From positions 7,175,560-7,239,559 of the forward strand of contig OZ020525.1 of assembly GCA_963971425.1 (NCBI GenBank): a stretch of DNA of 64,000 nucleotides. Reading direction: 5' to 3'. Origin of the DNA: Bryoerythrophyllum caledonicum (Eukaryota > Streptophyta > Bryopsida > Pottiales > Pottiaceae). Made by a program: the position numbers and the translations under genes. Below, piece by piece: positions 1 to 64,000 of this stretch (positions within the stretch are counted from its first letter, which is position 1; each line of letters begins with the position of its first letter). A model generated the notes under the pieces. It saw nothing but the letters and a program-made list of their open reading frames with translations, made no database searches and had not been told where the DNA came from.

Positions 1-359
1 TGAATGGGTTCCATTGATAGAAAAGGAGCAGTCAAATTTGACTCTGCACTCGAGCAAGAAGAAGGGCCTACACTCCACTCCACTGTGGTCCATGCCACAT
101 AGTCCAAGGATGTTGAAGAAAGAGGTTACACTGAACTCTCATCATGCATGGATTCTCATATGGCGAGGATGGTGGTAGGACCCTGTAATCATCAAACTTG
201 TAAAGGGGACTTATCCACACATCAAGACCATGAATACTTTGAGACGAAAAAGTCACTCCAAAAAGCTCACGAGTTGTCAACCGTGATTCTAGCTCAGCAG
301 CTATTACTCATCCCAAACCATAATTGGGAGTTGCAATGTTGGTGTACAACTACACTGAA
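1..359. other. Intergenic, no gene seen
   Basis: I see no coding signal, RNA gene or repeat in this stretch. The short open frames on both strands have no recognisable motif and overlap each other. It may continue something to the left of the window. Confidence 0.5.
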
Positions 360-1415
360 GGGGTTTCACACATGCACCATGGTACCAAGGGGATTTCCCT
401 AAATACCCCGGTCGAGCGTTGCACCAAGCCTCACGCTTGGAAGGGTGGGTGAGGGTAGGGACAAAACTGGCCCCTATTTTTGTATTGGAGGGGGGTCCTG
501 TTTGATCCATGGATGACCCAGCAAGTATAATATGGGGCCGCATGCCCCAATTTTGAAAAAAAAAAACCAAAAAAGCCTCTAGGACTCTAAAACGGGCAGG
601 GCCAGAAAAATGGACCCACCCGAGGCTGAGGTTTGGTGCAATGCTCAACCAGGGTCAATAAAGTGATCCGGTACCAAGGTAGTGAAGGACCAAAGTATGC
701 CAAGTTTTTGAGTTGGAAAAATAAAATAAAATATGTAATTTGTGGAGTTTGGGACCATTCATGTGTGAAAGCCCAAGGTACCGAGTTGAGAGGCCATGAC
801 CCATACCATTTGGCAAATCCCAAGTCAATTTCTACTTCTTAAAAGTCTTACTTTTATGAAGATTTCCTCTCTCATATTCTCCAGCCATGGAGCATACAGA
901 GGAACAACATTTATGGTAAAACAAATCAAGAAAATGGTCAAAATTCTCATTACACAAAAAATTCAGCACAAGCATTGGCACGGAAAAATTTAGGAAACAA
1001 AATTTAGGTGAAATTTCTAATATAGAATATTTAAGGAAAATTTTCAAGTAAAAAAGTTGGGAAAAAAGCCTGGGTAAAGAATTTGGGTAAAACATTTTCA
1101 GGTAAAATGAGTTACTTTTTTAATCTAATGGTTGAGATCTTGTCAAATCTTAATATTTTAATGAAAAAAATGTTTCGCACCTCACGAAGAGTATGGTCTA
1201 AACGAGAATAGAAACCCAAACTTCCCTTGAAGAACCAAACTCATGGCGCCAAAACCTCCAAAATTGTTGCCATGTAGGCATTTTAGACGCCCTTGATACC
1301 TTGGTCCAAGTGTGAAACCCAAAGGTCCCGACCAAGGCCAATTTTGAGGCTTTACACCAATCAAATTGCTAGTAGCACTTGATACCTTGGTACCATGGTC
1401 TATGTGTGAAACCCC
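360..1415. mobile_element. TIR element, ~1.06 kb, non-autonomous
   Basis: The ends are inverted repeats of at least 30 bp: the left begins ggggtttcacacat and runs to accatggtaccaagg, and the right is its near-exact reverse complement ending at 1415. Shorter related motifs (ccttggtcc.., gtgtgaaaccc) recur inside near 740-780 and 1296-1320. No transposase frame is present, so the element is a deletion derivative or MITE-like. A MULE-type MITE sits inside the left TIR at 391-669, so this is the older of the two insertions. Its superfamily cannot be assigned because no target duplication was identified. Confidence 0.55.
391..669. mobile_element. MULE-like MITE, copy 1
   Basis: A 279-bp element flanked by the perfect 10-bp direct repeat ggtaccaagg (381-390 and 670-679). 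The inverted repeats are about 45 bp: the left reads ggat..ccctaaataccccgg and continues through gttgcaccaag, and the right matches it with few mismatches. The interior shares blocks with copies at 4650-4924 and 8279-8554 (tggcccctattttt, gccagaaaaatg, aagcctct). A 9-10-bp target duplication with long TIRs is characteristic of Mutator-like elements. No coding capacity. Confidence 0.75.
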
Positions 1416-1999
1416 CCTAAAAAATTATGTAGTTTAGTATTATAGTAACATTATTGTAGTTTAGTATAATGTTATAAGTCTTTATTCTCAATGAATTGGA
1501 TTTTTACTAACAATGTTGACAATGATCAACTTCTTTGAGTAGTATAGGTAGTTTTTGGGTTTAAAATTTATAGTATAAATACATGGTTGGCCCAATTTTT
1601 TTAACTTAATCATTGAAATGTCTCTATTTGGTCTTGTGATGAAAGAAGTTAAAAACGAAGTGGGAGTACAACTGCATGCCAAGCAGGGATTTTAGTACCG
1701 TCAGGATACCATCCAACCGCCAACCGATGTTGGCCCAGCGGCACATGGTGAATGTACTGTACACGCAGAATCACTGGTGTTTGATAACTCAGTCTGTGAT
1801 CACAGAGCACTTGCAACTTTGTCAATCACAGCCTGAAATGCTGGCATCAAACATGGCGGTGGCCCTGCTTTGCTTGGAAACAAGAACTAGACTTCTTAGA
1901 GGGCACTGTCACTTGATCAAGCCAGAGCTCCAATCTAGAAGAAGAGAAGAGTAGCACTAGCCATTTTTTTAACCAGCATGAATAAAGAGACAGTTATGG
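1416..1999. other. Intergenic, no gene seen
   Basis: A 92-codon plus-strand frame (1676-1954) is the only sizeable one. It has no recognisable domain and no splice context that would make it convincing. The region is otherwise AT-rich and unremarkable. Confidence 0.4.
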
Positions 2000-2257
2000 G
2001 TTACCCTATGCATCAGTTGGTTTCATACATAATTTACTCATAATGGAGGCTGTCTAAATTTTTTGGAAAATTCAAGGAATTTATCTAAGGTGATACCCAT
2101 GTAATGCCAAGGTCATACCCATGTAATATCTAGGCGATTCTCATGTAATACTTATGTAATACCTATGTAATACCCATTGTGTCCGTACCCCTTTGAATTG
2201 GAAATAATAAGTACTTCAACAAGGGGGGTCTTGAAACGGACCAATGCGTATAGTACC
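2000..2257 (+). mobile_element. MITE with GTAATACC micro-repeats, copy 1
   Basis: The left end (taccctatgcatcagttgg) is an imperfect inverted repeat of the right end near 2236-2257. Inside is a block of short repeats of the type 'gatacccatgtaatgcc' (about 2090-2180) ending in cccattgtgtccg. The same interior recurs at 2253-2495 and 15299-15538 and, in broken form, at 14655-14905. No coding capacity. The superfamily is not determined. Confidence 0.55.
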
Positions 2258-2495
2258 TTATGCAATGGTCACTTTTGTACATAAATCATTCACATTGGAG
2301 AATGTTCAAATTTTCTGAAAGACACAAGAGATTTGTATAGGTGATACCCATGTAATGCCTAGGAAACACTCGTGTAATGCCTATGTTATATCCATGTAAT
2401 GTTTGGATGATGCCCATTGTGTCCGAACCACTTCCGAATCGTTAATTTTTTTTTAGTTTGGCACCTATTTGCCAAAAGTGACCATTGCGTACAAT
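2253..2495 (+). mobile_element. MITE with GTAATACC micro-repeats, copy 2
   Basis: The terminal inverted repeats are clear: gcaatggtcacttttg at 2261-2276 is matched by caaaagtgaccattgc near 2473-2488. The interior has the same 'ggtgatacccatgtaatgcc' block and the cccattgtgtccg end block as copy 1, which it abuts head to tail. Confidence 0.6.
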
Positions 2496-4637
2496 AGTGA
2501 ATCTGCTTGGGCCAAGCCATGGTGGAATAGCTCTCTCGTTGCCCCACGATAGGATGGATGGAGATGGATGGGGTCACCTCCTCTCTCTTCCCTTGCCAAA
2601 TCCTGGAGCCCCGTTCCCCTGTCCATTCCATAGCCCCATTTAAACCTTAAACGTTAAAATTTACCAATAATCCCTAAATCCCTCACCAAAAGTAATTTTT
2701 AGTCTCATAAAGTGTTTTCATTGCTTAGCCTCTTTGCACATACGACTTCACCTTTGGGCACCCACTTCAATAGTCTAGACTTTCTATACATTGAAGACAA
2801 GTAAATTTAGAAGACAATGTCTTGTAATTAGTTATTTACAATCATCCAATTTTTTTCCAGATACATTTATTTTGTAATTCTAATACTTGTATATCCCGTG
2901 TGAGTATGGCTTATTTCTTCTTTATTTAATGTCATTGGCTTCAATTGTTGGCTGCCAACCGACCAATTTAGACACTACATCGATATTGCGCAAATTGACA
3001 AGTTGTTCATCTCATTTTCCACCATCCTCCTTCCAATTTAGATGCTTGCATGCTCCTCCATCACCTATTTGAAAATGTATTGTGTTTTGCATCAATGGCC
3101 TTCTTTACTTTGTGAACCATTGTATCCCAACCTCCACAAATAGTCCTCACGGGAATGTTATCAGGAGGTTGTGGCTTAAATTTTTTTTCAAAATGTTACT
3201 CTCCCACTTTAACGTTAGGCTCAAGCCAAAAATGCCTCTGAGCAAGTTAAAGCTTATGTTTACATTATTCCAAATTTGAAACATTTATTGGTTGTTGTTT
3301 GTTTATAGTAGGAGTGATTTAGTTGATAGTTCTAACTTTCCTTGGAAAGGGAGAGTGCTTACCACAATTTGTGATAAGTTGCAATCTTGACAAGTTTACA
3401 AGTCCCACCAAGTGCTTTTTGTCGATGTTGACTCGAGATTGCTATGATGTACCCCCAACTGCATGCGTTATATCCCTTGGCAGTTCCGGCGGTCATTTGA
3501 CTATGGTAAGTGAAGACGAAATAATTCCTAATGTGGCAACCGACATCCTTCAACTCATCTACCCCCTCCACAAATTTGGTTTTGTCCCCTAACATATGCT
3601 ACAGGTAGAACGACCAGGGCAAACGCATTAGGCGGATCCGCAGCCAGACAAGTATGTGCGTCAAGAAGCCAGATGGTTGTAAGTCAAATGGTAGGTCTCT
3701 CTCCATCGGCGGCCCGCCGACTATACCATGTTCAACGTATGGCCTCTCCACATCAAACTTCCAAGTCCTACTACGGCAAACTTAAAAAGTATTTACTTTC
3801 TAGTTTGTATCTTCTTTCCATGGACATAGTGTTAGGATTTATTTTGTAATGTACAAGGAGTTTATTGCGTACTATTGGAGGATTGTGTTGCAAAGCTATA
3901 ATGCTCACTGGTATATTTTGTGATTAGTGGTCAAGCAGCATTGTATTTATTTCTAAACAATATTTATGTGTTTTGAACAATATTCATGTGTTCAAATACT
4001 CTTCTTCTATCTTTGTTGTGTTCTTGATGGAATATTTATATGCATTTGAAAACAACATCCCTAACGTCATAGTGCTAAGAGAATCTATGATCGTATCAGA
4101 TTTGTAGAACATCATCAAGGCATTGGATACATTTCACTTCCCTAACATAGTCTCTCGCCTTTAAAAGGGAATAGATGTTAAGAGAGGCTGCCTCCTCAGC
4201 CGTCCTCTAATTGCATGTTTGTGTTCTTTCTTGGCGAACTCCCGATTGCATGGAATCGAGACTCTAATATTTGGACTTTTTTCCCCTTGTATTCTGTTAA
4301 ATGTGCGTTCCAAATATATGCCCGTCTTCTCCCATCTCTATGTCACAACTTAAATTTTCATGGAGGTTGCTTGTAGCATTTGCTACTAAGGTTATCATGG
4401 AGAAACGACCGAAAACTGGACATTAGGCCTTAAAGGGTAAACAATGTGAAAAATAACCCCATTTGAACTAAGGTAACCCCTCTCATAACCAACCAAAATC
4501 CATGATCGACATCTATAAAATTGAGGTATATCCAACCCACTTCCAACCCATTACCACTCATTCAACTCCAAATGGAGATTTGCTCTCAATGACGACCCCT
4601 ACTTTTGGTCGGCGTTTATAGCGGTTCCTATTTACGG
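2496..4637. other. Intergenic, unassigned; one dispersed repeat near 4340
   Basis: No gene can be supported. An 89-codon plus-strand frame (3323-3592) is antisense to one of similar length and shows no domain. At about 4340-4420 a segment containing catggaggttgcttgtagc resembles 49240-49320, so part of this stretch is an old dispersed repeat. Confidence 0.4.
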
Positions 4638-4649
4638 GCCACCAAGAAA

Positions 4650-4924
4650 CGATTTGATAGGACATCCCCCACGCTTGGACTTACCGGGTGGGGGATGAGG
4701 TGGTGGGGCCAAAACCTGGCCCCTATTTTGTTTTGAAATGGGGCCTAAATTTAGCCAAAGGGGGACCTACAGTCTAAAATGGGACTGTAGGCCCCAATTT
4801 CGTTAAAAAAAGCCAGAAAAGCCTCTGACCCCCCCCAAAATGGGAGGGCTAGAAAAATGAACCCATGCAAATAAGACGGGGGCCCACCTCGGGTAAGTCC
4901 GAGCGTGGGGGACGTCCTGTCCGC
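4650..4924. mobile_element. MULE-like MITE, copy 2
   Basis: It is flanked by the direct repeat gccaccaagaaa (4638-4649 and 4925-4936), 12 matching bases, which can contain a 9-10-bp target duplication. The TIRs pair as aggacatcccccacgc on the left and gcgtgggggacgtcct on the right and continue inward to the conserved acttaccc motif. The interior matches the copies at 391-669 and 8279-8554. No coding capacity. Confidence 0.75.
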
Positions 4925-4936
4925 GCCACCAAGAAA

Positions 4937-6831
4937 ACATGGTAGCACTAATTCACTTTTCATTGGAAAAGTATGAAATCATTTGGGTTGAAATTGTAAT
5001 TGTATATGCTATCACTGAAAAATAGGTGTAATATTCTTTCCCTCTTCATATATGCACATTGCTTAAATTGTCGGTCATGGCGGGGTTTGCCTTGGTGCAT
5101 CCGCTATAATCACGCATGCTCCATTCACATGCGGACGAAGCAGTAGGCTCGCCGCGACAGAGAAGAGGCGATTGAGCAGCAGAAAAAGTCTAGAAATTAT
5201 TCGAGAATCCGAATCCAGCTCCAGTATTCGAGTAACTTGGTGGTCAACCGTAACAATAGTATCTTCAACACAGAATGCGCAATCTTCCGCGTCTAGTGTC
5301 CTCTGCTTTCATTCACGTGCATCATAACATGTTGCAGCTGCACGACGATCATTCATGTCAAATAATTGTCCGCAGATACAAATTTTCTGGATCCGGTAAA
5401 CAAACTACGAGCACGGATCAACTTGAACTATCAAATTCCAATCATTTCTGATTGCCGATGTCCATGCAATCGCCCCGAACACGAGCTAAAGATTCCATCC
5501 AAGTTTCAGGCATCTAGTCACATCGATGTATCTAATTTTCATGGACGTCGGTGGTCCAATCATCGGCGTGTCCAGAAGTTCACTAACCTTCCCACAAACG
5601 ATGAGCACGCTAGGGTCCCATGTCGTCACCTATGAAAGTTACTCATGAAAGTTATGAAGTCATGAAAGTTAATCACATACCAGTCCATGTTTGCGCAACA
5701 TTGGTGAAAGACATGATCAGTAGTACAACGCTTTCCAAGATTCTAGAAGGCCTAGGGATGATAATAGTATTTATTTGAGGCAGCCACTGTTGATTTCCCC
5801 CGACTCATATTCTATCGTATTTCGGTTCTTCCAATACGTTCTGATGAGTTGTTTACTCGCTTGTCTGGATCGCGCCCAGATCTTCCGCAAGTGCGAGGAT
5901 GCGGAATTTCGTCCATGTGGGGCATGCGTTACATAAAAAGTCGTGGCGCGGTAGCCCATGTCGGTGCTCATCGTCATTCATGCATCGCGACCTGACGCGT
6001 GACCCAGCTTCCATTTGACTTGGTTAGAGCTCATGATGCTACCGACAAAGGCAGGCCAGGCTGCGTGTGAGTCGTCAGAAGCTAGCCACACACATCGTGC
6101 CCATCACACAATCCCTTTTCTTTTACTGCTTTTACTACTTTTGGGGCTTTGAAATGAGAAAGTCAGTTTACTGAGGTGGAATGTAAGGGAGCTGGTGGGA
6201 CCGAGATCCCTCGGAAGATGCCATCAGCCTTCGCCGAAGTCCCCCACGTACTGGAGTGGCATGATATTTGTGGAGGTGGAGTGGAGCAGGGATTGATGCC
6301 ATTGATTGGAGGCGGAGCGTCCGCTGGTTGATCAGTGCCGATTCTTTCGTTTCAGCGGCACTTTACTACTTAATATGTTACCCGATATAGTAGTAAAAAG
6401 AAGGTTCTGTGCTACAGTTGGTTGGAGGCATATGTAGGTGAAATCTACAGTACGTGAACGAGGGTTTTCGTCTGGTTTTTCTTTTTAAAGTAATGGCCCC
6501 GCTTCTAGACCATGGAACGAAGGTTCACAGACACCAACGCTCATGCATTGAATTTGGTGTTAGCCGACTCGAGTGCATGCTTTCTCACGACCGATGACGA
6601 GTGGGAGTTTCTATAAAACCAGCACTGTGCTTGAGGCCGATCCTGGTATTTCGATCACGATCCCAAAGTCCAACACGTTGCTGAAAACCACGTTTTTTAC
6701 TCCGATTACTTCTGCTGTAATTCTGGATCCTAGCCCCAAATTACCTGATATAGTTTCGATTAAATCAAGCCTTGTCATTAACCAATTGTACAAATGGATG
6801 ATTTAATTTGTTGTTGAGTTCAAGATAGCAG
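4937..6831. other. Intergenic, no recognisable gene
   Basis: Between about 5100 and 6570 the composition is more GC-balanced than the flanks, and short frames occur on both strands (5366-5635 +, 5771-5977 -, 6573-6806 +). None contains a motif I recognise and none extends across plausible splice sites. It could be a decayed gene or an old promoter region. I see no direct evidence for either. Confidence 0.35.
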
Positions 6832-7347
6832 TACACTAAACATCGCATTTAGTGTAGTCTACACTAAATACGATCTCTTACACTAAATGTAAGAATCACA
6901 ATTAGTGTAATGACATAAAAATACATTAAATGTGAAACATTAAACTATATATGAATGGCAATAAAAATTGGATTTAAAAAAAAAAACTTGTGCACAATTT
7001 GTGTATGAGAAGCTTGCCGTAGTGAATGAAAAACATCACTGTTTAGAGGAGCATAAGTCACTAAAAAAGAATGGGAATTACACTTATGAGATGTTTTTTG
7101 ACATCTACATTTTCTGTAGATGTCAAATAACATCTCATATGTTTAATTTGAAGAAATTTTGAGTAAGTTATGGGCATTCAAAGATTCTGATGATGTAAAG
7201 GAAGAGAGACTAAAGGCATGACAGCCGGTAGGCAATTGATTGGGGGAAGGGAGAGGTGGGAAATAGAAAAAGTCAACATAGAGAATAAAGACATGACGGC
7301 TAGTAGGCACTATTTGCGTGACTACACTAAATGTGATGTTTAGTGTA
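6832..7347. mobile_element. TA-flanked MITE with self-palindromic ends, long form
   Basis: Both ends carry the same imperfect palindrome: cactaaa and tttagtg arms around a catcgca or tgtgatg core. The left is at 6832-6857 and the right at 7322-7347, each bordered by TA. The ends are shared with the shorter element at 44781-45000. Extra cactaaat motifs lie just inside the left end. The interior includes a strong hairpin at 7086-7138. A TA border fits a Tc1/mariner (Stowaway-like) MITE, although the terminal bases are not the classic Stowaway ones. No transposase. Confidence 0.6.
7086..7138. repeat. Hairpin, ~24-bp arms
   Basis: The left arm (gagatgtt..tttgacatctaca) and the right arm (tgtagatgtcaaa..aacatctc) are complementary except for one or two bases, with a loop of about 6-7 nt. 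The hairpin lies inside the MITE at 6832-7347. Such hairpins are common in MITEs and can feed small RNA pathways. Nothing shows that this one is processed. Confidence 0.6.
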
Positions 7348-7539
7348 GTTGCACTCAATTAACCCCTAAGAGTCCAAGTGTACGTGTGGAGTACGTTTTG
7401 GATTTTGGGCAGGTTCCTACAATTCAAAAAAAAATCTTTAAAATAAACTCTTACACAAGATTGTCCCTAATAATAGCTCCATGGTGATATATATATTTTT
7501 GGATTCATGGTTTGAAAGTTAGTACCGCTCATAGTTAGA

Positions 7540-9290
7540 AATGGAGACTCTGGACAACTCCAAAATTTTGCTAGAAGTCTCTGTTGACATTAAGATTTTC
7601 CATGCATGTAGAGAATATTGCCTTCTTTGAAGATGTCAAAAAATCTTGTTTATAGTGTTAAAAACATTTTAACACATTTATTACACATTTCGGGCAAACG
7701 GGGAAAAAACTTCAGCTTTTTTACATGAAACCTTGAGATCTTCATATTTTTCACTTTTTATTTTTTCCACAAAAATACGTGATGTAAACCTTCTTATTGA
7801 CCATTTAGATTATCATTCTAAAACATATTAAATTCTCAAAAAAATAAATCGTGAATTGACAATTTTTGAATCTCCACTCCCTGCACACTTGTTTTGAATA
7901 TGCTACACCCCTTCTCTACCTCTATAAATTGTTGTATACAGAACTAACATCATGTTCAACACAATGGTAAAAGATTTAGACATTGTGTAGTGAAAAAATC
8001 TAATACCAAGTGAAGTCAAAGTCTGCTGATCCACTCAACACAAGGAAGACTATGAACCATTTTCTTGACTTCAACACTATAATCTTTCAATCCGTGGGGT
8101 CAAAGTATATGAAATTTTGTGAGTATGTTACTTAGGAAGTCTTTATGGAGATCCTGTGGTCAAAAGGATGAATTTAAGGTTTTATTTTCTTCCTTACTCA
8201 TTGCATTGGAATCAACAATTTTGAAGTGTTTTTGGTGTGAAATTGTCAACGGCTTTTAGGGGTTAACACCTAAATTACGGCAAGGGAGAATTGACCCCCT
8301 CGCTCGTCCTTACCCGTAGGGGCCACGAGGTGGTGGGGCCAAACCTGGCCCCTATTTTGTTTTTGGATGGGGTCCTATTTATAGCAAGAGACGGCCCATG
8401 AGGGCAAACAATGGCCGTAGGCCCCAAATTTGTCAATTTTTTTTCCAAACAAAGCCTTTGGACCCTCCAAAATAAGAGGGCCAGAAAAATGACCCCATGC
8501 AAGTAAGACGGGGGCCCACCTCGGGTAAGGACGAGGGGGTCAATTCTCCCTGGCCCTAAATTACCAAGCCATCTTCAAACTAAAATCACTTCAAAAGTGC
8601 TCCTCTCAGTGCAATGAGGAAGGAGGAAAACCAAACATAGTATTTCTAGTTTTGGTTTCATAATCATACTTACAAAATTTCATAAACCTTTGACTGCATG
8701 GATTGAAAGATTATAGTGTTTGAAGTCAAGCAAAGAGTTCATTTTCTTCCTTGCGTTAGGTGGATGAGGAGACTTTGACTTCACTTGGTGTCCAATTTTT
8801 GCACTACACAAGGTCTAAATTTAGTACCACCATGGAAGCCATGATATTAGTTCCTTGTATGCCAATTTTTAGAGGAAAAAAAAGAGTGTAGCATATTTAA
8901 AAAAAGTGTGTAAGGAGTGGAGGTTCAAAAATTGTCAATTCACGTTTCATTTTTTTGGTGAACTTAATATGTTTTCGAATGCAAATATGAATGGTCAATA
9001 AGAAGTTTTACACCACATAATGCTCTCGGGAAAAGAAAAAGTAAAAAATATGAAGATCTCAAAGTTATATGTGGCAAGGAAGAAGAGTTTTTGGTACCTT
9101 GCCCGACAATGTGTGACAATGTGTGAAAATGTTTGACTTGGATTAATATGTTATTTTTCACTAAGAACAAGAGATTTTTTTTGACAATATGAAAGGAAAT
9201 GATATTATTTGTTGATACCGAAAATCTCACATTCAATAGAATGTCCTTGGAAAAGTTTTTGGAGTTGCCCGATGTGCCAGCACGCCCCAT
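7540..9290. mobile_element. Large fold-back element with ~700-bp imperfect arms
   Basis: Sequence from about 7540 to 8265 is repeated in inverted orientation from about 9290 back to 8575. Examples of matched pairs are gaattgacaatttttgaa with ttcaaaaattgtcaattc, gacttcaacactataat with attatagtgtttgaagtc, and acaactccaaaa with ttttggagttgc. The arms are diverged, so the element is old. No coding frame is evident. The centre is interrupted by the MULE MITE at 8279-8554. The outer limits are approximate. Confidence 0.65.
8279..8554. mobile_element. MULE-like MITE, copy 3
   Basis: It is flanked by the perfect 10-bp repeat cctaaattac (8269-8278 and 8555-8564). The TIRs are agggagaattgacccc on the left and ggggtcaattctccct on the right, extending inward to the shared cttaccc motif. 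The interior is shared with copies 1 and 2. It is inserted near the axis of the fold-back element at 7540-9290. Confidence 0.8.
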
Positions 9291-9983
9291 TTGATCTTCT
9301 AAACCCTATAACTTTTTCATGAAATGTTGGATTGAGGAAAAAATTGGACTCACACAAAGCTTTTAGTAATGTCCATATACAATAAAAAATTTAAAAAAAA
9401 ATCTTATAAATTGACACAGGAGGAACGTGCCCAAACCTTCAAGAGTCCCCCGAGGGAACTCTTGGTAACTTAGGGGTTAAGAAGGCGTTTATGAAGCTCA
9501 TGTGAAGTGTTCCATCGCAAGGACTCAGAATCATGGGGTTGTATATTCTCACATGATGCCAGGTCGTCTGAATCTGAACTTTACTAGCCGACTGACGAGA
9601 CGGCAATGGTTCATGACAAACGTTTGATTCAAACCTAGTGGTCAACTTGTCGTATCCATTTGTAACCTTGAACAATAACGCCGACTGATGGTTCATGAAT
9701 GCTGTGGAAGACCTACTGTGATTGCTTTTGGTCGGAGAGAACATGTACAGCAATCAAAGTTGTGGTGACACCTTGAAGTATAGTACATACCCAAAAGCTG
9801 CAAATTCATGAACCCTCATAATGATCTCTTACGACACATCGGTCATCGCCGCCGAGATTTCAGTAATTCATGCCCACGTATTCAAGAGTGAAGCTCATGA
9901 ACACTTCACAGAGGGATCCATAAACTGGTGTGAATTTATACCTCGGCAATAGTTTGTAAAACAAACTCTGCAGCAACCCCGAC
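9291..9983. other. Upstream region of the B3 gene, no separate gene
   Basis: A 104-codon minus-strand frame (9439-9753) has no recognisable domain. The stretch probably holds the promoter and 5' leader of the B3 gene. I could not identify a TATA box or a transcription start with confidence. Confidence 0.35.
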
Positions 9984-12182
9984 ATGGCTGAATATCAGGG
10001 TCTCGAGAGCGGACTCCGAACGACCGAACCTTTGCTGGAACATGATTTTGCAAAGTGGAACCACTGTTTTCCTCAAGGGAACCACCTCGAGGCGGAGTAC
10101 AGAAGATCATGGCCTCATTTCACGAAGAGGATCATGAGAGGCTCCACGCATTATACGCCACAATCTGTCATTGTGAGCTCACACCCGAAACTCGTCCCAA
10201 ACCGAAAAGAAACGGGAAACCCGTTTTCTGCTTGATTGATATCTTTGCTCATTTCTGCACCTGAACTGCATCACAACGTTCAAACTCATCATGCGTGATA
10301 ATATGCGTCAACGCTCACAGTGTGTGATTTGCAGTGCATTCCGACTCCATTTCTGCGACAGCATCCAGACACATTTCAAGCAGGCAATCTGATAACGCTG
10401 CAGGGGCCGAGCGGGAACACATGGATAGTGAGGGCGTCAGACAAACCGATCGTTCACTCCGGGTGGCGCGCGTTCGCGCACGACCACGACCTCCGAGAGG
10501 GCGACCATCTGTGCTTCAATCTCACGCGCGCCTCGCACTTCGTGGTGGAAGTCTTCTGCGGCAATGGCGAGGTGAAGGGGGCGGCTCTAAGAGCCTTCAA
10601 CACCGGGAAGTACTCCGTGGCCTCGATCAATAACCCCTGCGAGTACGTTCGGAGGTCCAGAAAGCGAAAGCCCTATGGCGCGCACGGCCCAACCATCGCC
10701 AGCCGGTGCAAGACCACGGCGAGGAGGAGAAACCCTAACGAGAAGCTGTGGCTGTGCCGCAAGGAGATGGACGGGCGCGAGGTGGTTACCATCCTCGACA
10801 GCGACGACGACCAGGCGGCGGACGGCAATCGTGTGCAGCTTGATAACATCCAGCTCTCGTTCGGGAGCGCACAAGTGCAGCGCTACAGATGGAGCACGAT
10901 CAACAGGCTGGTAGAGTACATGAAGGAGCAGGGCGAATGGTCGGTTCCGAAGCCGGATGAAGATCAAAGAATCGTCCTCGCGTCTGCGGAAGAATCAGAA
11001 AAACTCATAGCTAGTGCCATACCTGAAAATCAACCCGATCCACTGTCATGTCCAGATTCTCGCAATCAGGAGGAAGGCGAAACACCTGTGAATGTGGAGC
11101 GTGGAATCGATTTGGAAACCATGGCGTTGCAGGAAGCTCATGCGGCGCCGCTAGGTCTCCTCCCCGAAAATCCATATCTTACTCCAATGTCTGCATCAGA
11201 GAATTACACGCTGCAGGGTGAGTTTAAGTTCGCAGCGCTGCAAAGCATCGTCGACATGCCTGAGATCGCAGACACCACAAGTGGAGGTCATCCCTTGATG
11301 CGAGATCTCATCAACCACGAGCTAGCACAGAAGAGCTTCGCCAAAGACGATGTTAATAAACGAAAGTCACCCTCGGAAAACGAACTGGACATCATCGCCT
11401 CAAAGCTCCACAAGCCAAGCTACAGCTACTCAGGAGCTGAGGACGAAACCAAGCAGCAGTACTTACATTTCTTACAGCCGCCGAAGCCCACCATCGGCCG
11501 CCACCATCACCAATTCCGCAGCAGCAGCAGCAACGTCGTCGTCGAAATACCGAAACCGCCGAAGTTCCCTCCCGCGCGGGACCTTGACATCTGCGTGCTG
11601 GAGTCGAATCGCGGCAAAGTGGGCAACCTCGACCGCGAGAAGACGCTCAAGGCCGCCCAAGCGTGGACGAAGAAGCTGCGCAACCCGAGCTTCGTGGCGG
11701 TGATGCAGCCGTGCAACGTCTACCACGGCTTCATCATGGTAAGACAGACCTGGATGCATATTCTCCCAGTTCGTCGTCATCGATTTCTTTCCTTGACATG
11801 ATAATTTTCCGGTTCGCAGGACATACCTAGTGAGTTCGCGAGGAAGGCGCGGCTGCCCGCGACGGAGACGAAGGCGATGCTGATCTGCGACGAGGTGCCC
11901 ACGACGTGCAGAGCGGTGTGGGATGGCGCGGGGGCCGTGCAGGCGCGCGGGTGGATGGAATTCTCGCGCACGCATTACCTGGAGGAAGGTGACGTGTGCG
12001 TGTTCGAGCTTCACAACCGCGCCGCGGTGCGCATCGGCGTGCACATCTTCCGTGTGGCCGGGCTGCGGCGCTCCTTGGTGGACTGGACGAGGCACTACAA
12101 CGTCGTGCATCTCGGAGCGAATGATCACGTCCCTCGCGTCCTTCCGGGATCCACCGCCGCCGCTGCCCTCCAAGTGCTTTAG
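9984..12182 (+). CDS. REM-like transcription factor with two B3 DNA-binding domains
   Basis: Predicted nuclear DNA-binding regulator. The model joins 9984-10172, 10335-11738 and 11820-12182, giving 651 residues. Both introns are GT-AG (162 and 81 bp) and fall in phase 0. The splice at 10172/10335 rebuilds the first B3 domain (about residues 45-145): exon 1 supplies the first strand (PHFTKRIMRGS) and exon 2 supplies CIPTPFLRQH, then GNLITLQGPSGNTWIV, GWRAFAHDHDLREGDHLCF and FVVEVF. The second splice likewise rebuilds a C-terminal B3 domain (about 513-610): FVAVMQPCNVYHGFIM joins DIPSEFARKA, followed by GWMEFSRTHYLEEGDVCVFEL. Between them lies a long low-complexity linker with a basic patch (RRSRKRKP) that could act as a nuclear signal. 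Two distant B3 domains fit the REM/VRN1-type group rather than ARF, RAV or LAV, since no partner domain of those groups is seen. The ATG at 9984 is the first in frame, but an upstream exon cannot be excluded. Confidence 0.85.
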
Positions 12183-13274
12183 ATTTGTACAAAGTGCCAG
12201 ACACACTGCTCGTGTGAATTGATTTGTGTTCCATGTCAGTCAAGTGCTTCGTGCATGCCCGAAGACCTTCCTCATGAATAGCCCATGACCACATTATGTG
12301 AACCCATGTCACGGTGACTGAATTCACAGTTTTTTGTGTGGAAGCAACAGTTAATCATGGCATGATACTGCTTGTGTGTGTCATGTCATGGTTATGGTTG
12401 ATTTGCTCATGTGTGTTATGATTTGTGCTCACGTGTGTCATGACATGGTTTCGGTCATGACTATAGTGAAGATAATTAGTTGGTGATTGTTTCCCTTTAG
12501 ACCTTGGTCTAATGATCTTTGAATTGTGAGTAAGGCGGTTGTGAGAATTGAACATTGTGGGATACGTGAATTCGGCATCCAATCATCTCTCCCATAAGTT
12601 TTACATCTAGTATGTAAAGCCGCTAACATAAAACCTCAGCTACAACAGCCTCAATACAGCTCCGGCCTTGCTGTCTACTTCCACCCTCATCCGGCCTTTA
12701 TATCAACCTCACTCCATCTCTGGAAGGAGGATGACAATTGCACATCTCAACGATGGAGGTATAATCAGGCTTGATGTTATTGCGCCCTTCACTATAACCC
12801 ACTTCTAACCTTTAACCTCTACTAAGTTCTTACCACCATACACCGGCGCCAAATTTGGCTAAAACTTATGAGAGGAATGGGTGTAGATGCGTTCGATTAG
12901 GGTTTTCCAACAGGTTGCATTGAGTACACCGCACTTCAGCTGGCGAGAACGAGTTCTGAAAATGTGACAAAGGACGTGACTCTTCATGCCATGCAGACGA
13001 CATCCTGAGCACACATTTCTAGCAACTAGAAAGTCAAGACGAAACTGACATGAAAAATAATTAGCACGTTCCATTATAAAACCAGTAGTATTACATTTTC
13101 AAACCGAGTGTGCTTGCATTCCACAGACCGCGGTTTCAATTCAGGCCATTTTCCATGTGTCTTGGGATTGAAGCTGCAAAATTTGACTAACCCTAAAATA
13201 CATCTACAAATTTGAATAAACTGTCAATGGATCTGAATTGCTACATAAACACCCCCATAAGGGGTCTAAATTGA
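12183..13274. other. Downstream of the B3 gene; TGTGTCATG-rich patch, no gene
   Basis: The first few hundred bases are probably the B3 3' UTR. Between about 12365 and 12460 the motif tgtgtcatg(a/t)catgg recurs in degenerate form. No coding region or RNA gene is seen. Confidence 0.4.
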
Positions 13275-14211
13275 AATAAAAATACATGGCAGAACCATAT
13301 CCTCATCATGTTCATAATCTCACTACAAATAGACGCAGAGCTCATATCTACCAAAAAAAACATGCTGATGAGAGTGAAACTAACCTACTATTATACCATC
13401 ATACATCCTAAACCCTATACCGCTCCAGGTTTCTAGAATCTCATCACCTCTTGCAAATTAGGTCGAGGCTGCATGAACGGACGAATCTTGGTGTCCAGAA
13501 GCTTCTTCATGTTGGCAGGGCACAGTTCCGCAGCGTATCCGTTCAGCTTCGTCGCCAGAACCGACGACGCCAGCTCCTCGTCCGAAACGTCTCCCAACAG
13601 CTCCAACAGCTGCGGCTTCCTCCGCAGCTCGAACTTCTGGTGCTCCGCTTCCGCCGGGTAAAACATGCCCAACCGTTGAATCTCCGTCACCACCTCCCGC
13701 TGCTCGCCCAACCTCGCCTGCTCCGCCGCCTTGCTCCTCGACGCCACCTCACCCTCCGCGTCGTCTCGGACGAGGATCACCGACCTGTACTGCGGACCCA
13801 CATCCGGCCCTTGCCCGAACACCTGCGTGGGGTCGTGACTCGCCCAGAAAACCTCCAGCAGGCGCTCGAACGACACCACACTCGGGTCGTACTCCACCTC
13901 CACAACCTCCGCGTGATCGCTCACGCTGTGGTAATCCGGGTTCGCCTTCGACCCACCCGCGTACCCCGCCCTCGTCCTCACCACCCCCGGCAAGCACCCG
14001 AACACCGCCTCCCCGCGCCAGAACGACCCCAGCCCAAACGCCGCAACCTGGGTCGTTCCTCCCGAGATCGCGCTACTTGCCAGCGCTGGGATGAAAACAC
14101 ATGTCACAGCCACCACCCACAGACACGAAGCTCCGCAACTCACCATGCTGCAAAAACTCGTCCCCACAAGTACGAAAGGAAATCAAAAGTGTGTACAATC
14201 AGAAGCTGGAG
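13275..14211. repeat. Segment duplicated at 43675-44657
   Basis: Sequence from aaatacatggcag in the 3' flank of the MSRA5-like gene through its whole coding region to caatcagaagctggagag upstream is present again about 30 kb away. Similarity is high in the coding part and the 3' flank and lower upstream of the start codon. The matched block ends abruptly on both sides. Orientation is the same. Confidence 0.85.
13433..14146 (-). CDS. MSRA5: MSRA5-like protein: secreted MsrA-fold protein lacking the catalytic cysteine
   Basis: A 237-residue single-exon frame. MsrA enzymes reduce methionine-S-sulfoxide. The conserved blocks are present: GSFWRGEAVFG, GVVRTRAGYAGG, DHAEVVEVEYDP, FWASHDPTQ, YRSVILV and MFYPAEAEHQKFE. 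However, the catalytic GCFWG motif reads GSFWR, with Ser41 in place of the active-site Cys. From memory, the plant MSRA5 subgroup shows the same change, so this is probably a conserved feature of the subgroup, and classical reductase activity is doubtful. Cys51 (VFGC) and a C-terminal ELCP cysteine remain. The ATG at 14146 is preferred over an upstream in-frame GTG because it opens a clean signal peptide (hydrophobic VVAVTCVFIP, cleavage near ALASSA), which predicts entry to the secretory pathway. A mutated duplicate lies at 43834-44590. Confidence 0.87.
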   Translation of the reverse strand: MVSCGASCLWVVAVTCVFIPALASSAISGGTTQVAAFGLGSFWRGEAVFGCLPGVVRTRAGYAGGSKANPDYHSVSDHAEVVEVEYDPSVVSFERLLEVFWASHDPTQVFGQGPDVGPQYRSVILVRDDAEGEVASRSKAAEQARLGEQREVVTEIQRLGMFYPAEAEHQKFELRRKPQLLELLGDVSDEELASSVLATKLNGYAAELCPANMKKLLDTKIRPFMQPRPNLQEVMRF

Positions 14212-14654
14212 AGTCTGGGCCTTTGCCTCAGAATCTGTGTTTGCCTATGCGATTCTCTTGACTAGGTGACGTCTACTGTGGTCGGTTGGTGCAAGTGCAG
14301 ATGAAGGGGAATTAGTCTCATGTAGAAATTTGCGCGGATTGCAAGATGACCGTCACAGGACACTTGTGACTTGTCACATGTGGGTGCTGGGTGTCAGATG
14401 TTTATCTTTCCAGGTTGGTCCTCACATACAGAACTATAGCAGGCTCACTAAATATCATATTCAGATTGCACCTTGAACTAACGTTTTTCATCCATCGTCC
14501 TTAACTGAGTCTGAGTTGTTTCCTGTGTTTTCTCTTTTCATCTGCTTATTCTTTCAGTTTCTTCATTTTTGCGTCTTTCAGTGTACTGGGGACCATATCA
14601 ATCGGTCAGTTTCGCCACCTCCATGCTGGATGATTTATTTTTCCAAATCATAGT
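14212..14654. other. Probable MSRA5 promoter side, no gene
   Basis: This lies upstream of the MSRA5-like gene. It holds only short frames without motifs. I see no clear core promoter element. Confidence 0.35.
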
Positions 14655-14905
14655 GGTTAGACACAACGGGTATCTTCTAGGTATTATATGGGTATCACAC
14701 TTGCATTACATCGGTACAACCTCGACAAATCTCTTGAATTTTTCCAAAAAAATTGGACATTCTCTATTGTGAATTAGTTTTGTACAAAACTCACGAACGT
14801 GTAGGGTTCCTACTTGCGAGTCTACTTTCATGCATGGAGGATGTCCAAATGTTTTGAAAAATTCAAGAGATTTGTCTAGGTGATAACCATGTAATGCCAA
14901 AATGA
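14655..14905. mobile_element. Broken, inverted halves of the GTAATACC MITE
   Basis: From about 14690 to 14790 the MITE interior runs in reverse orientation (gggtatcacacttgcattac, then tctcttgaatttttcc). From about 14836 to 14905 it runs forward (aaattcaagagatttgtc, then taggtgataaccatg). The two halves face each other, suggesting a rearranged or nested copy. Confidence 0.5.
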
Positions 14906-15298
14906 TACTTATTGGTCCAAAGTCATCCCGTGAAGAAAACTCGATATTTGGCGGAGGTCTACCAAATCTGACCCTAGGTGCGGCGGTCCTTCCATTATTT
15001 GTTTCCTTTCACTTGAATCGAGAAGGGATCATTGACACTTGGGATTAGACACACATGCTCCCTCACTCTTCCCACTCTTGTACCGAGAACAATTTTTCAT
15101 TTAGGCTTGGGGCAGTCACCTGGGGCAGATGGTGAGTTTCTTAACTGAAAGTCAACAATAAAGTTGAAGAAAGAGCGTAAAATATGAGGAAAATATCAGA
15201 TTCGACTTTGTAAAAAACTTAGGAATATTGAAAATACATAATTGTGATATAATATGTAAGTTTACGTCTTGGATGAATAATGCATTGGATAAAATAAG

Positions 15299-15538
15299 TA
15301 CCCTACGCTATGGTCAGTTTTGTACATAATTAATTCAAAATGGGGACTTGTCCAAAATTTTGGAAATTTCAAGAGATTTGGCTAGGCGATACCTATGTAA
15401 TACCAAGGTGACACCCGTACTAGATCTAGGTGATACTCGTGCAATACCTATGTGATATCCATTGTGTCGAATCAATGTGATAGAAAAAAATAAATGCTTC
15501 GGCAGTTGCCTGCCGAAACTGACCGTAGCGTACGGTAC
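15299..15538 (+). mobile_element. MITE with GTAATACC micro-repeats, copy 3
   Basis: The terminal inverted repeats are well preserved: gtaccctacgctatggtcag at the left end and ctgaccgtagcgtacggtac at the right end. The interior contains the 'caagagatttggctagg' block, the short gatacc..gtaatacc repeats and the ccattgtgtcg end block seen at 2000-2495. Confidence 0.65.
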
Positions 15539-15589
15539 ACCCTTTCACTACCTCGTTAATTCTTTTGAGGCCCATAAACTTTTTTAGCC

Positions 15590-15730
15590 TGCAAGAATCT
15601 ACGAGTATTCTGGATCATGCACAATAACAGCTACGCATAAGGTGCATTTCATCACAACCTCCATTCAGGGAAATCATTGTTGCTCGCCGATGCTTGCACC
15701 AATTTCTTGGCGATTCGATCATCAAACTTT
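15590..15730 (+). repeat. Dispersed repeat shared with 49055-49195
   Basis: Both copies contain agaatctacgag(t)attct..gatcatgca, a middle block with cattca..gaaatca and tcgcc(g/c)atgcttgcacc followed by aatttttt/ttcttg. Similarity extends over about 140 bp. There is no coding capacity and the element type is unknown. Confidence 0.55.
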
Positions 15731-16089
15731 GGCTTGACTTTGCACTACAGAAGGTCAACTCCTTGTATAGTACCCGACAACAAAGATATGGACAACCTTA
15801 ACAAGGCCAAAAACATGATGAACTTCAGGTGAATGCCAAAAATTATATTTTTCATAAAATTGCACGGGGCTCTAGGAGCACCTATATATTGCGGTTGTTG
15901 CCAAGTGGCAAAGGTTACTTAATTCTAATTTCAATGTCCTTATGATCAATCAAGGAATAACTTAACATGTGTTGTTTTGGTGTTCATGTATAATTTTGGT
16001 TGTTCTTATCTGAGACACATATGTCAACATACATGTGTGCATTTCAACTTGGATATGTACAACCTTCTTGTATTTATGTACCATGACAT
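15731..16089. other. Intergenic, no gene seen
   Basis: AT-rich sequence with no recognisable feature. It may contain the diverged edge of the LTR-like block that follows. Confidence 0.35.
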
Positions 16090-16485
16090 ATCTCCAATGT
16101 CGTGTAAAGAAAGATCGATAACCATAAGAGAGTGAGAGTCCTAACAAACATCAAATAAACGAAAAATATACACTAAAACAAATATACGTAGTACACCCTC
16201 AAGGAGTAACTAGTGAATTACAAGAGTAGTCAAATGTCTCGCACTCTACAAAGGGAGAATCAATGAGTGCAAGTAGTATAAGAGAATGCGGAGCCTTTAC
16301 TAATGATAAACAATCATTTACATAAGAGGTAACTTCACTAAACACTCTTTAACTCACTCACAAAGCTTGACTTGACAAAGACGTCAAGTCAAGGACGTAT
16401 GCAGGGCTATATGCACACATATACAACATCTATTAAGGGTATGAAAAACATCCACATATGAATGTGGTGCGCCGCCGTTGTTGCA
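16090..16485 (-). mobile_element. LTR-like block related to the LTR of the 33.8-41.8 kb retrotransposon
   Basis: Read on the minus strand, 16485 to 16208 matches the 3' half of the LTR at about 41500-41668 (ggcggcgcacc, gttgattctccc, gagtgcg). It is followed directly by the LTR start (ttgagggtgtactacg to ctttacacgac), as at 41669-41771. Relative to that LTR it carries roughly 130 extra bases, which include a perfect 11-bp-arm hairpin (cttgacttgac and gtcaagtcaag, 16366-16393). This is a solo or truncated LTR of a related family in opposite orientation. Confidence 0.6.
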
Positions 16486-18158
16486 AATCGTCGGGTCAGT
16501 ATTCCTCCGGTTAGCACTTAATTGTCATTAAATACAACCAAAGTAAACCGCTCCGGTATCGTTCGCGCAGAGACCTATTGTTTTTTTTCTGAATGAACTA
16601 CCAAAAACCAAAGTACCAAACACTACGCTACAAGTTAGCTTTCCTACTCATTCCTTTGCTCAATATCCGGATCCTTCCGGATTCCGGAGTTCTTACAATA
16701 GCTTCCGGAACTAATTTCCGGACGGTCGGAAGGGAGTTTTAATTACCTCTGTTCCACCTCAGAGAGTCTTCCAGACGGTTTAAACGAATGACCGGAAGGC
16801 CACTGATCTTATTTTGTGTAAGTGGCCGGATTTCCCACTGTCTTGTGACTTAAAGTGATTAGACACCCACTGCCTTGTAAGTTAAAATGGCTAGACACCC
16901 ACTCTACCTACTCCGCTAACCGGTGAACGAGTGTTGCTGCTGGACCCACGCTCTGACAACATCCGAAAGGCCTCCCGGACGCGGTCACGCAGAGGTGAAT
17001 CCGGACTACCACGACATTCCAATCAGTACTATGGTGGTTCTATTGAGTGAGCCTTACAGTTTGCAAGAGGATCTCCTTCTAGACATACACATCAAGCCTT
17101 TTCCCTGTCGTAGGTGGAGGTTCCGGCCTCAACTGGAATCCGGGTTCACACGGATTTTTCGTGCCCTGGAGACTACCAGACACACCTCTGCAATACGTCT
17201 CTTCCCCTCCTGGCTACCTCCGGACCCTTGAAGAATGTCAGGGCTCTCCCTAATCTCTTCTCCAACTCTTTCGGGCGTTCTCCCAATGCAAGTCTCAACC
17301 GGTTACTTCAAATACAACTCTAATACTTACCACAAGAGAACTAAATCACCATACTCCTACCACAATGGATCCGTTCCTCACAAGAAGGCACTCAACACCA
17401 CAAGTTAAGCTAAACAACATAGTGATAGATTGAAAATGTTCTTAGCGAAAGAAAACAAGATGATGAGATTTCTAAAACTCATCTATTAAGTACTAACTAA
17501 TTTTTCTAAATTTAAGTCTATCTTACCCGCAAGAAAACCGGAAAATCTTACCCTAATAGCAAAAAGGTCTTATCCCCAAAATCTGGAAATTTGATCTCAG
17601 ATCCAAAAATTATGGATCTTAGATCCAGATTTTCCGTTTCTACTGGTAAGATAGTTTATGGAATTTCGTAGCTTAAGGTTTGGCAGCCGGGTGCAATCCT
17701 GAGTCTCATTGTTAATCACTACGAAACCTAATTAACTAACAATTCCTAACTTCAAGCCTAGACCTAATCTAGGGAGTCTTCTGAGTACCCTTATTCCAGC
17801 TGCTTCTACGCCTAGGGGATTCGTCCACAACAACCCTCGCCTTCTCCGTCTTCTCCGGAGATGGTTCCGGTACCTAGCTCTTGCTTCCGGAAGCTGGAGT
17901 ACTCGGTTCCAGGTCGTCAGTGGGTTGTACCACCTGGGTCGCCTCCTCCGGAAGACCCCTAGACAGTGGAGAGGTTGTCTTCCGGAGGGTGGAGAAGGGG
18001 GAGAAGGAAGGAAGCCGGAAAGATGGGGGAGTCTCTTAGAAGGGTGCAGCCAGGAGCGTGTCCTTCCAAGACTTGAGGGTCTCCGTGCTAGGCAGAGGGA
18101 GGTTATTCCAACTCATTGGCGACCACGCATCGGGAGTACTCAGAATCTCCTTCTCCTT

Positions 18159-19671
18159 CTACTTCCCCTTCCCGGAAGCCCCCGGTGCTCTGCTTGACAA
18201 TCCGGCTTCATCTGGTGAGGAGTCGAGGTCGATTGGTGAGTTTGGCACCATAGGTTTCTCCCGGACCACGTTGTTGACCAAGAGCTGAATCTGGCTCCAA
18301 GTCTTCTCCATCTTCCGACCGTGATTCATGACAAATCGGATGATCTGTCCTCCGTTCATCTTTCCTTCCTTCTCTAAGCGTTTATTGAAGAGGAGTCTCT
18401 AGTTGACCGTGTCAACCGGAAAACTCAGCGCCTCCCGGACTTCTACGAGTGCTTGTGCCAATGCGGTGGCTCTGTCCTTTGCCTCCTTCTGAGCTGCTCG
18501 TGCCTCCGCTACTGTCGCTTCCGCCATCGCCAACTCCTACTAAAGCTTTGCACGCGCTTGGATAAAAAGGGCCTACTGCTCCTCCAATACGATCAGCCGT
18601 GCTTGCACATATGAGAGATCCTTCAACCGGAGAAGGATTTTCATTAACTCGTCCACCTTGAGCTCCGTCAAGATCTCATTCATCAACTCCATACTATCCG
18701 CAATGAATTGGTTAAGTAGCAAGGTCCGCCGAGCTACGTGCTTAAGCAACTCCATAATATCCTCCCCCGGTTTTCCGTTGGGTATCGGAGGATCCGCCTC
18801 AAGTACTCGTTCCGGTCGTGTAGATGGGCCGGCCGACTCCAAATCAACGGAGGTCGTCTTCCATTGGGTCGGTTGAGCTGCCGCTGGTTCTACCTCTGGC
18901 TGCACTGACCGACTTTGCTTCCGGGTTCGAGGGATTTGGACCGGAGGCGGCTCCGCTGCTTTGGGCTCGTCTTCTGAGTCGGTTTCCGGTCCGCCATACT
19001 TCTGAATGTTTAGAAGTTCTTCATACGCATCTTGCTCCACCGATGTCAGCAACTCGTGTTTCACGTAGAGGTGGGTCAGGTAAGACGGGAGCAACAATCT
19101 GGCCTTCTTCGTCCGATAGAGGCCATTGACCAACCTCCCAACAAGGTCGTGCATCAACAATGCCCAGCCGACAGTGATCCTCCCTCGCATGGCGCCTAGA
19201 AAAGTGCACGCCAACTTGGACACCAGCCGTTTGGGCTTCTCCGAATGGTATATCGGGTTTAGAAACCCTACAACTATCCATGCCTGAGGATCACTGAGGT
19301 CACTCGTATTGTAGCCATCTTTAAGGTCAACGTGACGGTTGAACTCCCCTTCAAGAAACTCGTCGTTCTTCTCTGGGACCTTCATTTTCTCCATCCTCGA
19401 AGCCATACGTATGCTTCCACTTTGTCGCTGTCCACCTCTCCGAATGAGCTCGGAGGCTGCCGCCAGGCGCTCCGATCAGCTCCGTCACCAGGCCTTCCTC
19501 CTTCGTGCCCCACACCACCTCCATAAGTCCGGTGCACCCCATCTCCTCCAAGTAGTGGTACAGGGTCTAAACATCTTTGACGTCCTCAGGGTATTCTGGA
19601 GTCACCCTCAGGATTGGCGGTCCTCCGGCGGTAGTATTCTTCACCTTCAGAGTTCTTCCACCTCCTACCAT
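18159..19671 (-). pseudogene. Gag-like retroelement protein, decayed (paralogue of 54194-56194)
   Basis: The minus-strand reading starts at the ATG at 19671 and runs to about 18159 with TAG stops and at least one frameshift near 19400. It aligns with the product at 54194-56194 block by block: ERWTATKWKHTYGFE with DRWTMGKWQEVYGFP; DLKDGY..DLSDPQAW with DAKNGY..DCQDPRAK; ITVGWALLMHDLV with MVNWALIMKEVV; LLPSYLTHLYVKHEL with ICPYLIHLYHHFKE; then a coiled-coil part and SPIDLDSSPDEA with GVIDLDSPVLPS. Several stops near 18520-18580 fall where the alignment and codon context suggest CAG, for example LEEQ*ALF and KL**EL. The fold resembles, at low confidence, the family annotated in plants as 'putative plant transposon protein'. 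Its function is unknown. A structural, Gag-like role is inferred only from its retroelement context. Confidence 0.55.
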
Positions 19672-20169
19672 AGATATATCTCAACATTTCTTCTTCCCGG
19701 TCACACCAGCACGCACTAACATCACAAAAGCACTCGCTACACGGATACTTCCGGATGCTGAAAAACAAATGAAAAGCGGAGGCAACAGAAGGCGAGAGAA
19801 AGAGAGAGAAAGCAGAAAACAACAAACGGCGAAGCTTCCCTTTTTCTCACCCTTTTTATAATAGACATGATGTACGGTCACCCATGACTGTTGTCAGAGT
19901 CATGATGTTGTTTCCGGATTCCGGATATCTTCCGGAATACTTCGAACATTTTTGGGTTGTCCGGACGTCCGGTTACCGGAAAGGTGCTGAAGATTCCATT
20001 TCACCACAGAATCTTTATTTTTTATGTCTACCTAGTTGTACTATTCTGCACTGCTCTATTCATTTGACTTTCTTATTTTTCACCTTTATTTACCGGATTT
20101 TAAGGTTACATCCGGAACCTTGTGGGAACGGATTCCCACACTACTTGCCTCCAAAAGCTCCATCTCCAT

Positions 20170-20532
20170 CTAGTGGACATCCCGAGTCACATCCCGAGAG
20201 AACTTAGCTATGTTCTCCACGAGAGTGAGATTTTTGGATGGCCGGGGTGGTGGTGGTGGTTTTTCCCGATGAGATTGGGAGGACCTACCCTCGTTCAAGA
20301 GTGCCTCAGATGATGGAATTGCCTGTAATGCCAACCGTAGCTCAATATGTTGGAAAAAGGCCCGGGAAGCATGATCCTGAGGAGCCATCCCTTGTCTCCA
20401 CATTCTCTTCTCTTCCGGCTCCAGACAATCATGATACTCATATAAGTGCATGAGATATGGAGTCAAGAAGGTCTTGGAACATCCACCTTGTTGAATTGCC
20501 CGGAGTTGAGGCAAATTTGCCTCTTCCAACAA
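20170..20532 (-). pseudogene. Third, partial member of the gag-like family
   Basis: The 120-codon minus-strand frame contains TPYLMHLYEYHDCLEPEE, which matches the PYLIHLYHHFKETTPEE block of the 54 kb protein and the PSYLTHLYVKHELLTSVE block of the 19 kb one. A proline-rich stretch follows. Only the middle of the protein is represented, so this is probably a fragment or the remains of a tandem gene within the same element. Confidence 0.45.
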
Positions 20533-22022
20533 AGACCTCTAATCCGGGAGAGATTCCTCGAAAAATGCATGTATGCAGGTGGTGGCTAGCCGTGCTGTGA
20601 CTCTTTCACGTCGGTTGAGGTGGAAGATTGGGTTTCAAAAATCAACCACCCTTCTCAACCGGTGGTTCATGAATTGACCACTTCAGTAGCATTCCGACAC
20701 GTCATAGGAATTTGATATATGCTTATCCAACAGCTCCCGGTTGACTCCAGATGTCGACCTCTCCTCTTGACAAAAGAAATACACTTCACACCATACTTCT
20801 GTGGTCCATTATCAGAGATTAGCCCGGTAGACTCCTCGGGGCGTCCTGGAAGGTTGCAACTCTGCAGTCGCACGTCCCTTCTGGAAGACCCAAGGCTTCT
20901 CGTATAATCCCTAGCAATCCATCCGGATGAGATTATCCTCCAGCTGTCCCCCTTTCTCAGTCCCCTCCCACTTGTTCGGGTCAATCTTTGAAAGCGTCAG
21001 TGTTATTGGTAGAACCATGTTGTCCAGGATGGACTAGCCCCGTGATGTGGATGTACCTCCACTAATTGCCCTATCCACTTATCACAACCTCTGGTCCGGC
21101 CCGGAAAACACAAGTATATCGGACAACCGGTGTACTTTCTCCGGAACAATTTACTAGACTAATGTGGATGCAGATACCTCACGTATCTAGTATCACGACT
21201 AACGAAACAACATCACAATTGACCACTTCAAACAAAAAGAGGTGACTTAGAAGAACAAGAATTTTGGAAGAGGGGTTTACCGTTTCCCGGTTGATGAAAG
21301 AGACCGGGAAAAAAATGGAAAATTTAGGCAAGACCTTAGAGAAGAGGGGAGAATAGATAAAACATAAAAGAAGACTTGCCACGAGGCCGGGACAATGGAA
21401 AACATTGAAGGACAAGAAGGTAGACGCACAAGTACAAGAAATCAAGATCTAGGACATACAAGGTCTAAGTAGAGTCTATCGAGAGACTTTTCTCTAGACC
21501 GGAAAGAAGGCAAACGGAGTTCACCCCGAGAAAAGAAAAATGAGAAGAGATCTAACAAACAAGAAAGTTGTACAAACTTGAAAAATCCATCAATTGGCAA
21601 AAATCACCTTTTTCACAACTTCTTGCCACCCCCTTGTTGCACTCTCAACCTCCTTGAAATCGTGGTAATCTTCTTGCTGCGGTCGTAAATCTCCTTGCAC
21701 GCCTAGGAATCTCCACCTCCGTTGTGTCAAAAGCCTCCTCCACCACAATCTTCTTCGAAACCCTAGGTTTGAAGATTCAAACCCTAGGTGCCACAACTCT
21801 CCTCCAAAATGCTAGTTCCACAAACCCTAGCTTCCGCACCCTTCCTTCACGCTTCCTCCAACACATCCTCCAACACCTCCTCCAACATCCTTCTTCTTCT
21901 TCACCTCTTTCTTCTTGAAACCCAATTTTTTGAGAAAACCCACTACTTTGAGAAAAATCCGAGCTTGCGGAAACCTCGAGTCTTGTTGAAAAACAACTCA
22001 AGCTTTCAAAAATAAATTATTC
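20533..22022. other. Retroelement interior or leader, no intact gene
   Basis: Short minus-strand frames (20667-20984, 21179-21445, 21590-21796) have no recognised domain. From about 21590 to 22000 the plus strand is strongly pyrimidine-biased (cctccaacac, ttcttcttc) and contains aaaccctag three times (about 21759-21830). It probably belongs to the minus-strand retroelement. Confidence 0.35.
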
Positions 22023-22098
22023 GAGTCTGTGAAGGAGCGCCGACTCTGTGAAGGAGCGCCGACTCTGTGAAGGAGCGCCGACTCTGTGAAGGAGCGCC
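22023..22098. repeat. 19-bp tandem repeat, four units
   Basis: Four consecutive units of gactctgtgaaggagcgcc, the first with one change. Immediately after lies a long T/A-rich tract (about 22150-22300). Confidence 0.9.
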
Positions 22099-24300
22099 GG
22101 CATGTTGGAAGCCCCGTACCTGGGCGTGCGGTATCGGGGCTGGTACCCAGGCTACGACACCTTTTTTTAATTTTTAATTTTTAATTTATTTTAATTTATA
22201 ATTTTTTTTTCTCCTTTCTATATTTTTTTCTTCATATAAAATTAAATTCCTATTTTCTCAAACATGAATTTAAGTTTTCTACAACAACAAAGTAATTTTT
22301 TTTTATAAACAACTAATACTAAAAAGAACACTAATAAGTAGACTATCTAGTTGATGAAGACTTTGACTAACTAGCTTAGTTTTAAGTGGTGATTTGGACT
22401 TTTGTTCCGGAGATCCTTCCCAGGCATTCTTTCTAGGTTTTCTCGGAATTACCTTGGTGGTTTTAAGGCCCGATTTTATCACCACTCTAACACTAATTAA
22501 CTAGTTAAGCATTCACCGACTTCCACTAATTATTATACAACCTACTTCTACGTAATACTAACTACTTTGCCGATTATCTAAGACTAAAAATCACAATGTA
22601 ACTAATTTTTTTGGTAGGGGCAACCAGGTGGAAGTTTCAGACTCCCCCATCCTTCAGATGACTTTGGATGGAGGAGTAACCTTAATGGTTGGTTGTTGAT
22701 GTAGCCAAGGAGGCCTGCCGTTGCCGGCACCTTTCAAGCATGCGGCAATTCTCACTCAATTTCACGGAATCATCCAAAAGGATATCAATGAGTGGATTGC
22801 ACAATTCCTTCAATTGAATGTTATGGCTCCTGGTTTTATTGCGCCAAAGTGTAGACATGACATCAAAGTTGAGCTAAGAGATTGAGGGTGCAATCCTTAA
22901 GGACATCTCATTAGGTGAGTGTTTTCATTCTCAATGGCCAATCGTCACTCAGAAGTCGACATTTTATCCACAAAAGCATTTACCTAGGGTTTAGATTTAG
23001 GAAGCCCAGTACCTGACTTTTTTATTTCTTTTGGTTTTGTAAAGGGAGATATGGTCAGCTTGAGGATGCCATTGCTGCCACAAGTGCAAGTATAACTTAT
23101 TAAAGTGGCTTTTTATGCACTCACTCTCCGTAAAATTGTTTATAAACCTAATATAAAAAACTTTCAAGAGCTTCTATTCCTGCAAAAAAGAGGGCTAGAT
23201 GAATGTGTTATTGGCTTTGAAGCCAAAGCACTGATTTTTGAGGCTCTTTTTTTTTTCTTCAAGAAGAGGCAACAATTTTATTAATTCCAGTCGGATCAAA
23301 TAATGTCTTTGGTGAAGATGAGGTTCCAATTTGTCATGTGGCAAAGTGCAATTGTTTAAGTAAGTTCATTCTTTTTATGATTTTGCCGTCTTTATACTAG
23401 ATTCATTTTATATTATCTTTACTTATATTACATATTCATTGGCAAATTAATGGCCTCCGCCATGTCTCCTCCAAAGTCATTTACACTTCCAAGACTATTG
23501 CACATGCCTTTGCTACAACACATTTTCCACCGTCAATTCACAGGCACCGTGGTTTGAACCCTAATGTCAATTAATTTATATATGTGGTAGCAATAGAGGG
23601 CTTTGAAAATTCAACTTAGATTTTTTGTATGAGTTGTTGTGAATTATGTGGCTTTGGTTTTGCAAGTACTATTCCTCTTTCTTATTTATATATTTTGTAC
23701 TTCTTCATTGGCTTCATATACGGTATTAAGATTCTCTAGCCTAAATTTTGATTTATGACAAAGATATATCCCATACATGCGTCTTTATTGGTGATTATTT
23801 GTAAACATGAACTAAATTTTTCTTTAGTATCGGCAGTTTGTATTTATCTTGGTGTGTTTGACACAGTTCAATGTCTGGCATTATTGGTCTAGTTATACAA
23901 TATATCTCATTATTCACAGGCGCCGATAACTAAGTCGTGTATGTAGAGCAAGAATAGAGATAGCTTAAAAGGAGCTACAATTCTTTTAACAACCTAGGGA
24001 TGACAAGTGACAACCCTTTACCGTTTGGGAGTTTGAAATTCTAAAACAATCAAAAGGTGTTCACCATAGAGTAGCCAAAAATAAAGTTTTTATTTTTTGA
24101 TATTTCATTTTTGACCACATAAAGTAAAATAAGTTGTAGGAAACAATAAGATAAAGAAAAATAGAAAGTAACATAAATAGACTCACACATAAAAGATATT
24201 TACTTTCATTCTTATCAACATATAGTAAAAGGTGTTGGTGAATGAAAATAAGAGCGTGGAATAATAAAGAAATGCCCAAATAATATGAGTTAGTATTTGT
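22099..24300. other. AT-rich, unassigned; no gene seen
   Basis: It starts with a poly-T/AT tract (about 22150-22300). The remainder has only short frames on either strand. I find no domain, RNA gene or repeat with a partner elsewhere in the window. Confidence 0.35.
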
Positions 24301-24314
24301 TTTTTCTAAATCAC

Positions 24315-24450
24315 CTCCCAGGGGTGCTGGTAACGGCGACCCTACTATTGTAATACGCATTGGTAAGTATTCACATCTTAACACAAAGATACCCTTAAGG
24401 TAATCGTTCCCACAGAGAATCACTGAGAACTACAACAACTAATAACAAGC
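24315..24450 (-). mobile_element. Putative LTR end plus primer-binding-like site
   Basis: The reverse complement of 24345-24450 matches 57476-57573 (gttgtagttctc, gtgattctctgtgggaa, gattaccttaagg, atctttgtgttaagatgtg, aatacttacc). Directly downstream on the minus strand (24341-24317) comes gtcgccgttaccag, which resembles the tggcgccgttgccgggga site found after the 5' LTR in Athila/Tat-type plant elements. This suggests a 5' LTR/internal junction of a minus-strand element. The identity of the priming tRNA was not verified. Confidence 0.5.
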
Positions 24451-24577
24451 CAAGATCTGTACAATGTCAAGTATACAATAGATACATCAAAAGAAAGGAG
24501 AGAAGGGTTTAGATCACAAGGTTTGAGCATTAATTACACCGACCGCCTCACTTAAGTGCCTTCCTCGGGTAGGATCC

Positions 24578-24673
24578 CACCTGGCCCGGATCGTACATGG
24601 CCCGGATCGTACATGGCCCGGATCCTACATGGCGCCGATCCTACATGGCCCGGATCCCACATGGCCCGGATCG
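24578..24673. repeat. 16-bp minisatellite, six units
   Basis: Six consecutive 16-bp units of the form tacatggcccggatcc/g, with small changes in units 1, 4 and 6. No similar array was seen elsewhere in the window. Confidence 0.9.
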
Positions 24674-24730
24674 GCAAGGACTTTACAACTATGTTCACTA
24701 TAGACATCCGGGATACTTGCGTATCGGGGA

Positions 24731-24810
24731 AAGCTATTTTGCGAGCGTAGAGTTGCAAGCGGAGAGCGGCGAGCCTTGGTTCGCGAGCCCAGAGCGCAAA
24801 AAGTAGAGAG
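24731..24810 (+). repeat. Inverted partner of 32547-32624 (left copy)
   Basis: The segment from gctattttgcgagcgtag to cgagccttggttcgcgagcc and on to gtagagag is present in reverse complement at 32547-32624 with a few differences. It is rich in the word gcgagc. Its nature is unknown. It could be the end of a 7.9-kb element or an LTR fragment. Confidence 0.6.
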
Positions 24811-25399
24811 TTTAAGGAAAAAAAGATAAAGTTTATGGAAATTTAAAGTTAAAGTTAAAGGAAAAGTAAAAGTGAACATTTAAGGTAGGGTCCTATAGCC
24901 GTGAAAATTGGACTAGATCTAAGATTGAAGTGCTATTAAGATGTACTAAATTGCCACTAGAAGTGAAATTAGAGCAGGGACTGACCGATGAAATGGGTAT
25001 TACTATCCTATGACCGTGGATGAATTGTGTTTTGATGAAAACAATTCTTTGCACAAATAGAGGAGAGAAAAGTTGGATTCCAAATACAATTTCAACTAGT
25101 TATTCATCAAGACTTATAAAAATCCAATGGGTAAGTGAGATTAAAAGAGGGAGACCCTGAATTTGAATTAAGTGGAGATTTTAATTGTGATTTTTGTCGA
25201 CTGAGGAACTCCAACCATGTATGTGGAACTAATATTGGTATTTAAATAATTTTCCTAAGAAGAATTCAAGAAGCAATATATCTTCAATGGACGTAGTGAG
25301 GGACTACATACTGGACTGCTATAGCAGATTTCCATATGAACTAATGTAGAGTGATTTTAAAGGTTGCTTGGAGGGGAAGAGCGTGTTTAATCGTAGGAG
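24811..25399. other. AT-rich, no gene seen
   Basis: Purine-rich on the plus strand near 24810-24880 (aaagttaaagttaaagg). No other feature is seen. Confidence 0.35.
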
Positions 25400-27312
25400 A
25401 GTAGTGGTAATATTTTCCATAGTGGATATTCTATCCGTTGTAGAGTTTGAATAGGATGAAGAGAAGAGCTTGAAATCAACGACTCTGAAACATTGCAGTG
25501 ATGTAATGTAATCAAAACGACGACATCAAGTAAGAAATGCAGTGGCAATCTAAAGTCATCACTTCCTTCAATCAATGTCAATTTTGGCACTCTCTTTACT
25601 GAGGTGTTGATTTGCAATGCAACACCTTTGTGGGACCAATGAGAATGTGGCCACACTCTCCACAGAGGTATTTTGTTCATTGGCAACAGCGACATGGATT
25701 TCAGGAACGAAGACAAAAGAATGAGTAAATTAACATAAGTGCAAAGAGTGGGAAAATAAATTGAATTTGAAAGACAAAGTTGTTCAGATTCGGTACACAA
25801 ACTTGAATACCAAACAATACTTCCATTATCTTCTTAATATTCGTAGGCTCAACAAAGATTGAAGCAGGATGTGACAAAATGAAGCGGGAAGCACATCTAC
25901 TTTCTACTTCAATTTCCATGTAATGAAAGAGAGAGGACTTTATCCATCCTCTTTTAACGATAGTGGGCTAGAGTAATGGCTCTAAGGAGTAACCGCAATA
26001 GTTAGGATAATGTGGACTAGATCAATGATATATGTGTCGACACCTAAATCATCTACCGCGAAGGTCTCATTATGAGCCGCCTACTTTGTTGTCATCTTAG
26101 CAATAGCAACCTCAGCAAAGAGCTTCATGCTTGCTTCGGCCTTGGTAACCACAACCTTCAAATTCATAGAACCTTCAGCCTCTGTGGCTGTTTTTTCCTC
26201 CACCGCTGCTTTCTCTTTATTTGCTTTCTCAGCTTCAGCTCCCTTCTTCTGCGTTCCTCTTATCTGCTTTGAAGGCGCCGCAACATCTAGCGGTTTAACC
26301 ATAATCTCAGTGCCAACTTAATTGGGCTAGATGCCATTTCTGAGTTTGATGTCAAGGATAGGGGCTTGATCACTAGGGAGTCGAAGTATCATCCGCATTT
26401 ATGCTAGTGCAGATGGGCCCACTTTTTGGGATGTTTTCAGCTAGAATACACTTGTTGCCATCACGATCTAGATAACTTTCAAAGTATGCACGTATCTTTA
26501 ACGCCGCCTTCCTTGTATACAAGATGTAGAAAAGTATTTGTATAAGACCTAGGTCATGGCCTATGAAAGTCCGACGCCCAACTCTACAATGCGGTTCTTA
26601 TGCACACCCTTCACATCCAACTTGTCCACAACCACCAAGTTCCATAGCTAAATGTGCATCTACTCTACGTGATCCTGAATCAATAGAATGAGACACTCTC
26701 TAAAAGCCTGAATGATGAAAGTCAATCGCCTCTCTAGGTTCAGATAATGTAGAATCAAATAAGACCACCACCTCAATTGAAAGCTGCAGAAGCATCTCTA
26801 GTGAGATCATATGAATTAGTTTGGAATCAAGATTATTCAAGGTATTGAAACAAACATGTACTTACCTTTTTGACTTCATCAGCTATCTAAGAAAAGAATG
26901 GTCTGTAGGTTTTTCCATTGGAAATTTCAGTAAAACACTCAAAGAAGCTAGCTTATTCTCGCACTTCAGCCACTTGACCTTTCTGGCAACATCCATTGCA
27001 GAGATTGAGGGATAAATAAAAAAAAATTGAGACATATTTGGATAATCTTTCAGACTCTGATTATGTAGCCTGATTTGTTCAAGGGACTGTGGAGTATACT
27101 TAGGGTCCGCAATGGACAGCAGCTTCTTCAACATAAATGTCATTTTTTTTCATTTTCATCACAACTTTGCTGACATCATTGTGGAGTTTCTCCGTTGTCC
27201 ACTCAATTGACTTATCTAGAAAATTGCTCTTGAAACATCCGAGTTGCATTGGAACGACATTATCAAACTGTTTCTGAATTAAAAAATACGATTGCATGAG
27301 CAAAGGATGCAA
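25400..27312 (-). pseudogene. Decayed coding-like stretch of unknown family
   Basis: Adjacent minus-strand frames (27312-27100, 27143-26883, 26302-26081, 25800-25387) have protein-like composition, for example KSIEWTTEKLHNDVSKVV and a Lys/Glu/Ala-rich segment KEKAAVEEKTATEAE. Reading between them requires frameshifts and stops. I do not recognise the family. It is most likely an old transposon or host gene remnant, and coding origin itself is not certain. Confidence 0.25.
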
Positions 27313-28263
27313 TGAAGGATAGGTGAGAGTGCACTAATGTTCTAAACTACGATAATAGTACGTCACGATATGGAGGCAATCAATATCGACAGACCCCAGA
27401 TAGAGATTTGGAACATGCCTTACGGTCTCCGCTTGACGGCAGCCGCTTAGCTGCAAAAATCTCCAAGACTGTAGTTTACTTAAACTAGCAACTGGTAATA
27501 TCAGCTACCTACAAAGGGAAGGTTGAATTTGAATGTCCGCTTGGAAGTTTGCTATTTCAGCAACCCATGGAGACAATCATAACTTTCTAAAGAGCCCTCT
27601 TATTTTTATTAGAGAACTTCAAAGAAGATGTCAACATCTACACTTATGTAGATGCCAATTCTAAGGTTTTAAAAAGGAACCTCTAAAGGAGTTGCCAACA
27701 TTGGCACCCTTCTAGATGGCCTCTTCAATTTTCATTAAAGAAACCTCCAAAAGTAGAGCCGACATTGGTGCCCCTTAAGAGGTCCCTTTATATGTATATT
27801 AGAGGAACCTCCAAAAGGGCAGCCAACATCGGCGCCTTCATAAAAGACCCCTTAAATGTATATTAAGGAACCTTCAAAAGAATCGCCGACATCTTCCCTC
27901 TCCAAGAGGACCCCCTAAATGTATATCAAGTGAACCTCCAACATGGCAGCCGACATCGGCGCCCCTCATGAGAATCCCATCAATATAAATTAAGGGAACC
28001 TCCAAAAGAGCTATTGATATTAGCACTCTTTTAAAGAGCCCCATAAATGTATATTAAAGGAACCTCCAAAAGGGCTGTTGATATTAGCATTTTTCTATAG
28101 GGCCCCATAAATGTATATTAAGGGAACCAAAAAAAGGGTAGCCGACATCGACGCCCCTCTAGATGACGATCCTCTAGAGGACCTCTTAAATGTATACCAA
28201 GGAAATTTCTAAAACGGCAGCCGACATCGGTTGCCTCTAGAAGACCTCTTAAATGTATACCAA

Positions 28264-28359
28264 GGATGATGATAAAGAACGCCGGTCCCGGAGGGACCAG
28301 CATGAATAAAGTGTCTGTTCGCACCACTACTAAGACTATGCCCACCAGGCAAGGAATTA
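28264..28359 (+). mobile_element. ~96-bp hairpin module, copy A, with 9-bp target duplication
   Basis: A 96-bp insertion interrupts one satellite unit and is flanked by the direct repeat gtataccaa (28255-28263 and 28360-28368), whereas uninterrupted units have it once. It holds a hairpin (ggtccc-gga-gggacc, 28284-28298), then gaataaagtgtctgttcg and ctaagactatgcccac. The same arrangement occurs at 50108-50206 and 52583-52665. It has no coding capacity, so it must be mobilised in trans. Type unknown. Confidence 0.6.
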
Positions 28360-28637
28360 GTATACCAATGAAATCTCTAATAGGGCAGCCGACATTGGCT
28401 GCCTCTAGAGGACCTCTTAAATGTATACCAAGGAAATCTCTAAAAGGGAAGTCGACATCGGCTGCCTCTAGAGGACCTCTTAAATGTATACCAAGGAAAT
28501 CTCTAAAAGGGCAGTCGACATCGGCTGCCTCTAGAGGACCTCTTAAATATATACCATGGAAATCTCTAAAAGGGCAGCCGACATCGGCTGCCTCTAGAGG
28601 ACCTCTTAAATGTATACCAAGGAAATCTCTAAAAGGG

Positions 28638-28888
28638 CAGCCGACATCGGCTGCCTCTAGAATGTGCAACACGCTCTCGAAAATTTGAAGATATTTCCAA
28701 AATGGTATTACACTTTATTTTTGGACATTGTACGGATGAGTTATCAATGGATGAAGTTCTGAATCTCATAACTTCATCCGCAAATAACTCATTCGTACAA
28801 TGTCCAATAATAAAGTGTAGTACCATTTTGGAAATATCTTCAAATTTTCAAGAGCGTGTTGCACATTCTAGAGGCAGCCGATGTCGGC
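28638..28888. repeat. Core palindrome of the fold-back satellite
   Basis: Arms of about 108 bp (28638-28745 and about 28782-28888) are nearly perfect inverted copies. The centre holds a smaller inverted pair (ggatgaagtt and aacttcatcc). The repeat arrays on each side reverse orientation at this axis. Because of the symmetry, the two strands encode almost the same 60-70-residue peptide (MVLHFI..GHCT..). Confidence 0.9.
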
Positions 28889-29850
28889 TGCCCTTTTGGA
28901 GGTTCCCTTATTATTCATTGAAGGGGTCTTGTAGAAGGGTGCCCATGTCGGCTACCGTTTTGGAGGTTTCCATAATATACATTTAAGGGGTCCTCTAAGA
29001 AGTCGCCGATGTTGGCTGCCCTATTGGAGATTCCCTTCATATACATTTTAAAGGTCCTCTTTGTGGGCGCCGCTGTCGGCTGCTTTTTTAGAGGTTTCCT
29101 TGATATACATTTAAGGGGGTCTTTTGAAGGGCACCAATGTTATCTACCTTATTGGAGGTTTTCTTGATAAAAACTGGACGGGCTCTCTGAAGGGATGCCA
29201 TTGTTGATAGCCTTTTCGGAGGTTTGCTCCAAATATTTGGACGAGGGGCTTTTGGAGGGATGCCGATGTTGGCATCTCTTGTGGAGGTTCCCTTAATAAA
29301 TATTTGAAGGGCATTGCAATATAGTTTTGTTGTTGGTACCATTTTTAAAGATGTTTTTTTAAATATTGGAGGAAGATTTCTTTTAAGAGGTACTAATGTT
29401 GGCACCTATTTTGAAGATTCTCTTTCTAAACGTTGAAGGGGCCACCTAAAGAGGTACCAATGTCGAGATTCCTTTCTGAAGTTTCATTAATAAACATTAA
29501 GAATCATGTAATGGGATTTTGATATTAGCGCCTCTTGTAGAGGTTCCGATTTTAACATTGGACAAGTGCTCTAGAGCAGTATCGATGTCGGCACCTTTTA
29601 TGTAGGTTTCTTTTTTAAACAATGTAAGGCCCTTTTTAGGATTGTCCATGTGGCCATCCGCTCTGAAGGTTTCATTTTTAAACATTGAAAGGGCTCCTTG
29701 GAGGAATGTTGATGTTAGTACCCTTTAGAAAGTTCATTTTTCAAATATATGAAGGGCCCTCAAGAAAAGTATCAATATTAGAGACTTCTTCTAGAGATTC
29801 CTTCTACAATTAAAGAAGTCTATCTTCTAGTAAGGTCAAAATTTTGTGCT

Positions 29851-32546
29851 CGTCAACATTGATAATGCAATCTATTCTATTAATGATTTTCCCTTTTTGT
29901 TCTACGATGACGCACTGCCAACATCGGCAACGCATTTTTTAATTATTTTTTTTTATTTTTTTCCATGATTTTTGGGGAGTTTTCATTTCGTTGAATTTTT
30001 CCCTATTCTGATTATAAGCCGCCGATATCGGCTGCCTCTTCATAGTGTCACTACAAATGTATTTTGCTTTGCCAATTGAACGTACCCGGCATCGGCAACG
30101 TTCTTGCTTGTAGTGTCCACTCTATCAATTGCCAGTATCAATGCTTTCAAAAATATATTCCTTAGCATTTATTGGGTAGTATAATATTTCCATGGAAGCT
30201 TGTTGTGATGCCGACGTCGACCGCGTTTATGAGCCTGGCAGGATATAACATTCATCGTTGATGGCAACAAATGGTTTTGTTTGGTTCCAATTCTTAAGTA
30301 TGGCCAACATCAGCGACGCTATACGACGTCTTCCCCTATACTTATGTAGTAACTTTCAGTCTTTGTTTGCACTTCCAACTTCACCTGCCAAGTCATTGCT
30401 AATAAAACTTCTTCATGGCAAGTTCTGTTTGATATTAAGATGGCGGAAATGTTGTCATGTAATTTTACATAGACGGTTCACAACAAATGAGTGCAATAGT
30501 CCGGCAAAAAAATAGACGATTTGTATGTCGCCATTGTAGATGACATGGTGTGCATTCATGCAAGTTATTGTCTATTACCAATTTATCAAGAGTGGGAAGC
30601 TGAGAACTGGTCTTGACAAAAAAGAACTGCGACTTTGTAGTCTCTATCATACCGCTCAGTACATTAGAAATGCGAAGGTTCTTTGTGCCGCTCTTGCCAC
30701 AATGCCTAGTGCCGACAAATCCTCCATATGAGATCCTCACTTGGAAAATAAAGAAGAATTTGTCTCGTTGAATCGAAAAGCAAAACTCCCTCTGTGTTCT
30801 CAATTTGACTCCCATTGCCTAGATAAGATCCGTTTCTTTCATCCACGGCTTAGAAGATGGCATAATGATATGAAATTTACTGATCTTATAGTTGATGACT
30901 TTGAAATGCCCTTTGAATGCAGACATCTACCAATCGAGTTTGATTTGTCCTATGCAATACGTTAAATCTATTCAAGAGATTGATCGTGACAAGGAGCAAG
31001 GGCACATCGCAAGACTTTCCAAGACCTCAAGAAAAGCTTGCATTGTCATGTAAGGCAAGAAGTATTGTGTAGCAAAGATTGTGTAGAATAGGCTACCTAC
31101 AGCTACTCCAACTTATATTGACCTCATGGGAATTTATAAAAAGAGCAGACTGGAGAAGATGCAATTTTTCTTCTACAAAGATAATAACTATCGATGTGTC
31201 CACAATCCTCAACGACGGTGAGTGGTTTCAAAACCCCATGTTCCTGACGTCTGGCCGGTGAAGATGGGCACTAACCTTAGCAGGTCCAAAATACTTCCTC
31301 TTGAGTGCGGCGACTTGAGACTTGCCAAGTTTGTAGAGATTTATCCTCAAAAGCTATTTGACAAAAAGACATTTCAGTGAATCTCGCGTACTATCCTCTT
31401 CCTTCAAATCCTTCGGACCACTCTACCAAGAAATTTGGAAAGAACATCCGCATGAATCCTAAAGCTCCGACTACTAAACACTATAACAATTTTGCCTTTG
31501 CACTATCAATAGCTGCGAAAATCTACGATATCCTTATCGTATCGCTTGCAACTCTTGGCTGCATTATTACTTTACAATCTAATAGCATTTCAAAGGTTTC
31601 AGGCTATGTGTTGACAATGGGCCAATTCTTGTCCATATTTTACAGATATGTCAAACAAGTCACTTGGCAAGCGCGGTGTGTGGACCTACTTCAAGCACCT
31701 CTACTACATCTTTACCATAGTATATGGATTTGACTAGGACCTAGATGTCTTCATGCATACTCCTAGTTTCACATGGAATGAGATTAAATGATTCCTTTAG
31801 ATTTTGCTTCTAAAACACTACAGTGCTTAAAATATAGGGTACTATTTTCTTTCAATTCTACAAAAATTGCGGTAAGACAAAAAATGCCACTTCAATATTT
31901 CATTCATGAGCAATTTCTTGTATACCACATGAGAATGACGAGATGGATGTTTATTGCACATGTGTTCTACACTTGTAGAATTTTTTTGTTCTCCCTACAC
32001 CTCTATGCATTCCTTAAACCCTAGTTGTCCCTTTCACAAACATCATGTCCTAACTTGATCTCCATCAAAATTCCCCTAAATCGTATTTCTATCCTAAACT
32101 AACATTTTTTATCTCTAAACCGTTTCTTTCTCACTCTCCTTATTTATCACCATTTTCCCATATGAACTCCCTTATCGATACGACTAATAGTCCCTCCATA
32201 ACAATTCTTTTCACCGTCATTTTTTTTTATCCACCTCATGTGTGTTCGTGCTACCAACTTTCTATTTGCTTTCTCACTATTCACCCATTTATCGTTACTT
32301 CTCTCTTATCTTTCTAACCTCCAAAAGCATATATTTTCATCATTTGATAAAATTATCACCACGGTCATAGGCCTTCTTCATGATGACTTGCAATTTTTTC
32401 CTCTTGAAGTCTTTTTATTGTCAAAAACTATTTTGGCTTGCCCAATGTTTCAGCCACCTACTCAACGGTAATAGGGCCAGTGACATAATAAATTTAGTGT
32501 TTTTTTCCCAAAATAATCTAATAAACTTTTACTTTTTCTTCAAAAT
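29851..32546. other. Unassigned region with short frames; no gene supported
   Basis: Degenerate ccgacatcgg-type motifs continue to about 30300. Plus-strand frames at 30741-30965 and 31377-31733 and a minus-strand one at 30465-30815 show no known domain. From about 31980 to 32540 the plus strand is pyrimidine-rich. It could contain a decayed gene, but I cannot support one. Confidence 0.35.
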
Positions 32547-32624
32547 TCTCTACTTTCTGTATTTTAGGCTCGCGAACCAAGGCTCGCCGCTCTCGGCTCG
32601 CATGTCTACGCTCGCAAAATAGCC
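32547..32624 (-). repeat. Inverted partner of 24731-24810 (right copy)
   Basis: The reverse complement matches the 24.7 kb copy across ggctcgcgaaccaaggctcg, ccgctct and ctacgctcgcaaaatagc. The two copies face each other across 7.7 kb. Confidence 0.6.
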
Positions 32625-33819
32625 TCGTCCTGATCCAGGGTAGGGACATCTGGAGGGAGCAATTTGACTTCAGATTCGGGAGAGCCAAATCGGGACAGCT
32701 TGGGCTAGGTGGAGAGAATTAAAAACGGCAGGCTGCAATAGGCCCGAGAAGAAGGCGAGCACTCGTAGCTCATCCGAGGGGCAGCTCGACTGTCGACTGC
32801 GGGCGGAGGCAGCTCATCGGGTTGCGCGATAGGGAGAATAATTGCGTGGGTCCCATACGGGGTAACGTGAGTGACGTGGGAGCGCGAGTGAAGAAGAGCA
32901 CATTTGCGGCAGGGCTTCCAATTGCAAAGGTACCCATAAACCGTGCCGCGGAACCCTATACCGTGCATTTCGAACTCAGATTTTCAGAAGTCCCTGGAGT
33001 TGGATGTTAGAATTTTAGATTTTGCAATTTTCAGTATTTTGCGATTTCGACGATGGATTTGGATTCGTGAAGAAATTATAAGACTAGTGGTATAAAAAAT
33101 AGTTTATCAAAAAAAAATATTTTGCTAGTTTTTTCGTGAGGGCCGAAAACAATCACATGTTTTGTGATCTATAAAAAAAAAAGATAGTGCTAAACTTTGG
33201 GAGTAGATTTCAAATGCAGTGTCACTTGGATGTAAGTGACATTTATGCTTATAGTTAGGGTTTTTGCCATTTGACCTAATTTTAGCATTAGTTTGGCGTT
33301 TGTCGTGATTATCTACCAATGTATGTGATTTCATTGGATGGATAGTGTTTTTAAATACCACGGTCAATCCCCACTACTCCTTTAGTTTTAGACGTTAGGG
33401 GGAACACTTTTAGTGTTTCTTTTTGATTTGCAGGTTTTCCGATTTTGAGGCATCCACTGCAGGCGTGTGCCAGTGGCGTTGTCTCTTTCATTTTCCTGCT
33501 TTCATGTTGTTGGGGGAGAATCCGGTTTTGATTTCTGGATTCTTGTGCGGTACCTCCCCCGTGTTGCGGGCTTATTGCCGGTGTTTTCCGGTGGCCCCAT
33601 TTCTTGTTGTTCCAGTTTGTGATACGGTACCGTAGGGGTGAAGTCGGATTTATGGCCGGCAAGACCTTTCTATGTGGGGGGATGTGGTTGGACCTGTGGT
33701 AGCCGGAGGTGATGACCGGTGATCCACACAACTTGGTGATTTTGCAGGTGCAGGTTGTCCGTTTGTACCCTTACCCTTTAGATAGTATCCATAGATAGAT
33801 CCCGAGGTGGTTTTTGTTT
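32625..33819. other. 5' flank and leader of the methyltransferase retrotransposon
   Basis: A 5' LTR matching the 3' LTR at 41314 is not found here, so the element is 5'-truncated, rearranged or has a strongly diverged LTR. Sequence from about 33430 becomes more GC-rich and is probably the untranslated leader of the element. No primer-binding site could be assigned. Confidence 0.4.
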
Positions 33820-35955
33820 ATGGTGAGTACCTAGAGTCGGTATTACCGCTCTCCCTCACCAAACCACTCGGAGAGTGCTTCCACCATAGACTTTGAGCCA
33901 GGGTCGGATACCGACGAGGCTTTTGAGCCTGTTTCGGCGTTGGATACCGACCGTAGGCTTTCGGTCTGGAGTGTGGGCACGTTTGACGACATGGAGGACC
34001 ATCACCGTCATGTCGTGCGAGACAGGTTCTCGGGACGGGCTGGGGGCATCTCCCTACCCGATTGGCGTCTCCGATTCCAAACTTAGATGAAGGAGAAGCG
34101 CCAGCGGACGCCGTCGTTCAACGATTAGTACGCGTTCGAGCTTTTGCCCCAACATTTGGAGCTGCACGCACTTCAGATATATGGGAGGTGGACCACGCAG
34201 CACGAGGCAGAATTGCGCCCGGTTGAGGAGTATTGGCGCCAGCGTGTGGAGTTGGTCACTACACTCCAGGAGAGTGCGGTTGCTAAACTCTCGACTTCCA
34301 CCGAGGAGCCCAAGGAGGAGGAGAGTTTCCTCGGTGAGGACTCCAAGGGCAAGGGTGTTGCCATTGTGGGCAAACGAGCTGGCATGAGGGCCATGTCTCG
34401 TTTGGCCGTAGCCACACTTGCGGCATTGGTGGCGGTTGACAACCCGCCAACCTTCGATCCTCTGGCGCAGTTCATGGCGCATCTGGAGGTGGAGTACGGG
34501 GGATTTCGGCGCGATTAGATGCACCGCATCTAGGACTTCAGCCGTGAGGAGGAAGACACGCCACGCACCATGTACACACGGTTGGTGCGGTTGGCGGCGG
34601 AGGCTGGTGATGTCTTCACGAAGCGCCAACTTGTGAAGATTTTTATCTCCAAGCTCGAAAAGTGGATGGTAGAGTTGATCAGTCCGCATTTGCTCTTCCG
34701 GTACCACGGCAATGCGACCTTGGCTCAGGCGTTCGCCGAGGTGGAAGCGCTTGACCGGACGTTGGGTGTGAGCGAGGCCACAGACTTGGTCATGTCGCTC
34801 ATGGATGCTCCGAAGCCCAAGAAGCTTGCTACGGCGACTGAAAGTTTGGCAGAAGCACAACCTGAAAAGGTTGTGCATTGTTGGGCTTGTGGAGAGGCCG
34901 GTCACACCAAGGGGGACCCCAACTGTCTGAAGAAGAAGGAGGCAGTGGCGAAGAAGGCCAAGCCCGAGACCGAGGCGGCCAAGCTTACGGAGAAGACTGG
35001 GGGCAAGGGGAAGAAGTCTGTGACATGCTCTCACTGTGGCAAGCCTGGCCACAGTGATGAGAACTGCTTTTCTCTTCACCTGGAGAAGCGCCTAGGATCT
35101 TCGGCTATTGGATCGGATGCCGTGAAGTCACTTCAATCCGAATTGGCGGAGCTGAAGAAGCAGATGAGCGCGATGGCTTCTTTGGGGCAAGTGGCAGACA
35201 CACGGCCTGTGGTGACGGGTTAGGGCTCATCTTCAGCCTTAGATCGCTACTTGTATGGCACTTCGGGGGAGGTGGTGGCTGCGGTTGCCACTCGTGCTCA
35301 GACCATTACAGAGGCGGTAGCACCAGCTACTGTGCCAGGTAGTAGCAGTCGTTCACGCCATGCGGGTTTGCCGGACCACATTGGTCAGTCCCAGCTACCT
35401 CTTTCTTTCAGCATCGCGGATGAGGCTACTTCTACTGCCGCTCCCACTTCGATTCCGATCCCACCGATTTCTTCCAGTCCTGGAGATGTTGCACACACCT
35501 TGGCGTATAAAGTGTTGCAATTGCCAGTGTTTGCTGGTGTGGACTTTCTCACACTGGATTTTCAACCATCCGGTGTATTCCACTTGGCGGGTAGTATGTT
35601 GGAAGGCAAGGTGCCCATTCCGTCGTTGGAGGTGTCACAGGTAGTGACCGCTCCACCCACTGAGGAGGATTTGGTGGCTATGCGAGCCAAGTTGGCGGCG
35701 GAGGCTATTTCCGCGTTTGAGGCCAATGCCACTTCCACACCTATGGAGCAGTCGTCCGGGGATCGGGCCTTGTTCTCTGGAGTAGCTTATTTGTCTGACA
35801 TTGCAGCCCGGTCGGCACGGGAGCGACGTAGTGTGCATCCAGGGGTGGTACGTTTGGTGAATGACGATGGAGTCATGGTGGTAGGCCGTACGGATGGCAA
35901 CTCCACTCGAGCTACCCCCCTACTTGTATGTTGGATTCCGGGGCTTAGCCAGTGA
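33820..35955 (+). pseudogene. gag: Gag polyprotein with two CCHC zinc knuckles, interrupted by six TAG codons
   Basis: The frame opens at the ATG at 33820 and stays in register for about 710 codons with no frameshift. It is broken only by TAG at 33832, 34084, 34126, 34516, 34531 and 35221 before a TGA at 35953. At least two sites look like former Trp in context (RD*MHRI*DFS). The N-terminal part is acidic and Ser/Thr-rich, the middle is capsid-like (TMYTRLVRLAAEAGD, then VELISPHLLFRY), and two knuckles follow: CWACGEAGHTKGDPNC (34879-34926, spacing CX2CX4HX6C) and CSHCGKPGHSDENC (35026-35067, canonical CX2CX4HX4C). A heptad-like segment (LQSELAELKKQMSAM) follows. Gag packages the element RNA in cytoplasmic particles. 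Confidence 0.8.
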
Positions 35956-36310
35956 TGATTGGCAAACAGCTAGCCCAGGATTTGGGTCTAGGTGCTATGG
36001 ACCTCGAGCCTTGTCATTCACGATTGTTACATCGGTTAGGGGCACGGAGAAGGCCATGGGCTACACCCGACATCCGTTGTAGTTGATGTTTGACGTGGGA
36101 TCTGGTCCGTTGTTCTCCCATGTCTCCCTTCAGTGCGCTGTTACTGGCGCCACCAACTACAATATTTTGGTGGGCCAGCAGGGACTATATCCACTTGGAT
36201 TTGGGGTGGATAACTGGACGGAGGAGGCCTGGATTACGCCAGGGTGGTCTGCCGGTGATGGTAGGAAAGAGCTCATCCCCGTAGTCTTCGCAGCTAGCGC
36301 GGTGACTTCG
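35928..36310 (+). pseudogene. Retroviral-type aspartic protease, broken
   Basis: The active-site motif LDSGA lies at 35931-35945, directly followed by an in-frame TAG (35946) and then PVMIGKQLAQDLGL, which matches the flap-side pattern of retropepsins. It is one frame away from gag, with a run of six C just upstream (about 35915-35920) as the likely slip or indel point. The frame shifts again near 36000, where TIVTSVRGTEKAMGY, a TAG at 36080 and TNYNILVGQQGLYPLG continue the domain. The protease would mature Gag and Pol. Confidence 0.65.
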
Positions 36311-36326
36311 ACGACAGACGCTATGT

Positions 36327-37661
36327 TTGGGTGCAGTGCTCTGGCATCAGACTTGCCGTGTGCTTCTTCACTTTTGGAGGAGACATGCATTTATGTCTGT
36401 CGTGAAGGATTCACGCGAGCACCCACCATTGGCAATCCCTGCTCGTCATTGCAAGGATCCGCTTCCGCCGTGGGGGACACCATTGGAGCTCACTTGTCGT
36501 AGTGGAAAGATTGTGGATGCTCTTGATGCTCCACTGCCTTCAGTGGACTCTTCCACTCCGTTGTTGGCTCGTACTATTCAGTGGCGACGACCGGATGAGG
36601 GTATTACCCTCGTGGATTTATTTGCCAGTATTGGTACGGGGCTCACGGCTGTGTTGGAGGCCGGGCTCAAGGTACGACGGTATATCCACGTGGATAGTGG
36701 CTTTGCAGCCAACCGTGCCGCTCACCATCACATTCAGCGTCTTCTGGCGTTGTATCCAGAGCAGTTACCATCTTCTGCGATTCGAGGGTGTTTTGGCAAG
36801 TTGCCACGTGATGTAACGTTGATCAGTGAGGATGATCTTCGCCGGTTAGGTCACGTGGACTTGGTGATTGCCGGATGGCCTTGCCAAGGCCATTCTCGGG
36901 CGGGAAGTGGACGTGGCTTGGATGATCCACGGTCGGGTCTCTTTGCGGATTTGCTCAGGCTCGTCGAGTGGTGGATTACCCACCAATCGACACCACCGGG
37001 GTACATTTTTGAGAATGTACCCCCATTGGGGAATACACGGACCAAAGTGCGTGAGGATGGGGCGTACATCCATCACCTTCTTGGTCCCCCTACGTTTGTT
37101 GATGCCACGGCGTTGGGATCTTACGCCCATCGGCCACGTTGGATTTGGACCAACATGGCATCATCCACGACGCTCACTTCTGCACTTGCTCAAGTATGAC
37201 GGCCCGTGCGCCGTGAGGTCGATGACATTTTAGACGACCACTGTGTTTCCACGGAGGTTACGAAGGATGATGAGCCACCATTGGCGGTGGTCAACCGCAT
37301 TGGTTTCACTCAGGGGGCATTTCCCACTTTGATGTGCTATCCAGGCTTTTTTGCCTTCAGGACACGCGGTCCGGGCATGGTTTGGGATTCTTCTTCCCAA
37401 ACTTTCGAGGAGCCTTCTGCCGATGAGAGGGAGCGGGCGATGGGCTTTTTGACAGGCACCACCGCCGCACCGGATATCTCTGAGGGCCAACGCCGTTATT
37501 TGTTGGGTCAAGCCATTGACCTCAACACCCTTGTTTGGATATGTGGCCTCTGTTTCGCCGCTCGACGCCGTTCGAGTGACCATCCACGCGTGCTGGAGGC
37601 AGACTCTGATGGTCAGAGGCAGCGGTGCCACATCTCACAGAGATCGAGGAAGTGGAGTTGA
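36327..37661 (+). pseudogene. DNA cytosine-5 methyltransferase domain inside the retrotransposon
   Basis: The catalytic motifs of C5-cytosine methyltransferases appear in order: motif I ITLVDLFASIGTG (36603 on) binds S-adenosylmethionine; motif IV VIAGWPCQGHSRAG carries the catalytic Cys in Pro-Cys-Gln (36879-36887); motif VI is IFENVPP (Glu-Asn-Val at 37011-37019); motif VIII is ATALGSYAHRPRWIW; motifs IX-X follow downstream (ERERAMGF..G, then QRRYLLGQAIDLNTLVW, to about 37540). A single in-frame TGA (37197-37199) splits it, with CGA as the likely ancestor. The GTGL after motif I and the S-AHR-R-W block are closer to DNMT3/DRM-type enzymes than to bacterial Dcm or MET1. It lies between protease and RT, so it would be made as part of Pol. 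It would methylate DNA, possibly the element's own cDNA. Confidence 0.85.
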
Positions 37662-37851
37662 TTTTTCGTTTGAAGAGGCATGCAGCTGAGGAGCTTCGTG
37701 CTCAGCGTGTCTTTGCAGCCTTGGCAGAGGACTTTGGCCGTGAGGATGCTCGGGATATCTTTTCCCAATTTATCATCACGACACGAGATTTTCTGTAGAT
37801 CTTGTGAGTGAGGGGTCTGGGGGCATTAATGCCCTCTCTGCTACCAAATAG

Positions 37852-40450
37852 CAATCACCGGCCGTGCCGGTACGCGGTGAGTCTTCTACGATGGAGATGG
37901 AGACCACGGAGTTTGATGATTGGCCTCTGGATTTGGGGCCACATCTTACAGGTGCCGAGGCACGAAGGGTACGAGCATTTATACATTCGTATCGTAGTTG
38001 TTTTGCCTTTAGTCTCAATGATTTGGAGGGCTGTATAGGCAAGCCGATTCACATTCAGTTGGAGGATGACCACCCGATCTTCCGACGACCGTACAAGCTC
38101 AGTCTCTCTAAGAAAGTTGGGGTTCAGACTCGTTGTCAGGAGTTGTTGGCCGCCAGTTTGATTGAGCTCTCCAACGGCGAGTACGCTTGTGCCACAGTGA
38201 TGCCATCGAAGAAGGACATCTTTGGCAACTGGACGGAGAAGCGGATGTGTGGGAATTATAGATCGGTCAATCGTAAGACCAAGTCGGATCGGTATCCCAT
38301 GCCCATGCCAGAGGAGTTGTTTGATGCGGTGGGACACAACAGAGTATTTAGTACTCTGGATTTGCGGTCCGGTTACCACCAGTTACCATTGATGGTGGAA
38401 GACCGGGTAAAGACCACATTCTGGGGAGTTGATCTGGATGGGAGAGATCAACTCTACCATTGGAAGTTTCTTCCATTTGGCCTCAAGAACGCACTCGCTG
38501 AGTTTCAGAGGGTGATGGACCCGATGTTGACCGGTTTACCGTTTGTCCAATGCTATATTGATGATGTTATCATTTTTAGTAGCACCCCACAGGAGCATAT
38601 GAGGCATCTTCAGGCGGTGTTTGAGAGGTTACGACAGTGGGGATTGCGCTTGCACCATGGCAAGTGCAAGTTCTTCCAAGATCGGTTGCCATATTTGGGA
38701 CATATGATTGTTCCAGGAGGTCTTGGCGTGCAGCAGGCGAAGGTTGACGCGCTGCAGAAGATCCCAGCCCCAATCGACGTGTCACGGCTCAGAGCTTTTC
38801 TTGGCCTTGCGAATTACTATCGCCGATTTGTCAAGAACTTCAGCTTGATTGCCAAGCCGTTGACTATTTTCACAGGGAAGGATCAGCCATGGACTTGGGG
38901 ACGGGAGCAGCAGCAGGCATTTGCTACTTTGAAGCTGAAGCTCGGTTCAGCGCCTATACTACGGCGTCCAGATGCTACACGACCTTTCCACTTGCACACG
39001 GATTGGAGTGCGATAGGATTGGGAGCCGTGTTGACTCAAAAGGATGATGAGGGACATGAGTACGTTGTCGCGTTTGCTTCTAGGAGCAACAACAACGCGG
39101 AGTCCAACTATTCGTCCTATGAGGAGGAGGCCTTGGCCGCGGTTTGGGCCATAGCTCATTTTAGGCCCTACTTGTATGGGCAGCGTTTTACTTTAGTGAC
39201 CGACCAACAGCCTTTGAAGTGGCTCATGGAGTCTGACAAGCTTACTGGCAAGCTTGCCAGGTGGGCTTTGTTGCTTCAGGAGTATGATTTTGAGGTTGTA
39301 CACCGGGCGGGCATCACTAAGTTGGATGCGGATAGTCTATCTCGCAATCCAAGTCCATCGGAGGAGGATTTGATTGGTGCCAGGTGGCATGGGGACTGTG
39401 ACAGGGAGTCAGTCCCGGGGTGGCATGCAGCAGCCTACCTCACATTGATGTCCGAATCCACATCGGCGTTGCCTGATATGGCAGTGGATGAGGAACCGGA
39501 GAAGGCCCAGGTTGTTAGCGGCGTGTGGGAAGACGTTCCAGTCTTGCACAAGCTGCAACATGGCACACTTCTGTCCGCTCTTTCGGCCATGGAGCGTGAT
39601 CGAGTTGGACACCGGATAGCGAGGTTCCGTTGGGAGAACGGCCTTCTATTTCGGTTGTGGCCGGATGGAACTAGGCGCATAGTTCCCAGACCAGATCATA
39701 GGGCTTCGTTGGTACGGCAGGTACACGAAGACCTTGGTCATTTTGGCGTGCGGCGCACTCATTCGATGTTGCGCAGCCAATATTGGTGGACCAGCATGTA
39801 TCAGCAAGTCGCCACGTACGTTTCACGGTGTGAAGTATGTGATCGGGTCAGATCCAACTTCAACACCTTGTCACCACAGTTGCAGCCTTTGTCCATCATG
39901 GGTTTGGGCTACCGTTGGTCTCTGGATTTTGCCGGGCCACTTGTTGTCACCCCACGTGGAGCCAAGTACGTGTTGGTGATGGTGGAGCACTTCAGCAAGT
40001 GGATTGAGCTTGAAGCACTACCACAGAACTCCTCGGAGTTGGCGGCCATGGCATTCTTTGATCGGGTGCTGGCTCGTTTTGGAGCCCCAACTGAGGTGTT
40101 GATAGACCAATGACGGGAGTTTTTGAGGGTTTTCGAGGCTTTGTGCACCAAGGCGTTGATTGACCACCGTACCACTTCTCGGGATCATCCGGAAGCGGAC
40201 GGTTTGGCGGAGCGTGTGGTTCAGACCGTCAACCGTGGACTACGGAAGTATGGATTACTTCAGGGTAGCCACCGTGATTGGGATCTGATGATACCATGGA
40301 TCGCCATGGGATATCGGTTTAGCCGGCAGGCCTCTTTGGCCACTTTTAGTCCGTATCAGTTGTTGTACGGACGGGAGCCAATTCTACCGAGTTCTGTACG
40401 GGAGAAGTTAGCTCCAGTGGTGGATTTGGATGATCCAGAGGTCTGGATCT
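37852..40450 (+). pseudogene. pol: Pol: reverse transcriptase, RNase H and integrase
   Basis: One frame runs from 37852 past 40450, with an in-frame TGA at 40111 and TAG at 40450. RT: VMPSKKD, MCGNYRSVN, FSTLDLRSGYHQL, FLPFGLKNALAEFQR (the usual Pro is Leu) and the catalytic YIDD at 38553-38564. RNase H: HTDWSAIGLGAVL, YEEEALAAVWA, VTDQQPLKWL and LDADSLSR. Integrase: HHCC zinc site (HEDLGHFG..CEVCDRV), then the DDE triad in WSLDFAGP, TEVLIDQ (just before the TGA) and HPEADGLAERVVQ. It copies element RNA into DNA and inserts it. Apart from the stops the domains are complete and well conserved, which argues for recent activity of the family. Confidence 0.88.
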
Positions 40451-40452
40451 AG

Positions 40453-40995
40453 TGTCTGCGTGACCAAGCGGAGTTCTTCAAACGGGCCATGCCAATGGCC
40501 ATGGAGAATTTATCCATCGCTCAGCACCGTGACATGTTACGATACGCTCGCATTCGCAGCGGCGCTTATCGACCTCAGTTGCGGCGTTTCTCCACTGGGG
40601 ATTACGTTTATTTGCAGCATGAGGCACCTACGACGTTGGACGTCAAGGCTCCGCGCACTATTCTTCGTGTGAAGGATGTGTTGCCTAGTGGCATCTTGTT
40701 GCTGGAAGGCAAAGATGGCCGGGAGTGTCGTGAGCACTCCAAAAACTGTGCGCCCTGCCATTTGCCCATTGATGGCTCCGTGCATCCTGAGTTGGCCGTT
40801 GTGCCACAGGGTCTTCCGTGTTTAGTGTGTGGTGAGAAGAAGGGTGTGGCTACCATGTTGCTTTGTGACCATTGCTAACGTGGTTGGCATATGGCTTGCC
40901 TGACACCGCCTCTTTCTACTCTATCGTCCGGGGATTGGACTTGTCCTTGTTGTCGGAGGTCTTCGAGTCATGTTTCACCCAATGAAACAGCTTGA
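40453..40995 (+). pseudogene. Integrase C-terminal module with a PHD finger
   Basis: This continues the Pol frame. An SH3/GPY-like segment (FSTGDYVYLQHE..ILRVKDVLPSGILLLEGKDG) is followed by a C4HC3 PHD finger at 40819-40954: CLVC, CDHC, RGWH, C and WTCPCC. A TAA (40876-40878) falls inside the finger at a position where CAA (Gln) is plausible. The frame ends at the TGA at 40993. Many gypsy elements carry a chromodomain here. PHD fingers read histone H3 tails, so this could have directed integration to particular chromatin. That role is inferred. Confidence 0.72.
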
Positions 40996-41313
40996 ATTCC
41001 TCGTGGACTTGTCAGTGTGTGGTGCGTTGGTATCCAGTTGGAGTTTCCTGGTTTCAATTCAAGGATAGGCAACGTGGAGATTGACCAAGGAACTGGCAAC
41101 AAAGTTTCCTAAGGCGATTAAAGATGGGGCTCACATTGCACCCGGCCTACCCTCTCTTTGTTACTTCTCCATATGCTTATTGATTTGGCAACGAGCGACA
41201 TCTTCATCTGAATGCGTATAGTTGTTGCAGCGACATTACCGTGGGTTCAGTCTTGTTAGTGCTTTATGGTCCTAGCTGGATAGAGGGTCTCTTTATCCGC
41301 TAGGGGGGGCACT

Positions 41314-41771
41314 TGAGGGTGTATTACGTATACTTGTTTTAGTGTATGTTTTTCGTTTATTTGATGTTGGTTAGGACTCTCGATCTGTTGTGGTTATCGA
41401 TCTTTCTTTACACGACAACTGTCACGGGACGTGGCATCGAGGGCCTCTCCGTATCGTAGTTTTAGCGTAGATTAGTTTGTTACTAATCTATGTGTATTTA
41501 GGGACATATGGCGGCGCACCCTATTCATCCGTGGATGAGTTTCATCCACTTAGGGTTCTGCGTGTGTGCGTATAGGGCTCTACATTCTCTACTTTAGTTG
41601 CACTCGTTGATTCTCCCCTTGTGGAGTGCGTGTCGCTTGACTTCTTGTGGAAAACACATGTGATTCCTTGAGGGTGTATTACGTATACTTGTTTTAGTGT
41701 ATGTTTTTCGTTTATTTGATGTTGGTTAGAACTCTCGATCTGTTGTGGTTATCGATCTTTCTTTACACGAC
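41314..41771 (+). repeat. 3' LTR with internal 103-bp direct repeat
   Basis: It starts directly after the polypurine tract with tgagggtgtattacg. The first 103 bp (41314-41416, to ctttacacgac) recur at 41669-41771 with one change. The intervening part contains ggcggcgcacc and gttgattctcccc. The same junction occurs in the minus-strand relative at 16090-16485, so the repeat is a property of the LTR family or an old tandem LTR. The exact 3' end of the LTR is not fixed. Confidence 0.65.
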
Positions 41772-41834
41772 ATCAAATTGAGCCTTGTGGCTCTAATTGG
41801 TCCTTGGTTATTGGTTAGTGGTATTGATTAAGGG

Positions 41835-41873
41835 TTACATAGTGTCTATCCTAGAGAGGGGGGAGTAGTTCCA
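41835..41873 (+). mobile_element. SINE 3' tail fragment
   Basis: The block agtgtctatcct, gagaggggggagtagttc matches the tail of the tRNA-derived SINE at 52685-52931 in opposite orientation. No tRNA-like head is present upstream, so this is a truncated copy. Confidence 0.45.
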
Positions 41874-42611
41874 TACTACTAAACCTATGTCTGGTGGACA
41901 TTGGCTTAGAGGTGGAACAAACAGACATTCTATTCACCGGCTCTTTCGGAGACTGGAGTTCTTTGTATATATAGTGGTTTACCATAAGGATGTTACGGGC
42001 CAAGTTAGCTGCAATTTCTCCACGAGATGGCTGCACTTTGAACATGGCCATGGGCTCAAGTTGCATAAATCTCCATGATTGAATCTTCATGGATTTTGAC
42101 TCACAAATGCCATATTTAGAAAAAATTGTTAGCTCACATAGCCAAGATCAACTAAACTTTGTCGATAATCTTCACCACCCAAGCTACCACTTCCCAAAGG
42201 CCAGCTGTCAATTAGCTAAAAAGATGAATCCTAGTTTTGGCATTCAAAAAAACGTAATAAATAATTTTTTTGTCACCTGCACTACTCCTTACCTAGAAAC
42301 CGTAGCCACATACTAAAAAATTGGAAAAATACTCAAAAATGGCTATGGCAAATTGCCAAGGATGGGGGGAGGGTCAGATTGGGGAGCGCGGTGTAGCGAC
42401 GGTGCCTGCGTGCCTAGCCAACCCGCTAATTGGCCCTACACTAAATAATATGGAGGGCTCCGCATTGTGAGAGGTAGTACAGATGCTCTAAAGTGGAATT
42501 TTGGAATAGAACCGACACCGCCCGCCCAGCGGACCGGGACGCCAGCTCCACTTTGTGGTGGAAGAAAAAGTGCCCAAACCAATGCCAACCCCGTGCCCCA
42601 ATGGAGATGCT
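41874..42611. other. Intergenic, no gene seen
   Basis: Short frames at 41887-42078 (+) and 41851-42090 (-) have no motif. The end (about 42595-42615) contains ccccaatggagatgctctta, which looks like a MITE terminus of the gagcatctcca type, but I did not find its partner. Confidence 0.35.
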
Positions 42612-42811
42612 CTTACGCCGGGTGAGGCCTGGGCGGTAAGGCTGTGAGATTCTTACGCAAGGTGAGGCCTGGGCGGTAAGGCTGTGAGATTCTTACGTAG
42701 GGTGAGGCCTGGGCGGTAAGGCTGTGAGATTCTTACGTAGGGTGAGGCCTAGGCGGTAAGGCTGTGAGATTCTTACGTAGGGTGAGGCCTGGGCGATCAG
42801 GCCGTGAGATT
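42612..42811 (+). repeat. 40-bp tandem repeat, five units
   Basis: Exactly five 40-bp units starting cttacgtagggtgaggcctg and ending ggctgtgagatt, nearly identical, with the fifth most diverged. A TATAAAA box follows at 42854-42860 after a partial unit-like phrase (ggggcctcaccctataaaa), so the array may be part of a promoter, for instance in an LTR. No convincing gene follows. Confidence 0.9.
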
Positions 42812-43177
42812 CCCTCCACGTCGGGCATTTCACGGCCCACTGGGGCCTCACCCTATAAAAAACATCAAACCCCTCTAGAAAGCATTCGGAACATACCAGT
42901 GAATTTCAGACACCACCAAGACAATTCACAGTGCACCAAGCCTCACATGGCCATAACTCCCAAAGACAACATCTTGAGCAGCGAAAATAAATCACAAAGA
43001 CAACAAGAAGACGAAACTGGAAACAAATCAAATCATATTTGATACATTTTCAACTCAGTAAAGAGTAGTCTTTCAATTCTGATAAGCCCTTAACCCTAAA
43101 GTTCGGCATTTAGGCTGACCAAACTAGATCTGAGGCCCTAAATACTTCCAACTTTCTAAAGGGATGTGAATTGCTAA
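42812..43177. other. Possible promoter downstream of the array; no gene
   Basis: The TATAAAA at 42854 sits in a GC-rich-to-AT-rich transition. The short plus-strand frame that follows has no domain. Whether it is transcribed is unknown. Confidence 0.3.
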
Positions 43178-43642
43178 GAGCATCTCCACCCCGCCACAAC
43201 ATCTCGCCAAATAGGCAGGTTTGCCGTGGCAAGGTGGAGGAAACACCCCACCGCATGCCCGAGAACGGTGGAGCGGGGCGGGGATTCCCCGAGATAGGGC
43301 CCCGTCGACGGGGAACTACGGCAGTTCCCCGGGGCCCCGTTTAATTCCCGCCTGGTCGCCACCCACTCACAGCCTGCCATGTGGCATGCCAAGAGTAGCC
43401 TGGTCGAATTTTTTAAATTTAATTTTTTTTTTTGAAAAACAAAAAAAGACACTGGAACAAATTAGAAAATATTTACAAAAAAATTAAGTTTTAAAAAAAA
43501 TCTTTTAATTTTTAAATTTTTTTTTTTGTTGTTGGCCTCATCCTAGCCGCGCGTGCCGGGAGGATAACTCCTCCCCCGTCCTCCTCCCACGGGGTAATCT
43601 CCACCTGGCGTGGGAGTTTCCTTGCCAGGGGTAGAGATGTTC
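43178..43642. mobile_element. Tourist/PIF-like MITE with TAA target duplication
   Basis: The left end gagcatctccacccc and the right end ggggtagagatgttc form inverted repeats and are each bordered by taa, a 3-bp duplication typical of PIF/Harbinger elements. The interior is GC-rich at both ends with a T/A-rich stretch (about 43410-43530). No transposase. A decayed Harbinger transposase lies at 50879-52300, but no direct link can be shown. Confidence 0.55.
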
Positions 43643-43674
43643 TAAAAGATCACCGTGATAAAGTAGTGTGATTC

Positions 43675-44657
43675 GAAATAAAATACATGGCAGAACCACA
43701 TCCTCACCATGTTCATAATCTCACTACGAATAGACGCAGAGCTCATATCTACCAAAAAAAACATGCTGATGAGAGTGAAACTAACCTACTGTTATACCAT
43801 CATACATCCTAAACCCTATACCGGTCCAGGTTTCTAGAATCTCATCACCTCTTGCAAATTAGGTCGAGGCTGCATGAACGGACGAATCTTGGTGTCCAAT
43901 AGCTTCTTCATGTTGGCAAGGCACAGTTCCGCAGCGTATCCGTTTAGCTTCGTCGCCAGAACCGACGATGCCAACTCCTCATCCGAAACGTCTCCCAACA
44001 GCTCCAACAGCTGCGGCTTCCTCCGCAGCTCGAACTTCTGGTGCTCCGCCTCCGCCGGGTAAAACATGCCCAACCGTTGAATCTCCGTCACCACCTCCCG
44101 GTGCTCGCCCAACCTCGCCTGCTCCGCCGCCTTGCGCCTCGACGCCACCTCACCCTCCGCGCCGTCTCGGACGAGGATCACTGACCTATACTGCGCACCC
44201 ACATCCGGCCCTTGCCCGAACACCTACGAGGGATCGTGACTCGCCCAGAAAACCTCCAGCAAGCGCTCGAAGGACACCACACTCGGGTCGTACTCCACTT
44301 CCACAATCTCCACGTGATCGCCCACGCTGTGGTAATCCGGGTTTGCCTTCGACCCACCCGCATACCCCGCCCTCGTCCTCACCACCCCCGGCAAGCACCC
44401 GAACACCGCCTCCGTGCGCCAGAACGACCCCAACCCAAACGCCGCAACCTGGGTCGTTCCTCCCGAGCCCTCTTCGATCAGTCTGATTGCCACCGCTGGG
44501 ATGGCTAGGCATGGTGCAGCCACCACCTACACCCATGAAGCTCCATACCTCACCATATTGCAAAATCTCCCTCCCTCTACAATTCTCAAGATCCCCACAA
44601 GCATAGAGCCAAATGTGAATGTCTCTTAATGTGTGCACAATCAGAAGCTGGAGAGTC
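43675..44657. repeat. Duplicate of 13275-14211
   Basis: It has the same order and orientation as the first copy: 3' flank, MSRA5-like coding region and a short upstream part. The upstream part has diverged most and includes small insertions. Confidence 0.85.
43834..44590 (-). pseudogene. MSRA5-like pseudogene (duplicate of 13433-14146)
   Basis: The minus-strand sequence keeps the motifs of the intact copy (GSFWRTEAVFGC, GYAGGSKANPDYHS, FWASHDP, FGQGPDVG, MFYPAEAEHQKFE), again with Ser for the catalytic Cys. It has two disabling changes. The CAG codon after HDPS is TAG (complement at about 44224-44226), and the signal peptide segment carries an in-frame TAG nine codons after the ancestral ATG. 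Otherwise the frame is intact over most of its length, so the loss is recent. Like the parent it has no intron, so duplication as DNA or by retrocopying cannot be told apart from structure alone. Confidence 0.85.
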
Positions 44658-44780
44658 CACGTCGCGAAAAGGCTACCACTAACACCGTCACTACAGTACT
44701 GTGGCGTGCCGGGTCCCGCCACGATACCCGGACCCTGTTCAATACTGTCCGTTTTGTGTGTGCATGTTATCCCCTAACAA

Positions 44781-45000
44781 TACACTAAACATCGCATTTA
44801 GTGTAGCGCCCAATAAATGACTTGTAAATGCGATAAGTTTAGGGTCTTGATGCCAATTTTTACCAAGAGCACAACTCTCTATAGTATTCAAATAAGAGGA
44901 TCATCATAAACATAGTTGGTAAAAATATTCACTTAAAGTAAAACTTATAGCATTTACAAGTCATTTACTGGGCGCTACACTAAATGCGATGTTTAGTGTA
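44781..45000. mobile_element. TA-flanked MITE with self-palindromic ends, short form
   Basis: A 220-bp element with about 60-bp TIRs that differ at only a few bases. They run from the cactaaa/tttagtg palindrome at each tip through gtagcgcccaataaatgac to gtaaatgc. TA lies at both outer edges. The near-perfect TIRs suggest recent insertion. It shares its tips, but little of its interior, with the element at 6832-7347. Confidence 0.82.
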
Positions 45001-45915
45001 GTATACCCATGACATGTACTGGGGATAAGATGCAGGGGAACGGTGCGGAGGTAATTCACGTGTAGATGAGTGGTCGGTCTCTGGGACCTTGGTTTGACTC
45101 CTCTAAACCCTAAAGTCTAAACCCATAAACCCTCTCCTTCCTGCAGAGGACCTGTTTGGTGAGGAGAGGAGAGAGGAGAGAGGAGAGACACAGACTCAGA
45201 CAGAGCTTTCCATTGCTACACCTTGCCTCGGGAGGTTGCTCCCGTACTAGCATCACGGCATCAGACTCACCGCTCTGTCAGCTTTCCATCGGCGTATTGC
45301 GCTTGCGTTTTGGTGTCGTATCGTGCTGACAACTCAAGGTGCGGAATCGCTTCCTGGATTGATCTCTGCTCTCGTTGTGGTTGTGCCCTCTTACTGGCGG
45401 TGTTGTGGAGAGGATGGGTTTTCTCATTGAGGCGCTGGATGAGAGACTTGGAGTGGAATTTGTCGGGCGTGATGTTTGTGGTTTGGAGTGAAGAGAGGCG
45501 ATTTGTGAGGGTTATTAGCGCGCTGGCGAGACGGGAGTGGGAGAGTGGGTTCATGATCGGGGTTTGGCGTGGAGGTTTTTGGTTTTGGGGGTTTAGGGTT
45601 TAGAGTAATATCAACAGATAGTCTTCATGTTAGCCTTCTCTCAAGGTTTTTGATGTCATATGAGAGAGGTTTTGAAGTTTTAGAATATGGAAGTGGGTTT
45701 AGAGTAATATTAACAGATAGTCTTCATGTTAGCTCTCTCTCAAGGTTTTTGATGTCATATGGAAGTGCTTTTGAAGTTTTGGAATGCGAAAGTATGTGGC
45801 CACTCTGTTGTAACAGTCCTATGCTACCTTTGTTTGTTCTTGTTTGACGCCATAGTTTGCAATCCGAGCAGGTTGGCTGTCAACACTTGAGGTTTTCCAC
45901 TTTGAATCTGGTGCC
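45001..45915 (+). promoter_or_regulatory. Glycyl-tRNA synthetase upstream region with telo-box and GA tract
   Basis: AAACCCTAA at 45105-45113 is a plant telo-box, an element common upstream of translation-related genes. A run of gaggaga repeats at 45161-45205 looks like a 5' leader GA tract. A 99-bp tandem duplication follows (45599-45697 and 45698-45796). A leader intron is likely because the coding start is about 800 bp downstream of the telo-box, possibly ending at the gagcag near 45870. None of this was tested against transcripts. Confidence 0.5.
45599..45796. repeat. 99-bp tandem duplication in the leader region
   Basis: Two units, each starting tttagagtaatat and containing cagatagtcttcatgttag and caaggtttttgatgtcatat, with a few differences. 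It lies between the telo-box and the start codon of the synthetase gene. Confidence 0.88.
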
Positions 45916-48900
45916 ATGGCAACGGAGGAGGTGGTCGCAATGACCAGGGAGGAGTCGGAAGCCTTCAAGCTGGCGGTGAAGAACACCTTAGAGCGCAGGC
46001 TGTTCTACATCCCCAGCTACAAGATCTATGGTGGCGTGGCGGGGTTTTACGACTACGGTCCATGGGGCTGTCAGGTGGAGACGAACGTGCTCAACCTGTG
46101 GCGCCAGCACTTCGTGATGGAGGAGGACATGTGGGAGATTCGGTGCCCCTGCGTGACTCCCGAGGTCGTGCTGAAAGCCTCTGGCCATGTCGACAAGTTC
46201 ACCGATCTCATGGTGAAAGACGAGAAGCTGGGGACTTGCTTCCGGGCTGACCACCTGCTGAAGGATTTTCTGACCAAGGCGTTGGAGGAGGACGCGAAAC
46301 TGGTCACGGAGACTCCACTGTCGGTTGTGGAGAAGAAGGATAAGAAGAAGGCGGCGGAAAAGAAGAGGGAGCCGCTGACGCCTGAGAAGAAGAAGGAGAT
46401 GCAGACTGACCTCGCAGGTTTGGATGAATTCTCAGGTCCCGAGTTAGGTGCGAAGATCAAAGCGTATGGCATCAAGTCTCCGGAGTCTGGCAACGACCTT
46501 TCGGATCCTTATCCTTTCAATCTCATGTTCTCCACGCAGATTGGTCCCACTGGCACATCGCAAGGGTAATTACCACATCGTAAGGGTAAAGACCTCGTTG
46601 TGATAGTCGTTCTTTTTGAATGTGCATTATGTATGGCATTTCACTAATGGGGATCCTTGGTTGTTTGTTGATCAACAGGTACATGAGACCAGAGACAGCG
46701 CAAGGCATATTTGTCAACTTCAGGGATCTGTATTACGAGAGTGGTAATAAACTGCCTTTCGCAGCAGCTCAGATTGGTTCAGCTTACCGCAATGAGGTAC
46801 TATTTGCTTCGCATCTCTATGGTTGCATTTTCGGCGCAAGATCAGTTTCCGGCGTTAATATCTTGTTTCTTTGAATCTGCGAAGGCCTTCATCTGATAAA
46901 CGTTTTGTTATTCGATGTATTCTGATTATCCCAGAGCATGTGTCAATGTTGGAGAATTTCAAAATACTCGCTAAAGTATCTTACAGTGCGTGGTGTTCAA
47001 TCCTCAATAACCTAGCTGTGTGATGTGAACAACAGATTGCACCACGACAAGGTCCCATGCGGGTAAGGGAGTTTACTATGGCAGAAATTGAACATTTTGT
47101 TAATCCAGATGACAAGTCCCATTCAAAGTTTAAGAATGTGGCAGACTTGGAGATCTATTTGTTCCCTCGGGACGAGCAGATGGCCTTGAAGAGCCATGTC
47201 AAAATGCGCATAGGTGATGCTGTTTCAAAGGTGCTAATATCTGACGTTTTGACAATTTAGCAATATTTACATTTAGGAATGTGAGTTATCTGAGGCAGAA
47301 GTTGGTATAGATTTTACAGATATCTGATGGTTTTCATTTTATTCCGTGTGGTTTCTGTACAGGGTATAGTTGACAATGAAACGCTGGGTTATTTCATTGC
47401 AAGGACTTACTTGTTCTTGACTAAACTGGGAATCAACAAGAATCGCCTCAGATTCCGTCAACATCTTGCTAATGAGATGGCTCATTATGCCCAAGATTGT
47501 TGGGATGCTGAAATTGAATGCTCGTATGGCTGGTTTGAGTGTGTCGGTTGTGCAGACCGATCTGCTTATGATCTAAAAGCTCATACGGTATGTGTTTCTA
47601 GTGTATTTGGTAGTGCTGCTGAATCATCTCTGTCGTCTCATTTCTGTACTTCGTGTTAGTTGCATGCTAAACCAGTTGTTGATTGTAGAGTCACACTTTT
47701 CAACCTTGCCTGATTTTTGGCTAATCGCAGGCAAAGAGTGGTCATGAACTTACTGCCTACGAGGCGTTCGCTGAACCGAAAGACGAACTGGTACGTGGTA
47801 CTTTCGTTTCTTATTATCTGGTTATTCGATTCTTGCAGTGTATTGCTGCTGAGTATCGTGCGCTTCTCCTGCCTTGATACAATCTTTTTGTTGTGTATGC
47901 AGAAACTAACAATTGTACCAAACAAGAAGGTGTTGGGTAAGGAATTCCGAAAGGACCAGAAAATTCTCTCAGAATCTCTGGAGGTGAGTAAACTTACAAA
48001 TTTCTCTTCGATAAACTTATGTGTAGATCAATATGAATTGAATTTCAAGCTGAACGTGAAACACCATCATAATGGGTCTACAATAATGTCCATGTCGTAT
48101 AGAGTAAGGTTTTATCTAGACACGTTTAGGATTTGATCAGGACAAACTTTTCGCTGAATTAGTTCATATTTCTTCGTGATCATCAGACACTACCGGATAC
48201 AAATGAGAGCATGGATTAAACATCAGTTGAGTGCTATTTTTGCCTGTGTTTTATTTTGATCACTGAGGAACTATGTTACAAATGAACTCTCAACTGCCGT
48301 AGGCTATGACGAGGGAAGAGGCGCTGGCTCTCAAAGCGGAGCTGGAAGAGAAGGAGAAAGTGACCTACAAGGTTTGCACGACAAGTCAAGAGTTCCAGCT
48401 CACGAAGGACATGGTGGCAATATCTGAGAAACTGGAGAAATCTCATGGTCGAAACTTTACTCCTTCTGTTATCGAGCCGTCGTTTGGTATTGGCCGCATC
48501 ATGTACTGCCTGTACGAGCACTGCTTCTACACACGGCCTGCCGTGCCAGGGGAGCAAGTAACCAGTGTATTCCGGTTCCCTCCCATTGTAGCGCCTATAA
48601 AGTGCACGGTGTTCCCCCTGATGCAGCGCGAGGTTCTCAACGTCAAAGCCAAGAACATGTCAAATGGGCTAACCAGGGCAGGCGTGTCCAATAAGTTGGA
48701 CATCACAGGCCGGTCGATTGGTAAGCGGTATGCAAGAACCGATGAAGTTGGCATTCCGTTTGCTATCACAGTGGATTTTGATGAAGGTGTTACAGTACGA
48801 GAACGGGATTCCAAACAGCAAATCAGGGTTCCGGATGACGAAGTCGTCGATGTTGTCCGTGATCTTGCAAGTGGCTCAGCCATGTGGGAAGACGTTACAG

Positions 48901-48947
48901 CCAAGTACCAGCTGGTTACTGTGGCAGACACGGAGGCTGACTCATAG
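45916..48947 (+). CDS. Glycyl-tRNA synthetase, eukaryotic alpha2 type (class II)
   Basis: Charges tRNA-Gly with glycine, probably in the cytosol and possibly also in organelles. Seven exons: 45916-46565, 46679-46796, 47036-47230, 47363-47587, 47731-47790, 47903-47983, 48303-48947. All introns are GT-AG, and the product is 657 residues. The N-terminal core carries [20 protein letters not shown] and [15 protein letters not shown]. Next come RPETAQGIF (220-228), class II motif 2 ([17 protein letters not shown], to 269), [20 protein letters not shown] and motif 3 ([13 protein letters not shown], 499-511). The anticodon-binding domain follows (about 540-640, with [13 protein letters not shown]). 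The start lies in a strong gccATGG context. The N-terminal WHEP domain that I recall from Arabidopsis and human homologues is missing, unless an upstream exon encodes it. A Lys-rich insertion ([20 protein letters not shown]) lies at about residue 138-158. Confidence 0.95.
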
Positions 48948-49054
48948 GTTATGGTGTGAATGTAGGCACTAAGTAAGCCATTCCTTCTTTTTGAGAAATC
49001 GTTCTGTTCCTGTTTCTTTGATTAAATATGTATTGGAGATGGTTTCAATCTTTA
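48948..49054 (+). other. Probable 3' UTR of the synthetase gene
   Basis: T-rich sequence directly after the TAG stop, consistent with a plant 3' UTR. No unambiguous polyadenylation signal was identified. Confidence 0.4.
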
Positions 49055-49320
49055 AGGTTAGCGTGCGAGAATCTACGAGTGTTCTAGATCATGCAGAACA
49101 AATTCTACGCTCACGGTACGTTTCATTATAATCCCCATTTATGGAAATCACTGTCACTCGCCCATGCTTGCACCAATTTTTGTAGCGCTTGTCTCAATGG
49201 ATGCTCATCTTCCTCCACTTCTTTCTCATAGTTTGAGTATTTCATGGAGGTGGCCTGTAGCAATTGCTATTGAGATTATTCTACTGAAATGACTCAAATT
49301 GGGTCACTCGCCCTGAACAC
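49055..49320 (+). repeat. Dispersed repeat shared with 15590-15730 and ~4340-4420
   Basis: The first 140 bp match 15590-15730. The part around catggaggtggcctgtagc matches the 4.3 kb segment. The copy here joins both parts and is therefore the most complete one in the window. No coding capacity. Confidence 0.5.
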
Positions 49321-50107
49321 TTTATTGTCTAGGTTATGTTTCTCCAAAAACTAAAAAATGTGTTGATTTTTTTCTTTTAAATAACTTTGATGGAAATAGA
49401 ATGCGTACATTTAGTATCCAACCTAATAAATTGAATTGAAACCATGACCTCATCTTTGGAGAACATCTGCACAACATCCAACGCTTTATGGATTAGATTA
49501 TAGTGTTTAAAGTTACCATGTATTGGTAATGAAAATTGTGGACTTTGGACGGTATACTACTTTATCCACCAATTGATTCTTGCAAGAATTTTTGTACTTC
49601 AAATAATAGAGGTTCACATGTGCACTAGGTTGATAGGTTCGCATTGACATATCATATGTGAGGAAAACATGTATTCATGATTATTGATGATTTTTTTACT
49701 TTTGTCTACTTGATTGTATTCGAAAATGTTTTAAACTTTAGGAATTGAAACAAAAGTTTTGTATGTGATGAGAGAGATCAACAATCACAAAACAATGAAG
49801 AATCTCTTAAACACAAATTTCAATAAAAATTTAAGACCAAAATCATTTTGCATGAGTATGCGGTATGGCATTCACTATATTTTAGTGTATTTGATGTATT
49901 TTGTGTTGTATTCTTGGCTTCCCATGAGTTCTATAACTCCAAATCATGATTTGATTTTTGTAGAATGTTCATGTAATGTGTGCGCAAATCTACACTTCAA
50001 ATTTTACAACCTAATTCCTCATGGATTTCATGCAAATTGAGTTTTAACACCTCTATGGTCTCAATTTGCATCTCATGGGCACTAAAGGGTTAATATCACG
50101 GTTCTTA
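49321..50107. other. Intergenic, AT-rich, no gene seen
   Basis: The frame at 49759-50040 (+) has no domain. Nothing else is recognisable. Confidence 0.35.
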
Positions 50108-50206
50108 TAAAAAGAAGAGTAATTCCGGTCTCCGAAGGGGACCGATGTGAGTAAAGTGTCTGCTCGTTCCACCTCTAGACCTAAGTCCACTACAAAAAGA
50201 ATTGGA
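50108..50206 (+). other. ~96-bp hairpin module, copy B
   Basis: The hairpin cggtctcc-gaa-ggggaccg (50127-50145) is followed by gtgagtaaagtgtctgctcg, ctaagtccac and aagaattgg, in the same order as copies A and C. A TATAAAA-like word lies just before it (about 50108). It precedes the decayed Harbinger transposase, with copy C behind it in the same orientation. No target duplication is evident. Confidence 0.55.
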
Positions 50207-50878
50207 TGCCATAAAGGTTTAACCTTTTATTGCCTACAAGGCCTTGTGAGGGTTGATTTTGGTGCTCTTGGTGTTTTAACTTTTTCCATGATTGGCCCTT
50301 GTTGTTGCGGTCGTTAGAACGCATTTCGGGCAAGTTGTTAACTTTCTAATGGGTCTCTTTAGGGCCGCTTTACACTACGGTGGAGAGCTCCACCGGTCGG
50401 TCAAGAGGTTTCGGCCAAGACATGGTTATTTGAGGCACGCGGTGGATGTTGGACAAGATAAAAAGACAATAAAATAATGCATGAAGAAGTCTTGACCGAT
50501 TTGTAGTGTAAACACCATCCGGTGAAGTCCACCGGCCAACTTCACCACCAAGAAATTTTAGGCTAGTCAATAGGAACCACAATCCCTAATGGTCCCCATG
50601 TACATAGTATGTACGTTTTTGGGTTGCAGTCAACTTTGAAAATCTTTAACTTTTGCATCAAGTGTTCAAATCTAGTAAAAATTATCGGAAAAGATGCGCC
50701 TACTTGTCTTGTTTGTGTAATGAAATTTTCAATTCAATTCAATATACAATGTCATTTTGGGACTCATTTTAGTACACGGGGTTTAATCCTACTTCTTGTA
50801 TGGAAACATAGTCAAGAATGGAGAAGAGATATCCCACATTCATTGTATGAAATACTACTCTTCTCCACTAAATAGTAC
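50207..50878. other. Unassigned; upstream of the decayed transposase
   Basis: A palindrome (aaaggtttaaccttt) lies near 50215. The frame at 50609-50875 may be a remnant of the N-terminal part of the transposase, but shows no diagnostic motif. Confidence 0.3.
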
Positions 50879-52300
50879 ATGTTATCTTCTCGTCCTCCTC
50901 TCAAAGTTTCCTCTCTTTTATATTGGTCTAGCATCATGGATGGTAGAAGGGAAAAAATCTTACTTGCTCTTGCAATTCCTATGGTTATCAAGCATGTTAT
51001 TGTTTCAACTATGGCGGTTCAGAAAGTCATCATTCATCAACACTATGCTTCAATTATGATGATGGCCTTTTTTATATTTGGGAGCAAAGAGTCTAAGAAA
51101 GTATGGGCATTTGATCAGCCATCTGAATTTGTTTCACAATTTCTTCTTGAATCATGTAGTGCAAAAATGTTCGAGAATCGTATTAGGGTGAGTAGACCTA
51201 CATTTTCATACTTGTGCAATTGGCTTCTGGTGATGCTTTGCAAACACTTGCGGATTTATATAGAATGTCAACACCAAGTCCTTTGAACAATGTTAAAGAA
51301 ACTTGTCAGGAAATCAAAAGTATTTTGCAACCGTTGGTTTTCTAGAGACCTACATTACCTCGGATGAAGCAAATTTGTGCAAAATTTGAGAGCTTGCATG
51401 GAATTCCTTATATTCTTGAGGCAATAGATGGTAGCTACATTTCGATTATTGCTCCAAGCGTAATTATGTTTCATACTATTGTAGAAAGGGATTTTATTTG
51501 GTATTATTGGAAGGTGTGGTGGATCATCAATGAAAATATTGGGATTATGATTTTGGTTGGGCTTGAAGTATACATGATTGGACATTATTTCAAAAATTAG
51601 AGATCAGAAAGAAAAGCATGTTAGGAGATTTTTTATCGTATAAATTGATTGGAGATGTTGCATATCCAATGTGCCCATGGTTCTATTCACCTTTCAAGGG
51701 AGAATAGACATATTTATCAAGAGAAAAGTCGCATTAGAATTTTATTCAATCTAGTACTAGAATGGGTGTTGAACGTGTTGTAGGCATTTTAAAGGATATT
51801 ATTGAAGAGGATTGATATGACGCTTAGAAATATTTTGGATATTGTTATAGCTTGCTTATATCTCCATAATTTATACATTATACATGGAGAGGAATTTGAT
51901 TTGGATTGGGTAAAGACTGTTGAAGAAGATATGAAAAAAGCTAGAATAAAATCATTTGGTGTATTGAAAAATGCGGATATGTTCCGTGCACTTGAAGTAA
52001 GCATACTTGAAATCATAAGCATCAAAAAAGGAGTAGTGCAAGTAGAATTGAACGATCTTGTGGAAAATGACACAACTAACTTTGAAGACATAGATATTGG
52101 ATATGAAATAAAACTACCTCTCGAAGAGAAGGTCAAAGCTATGTTACAGGAAGCTATCAAAACACACATGATGTTGGCCAAAAATTATTATTTGGACCAT
52201 CTTAAGAATTCATTGAAGGGTAGAAGTCCACTAAGATTACTCACTTTTGGGCAAAAAACATATACTCCGGAGTATATTTGTTTTGGAGCCCTTTGTTAAA
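50879..52300 (+). pseudogene. PIF/Harbinger-type DDE transposase, decayed
   Basis: Plus-strand frames can be strung together through frameshifts and stops. ENRIRVSRPTFSYLCNWL is the N-terminal helix-turn-helix-like part, then SGDALQTLADLYRMST and CAKFESLHGIPYILEAIDGSY with the first catalytic Asp. Next are a GDVAYP block with the second Asp (about 51650) and a GVERVVGILK block with the Glu (about 51770). The C-terminal RNILDIVIACLYLHNL, DEFD-like and EVSILEI segments close the domain. This order matches the DDE superfamily 4 (Harbinger) nuclease. The element would excise and insert at TWA sites. Terminal repeats and target duplication were not found. Confidence 0.75.
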
Positions 52301-52582
52301 TTGTTGTTGAATGCCAACCGTTCATTGATTAGGTGTGAAGAAATCATGGCCAATAAAATGTTAGGTGAACAGAAAATATCTTGAAGGTGTTGATTTTTTG
52401 GACTTTGTGTTGTCATAACACATGTTGTTCTACAAGTGGCCCAACCCTTTTCCGAGATGAGTATATTGCATACTGTAGAGACTGAAAATATACCAAATAT
52501 ACTATGCAGTATATATGTTGAATCAAGGCACCAAAAACTAGGTTTTGAAGGAAATGATGGAAAAAAAATTGTAAAACAGAAG
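52301..52582. other. Intergenic, no gene seen
   Basis: Short, motif-free frames. Probably the 3' flank of the decayed transposon. Confidence 0.3.
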
Positions 52583-52665
52583 AAGAAGAACTCTGGTCTG
52601 CGAAGGAGACCGGTGTGAAAATAGTGTTTGTTCATTCTTTTCACTAAGCATATGGCCACGGGACA
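52583..52665 (+). other. ~96-bp hairpin module, copy C
   Basis: The stem ggtct/agacc (52595-52611) is followed by ggtgtgaaaatagtgtttg, ctaagcatatggccac and acaatctagtg, matching copies A and B in order and spacing. Of the three it is the most diverged after the hairpin. Confidence 0.5.
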
Positions 52666-52684
52666 CAATCTAGTGTAATAGAAC

Positions 52685-52931
52685 TACTCCCCCCTCTCGA
52701 GGATAAACACTTTTCTACACTAAGTGCTTCCCTACACTAATTGCCTTAGAGACAACTGACATGTCATCTCCCCCAAGGGCTTTGTGGGTCCTCATACAAC
52801 AAGGCCATGGGACCCCCCACCATAATTGGGTGGACTATGGCGGTAGGCACCACGCTGGCAATAGGATTTGAACTCACAACCACCTCATTGGTGTGCCATG
52901 ACTCAAACCACTACACCAAGGCCGTGGTGCC
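52685..52931 (-). mobile_element. tRNA-derived SINE
   Basis: Read on the minus strand, the head (from about 52931) carries a pol III A box (tggtgtagtgg) and a B box (gagttcaaatcc) at normal spacing within a tRNA-like sequence starting ggcaccacggcc. A unique body follows, and the tail contains gtgtttatcctcgag and ggggggagtagttc. The tail recurs at 41835-41873. It is not a working tRNA gene, since no proper acceptor and anticodon arms can be folded by eye. Confidence 0.65.
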
Positions 52932-53400
52932 TAAATTGAAAACACTTTATGTATCAAGATAGATTTTTGTATACTAAAGAAGGTTGGATAAGAATTTGGA
53001 GCAAAAATCAACATTAATTTCTTATTTAGGCTTCTTGAAAAAAATAGCTTATTTTTTACCAATAAAAGCCAAATTAAGTTTTAGATCTAGAATTTTCAAT
53101 TATAATGTAAGAGCATATTATAGTATGAATGTCTTCCAAAATTTTTGAAGTATTTTACCTCTCGAATGAAAGATACACTTCTATTGGCCAAACCATGAGT
53201 GGGAATGTCATACCACGAATTTAAAAAAAAATGTTCATTAGCTACTTAGGAAGGGTATCACCGGACCACCTTATAATATTTAGAGGTGAGTATCCGCCTA
53301 GTATTAGCTCTTAGGGAGAATTAGAGTAGGTAGGATGCAAGGTCATTGGATAGATGTTAAAAAAGACAAGTAGTGGTTTAATTTCGGGTCCTAACACCCT
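52932..53400. other. Intergenic, AT-rich, no gene seen
   Basis: No recognisable feature. The left limit of the retroelement that follows was not found here. Confidence 0.35.
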
Positions 53401-53712
53401 AGTCTAGCGGGTAGTTAGAAGACTTGGATGAGGGCTCACCCGCTGGGAACTCGCAAGACCACCAACACACGAGTCAGGCGACCTCATCTATAGGAAGGCC
53501 GGCACATGCCCACCGGAAACGGCAAGGAAGCCCACCGGCAACGGCAAGGAAGCCCACCAAGGCCCTGTATAAGGAGTCGGGCATTGGAGAGCCCTACACC
53601 ACACAAAAAGGCGGCTGGAGTAGCTCCGAGCTGGAGAGGAGCAAGGCAGATCTGAGCTAGAAGAGGAGGAGCATTGCAGGCCTCCGCGCTCTTGCCTGCG
53701 GGCCCGGGCCGA

Positions 53713-53925
53713 GGAGTTCATCGAGGTCCGCGCACAAGGAACCACCTCCAGTGAAGGAAGGAGCACTACAGGCAAGAGCGCGGAGGCATACCAACATCCG
53801 AGCACGGAGTGCAGGTCCGAGAACAAAGGCGTACCAACGTCCGAGCACAGTGGCATGTCCGAGAGCAAGGCCGTACCGCTATCCGAGCACGGGCATTCAT
53901 CGAGGTCCGCGCACAAGGAACCGAC
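53713..53925. repeat. Imperfect repeats in the GC-rich leader
   Basis: The phrase ttcatcgaggtccgcgcaca followed by aggaacc occurs twice (about 53716 and 53897), and phrases such as caacatccgagcac and gtccgagcac recur between them. The composition is far more GC-rich than the surroundings. Confidence 0.7.
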
Positions 53926-54193
53926 CCGAGCCGAGCGTGGAGCACTATAGGCGAAAGCAGGGACGTTCCCCGACAGCCAAGCAAGGTGCTGCAAGGCCGC
54001 GCCCGAGATTCACCGACATCCGAGCACGAAGGCCACCAAGATCAAGAGAGCTACAGCTCCGAGCTTAAGGTAAGAAGAGTGCTCCAAGTCTGAGCCCAAG
54101 TAACGAAAGGATTAAGCTGAGGGTATACCCCACTACTAAGGAGTACGGCCAAGGGCAAGAGAGAAGAAGACCGAGGGAGGAGGTCTAGACAAA

Positions 54194-56194
54194 ATGACCT
54201 CAATAACCAAGGAAATCTCTCCCACCGTCCCGAGAGATCTACTCGAGCTCACCGAATTGAAGGAAGACCTCCTTTGGATGGGTTGTCTTTCTCTCCTAGA
54301 CTTCTGCTGGAGTTTTTGTGTGGACTCCACGGTGCAGGAGCTACGACAAGATCTGCTACTAGAGCCCGAGGAGAGTAGCATCCGAGCTTGCTCAGACCGT
54401 TGGACCATGGGAAAATGGCAGGAGGTGTACGGTTTCCCGCGACAGGGGGCGGGCTTCATGAGTTTGAAGAAGGAGGAGTACGCCAAGGGGCTCTTTGATA
54501 CCAAGGATGCGAAGAATGGCTATGCATTGCAAGATTGTCAAGATCCTCGGGCAAAGAGGATTTTCGCATTCTTAGTACCAATCTTGCACCCGGAGAAACA
54601 TACCCGAGTCACAATCACTCTGGCTAACACCTTGTATGGTGCCTATCTTGGAGAGCGGATGGTGAATTGGGCTCTTATCATGAAGGAGGTAGTGATGAGG
54701 TTGACGAACAGTGTCAATAGCATGAGGCGCTCACCCATTTGCCCTTACCTCATCCACCTCTATCACCACTTCAAGGAAACCACTCCGGAGGAGGCCATGG
54801 GGTATGGCACGCAATTGATGATGAAGAAGTTCGAGGGGACGGAATCGGAGCCCAAGCTTGGATCAGAAGGGGGGAGTAGCTCATCGCAATCAGAGGGAGA
54901 AGCACTGCAACCTCCCAAGCGCTAGCGACCAAGACATGGAGGAGCACCTTCAACCCGGACTCGAGCTGCGGCCCGTGCAGCCGCTACAGGACTAGCTCAG
55001 CTCGGAGGACAAACTTATCGTGCCTCCGAGTTGGTAGAGGCTCTTCGGATGTATGTGAACGATGTCGACAAGACCTTGGGTTAGTTGGGTAGTCTTCTAG
55101 GCAATACCCCTTACCAAGGATTGGTCGCGGGGGCCAAGGAGAAGATGGGAGGAGTTAGTGACCTCCGCATTATGGAACAGAAGGTCAACCGACTCACCTT
55201 GGATGTGACCAGGATGAGGAGCCGGGCATTGGAGGCACAGAAGAGTTGCAAGGAGGCTCTTCTCCAAGCCAATGCCTCAACATCGGCGTTACAGCAGGTA
55301 GAGGAGGCATTGCACGTCCCGGCGGAGGCAGTGATGAAAGCCAAGATGTTTGATGCTAGATTGGAGAGGGATGGCCACATTTCTAGCAAGAAGGTGATTG
55401 CCTTCATGATGGAGCAAACCGTGAACATCGAAGAGGCGTATGCTAACATGAGGTTGTTGGTAAGCAACCTCACTCATATCCTACCGAAGTTTGTGGACGA
55501 TTGGGATGGTTCGGACAGGGATGGTGACTCGGGTTCGGATGCGGATTCGGAGAAGCAAGACTCGGGTGACCAAGGACTTCTTCCAGGGAAGGGAGTGATT
55601 GATCTCGATAGTCCTGTCCTCCCTTCTCGAATTCCCGGTGTGGAAGTTACTGCTTGTCCTTCCCCTTCAAATATCACCACGCAGGTACAGAGTGGAAGGA
55701 AGGATAGCTTGGGTGCCATGATGGAGCCTCCGCGCACGACGCTCCTTTGTCAGTTTTTCCTTGGAGACCCCGTTCGCGCAACACCGACTGTTACTCCTTT
55801 ACAGGGTATGTCTCTTTTTGGGAAGACCGCGAGTGAGAGTTCGGCTTACTTGCACCTTCTAGTACGGACTGAGGTCAAGTTGGGACACACCTCCGTATAG
55901 GAGGCCTTCATGGGGACTCCAACCCTCGTACTGACCCTTCCGGCCCGGTTCGAGCTCCACTGAAGCACAACTTCCATGCTACTCACTCCGGGTGGCCCAG
56001 ATGCCTCCTTGACTTCGATGGAGACCTTACCTCGGTCATCCATGGGCGGATCGGCACCCTTTTCATCTGCAGATCGGTTACCACCTCTTGTGACGCTCGC
56101 AAAGGCTGCGGCAAACCCGACTTCGAGCAAGAGCGCGAAGAAGCGGAAGAGGAGGGAAGAGAAGAGAAGACTTGAGGAGTTGACCCGGAAGTAG
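54194..56194 (+). pseudogene. Gag-like retroelement protein, 666-codon frame with four stops
   Basis: A single frame from the ATG at 54194 to the TAG ending at 56194 has no frameshift but is cut by TAG at 54923, 55082 and 55898 and TGA at 55961. Order: an N-terminal part with DRWTMGKWQEVYGFP; a globular domain with GYALQDCQDPRAKRIFAFL, MVNWALIMKEVVMRL and CPYLIHLYHHFKE; acidic Ser-rich and Arg/Ala-rich linkers; a coiled coil (LTLDVTRMRSRALEAQKS to ALQQVEEAL); a helical part with AYANMRLLVSNL; an acidic segment; and a basic C-terminus (KKRKRREEKRRLEELTRK). Paralogues are at 18159-19671 and 20170-20532. The coiled coil and basic tail fit a nucleic-acid-binding structural protein. No zinc knuckle or enzyme motif is seen. 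The family is not identified with certainty. Confidence 0.6.
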
Positions 56195-57475
56195 GGTCAG
56201 AATCTTAGTTGGTAGGTCACTGTTCATTCGCGGACTAAATACCGCGTTGACTTTGGGTTTTGACTTGGTTTTGCCTTGGGATATATGTAATAAGTTATTT
56301 TCTGACAGTGCATGTCGTGTGGAGTGGTAGCCACCGCCGCCGAGAGTAGTTAATGCGCCATTTGTAGTTAGAAGGTATTGTTTGCCTTTGAACGTTTGTG
56401 TGAGTTCTTGGCAGTATAACAGAGGAGTCTCGGGGCACCTCTCTTCACTGCTTGATGTGTATATTTGCTTTCAGTTTAATTCTAAACATATGCTCTCAGA
56501 AAACCTTCAATGGTTGGAGAGCTCGGATTCCATACATGACTATGAGTGCCATGTCAAGTAGTCCACTCCTCAGGTCCGTACTAACTGTCGACTCATTGTT
56601 TCCTTGTTCCATCAAGTAGATTACTTGTGGTGGATGGGAATAACAGGTGAGGTGGGAAGATTGCTAGTAGGGGTGTGACTGTAACTCTAACAATCACAGT
56701 TGTTTCCTTGTTCCATCAAGTAGATTAGTCGTGGTGGATGGGAATAACAAGTGAGATTGTAAGTGTCTAGGGAAGGACGAGGGGGGAGTGACGGACGTGA
56801 AAGGGTCATAGCGAGTCTTGAGTGACGGACGTGAAAGGGTCATAGCGAGTCTTGAGTGACCTTCCGACGTCAGATTGACTTCGGTTGTGAAGGCTAGTGT
56901 CGTTCCCGGAAGCATCCTACCTCCAACCGCATCAGATGTGGACGGAAACTTAGAGAGGTCCGGATAGTGGGTGGGCATGCCCCCTCCTCACTTACATTAC
57001 GTCTCTCTTAGTTTTGGTAACACGGGCCTAACTTCCCTTCGAGGGGATCTCAGTGACACCATAAACATCCAAGTGAGTGAGTAGAGTTAGAAGGAGAGAA
57101 TGGGAGGAAGAGTAGTCGTTACTTGTGTCAAACACTAAAATCTCTGTGAGTCCACAGACTATCGTCCGTGGTGATATAATCTTTATCCGGGTACTCGTGT
57201 ACTCCAGATGTCGATAGTGTGCATAGTTGTAAAGATAACCCCCCCTCTCTTAAACGGGACTAAGTCAAAGTAGGTCCCTACCTTCCGAACAAGGTAGGTC
57301 CCTACCCGAAGGTCCCTACCTTCCGAGCGAGGTAGGCCCCTACCCGAAGGAAAGCACTCGTATGGAGAGCGGGGTGGTGGATGTAGTTTATGCTCCGGCG
57401 TTGTAATCTAACCCTTTCCTTTCTTTCTTTTAATGTATTTATTGTGGTATGTTTAACATTGTGTATATCTAGGCT
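56195..57475 (+). other. Non-coding 3' part of the retroelement, with short tandem duplications
   Basis: An approximate 50-bp segment (gtttccttgttccatcaag, then gtggtggatgggaataaca) occurs at about 56598 and 56700. A perfect 34-bp unit (gagtgacggacgtgaaaggg to gagtctt) is duplicated at 56786-56819 and 56820-56853. At 57271-57350 ggtaggtccctacc-type palindromic words alternate. The 3' LTR probably begins somewhere in this stretch. Confidence 0.5.
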
Positions 57476-57573
57476 GGTTGTTAGTCGTTGTAGTTCTCGG
57501 TGATTCTCTGTGGGAATGATTACCTTAAGGTATCTTTGTGTTAAGATGTGAATACTTACCAACACGTACTACG
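57476..57573 (+). repeat. LTR-like end shared with 24345-24450
   Basis: It contains gttgtagttctc, gtgattctctgtgggaa, gattaccttaagg and aatacttacc as in the minus-strand copy. No primer-binding-like site follows here, as expected for a 3' LTR. Confidence 0.55.
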
Positions 57574-57797
57574 ACAGGGAACTCCAATTTTTTTAGGATT
57601 TTCATATTGCTATTGAAGTAAGCAATTACATTCCATTAGAATAATTCCAAAATCAAACCTACATTGGCACTAGGTGACAAACGAAGGCTCGTGACTTTTC
57701 CCTACACCCTTTGTGACAGGTTTTTCATACTAGCTTAGTCGACCAAGACCCTGAAGGTAACATTTCTTGTGAACTCTAGTTATGACATAGAAGAAAA

Positions 57798-58624
57798 CTA
57801 GAGTTTGTCAATTAGATGATCGATTTGGTGATCTATCTTCTGTAGCAATTTGTTGGTTTTGCTCAATTGCTCCAACATTCTTGCTCCATTGTCTACCATT
57901 TTCCCAAAATAAAGTAGAGCTTGATATTGGAATTCGAGGTGGTGAAGATTTAGGTTGGGAGGTATGATCTCGTGATAAATCTTGAGATTCATCACAAGCC
58001 ACATTTTCACTATCATCTTATATTCTATTTGAATCTACATCGTCCATTGTAGTTGCTTGATGTCACCATTGATTTAAGGGATCATAGAACTTACATTCAT
58101 GTTTGTTCTTTCTCGAGATTGAATTAGCAAGCTTGTCCTCTTTGTAAGACTTGGAAATGGTCTCAAACTTCTTCAGGCATCCTTCAAGAGCGCGGGAAAA
58201 TCCAAGAATTGTGGGAAGCATTTGTGCTTGAATTCAAATTCACGTATCCACACGTGAAAAAATGTAACATGTTGTTAAAAAGATAATTGTTTTGATATGT
58301 TAATGCACATTAAAAATGGACATTGCCAAATCAATACAAAATCACATGCATTAAAATGATTTCCAAAATTTTAATACTTGTAATCAATTAGAAAATTTAG
58401 TCACAACGAATGAAGAGCATACCTTGTTTTTTAGCATTCTTCTCAAACTTCGCGTGCATTTCACCTTGAATTGCAATAAGTTGCTCAACATCACTGTCCA
58501 GCCAATTCTTCTTCTTTTCCTCCATGTCTTCTTCAACCTTCATTGTTTTGGCTCTCTTCTTGACTTGAGTCTTCCTCTTTGAAGGTCCAGCTCTTTCAAC
58601 GCCATATTCATTAAATTGAGACAT
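57798..58624 (-). pseudogene. Trihelix (Myb/SANT-like) DNA-binding protein, decayed
   Basis: Exon 1 (58624-58423) encodes MSQFNEYG, a basic segment and KNWLDSDVEQLIAIQGEMHAKF, the first helices of a trihelix domain. A 196-bp GT-AG intron leads to exon 2 (58226-58063), which restores the domain in phase: MLPTILGFSRALEGCLKKF and SKSYKEDKLANSISR, then HECKFYDPLNQW and a TGA. Beyond the stop, an acidic Ser-rich linker (DDSENVACDESQDLSRD) and a coiled coil (ARMLEQLSKTNKLLQKIDHQ, then IDHLIDKL) continue in different frames, so the original protein was longer and has been broken by at least one stop and one frameshift. It may be a host transcription factor relic or the Myb-like partner gene of a Harbinger transposon. 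Confidence 0.6.
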
Positions 58625-58715
58625 TTCAGAGTCTTAAATGAGTGACTTTGAACTTGACAGTAGTAGGGATGGAAGTCTCAAACTTCGTGAAATGTCTCAA
58701 TTTAACGAATATGGC
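58601..58715. repeat. Inverted duplication of the trihelix start
   Basis: The 28 bp encoding the first residues (MSQFNEYG) at 58601-58628 are repeated in inverted orientation at 58688-58715 with one difference, separated by 59 bp. Both strands therefore start a frame with REMSQFNEYG or MSQFNEYG. Confidence 0.88.
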
Positions 58716-58957
58716 ATTTTTGTTCTTTGTAAGTTCTACAATTTGACAATCTTCAAGTTCATCTACTTCCTTCCCTCCAACATCCAAATTGTTCTCACAT
58801 GGTTCACTTTTGCCACTCAAGGTTGTACTCATGAAGAAGGATATTGAATGTAGGTTCTAAAGGCACTCACTTCAAATTGCAGGACTGAAAAAATTCTCCC
58901 TATGCACATACTCTTCTTCTTGGGTGCAAATGAAAGGTAGTTGCGTGAAACAAGCCA

Positions 58958-59590
58958 TCCTCAAGGCAATATGGCTTGTCAATGACAATACTTTATTCTG
59001 TACAAAAAAAAATGACAGCCAACTCCAAAAGCACAACATGGATCAAAATGCAAGAACCTCAATGGCAAGAAAAGTTGCAAAAAATCCATCTAAGCCTGAA
59101 CCTCTTTGTACAAAATTGCAGGTCAATCACTCAAAAAGAATTAGATTGATTTGAAATATATACCACTAAAAGTTGACACAAATGCGCAACTTTCACAGCA
59201 AAAATTATTGAAGATGGACTTTGCATCGCAAAGATACAACACGCCAAAGTTGCACCCTTAAAAACTCACCCTGAAACTTCTATGGCCAAACCTCCTTGCA
59301 GTAAATTGCATGTCAATCACTTGAAACACATTGGATTCATTTGAAATTTTAACCCCTAAAACTAAACACAAATGCTCAACTTTTACAACAAAAATCATTG
59401 AAGATGGACCTTGCATTACAAAAATACAACACGCTAAAGTTACAGCTTCAAAAACTTACCCTGAAACTTTTGTGGCTGAACATCCTTGCACTAAAATACA
59501 AATTAGTCATTCAATGCGTATTGAGGTGATTTGAAATTTGAACCACATAAACTAGACAAGAATGCCCAACTTATCCAACAATTTTTTTGA
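58958..59590 (+). repeat. 190-bp tandem array, about three units
   Basis: The phrase gatttgaaat occurs at 59148, catttgaaat at 59338 and gatttgaaat at 59528, exactly 190 bp apart. Other matched phrases are cacaaatgc(g/t)caactt, attgaagatgga, acaacacgc(c/t)aaagtt and ccctgaaact. The unit before 59148 is degenerate and the last is partial. Confidence 0.85.
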
Positions 59591-62500
59591 ATGGACACTC
59601 AAGGAAGAAGAAGCAAGAACTCAAATTTTAGTATAATCCAAAAAAATCAATTTTTTTCCTAACATCAAATTGACTGTCTATGCATATAAATTAGGAAACT
59701 CACTAAGAGCGCTTTGGGAAACAAAGACCTTACCAAAATAGTGCAAAGTCAAAGAGAAATACATCTCTGGTGATGCATATTGTAAGAGGAAGAACTCTAA
59801 CAACACTACTATTTGGAGGGGGGGGGATTATTTTAATGAACATTATTCTTCTCTAGTGGTTTGGTTTCTTGTTTGGGGGGTTGAGGCCGGGTAAGAAATC
59901 AGTTGACCGGAGAAGAACTCTTCAAAATAGTGCTCTCACATAGGTGACTATGTCATTTTTTTTCCATACTTGAAGTTCTCCACCGATCGAGTCTTGGATT
60001 TAGTATAAACCAAATCCGATGAAGAACAAATTTTTCTCCAATCAAATTGCTCCATTTTCCTTGAATTCCTAATTGGTGAACTTTTCCACCATAATGTAAT
60101 GTATTGAGGTTCAACAAAAGTAGACGAATGATTGCACAAGCAAATGAAACACACACGGTATTACAAACAATGTTTGGAATGAGATATTTCCTTTTTTCAA
60201 AGGCCTTTACTTATACTACTTATACTCTCATGTATCTTGCAAGTGGCTTCTCAAGCATCTTACAAGTGCCTTCTAAAGTATCATGCAAGTGGCTTCTCAA
60301 GCAACTTGCAAGTCCCACTTTGCCAAGTCATGGGCCATATGGCCGCCCACTTGTCCTTGTTTATCCTATGCAAGACATGTGGGTTGGTCCTACCTCTTTG
60401 ACCATGTGCCATGCATGTACCTCTCAAGTTCCTTTCACCTTTCCTCCTTTTCTCCCTATTTACTTTCCCCTCTAAATCTACTTCAATAATTATTTCCAAT
60501 GCCGTAATAACTATGAGTAACTCTTAACTCCAACATAATGCGGCCTTTAATCTCCAATCAATGCAAGCATTCATGAACTAGAGTAATTTCTGTGAAGTGA
60601 GGTTGCCATAAATTATATCCTCTATGTACATGACGTTCTTCATAAACTATTGTGCTCGTAGATTCTTCTAAGCCTCGCCGGTCCATCTAGGCAAATCAAG
60701 TTTTCGAAAAAGTTCATAATTTGAAAACTAAAATGTGTAGATTTTAGGCTTGTACATTCAAGATCAAATTCAAAAAATATTTTTAATCATAGTATGTCTA
60801 ATTTCATTTTTTTAGTTACAATTTCCCTTATTTCACTTTTAGATATTCTAAATTAGGAAATTCTAGTGCAACAAGACATCTTAGAGCATTTTGAAATGTC
60901 AGCCTCTAATCTCTTTTTTTGAACCTCTCTTCTTTGGTCTATTGTAGTGCCATATGTATGGAAGGCATGGATAGTGTAGTTTTTCCTCTTTTGGTTTGTG
61001 AGAGGACAAACTTAGAAGTGATAAGAATGATAGGAATCGTGAATAGTGAAGAGTAGTTGTGGAGGAATTGTGTGCTACATTGGAAAGGTAACCATGAGAT
61101 AAATGCTTTCGAACTTAGCAACACTTTATATTAGATTGTCTTCAAAAGAGAGCTTAGAAGCATTTAACCCCTTGCCACCCAGGTTGATAAATTTCAATGT
61201 TTTTTGGTGTTTGAGTGCCTTTGTAGGTGAATTGTAATTAAAATTACAAAAAGTAATCTTACAAAGCAAAAGCTAATCGAGCTATCAATTAGGCCACTAG
61301 ATTGATAAGTTCATCCAATAGTGCATTTTATATGAGAGAGAAAAAAAATATTGCACAAATTAAATTGGAATTTAATTGCAAAAGAATATCCAAGAAACAA
61401 GAACAAAGATAGGACCGGCCATGCAAAGGACAAGACACACCACAACTTAAAACCCTCTAGCCCAAGTAACAAGTTTGCCTTGTTTCCTACATACGACCTC
61501 AAATTGACCCCAATTGGCATCCAAATGGGTGAAGGCTTCAAACCTTTTATGATCATTTTATATTTTATCACATGTATAGAGAGTCTGTATAGTTTGTCTA
61601 GCTTCTGCTTCAACTCGGGGATTATTTTAAAGTTGCAACGTGGAATTTTGGTTTTATCAATTCAGCATGTGCTACATTTGATACCAATTGTCATTAATTT
61701 GAAAATCACAATAATGTCATTGTACGAATTTCTTGTTAATTTTTGAAGTGTATGTATGGTTCATGTATTTAGTCCGTGACTTGTACAGAGGTCTTAGAAT
61801 TGTGCATATGTATTACAAAATTTGCACAAAAAAAGCCAATATCCAGGTTACACTCACACTGTAATGTTGAGTCTGTAAGCAACATACTTTTATATTACAT
61901 TCTTGTCACTTTGTGCTAAAGATGGCACGGTCTAATGAACTATTTGTGACCAAAAAAAAACAAGAACAAAATTGTTCATAGTGCAAATAAAAATTGTTCA
62001 TAGTGCAACCAAGTAGCCTTACATTGACATGACTTGCAACAGCCCTAGTGCCCTGTGTTTGCCACTGCTGCCCAAACTACCTAAGCTTGAGTGTTTTAAC
62101 ATGACAACATTACATTTGCTCTTGGCACCCAGTTATATTTTTTCCCCTCACAAACAAGGTGAATGTCCTTATCTTTTATTTAACATCCAAAACATCTAGT
62201 CATTTTTTATTTTATAGGAACCTACACACATTTCAATTGTCCATTCAATGTATAATATGTCCTTCAAGGGTTAAAGGAAAGATTTGAGATGAGAAGTATT
62301 GCAATATCTATGTTCAATTAAGCTTTCTTAAAAGTAAGGGATAGCCTTGTATGTCACCCTCTACTTTATGATCTTGTGTTAGTAACAAGGACCACATGGG
62401 GACTCAAGAGTCGAGAGGGTGACTTGGCTTGGAAGAGGTGTGGAAAAACTACTCATAAACGGTCAAGGAACTTGGGGTACTATGAGGAGCTCTGGGTAGG

Positions 62501-62899
62501 GACCAAGAACATTGATTGCTACTACTAATGCATTTCAATAATGCAAGAGAAGAGCATGAGAATCTCTCATGCTCTACTCTTTCCATGTAAAAATCTCAAC
62601 CTCTCTTTCTCTTCTCCGTCTTCTTCCGGAAAGACTTCCAGGAAAACTCCAGTACCGAAAATGTGACTGTCTTAGACTTCGATCATGAGTCACCTTGAAG
62701 TTGAGATTGTGAAGAAGTTCCAGATTGAGGATTCCGTTGCTGCAGGTTGCAAGCAACCAAAAGACGATTGCAGGTAGCTGAGGCAGCTGCAACATAGGGC
62801 AACTACCTTACAAGTCACATACCTTGCAGCGATAGTTGACACTAGTACGGAGCAGGATTACAACAGGTTCTATCCCCGTCTCTGATAATGTAGGAATGA
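59591..62899. other. AT-rich, no gene seen
   Basis: Several frames of 60-130 codons occur (60104-60475 +, 61351-61746 +, 61311-61613 -), overlapping each other on opposite strands and without domains. A short repeat aaaattgttcatagtgcaa occurs twice near 61970-62010. Near 60215-60300 the phrase caagtg(g/c)cttctcaagcatct is repeated several times. Confidence 0.35.
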
Positions 62900-63235
62900 A
62901 ATATTGCTCCATTCAAAAATCAGCTCTACTTCAGTACCATCAAATTTCATCTAACCAGTGCAGATACTGGTCCAGACATCTACAGAACTTCACTTCTCAT
63001 GGCCCAGCTCATCAGTTACTTTATCTGATCTTTTGCAGCAAAAGATTCCCGAAGAAGAATGCGACAGCAAAGTTCGCTGCCAACTTTATCGCACAGCAGT
63101 CGACGAAGCCGCGGGTGATGCTGCTCGGACCAAGTGCTAGACAATGTGGCAACCATGCGAGAAGTCCTGCGTGACATTAAGCGCGAGCCTGGCGCCGACC
63201 TGACAAAAGCCCACTGGCACCTGATCTAGCGTGGC
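62900..63235 (+). pseudogene. Possible exon-like coding fragment, unrecognised
   Basis: The stretch is richer in GC than its surroundings. One frame gives KIPEEECDSKVRCQLYRTAV and DEAAGDAARTK to a TAG. One base over, another frame gives QVLDNVATMREVLRDIKREP and GADLTKAHW. Read together with a single frameshift they look like one helical protein segment. A splice-acceptor-like ttttgcag precedes KIPEEE. I do not recognise the family. It could be a captured or decayed host exon. Confidence 0.3.
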
Positions 63236-63700
63236 CTTTCATTATTGTAGGAAAAATCTAGGACCTGCTTTCATATAAAATCATATTGACACAAGGGTTC
63301 TTGGGTTCGAAGTTGTTCATATTAAAAGTCAATATCGTTTATAATGTGTAACATGGTCCATATCAAAACTATATTAGAGTTTTCTAAAAAGTGCTTCCCA
63401 AAGAAGAAAGAGAGGAGGCATAGAAGGTGAGGTTTTTTATGCACCAAAGTAGATTGCTAAAATTTTCATACTCCATTTTTCTGCACAAACAAAATGCATG
63501 AGTAGTAATAGCAATCAATGCTCTTATGCCCTAGCCAATGCAAGCTAAAGCTCCCCGTAGTATCCCTAGTTTGCAAAAGTTTACCGACGGTTCCTCCATA
63601 ACTTTTTTAAGCCAAGTCATTGTATGTATGTGGTCTCAGTACTAATATAAGACCATAAGATTTGGGGTGACCTGCAAGGTTACCTCCTTTTACTTTAGAA
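63236..63700. other. Intergenic, no gene seen
   Basis: AT-rich sequence without recognisable features. Confidence 0.35.
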
Positions 63701-63812
63701 TTTTTTTTATTGTTTTAAGGAGTTTCCTAAGGCATAAACCAAGGACCATAGAGCATGCGCACGGCACACTCCAACCACTACGCCAACAGGCAATGCGGAG
63801 GCAAAGTGCCAT
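63701..63812 (-). mobile_element. Possible degenerate tRNA-like SINE head
   Basis: Read on the minus strand, gttggcgtagtggttggag resembles a pol III A box and ggtccttggtttatgcc a decayed B box at about the right distance, followed by an A-rich tail (aacaataaaaaaaattc). It resembles the head at 52931 only in the boxes. Too degenerate to be a tRNA gene. Confidence 0.35.
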
Positions 63813-64000
63813 AAGTGTTCCACACCGCATGAGATTTTTTCATTCCAAAATATATCGCGACACCAAAAGATGAGGTTTTCATTGCAGAATGACATCAGAA
63901 TACAAGCATGCCAAGCATGTTGACTACTAATGATAGGTGAAGGTGGAGCTGATTAGAGCACATAAACTTAGCTGCGAAGAAAGTGCGAAGCTGATCGAAC
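63813..64000. other. Window end, no gene seen
   Basis: No feature recognised. Confidence 0.35.

Follow-up and report, generated by a model that had tools for sequence, protein, structure and literature searches.

Organization of the locus

The window analyzed here is a 64,000-nucleotide stretch of the genome of the moss Bryoerythrophyllum caledonicum (contig OZ020525.1, positions 7,175,560 to 7,239,559). It contains a decayed Ty3/Gypsy retrotransposon in which a DNMT3-type C5-cytosine methyltransferase (MTase) is encoded between the protease and the reverse transcriptase (RT), as the original prediction had proposed (Table 1). The window copy was compared with L001, a 9.3-kb contig that is 87% identical to it over 7.2 kb and in which both frames are open.

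Table 1. Features of the window. Positions count from its first nucleotide.
Feature	Position	Strand	Basis and remarks
B3 domain	10302-11798		
MsrA gene	13436-14182		Single frame; best named match moss Ceratodon purpureus, 76%
Separate terminal fragment (A-B) from a related element	16098-16453	-	
Ty3/Gypsy element	32.9-41.8 kb	+	Pfam and blastn comparison
5' untranslated remnant of the element	32942-33819	+	blastn matches to L001 7811-7959 and L001 8233 onward
ORF1 region (Gag-protease-MTase), with stops and frameshifts	33820-37851	+	Nucleotide identity to L001
Gag zinc knuckle (35023-35067) and similar preceding Cys/His motif	34873-35068	+	PF00098
Aspartic protease, frameshifted, approximate limits	35850-36400	+	Active-site LDSGA at about 35931; alignment to L001
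DNMT3-type C5-cytosine methyltransferase	36570-37622	+	PF00145 and homology to same-genome relatives; TGA at 37197-37199
In-frame UAG CAA UCA at the ORF1/ORF2 boundary	37849-37857	+	Type I readthrough motif UAG-CAR-YYA
Reverse transcriptase	38032-38871	+	PF00078, E = 2.9e-29
RNase H	38872-39321	+	PF17917, E = 7.7e-38
DDE integrase (H2C2 and rve)	39622-40491	+	PF17921, E = 6.1e-18; PF00665, E = 8.4e-7
PHD finger, Pol C terminus	40804-40956	+	PF00628, E = 4.3e-10 in L001; stop at 40876-40878 in the window copy
Polypurine tract CTAGGGGGGGCA	41300-41311	+	Adjoins B1 in the copies displayed; 1-2 base differences in some
Repeat B1, 106 bp, GACA end	41312-41417	+	
Repeat A2, starting TGTC	41420-41666	+	Shorter than the ~353 bp of younger copies
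Repeat B2, forming the element's right end (GACA)	41667-41772	+	99% identical to B1; joint GATTC/CTTGAGGG

The order Gag, protease, RT, RNase H and integrase, with an integrase of the DDE type, is that of Ty3/Gypsy elements. In the Pfam searches on which this assignment is based, the Gag knuckle (E = 0.0015; 19 bits, just under the cut-off of 20.8) and the protease (Asp_protease_2, E = 7.8e-4 on L001 ORF1) lie below the cut-offs, and the Cys/His motif preceding the knuckle was recognized by direct reading. Nucleotide identity to L001 in the ORF1 region is 74% at 33383-34496 and 87% from 34382 on. The left terminal repeat, A1, was not found in the window copy by blastn comparison with L001, and positions 30-46 kb of the window contain no plain pair of long terminal repeats (LTRs).

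The window copy is dead, because it has accumulated at least nine premature stops and five frameshifts: these were counted over two frames in a comparison with L001 (34400-41100). The integrase region has stops at 40111-40113 and 40450-40452. The single TGA of the original prediction thus describes the MTase domain, and not the element. Similarly, the interval first assigned to the enzyme, 36327-37661, includes the MTase, but its first part (36327-36569) consists of the end of the protease and a linker, which in this copy lie partly in a different frame. Cytosines of L001 are replaced by T in the window copy at a fraction of 0.10 of CG, 0.10 of CHG and 0.065 of CHH sites, and in the reverse direction, from window C to L001 T, at 0.09, 0.09 and 0.06, respectively. 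C-to-T changes are therefore 1.5-1.6 times commoner at CG and CHG than at CHH in both elements compared, a bias that is compatible with ordinary host methylation and not specific to the enzyme of the element.

A bacterial or contaminant origin of the window was rejected on the basis of a plant B3-domain frame and of the MsrA gene, whose nearest named match is from a moss. The next named matches of MsrA by score are from Sphagnum fallax (63%), Riccia (64%) and Physcomitrium (65%), with environmental sequences of 66-77% identity between. Two similar frames, at 43878-44483 and at 13477-14091, the latter antisense over the MsrA gene, perhaps reflect a duplicated or retrocopied methionine sulfoxide reductase gene. 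Tandem arrays lie at 28360-28661 (63-bp unit, 4.8 copies) and, about 0.8 kb past the right end of the element, at 42611-42812 (40-bp unit, 5.1 copies). A 60-bp inverted repeat at 44781-45000, whose arms are 97% complementary and lie 100 bp apart, may be a small DNA transposon; it separates the element from frames at 45856-48944, which contain an anticodon-binding domain and which we take to be glycyl-tRNA synthetase.

The methyltransferase is of the DNMT3 type

The translated piece 36306-37199 matches PF00145 with E = 2.6e-12, and homology to same-genome relatives, spanning residues 1-351 of P0001, sets the limits of the domain given in Table 1. In common nomenclature, its motifs follow the linear order I, IV (PCQ), VI (ENV), VIII (HRPRW) and X. 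The predicted presence of all catalytic motifs in order was thus correct as to order, while motif I is altered in the window copy. The linear arrangement is shared with DNMT3 and differs from that of DRM enzymes, in which the motif order is permuted.

A profile of 37 family members, ranked against solved structures only, matched DNMT3A best (E = 4.7e-24), followed by DNMT3B, DRM (7e-14), DNMT2 (2e-8) and bacterial enzymes. Within this ranking DNMT3 is the closest group, ahead of DNMT1, DNMT2 and the bacterial enzymes. Motifs IV and VI align in the profile, as the prediction implied. A search of NCBIfam returned only a sub-threshold dcm match. In the alignment of the 37 sequences, a conservation level of 90% is reached by all three PCQ residues of motif IV and, in motif VI, by E and V but not by N; the Klebsormidium-like sequences P0071 and P0076 read EHV in motif VI. 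All five motif patterns are exact in 9 of 12 copies with long ORF1 frames, and the other three differ in one or two patterns. The identity of the locus as a DNMT3-type MTase in a Ty3/Gypsy element is near certain, and the MTase of the family is probably an active DNA-modifying enzyme.

The host DNMT3 gene was not identified among the PF00145 matches listed for this genome, because transposon copies fill most of that list. One other locus, G000:C14:16016358-16017317, encodes a full-length C5-methyltransferase in a single frame of 370 codons with a PF00145 match (E = 2.4e-62) far stronger than that of any transposon copy; it may belong to the host, have been acquired by transfer or represent contamination.

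Coding organization

In the moss copies and in L001, the MTase is the final domain of ORF1, which encodes Gag, protease and the DNMT3-type enzyme. ORF2, encoding RT, RNase H, integrase and a PHD finger, starts directly after the stop codon in the same frame, following UAG-CAA-UCA. The sequence TAG-CAR-YYA was found at this place in 29 of 30 distinct sequences, and the remaining one had no match there (36 of 37 rows matched when seven repeat fetches of the same copies are included). In tobacco mosaic virus, UAG-CAR-YYA serves as the type I readthrough motif (PMC3542737). Since it closes ORF1 before this motif, the MTase is probably made at the level of Gag; if the motif works here, Pol would be made only by readthrough. 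Conservation of the motif is by itself weak proof of readthrough, because the copies share recent ancestry. Fourteen ORF1 proteins from metagenomes (P0233-P0241, P0243-P0246 and P0249) end 77-139 residues past the MTase, at a stop or at the contig end. The UAG stop is not universal, because in other relatives (P0256, P0257, P0259, P0262, P0263, P0271-P0274 and P0278) MTase and RT share one frame.

Chromoviruses carry a chromodomain in the place where the PHD finger terminates ORF2 here; at the integrase C terminus of this element no chromodomain was found with Pfam at E <= 0.01. The nearest solved PHD fingers include those of CHD4, PHF12, UHRF1, KMT2D, KDM5A/B and PHF21A, several of which read the unmodified histone H3 tail. 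In animal DNMT3 enzymes, an H3 reader (ADD) and the MTase are coupled in one protein.

The element forms a young and constrained family

A search of the moss genome (437 Mb in 894 contigs) showed that at least 112 places encode the MTase domain, among those scored of 2266 first-look candidates. A genome search with PF00145 found at least 123 places among those scored of 1053 first-look candidates, many of them in open frames of about 1360-1371 codons; because these match another part of the model, the genome apparently contains a second MTase subfamily. An RT search that made no use of the MTase listed 138 places, and in 53 of the best 61 a listed MTase lies 0.5-3.5 kb upstream on the same strand. 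For the other eight, no MTase is listed within 3.5 kb; one of these, on C8, has one at 3572 bases, and the rest may be truncated or have an MTase that ranked below those scored.

Eighteen copies, chosen by MTase match and largely for long frames, were fetched. ORF1 is open over exactly 1353 codons in nine of them, and in three both ORF1 and ORF2 (1047 codons) are open at full length. The order protease-MTase-RT is confirmed in relatives. The terminal repeats A1 and A2, compared at 340 sites in 12 copies, differ at 0, 1, 1, 1, 1, 1, 2, 2, 3, 4, 4 and 10 sites; this near-identity indicates recent insertions and thus a young family.

The MTase is under purifying selection, less strict than that on RT and integrase. 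Between L001 and six moss copies its dN/dS is 0.06-0.13, with bootstrap upper bounds of 0.115-0.192, and pooled pairs of ten copies within the genome give a pN/pS of 0.17. In three copies measured throughout, dN/dS is 0.06-0.09 for the MTase, 0.03-0.04 for RT, 0.01 for RNase H, 0.02 for integrase and 0.12-0.17 for the PHD finger. For the window copy compared with L001, the values are 0.11 (MTase), 0.13 (RT) and 0.05 (integrase); synonymous change far exceeds non-synonymous change, so this lineage was constrained for most of its history.

Relatives in land plants and algae

The protein search with the MTase, in which the in-domain TGA was entered as X, scored 7999 candidates and returned 111 proteins at E <= 0.01, the top match being 85% identical. 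Two of the 111 are from the liverwort Calypogeia fissa, and the two weakest resemble ordinary bacterial enzymes. When the length limits were raised, a second search returned 55 proteins, including P0255, P0258 and P0261 from Marchantia polymorpha, P0251 from Calypogeia and P0274 from Klebsormidium nitens (39% identity). Relatives are also present in metagenomes; a scan of viral contigs found none. P0093 (EukProt) is a gene model that joins the same type of methyltransferase to a PHD finger, and represents a domesticated protein or else a transposon fragment from which Pol was spliced out.

L001 itself (CADCWO010000201.1, 1-9285) is binned in a 'Synechococcales' metagenome-assembled genome (MAG) and has an exact terminal overlap of 127 bp, as from a collapsed repeat. 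P0005 is labelled as an Obscuribacterales DNA methyltransferase. We infer that both are plant transposon contigs mis-binned into MAGs, and public MAGs seem to carry such elements as false bacterial methyltransferases.

The MTase occupies one of two positions in these relatives: before RT (slot 1; moss, liverwort and Klebsormidium) or, in slot 2, between RNase H and integrase. Quick trees, computed without bootstrap, were made for MTase, RT and integrase; the MTase tree comprised 43 of 77 segments of at least 290 residues, after near-copies were dropped, with K. nitens and human DNMT3A. A single branch of this tree splits the slots (24 vs 13 rows, SH-aLRT 99), and the split is weaker in the RT tree (8 vs 5 rows, 75) and in the integrase tree (4 vs 13 rows, 86). 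P0274 groups with the rows that have the MTase before RT, with DNMT3A as the only outgroup. In the first tree, in which MTase-only rows formed their own group, slot 1 needs six changes and slot 2 two, because these rows sit inside both slots. One move between Pol positions and two separate captures are both compatible with these trees.

DNMTs on retrotransposons of dinoflagellates and Klebsormidium have been reported (de Mendoza et al. 2018, PMC5890265), so the precedent named in the prediction is real. KnitGypsy-Dnmt3 of K. nitens likewise has a linear DNMT3-type MTase in a Gypsy element, intronless and under purifying selection, and its repeats are arranged as in DIRS (Fig. 4 legend; PMC5890265). 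The moss element differs in its land-plant host, in its many young copies and in sequence (~39% identity). In K. nitens P0274, the MTase also precedes RT, but the two share one frame, whereas UAG-CAA-UCA separates them in the moss copies; the PHD finger of the moss element was not found in P0274, which is partial. The available part of PMC5890265 contains no mention of 4-bp target duplications, a self-primer or the terminal joint for KnitGypsy-Dnmt3. SymbioDIRS-Dnmt3 elements also carry a DNMT3 domain in Pol, with two domain orders within the group, but they are DIRS elements with a tyrosine recombinase, in contrast to the DDE integrase and target duplications of the moss element (PMC5890265). 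An orchid Ty3/Gypsy element is another plant Gypsy element with an acquired nucleic-acid-modifying domain, in that case an RNA (m6A) demethylase instead of a DNA methyltransferase (PMC9289625).

One paper states that land plants lack such elements and offers a reason (PMC6338049). No mention of a bryophyte case was found in the available parts of PMC5784723, PMC6453930 and PMC7466625, and among the titles and abstract openings searched, we found no earlier paper on such elements in mosses or liverworts. The at least 112 moss places and the relatives in Marchantia and Calypogeia extend the known range of retrotransposon DNMTs from Klebsormidium to land plants, and the possible land-plant occurrence raised in the prediction is thereby supported.

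Element ends suggest an unusual insertion route

Both ends could be mapped in 22 of 24 copies. All 22 start with A (T(G/A)TC...), and at the right end 18 have B-A-B and four a single B; exact 4-bp target duplications flank 20 of them. The ends are thus not a pair of plain LTRs but have the arrangement A...B-A-B or A...B. A stretch resembling a primer-binding site (PBS) after A1 pairs with A around positions 182-194. The pairing extends over 13 nt in 12 of 16 copies and over 16 nt in L013, but over 10, 8 and 11 nt in L017, L025 and L026, with those of L017 and L025 no better than shuffles; L001 retains a 13-nt pairing with a compensatory change. The polypurine tract directly precedes B1. Because this tract precedes B and the PBS follows A, the LTR defined by replication signals is B-A, and the inserted DNA is cut at the B/A palindrome GACA-gc-TGTC.

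If such LTRs were joined end to end, the joint would be expected to read exactly CTTTC/CTTGAGGG. A genome-wide search with a pattern for this U5 type, allowing 0-25 bases between and no mismatch, found 31 A-B joints, 29 of them exact and the other two with one extra base; with the pattern reversed as a control, there was no match. Two of the 31 are in one copy (G000:C202:2074-2566), 464 bp apart and downstream of one MTase, which seems to have an extra A-B unit in tandem at its right end. The joint of L012 contains 93 bp of its own MTase, inverted and 100% identical, and a truncated B, as end-joining with filler would leave.

These features suggest that the element integrates from a 2-LTR circle that is opened within the LTR, at B/A. 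The main difficulty of this model is the absence of copies opened at the other B/A site of the circle: random opening should produce A-B-A...B as often as A...B-A-B, yet none of the 22 mapped copies has B at its left end, and none of the 31 joints lies upstream of a listed MTase (29 are downstream and two have no listed MTase). The mostly exact joint could instead be inherited and not remade, the short form A...B can equally well come from B1/B2 recombination, and B1 and B2 are too uniform between copies to show re-templating in each cycle. We therefore put forward the full sequence of events only tentatively, as somewhat doubtful: reverse transcription would be self-primed on an LTR of the form B-A, the circle joint would be U5/CTTGAGGG, and integrase would open GACA-gc-TGTC and insert A...B-A-B with a 4-bp duplication, while the Gag-level DNMT3-type enzyme would methylate the intermediate and the PHD finger would steer it.

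DIRS and Ngaro elements have split direct repeats, and the moss element shares their A...B-A-B arrangement; it differs in its rve integrase, TG...CA ends and 4-bp duplications, and Pfam searches of L001 matched rve and no tyrosine recombinase. Tf1-type LTR retrotransposons are self-primed, with a PBS right after the 5' repeat that is complementary to a stretch inside the repeat, as in the moss element; the terminal arrangement differs, and self-priming in the moss is read from the sequence. Foamy virus integrase cleaves palindromes in 2-LTR circles and thus also acts on circular cDNA, but its palindrome is the LTR-LTR junction, whereas that of the moss element would lie inside the LTR (PMC1180852).

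Possible roles of the methyltransferase

We consider it likely that a Gag-level MTase methylates the cDNA of its own element in the particle, and that integrase and the PHD finger insert pre-methylated DNA. In this scheme, the UAG would be read through in a minority of translations, so that most MTase would be the tail of Gag-Pro; it would enter the particle with Gag, be freed by the protease and methylate the double-stranded cDNA de novo. Integrase would then insert the methylated DNA under the guidance of the PHD finger, which would read the histone H3 tail. The new copy would arrive bearing the self mark of the host, and would be protected and quiet enough to be tolerated; copies escaping silencing would carry the family on. 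The sequences show the enzyme family, its conservation and its position, and from there packaging, substrate and benefit are inferred; for the narrower proposition that the cDNA is the main substrate we see an even balance of probabilities. When expressed in yeast, the MTases of SymbioDIRS-Dnmt3 methylate CG de novo (PMC5890265). Against the scheme, activity is not known for any enzyme of the present clade: yeast with the KnitGypsy-Dnmt3 domain showed no methylation, a result its authors regard as inconclusive, as DNMT3B failed too (PMC5890265).

The enzyme might instead act in trans, with its host or sibling copies as the target, either silencing the family as a form of self-limitation or shaping host methylation. 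DNMT3 kinship and the many potential enzyme sources in the genome agree with such an activity, and slowed transposition has been discussed as a benefit (PMC5890265). Effects on unlinked loci would, however, bring little advantage to a single copy, yet the domain is kept at low dN/dS, and its position at the end of Gag-Pro suggests packaging; we regard action in trans as unlikely. The same position would place the enzyme beside genomic RNA, and an RNA substrate was raised for SymbioLINE MTases (PMC5890265), but the closer kinship with DNMT3 and DRM than with DNMT2 makes methylation of the packaged genome improbable. A role in nucleic-acid binding or particle structure, with catalysis unused, would fit the retention of a whole domain in the Gag-side frame, the altered motif I of the window copy and the incomplete conservation of the motif VI asparagine; the exact motif patterns in most long-ORF1 copies and the conserved residues of motifs IV and VI speak against it, and we judge it very improbable. 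Finally, the dead window copy taken alone could be a functionless one-off, left by the insertion of a single host DNMT3 gene into an old element. This was rejected in view of the number of MTase places, many in long open frames under low dN/dS, the MTase beside most of the best RT places, and the relatives in Marchantia, Calypogeia, Klebsormidium and metagenomes, and its probability is negligible.

Implications

Silencing of transposons by cytosine methylation is a textbook arms race, and an element that makes its own de novo methyltransferase turns this arms race round. If the circle reading is true, the DIRS-like ends arose independently in an element with a DDE integrase, as a by-product of integrating circles. 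The termini also reopen an old question of retrovirology, whether a DDE integrase can use circular DNA. With its young, open copies, the moss provides a host in which methylation of particle cDNA, readthrough and insertion preference can be measured.
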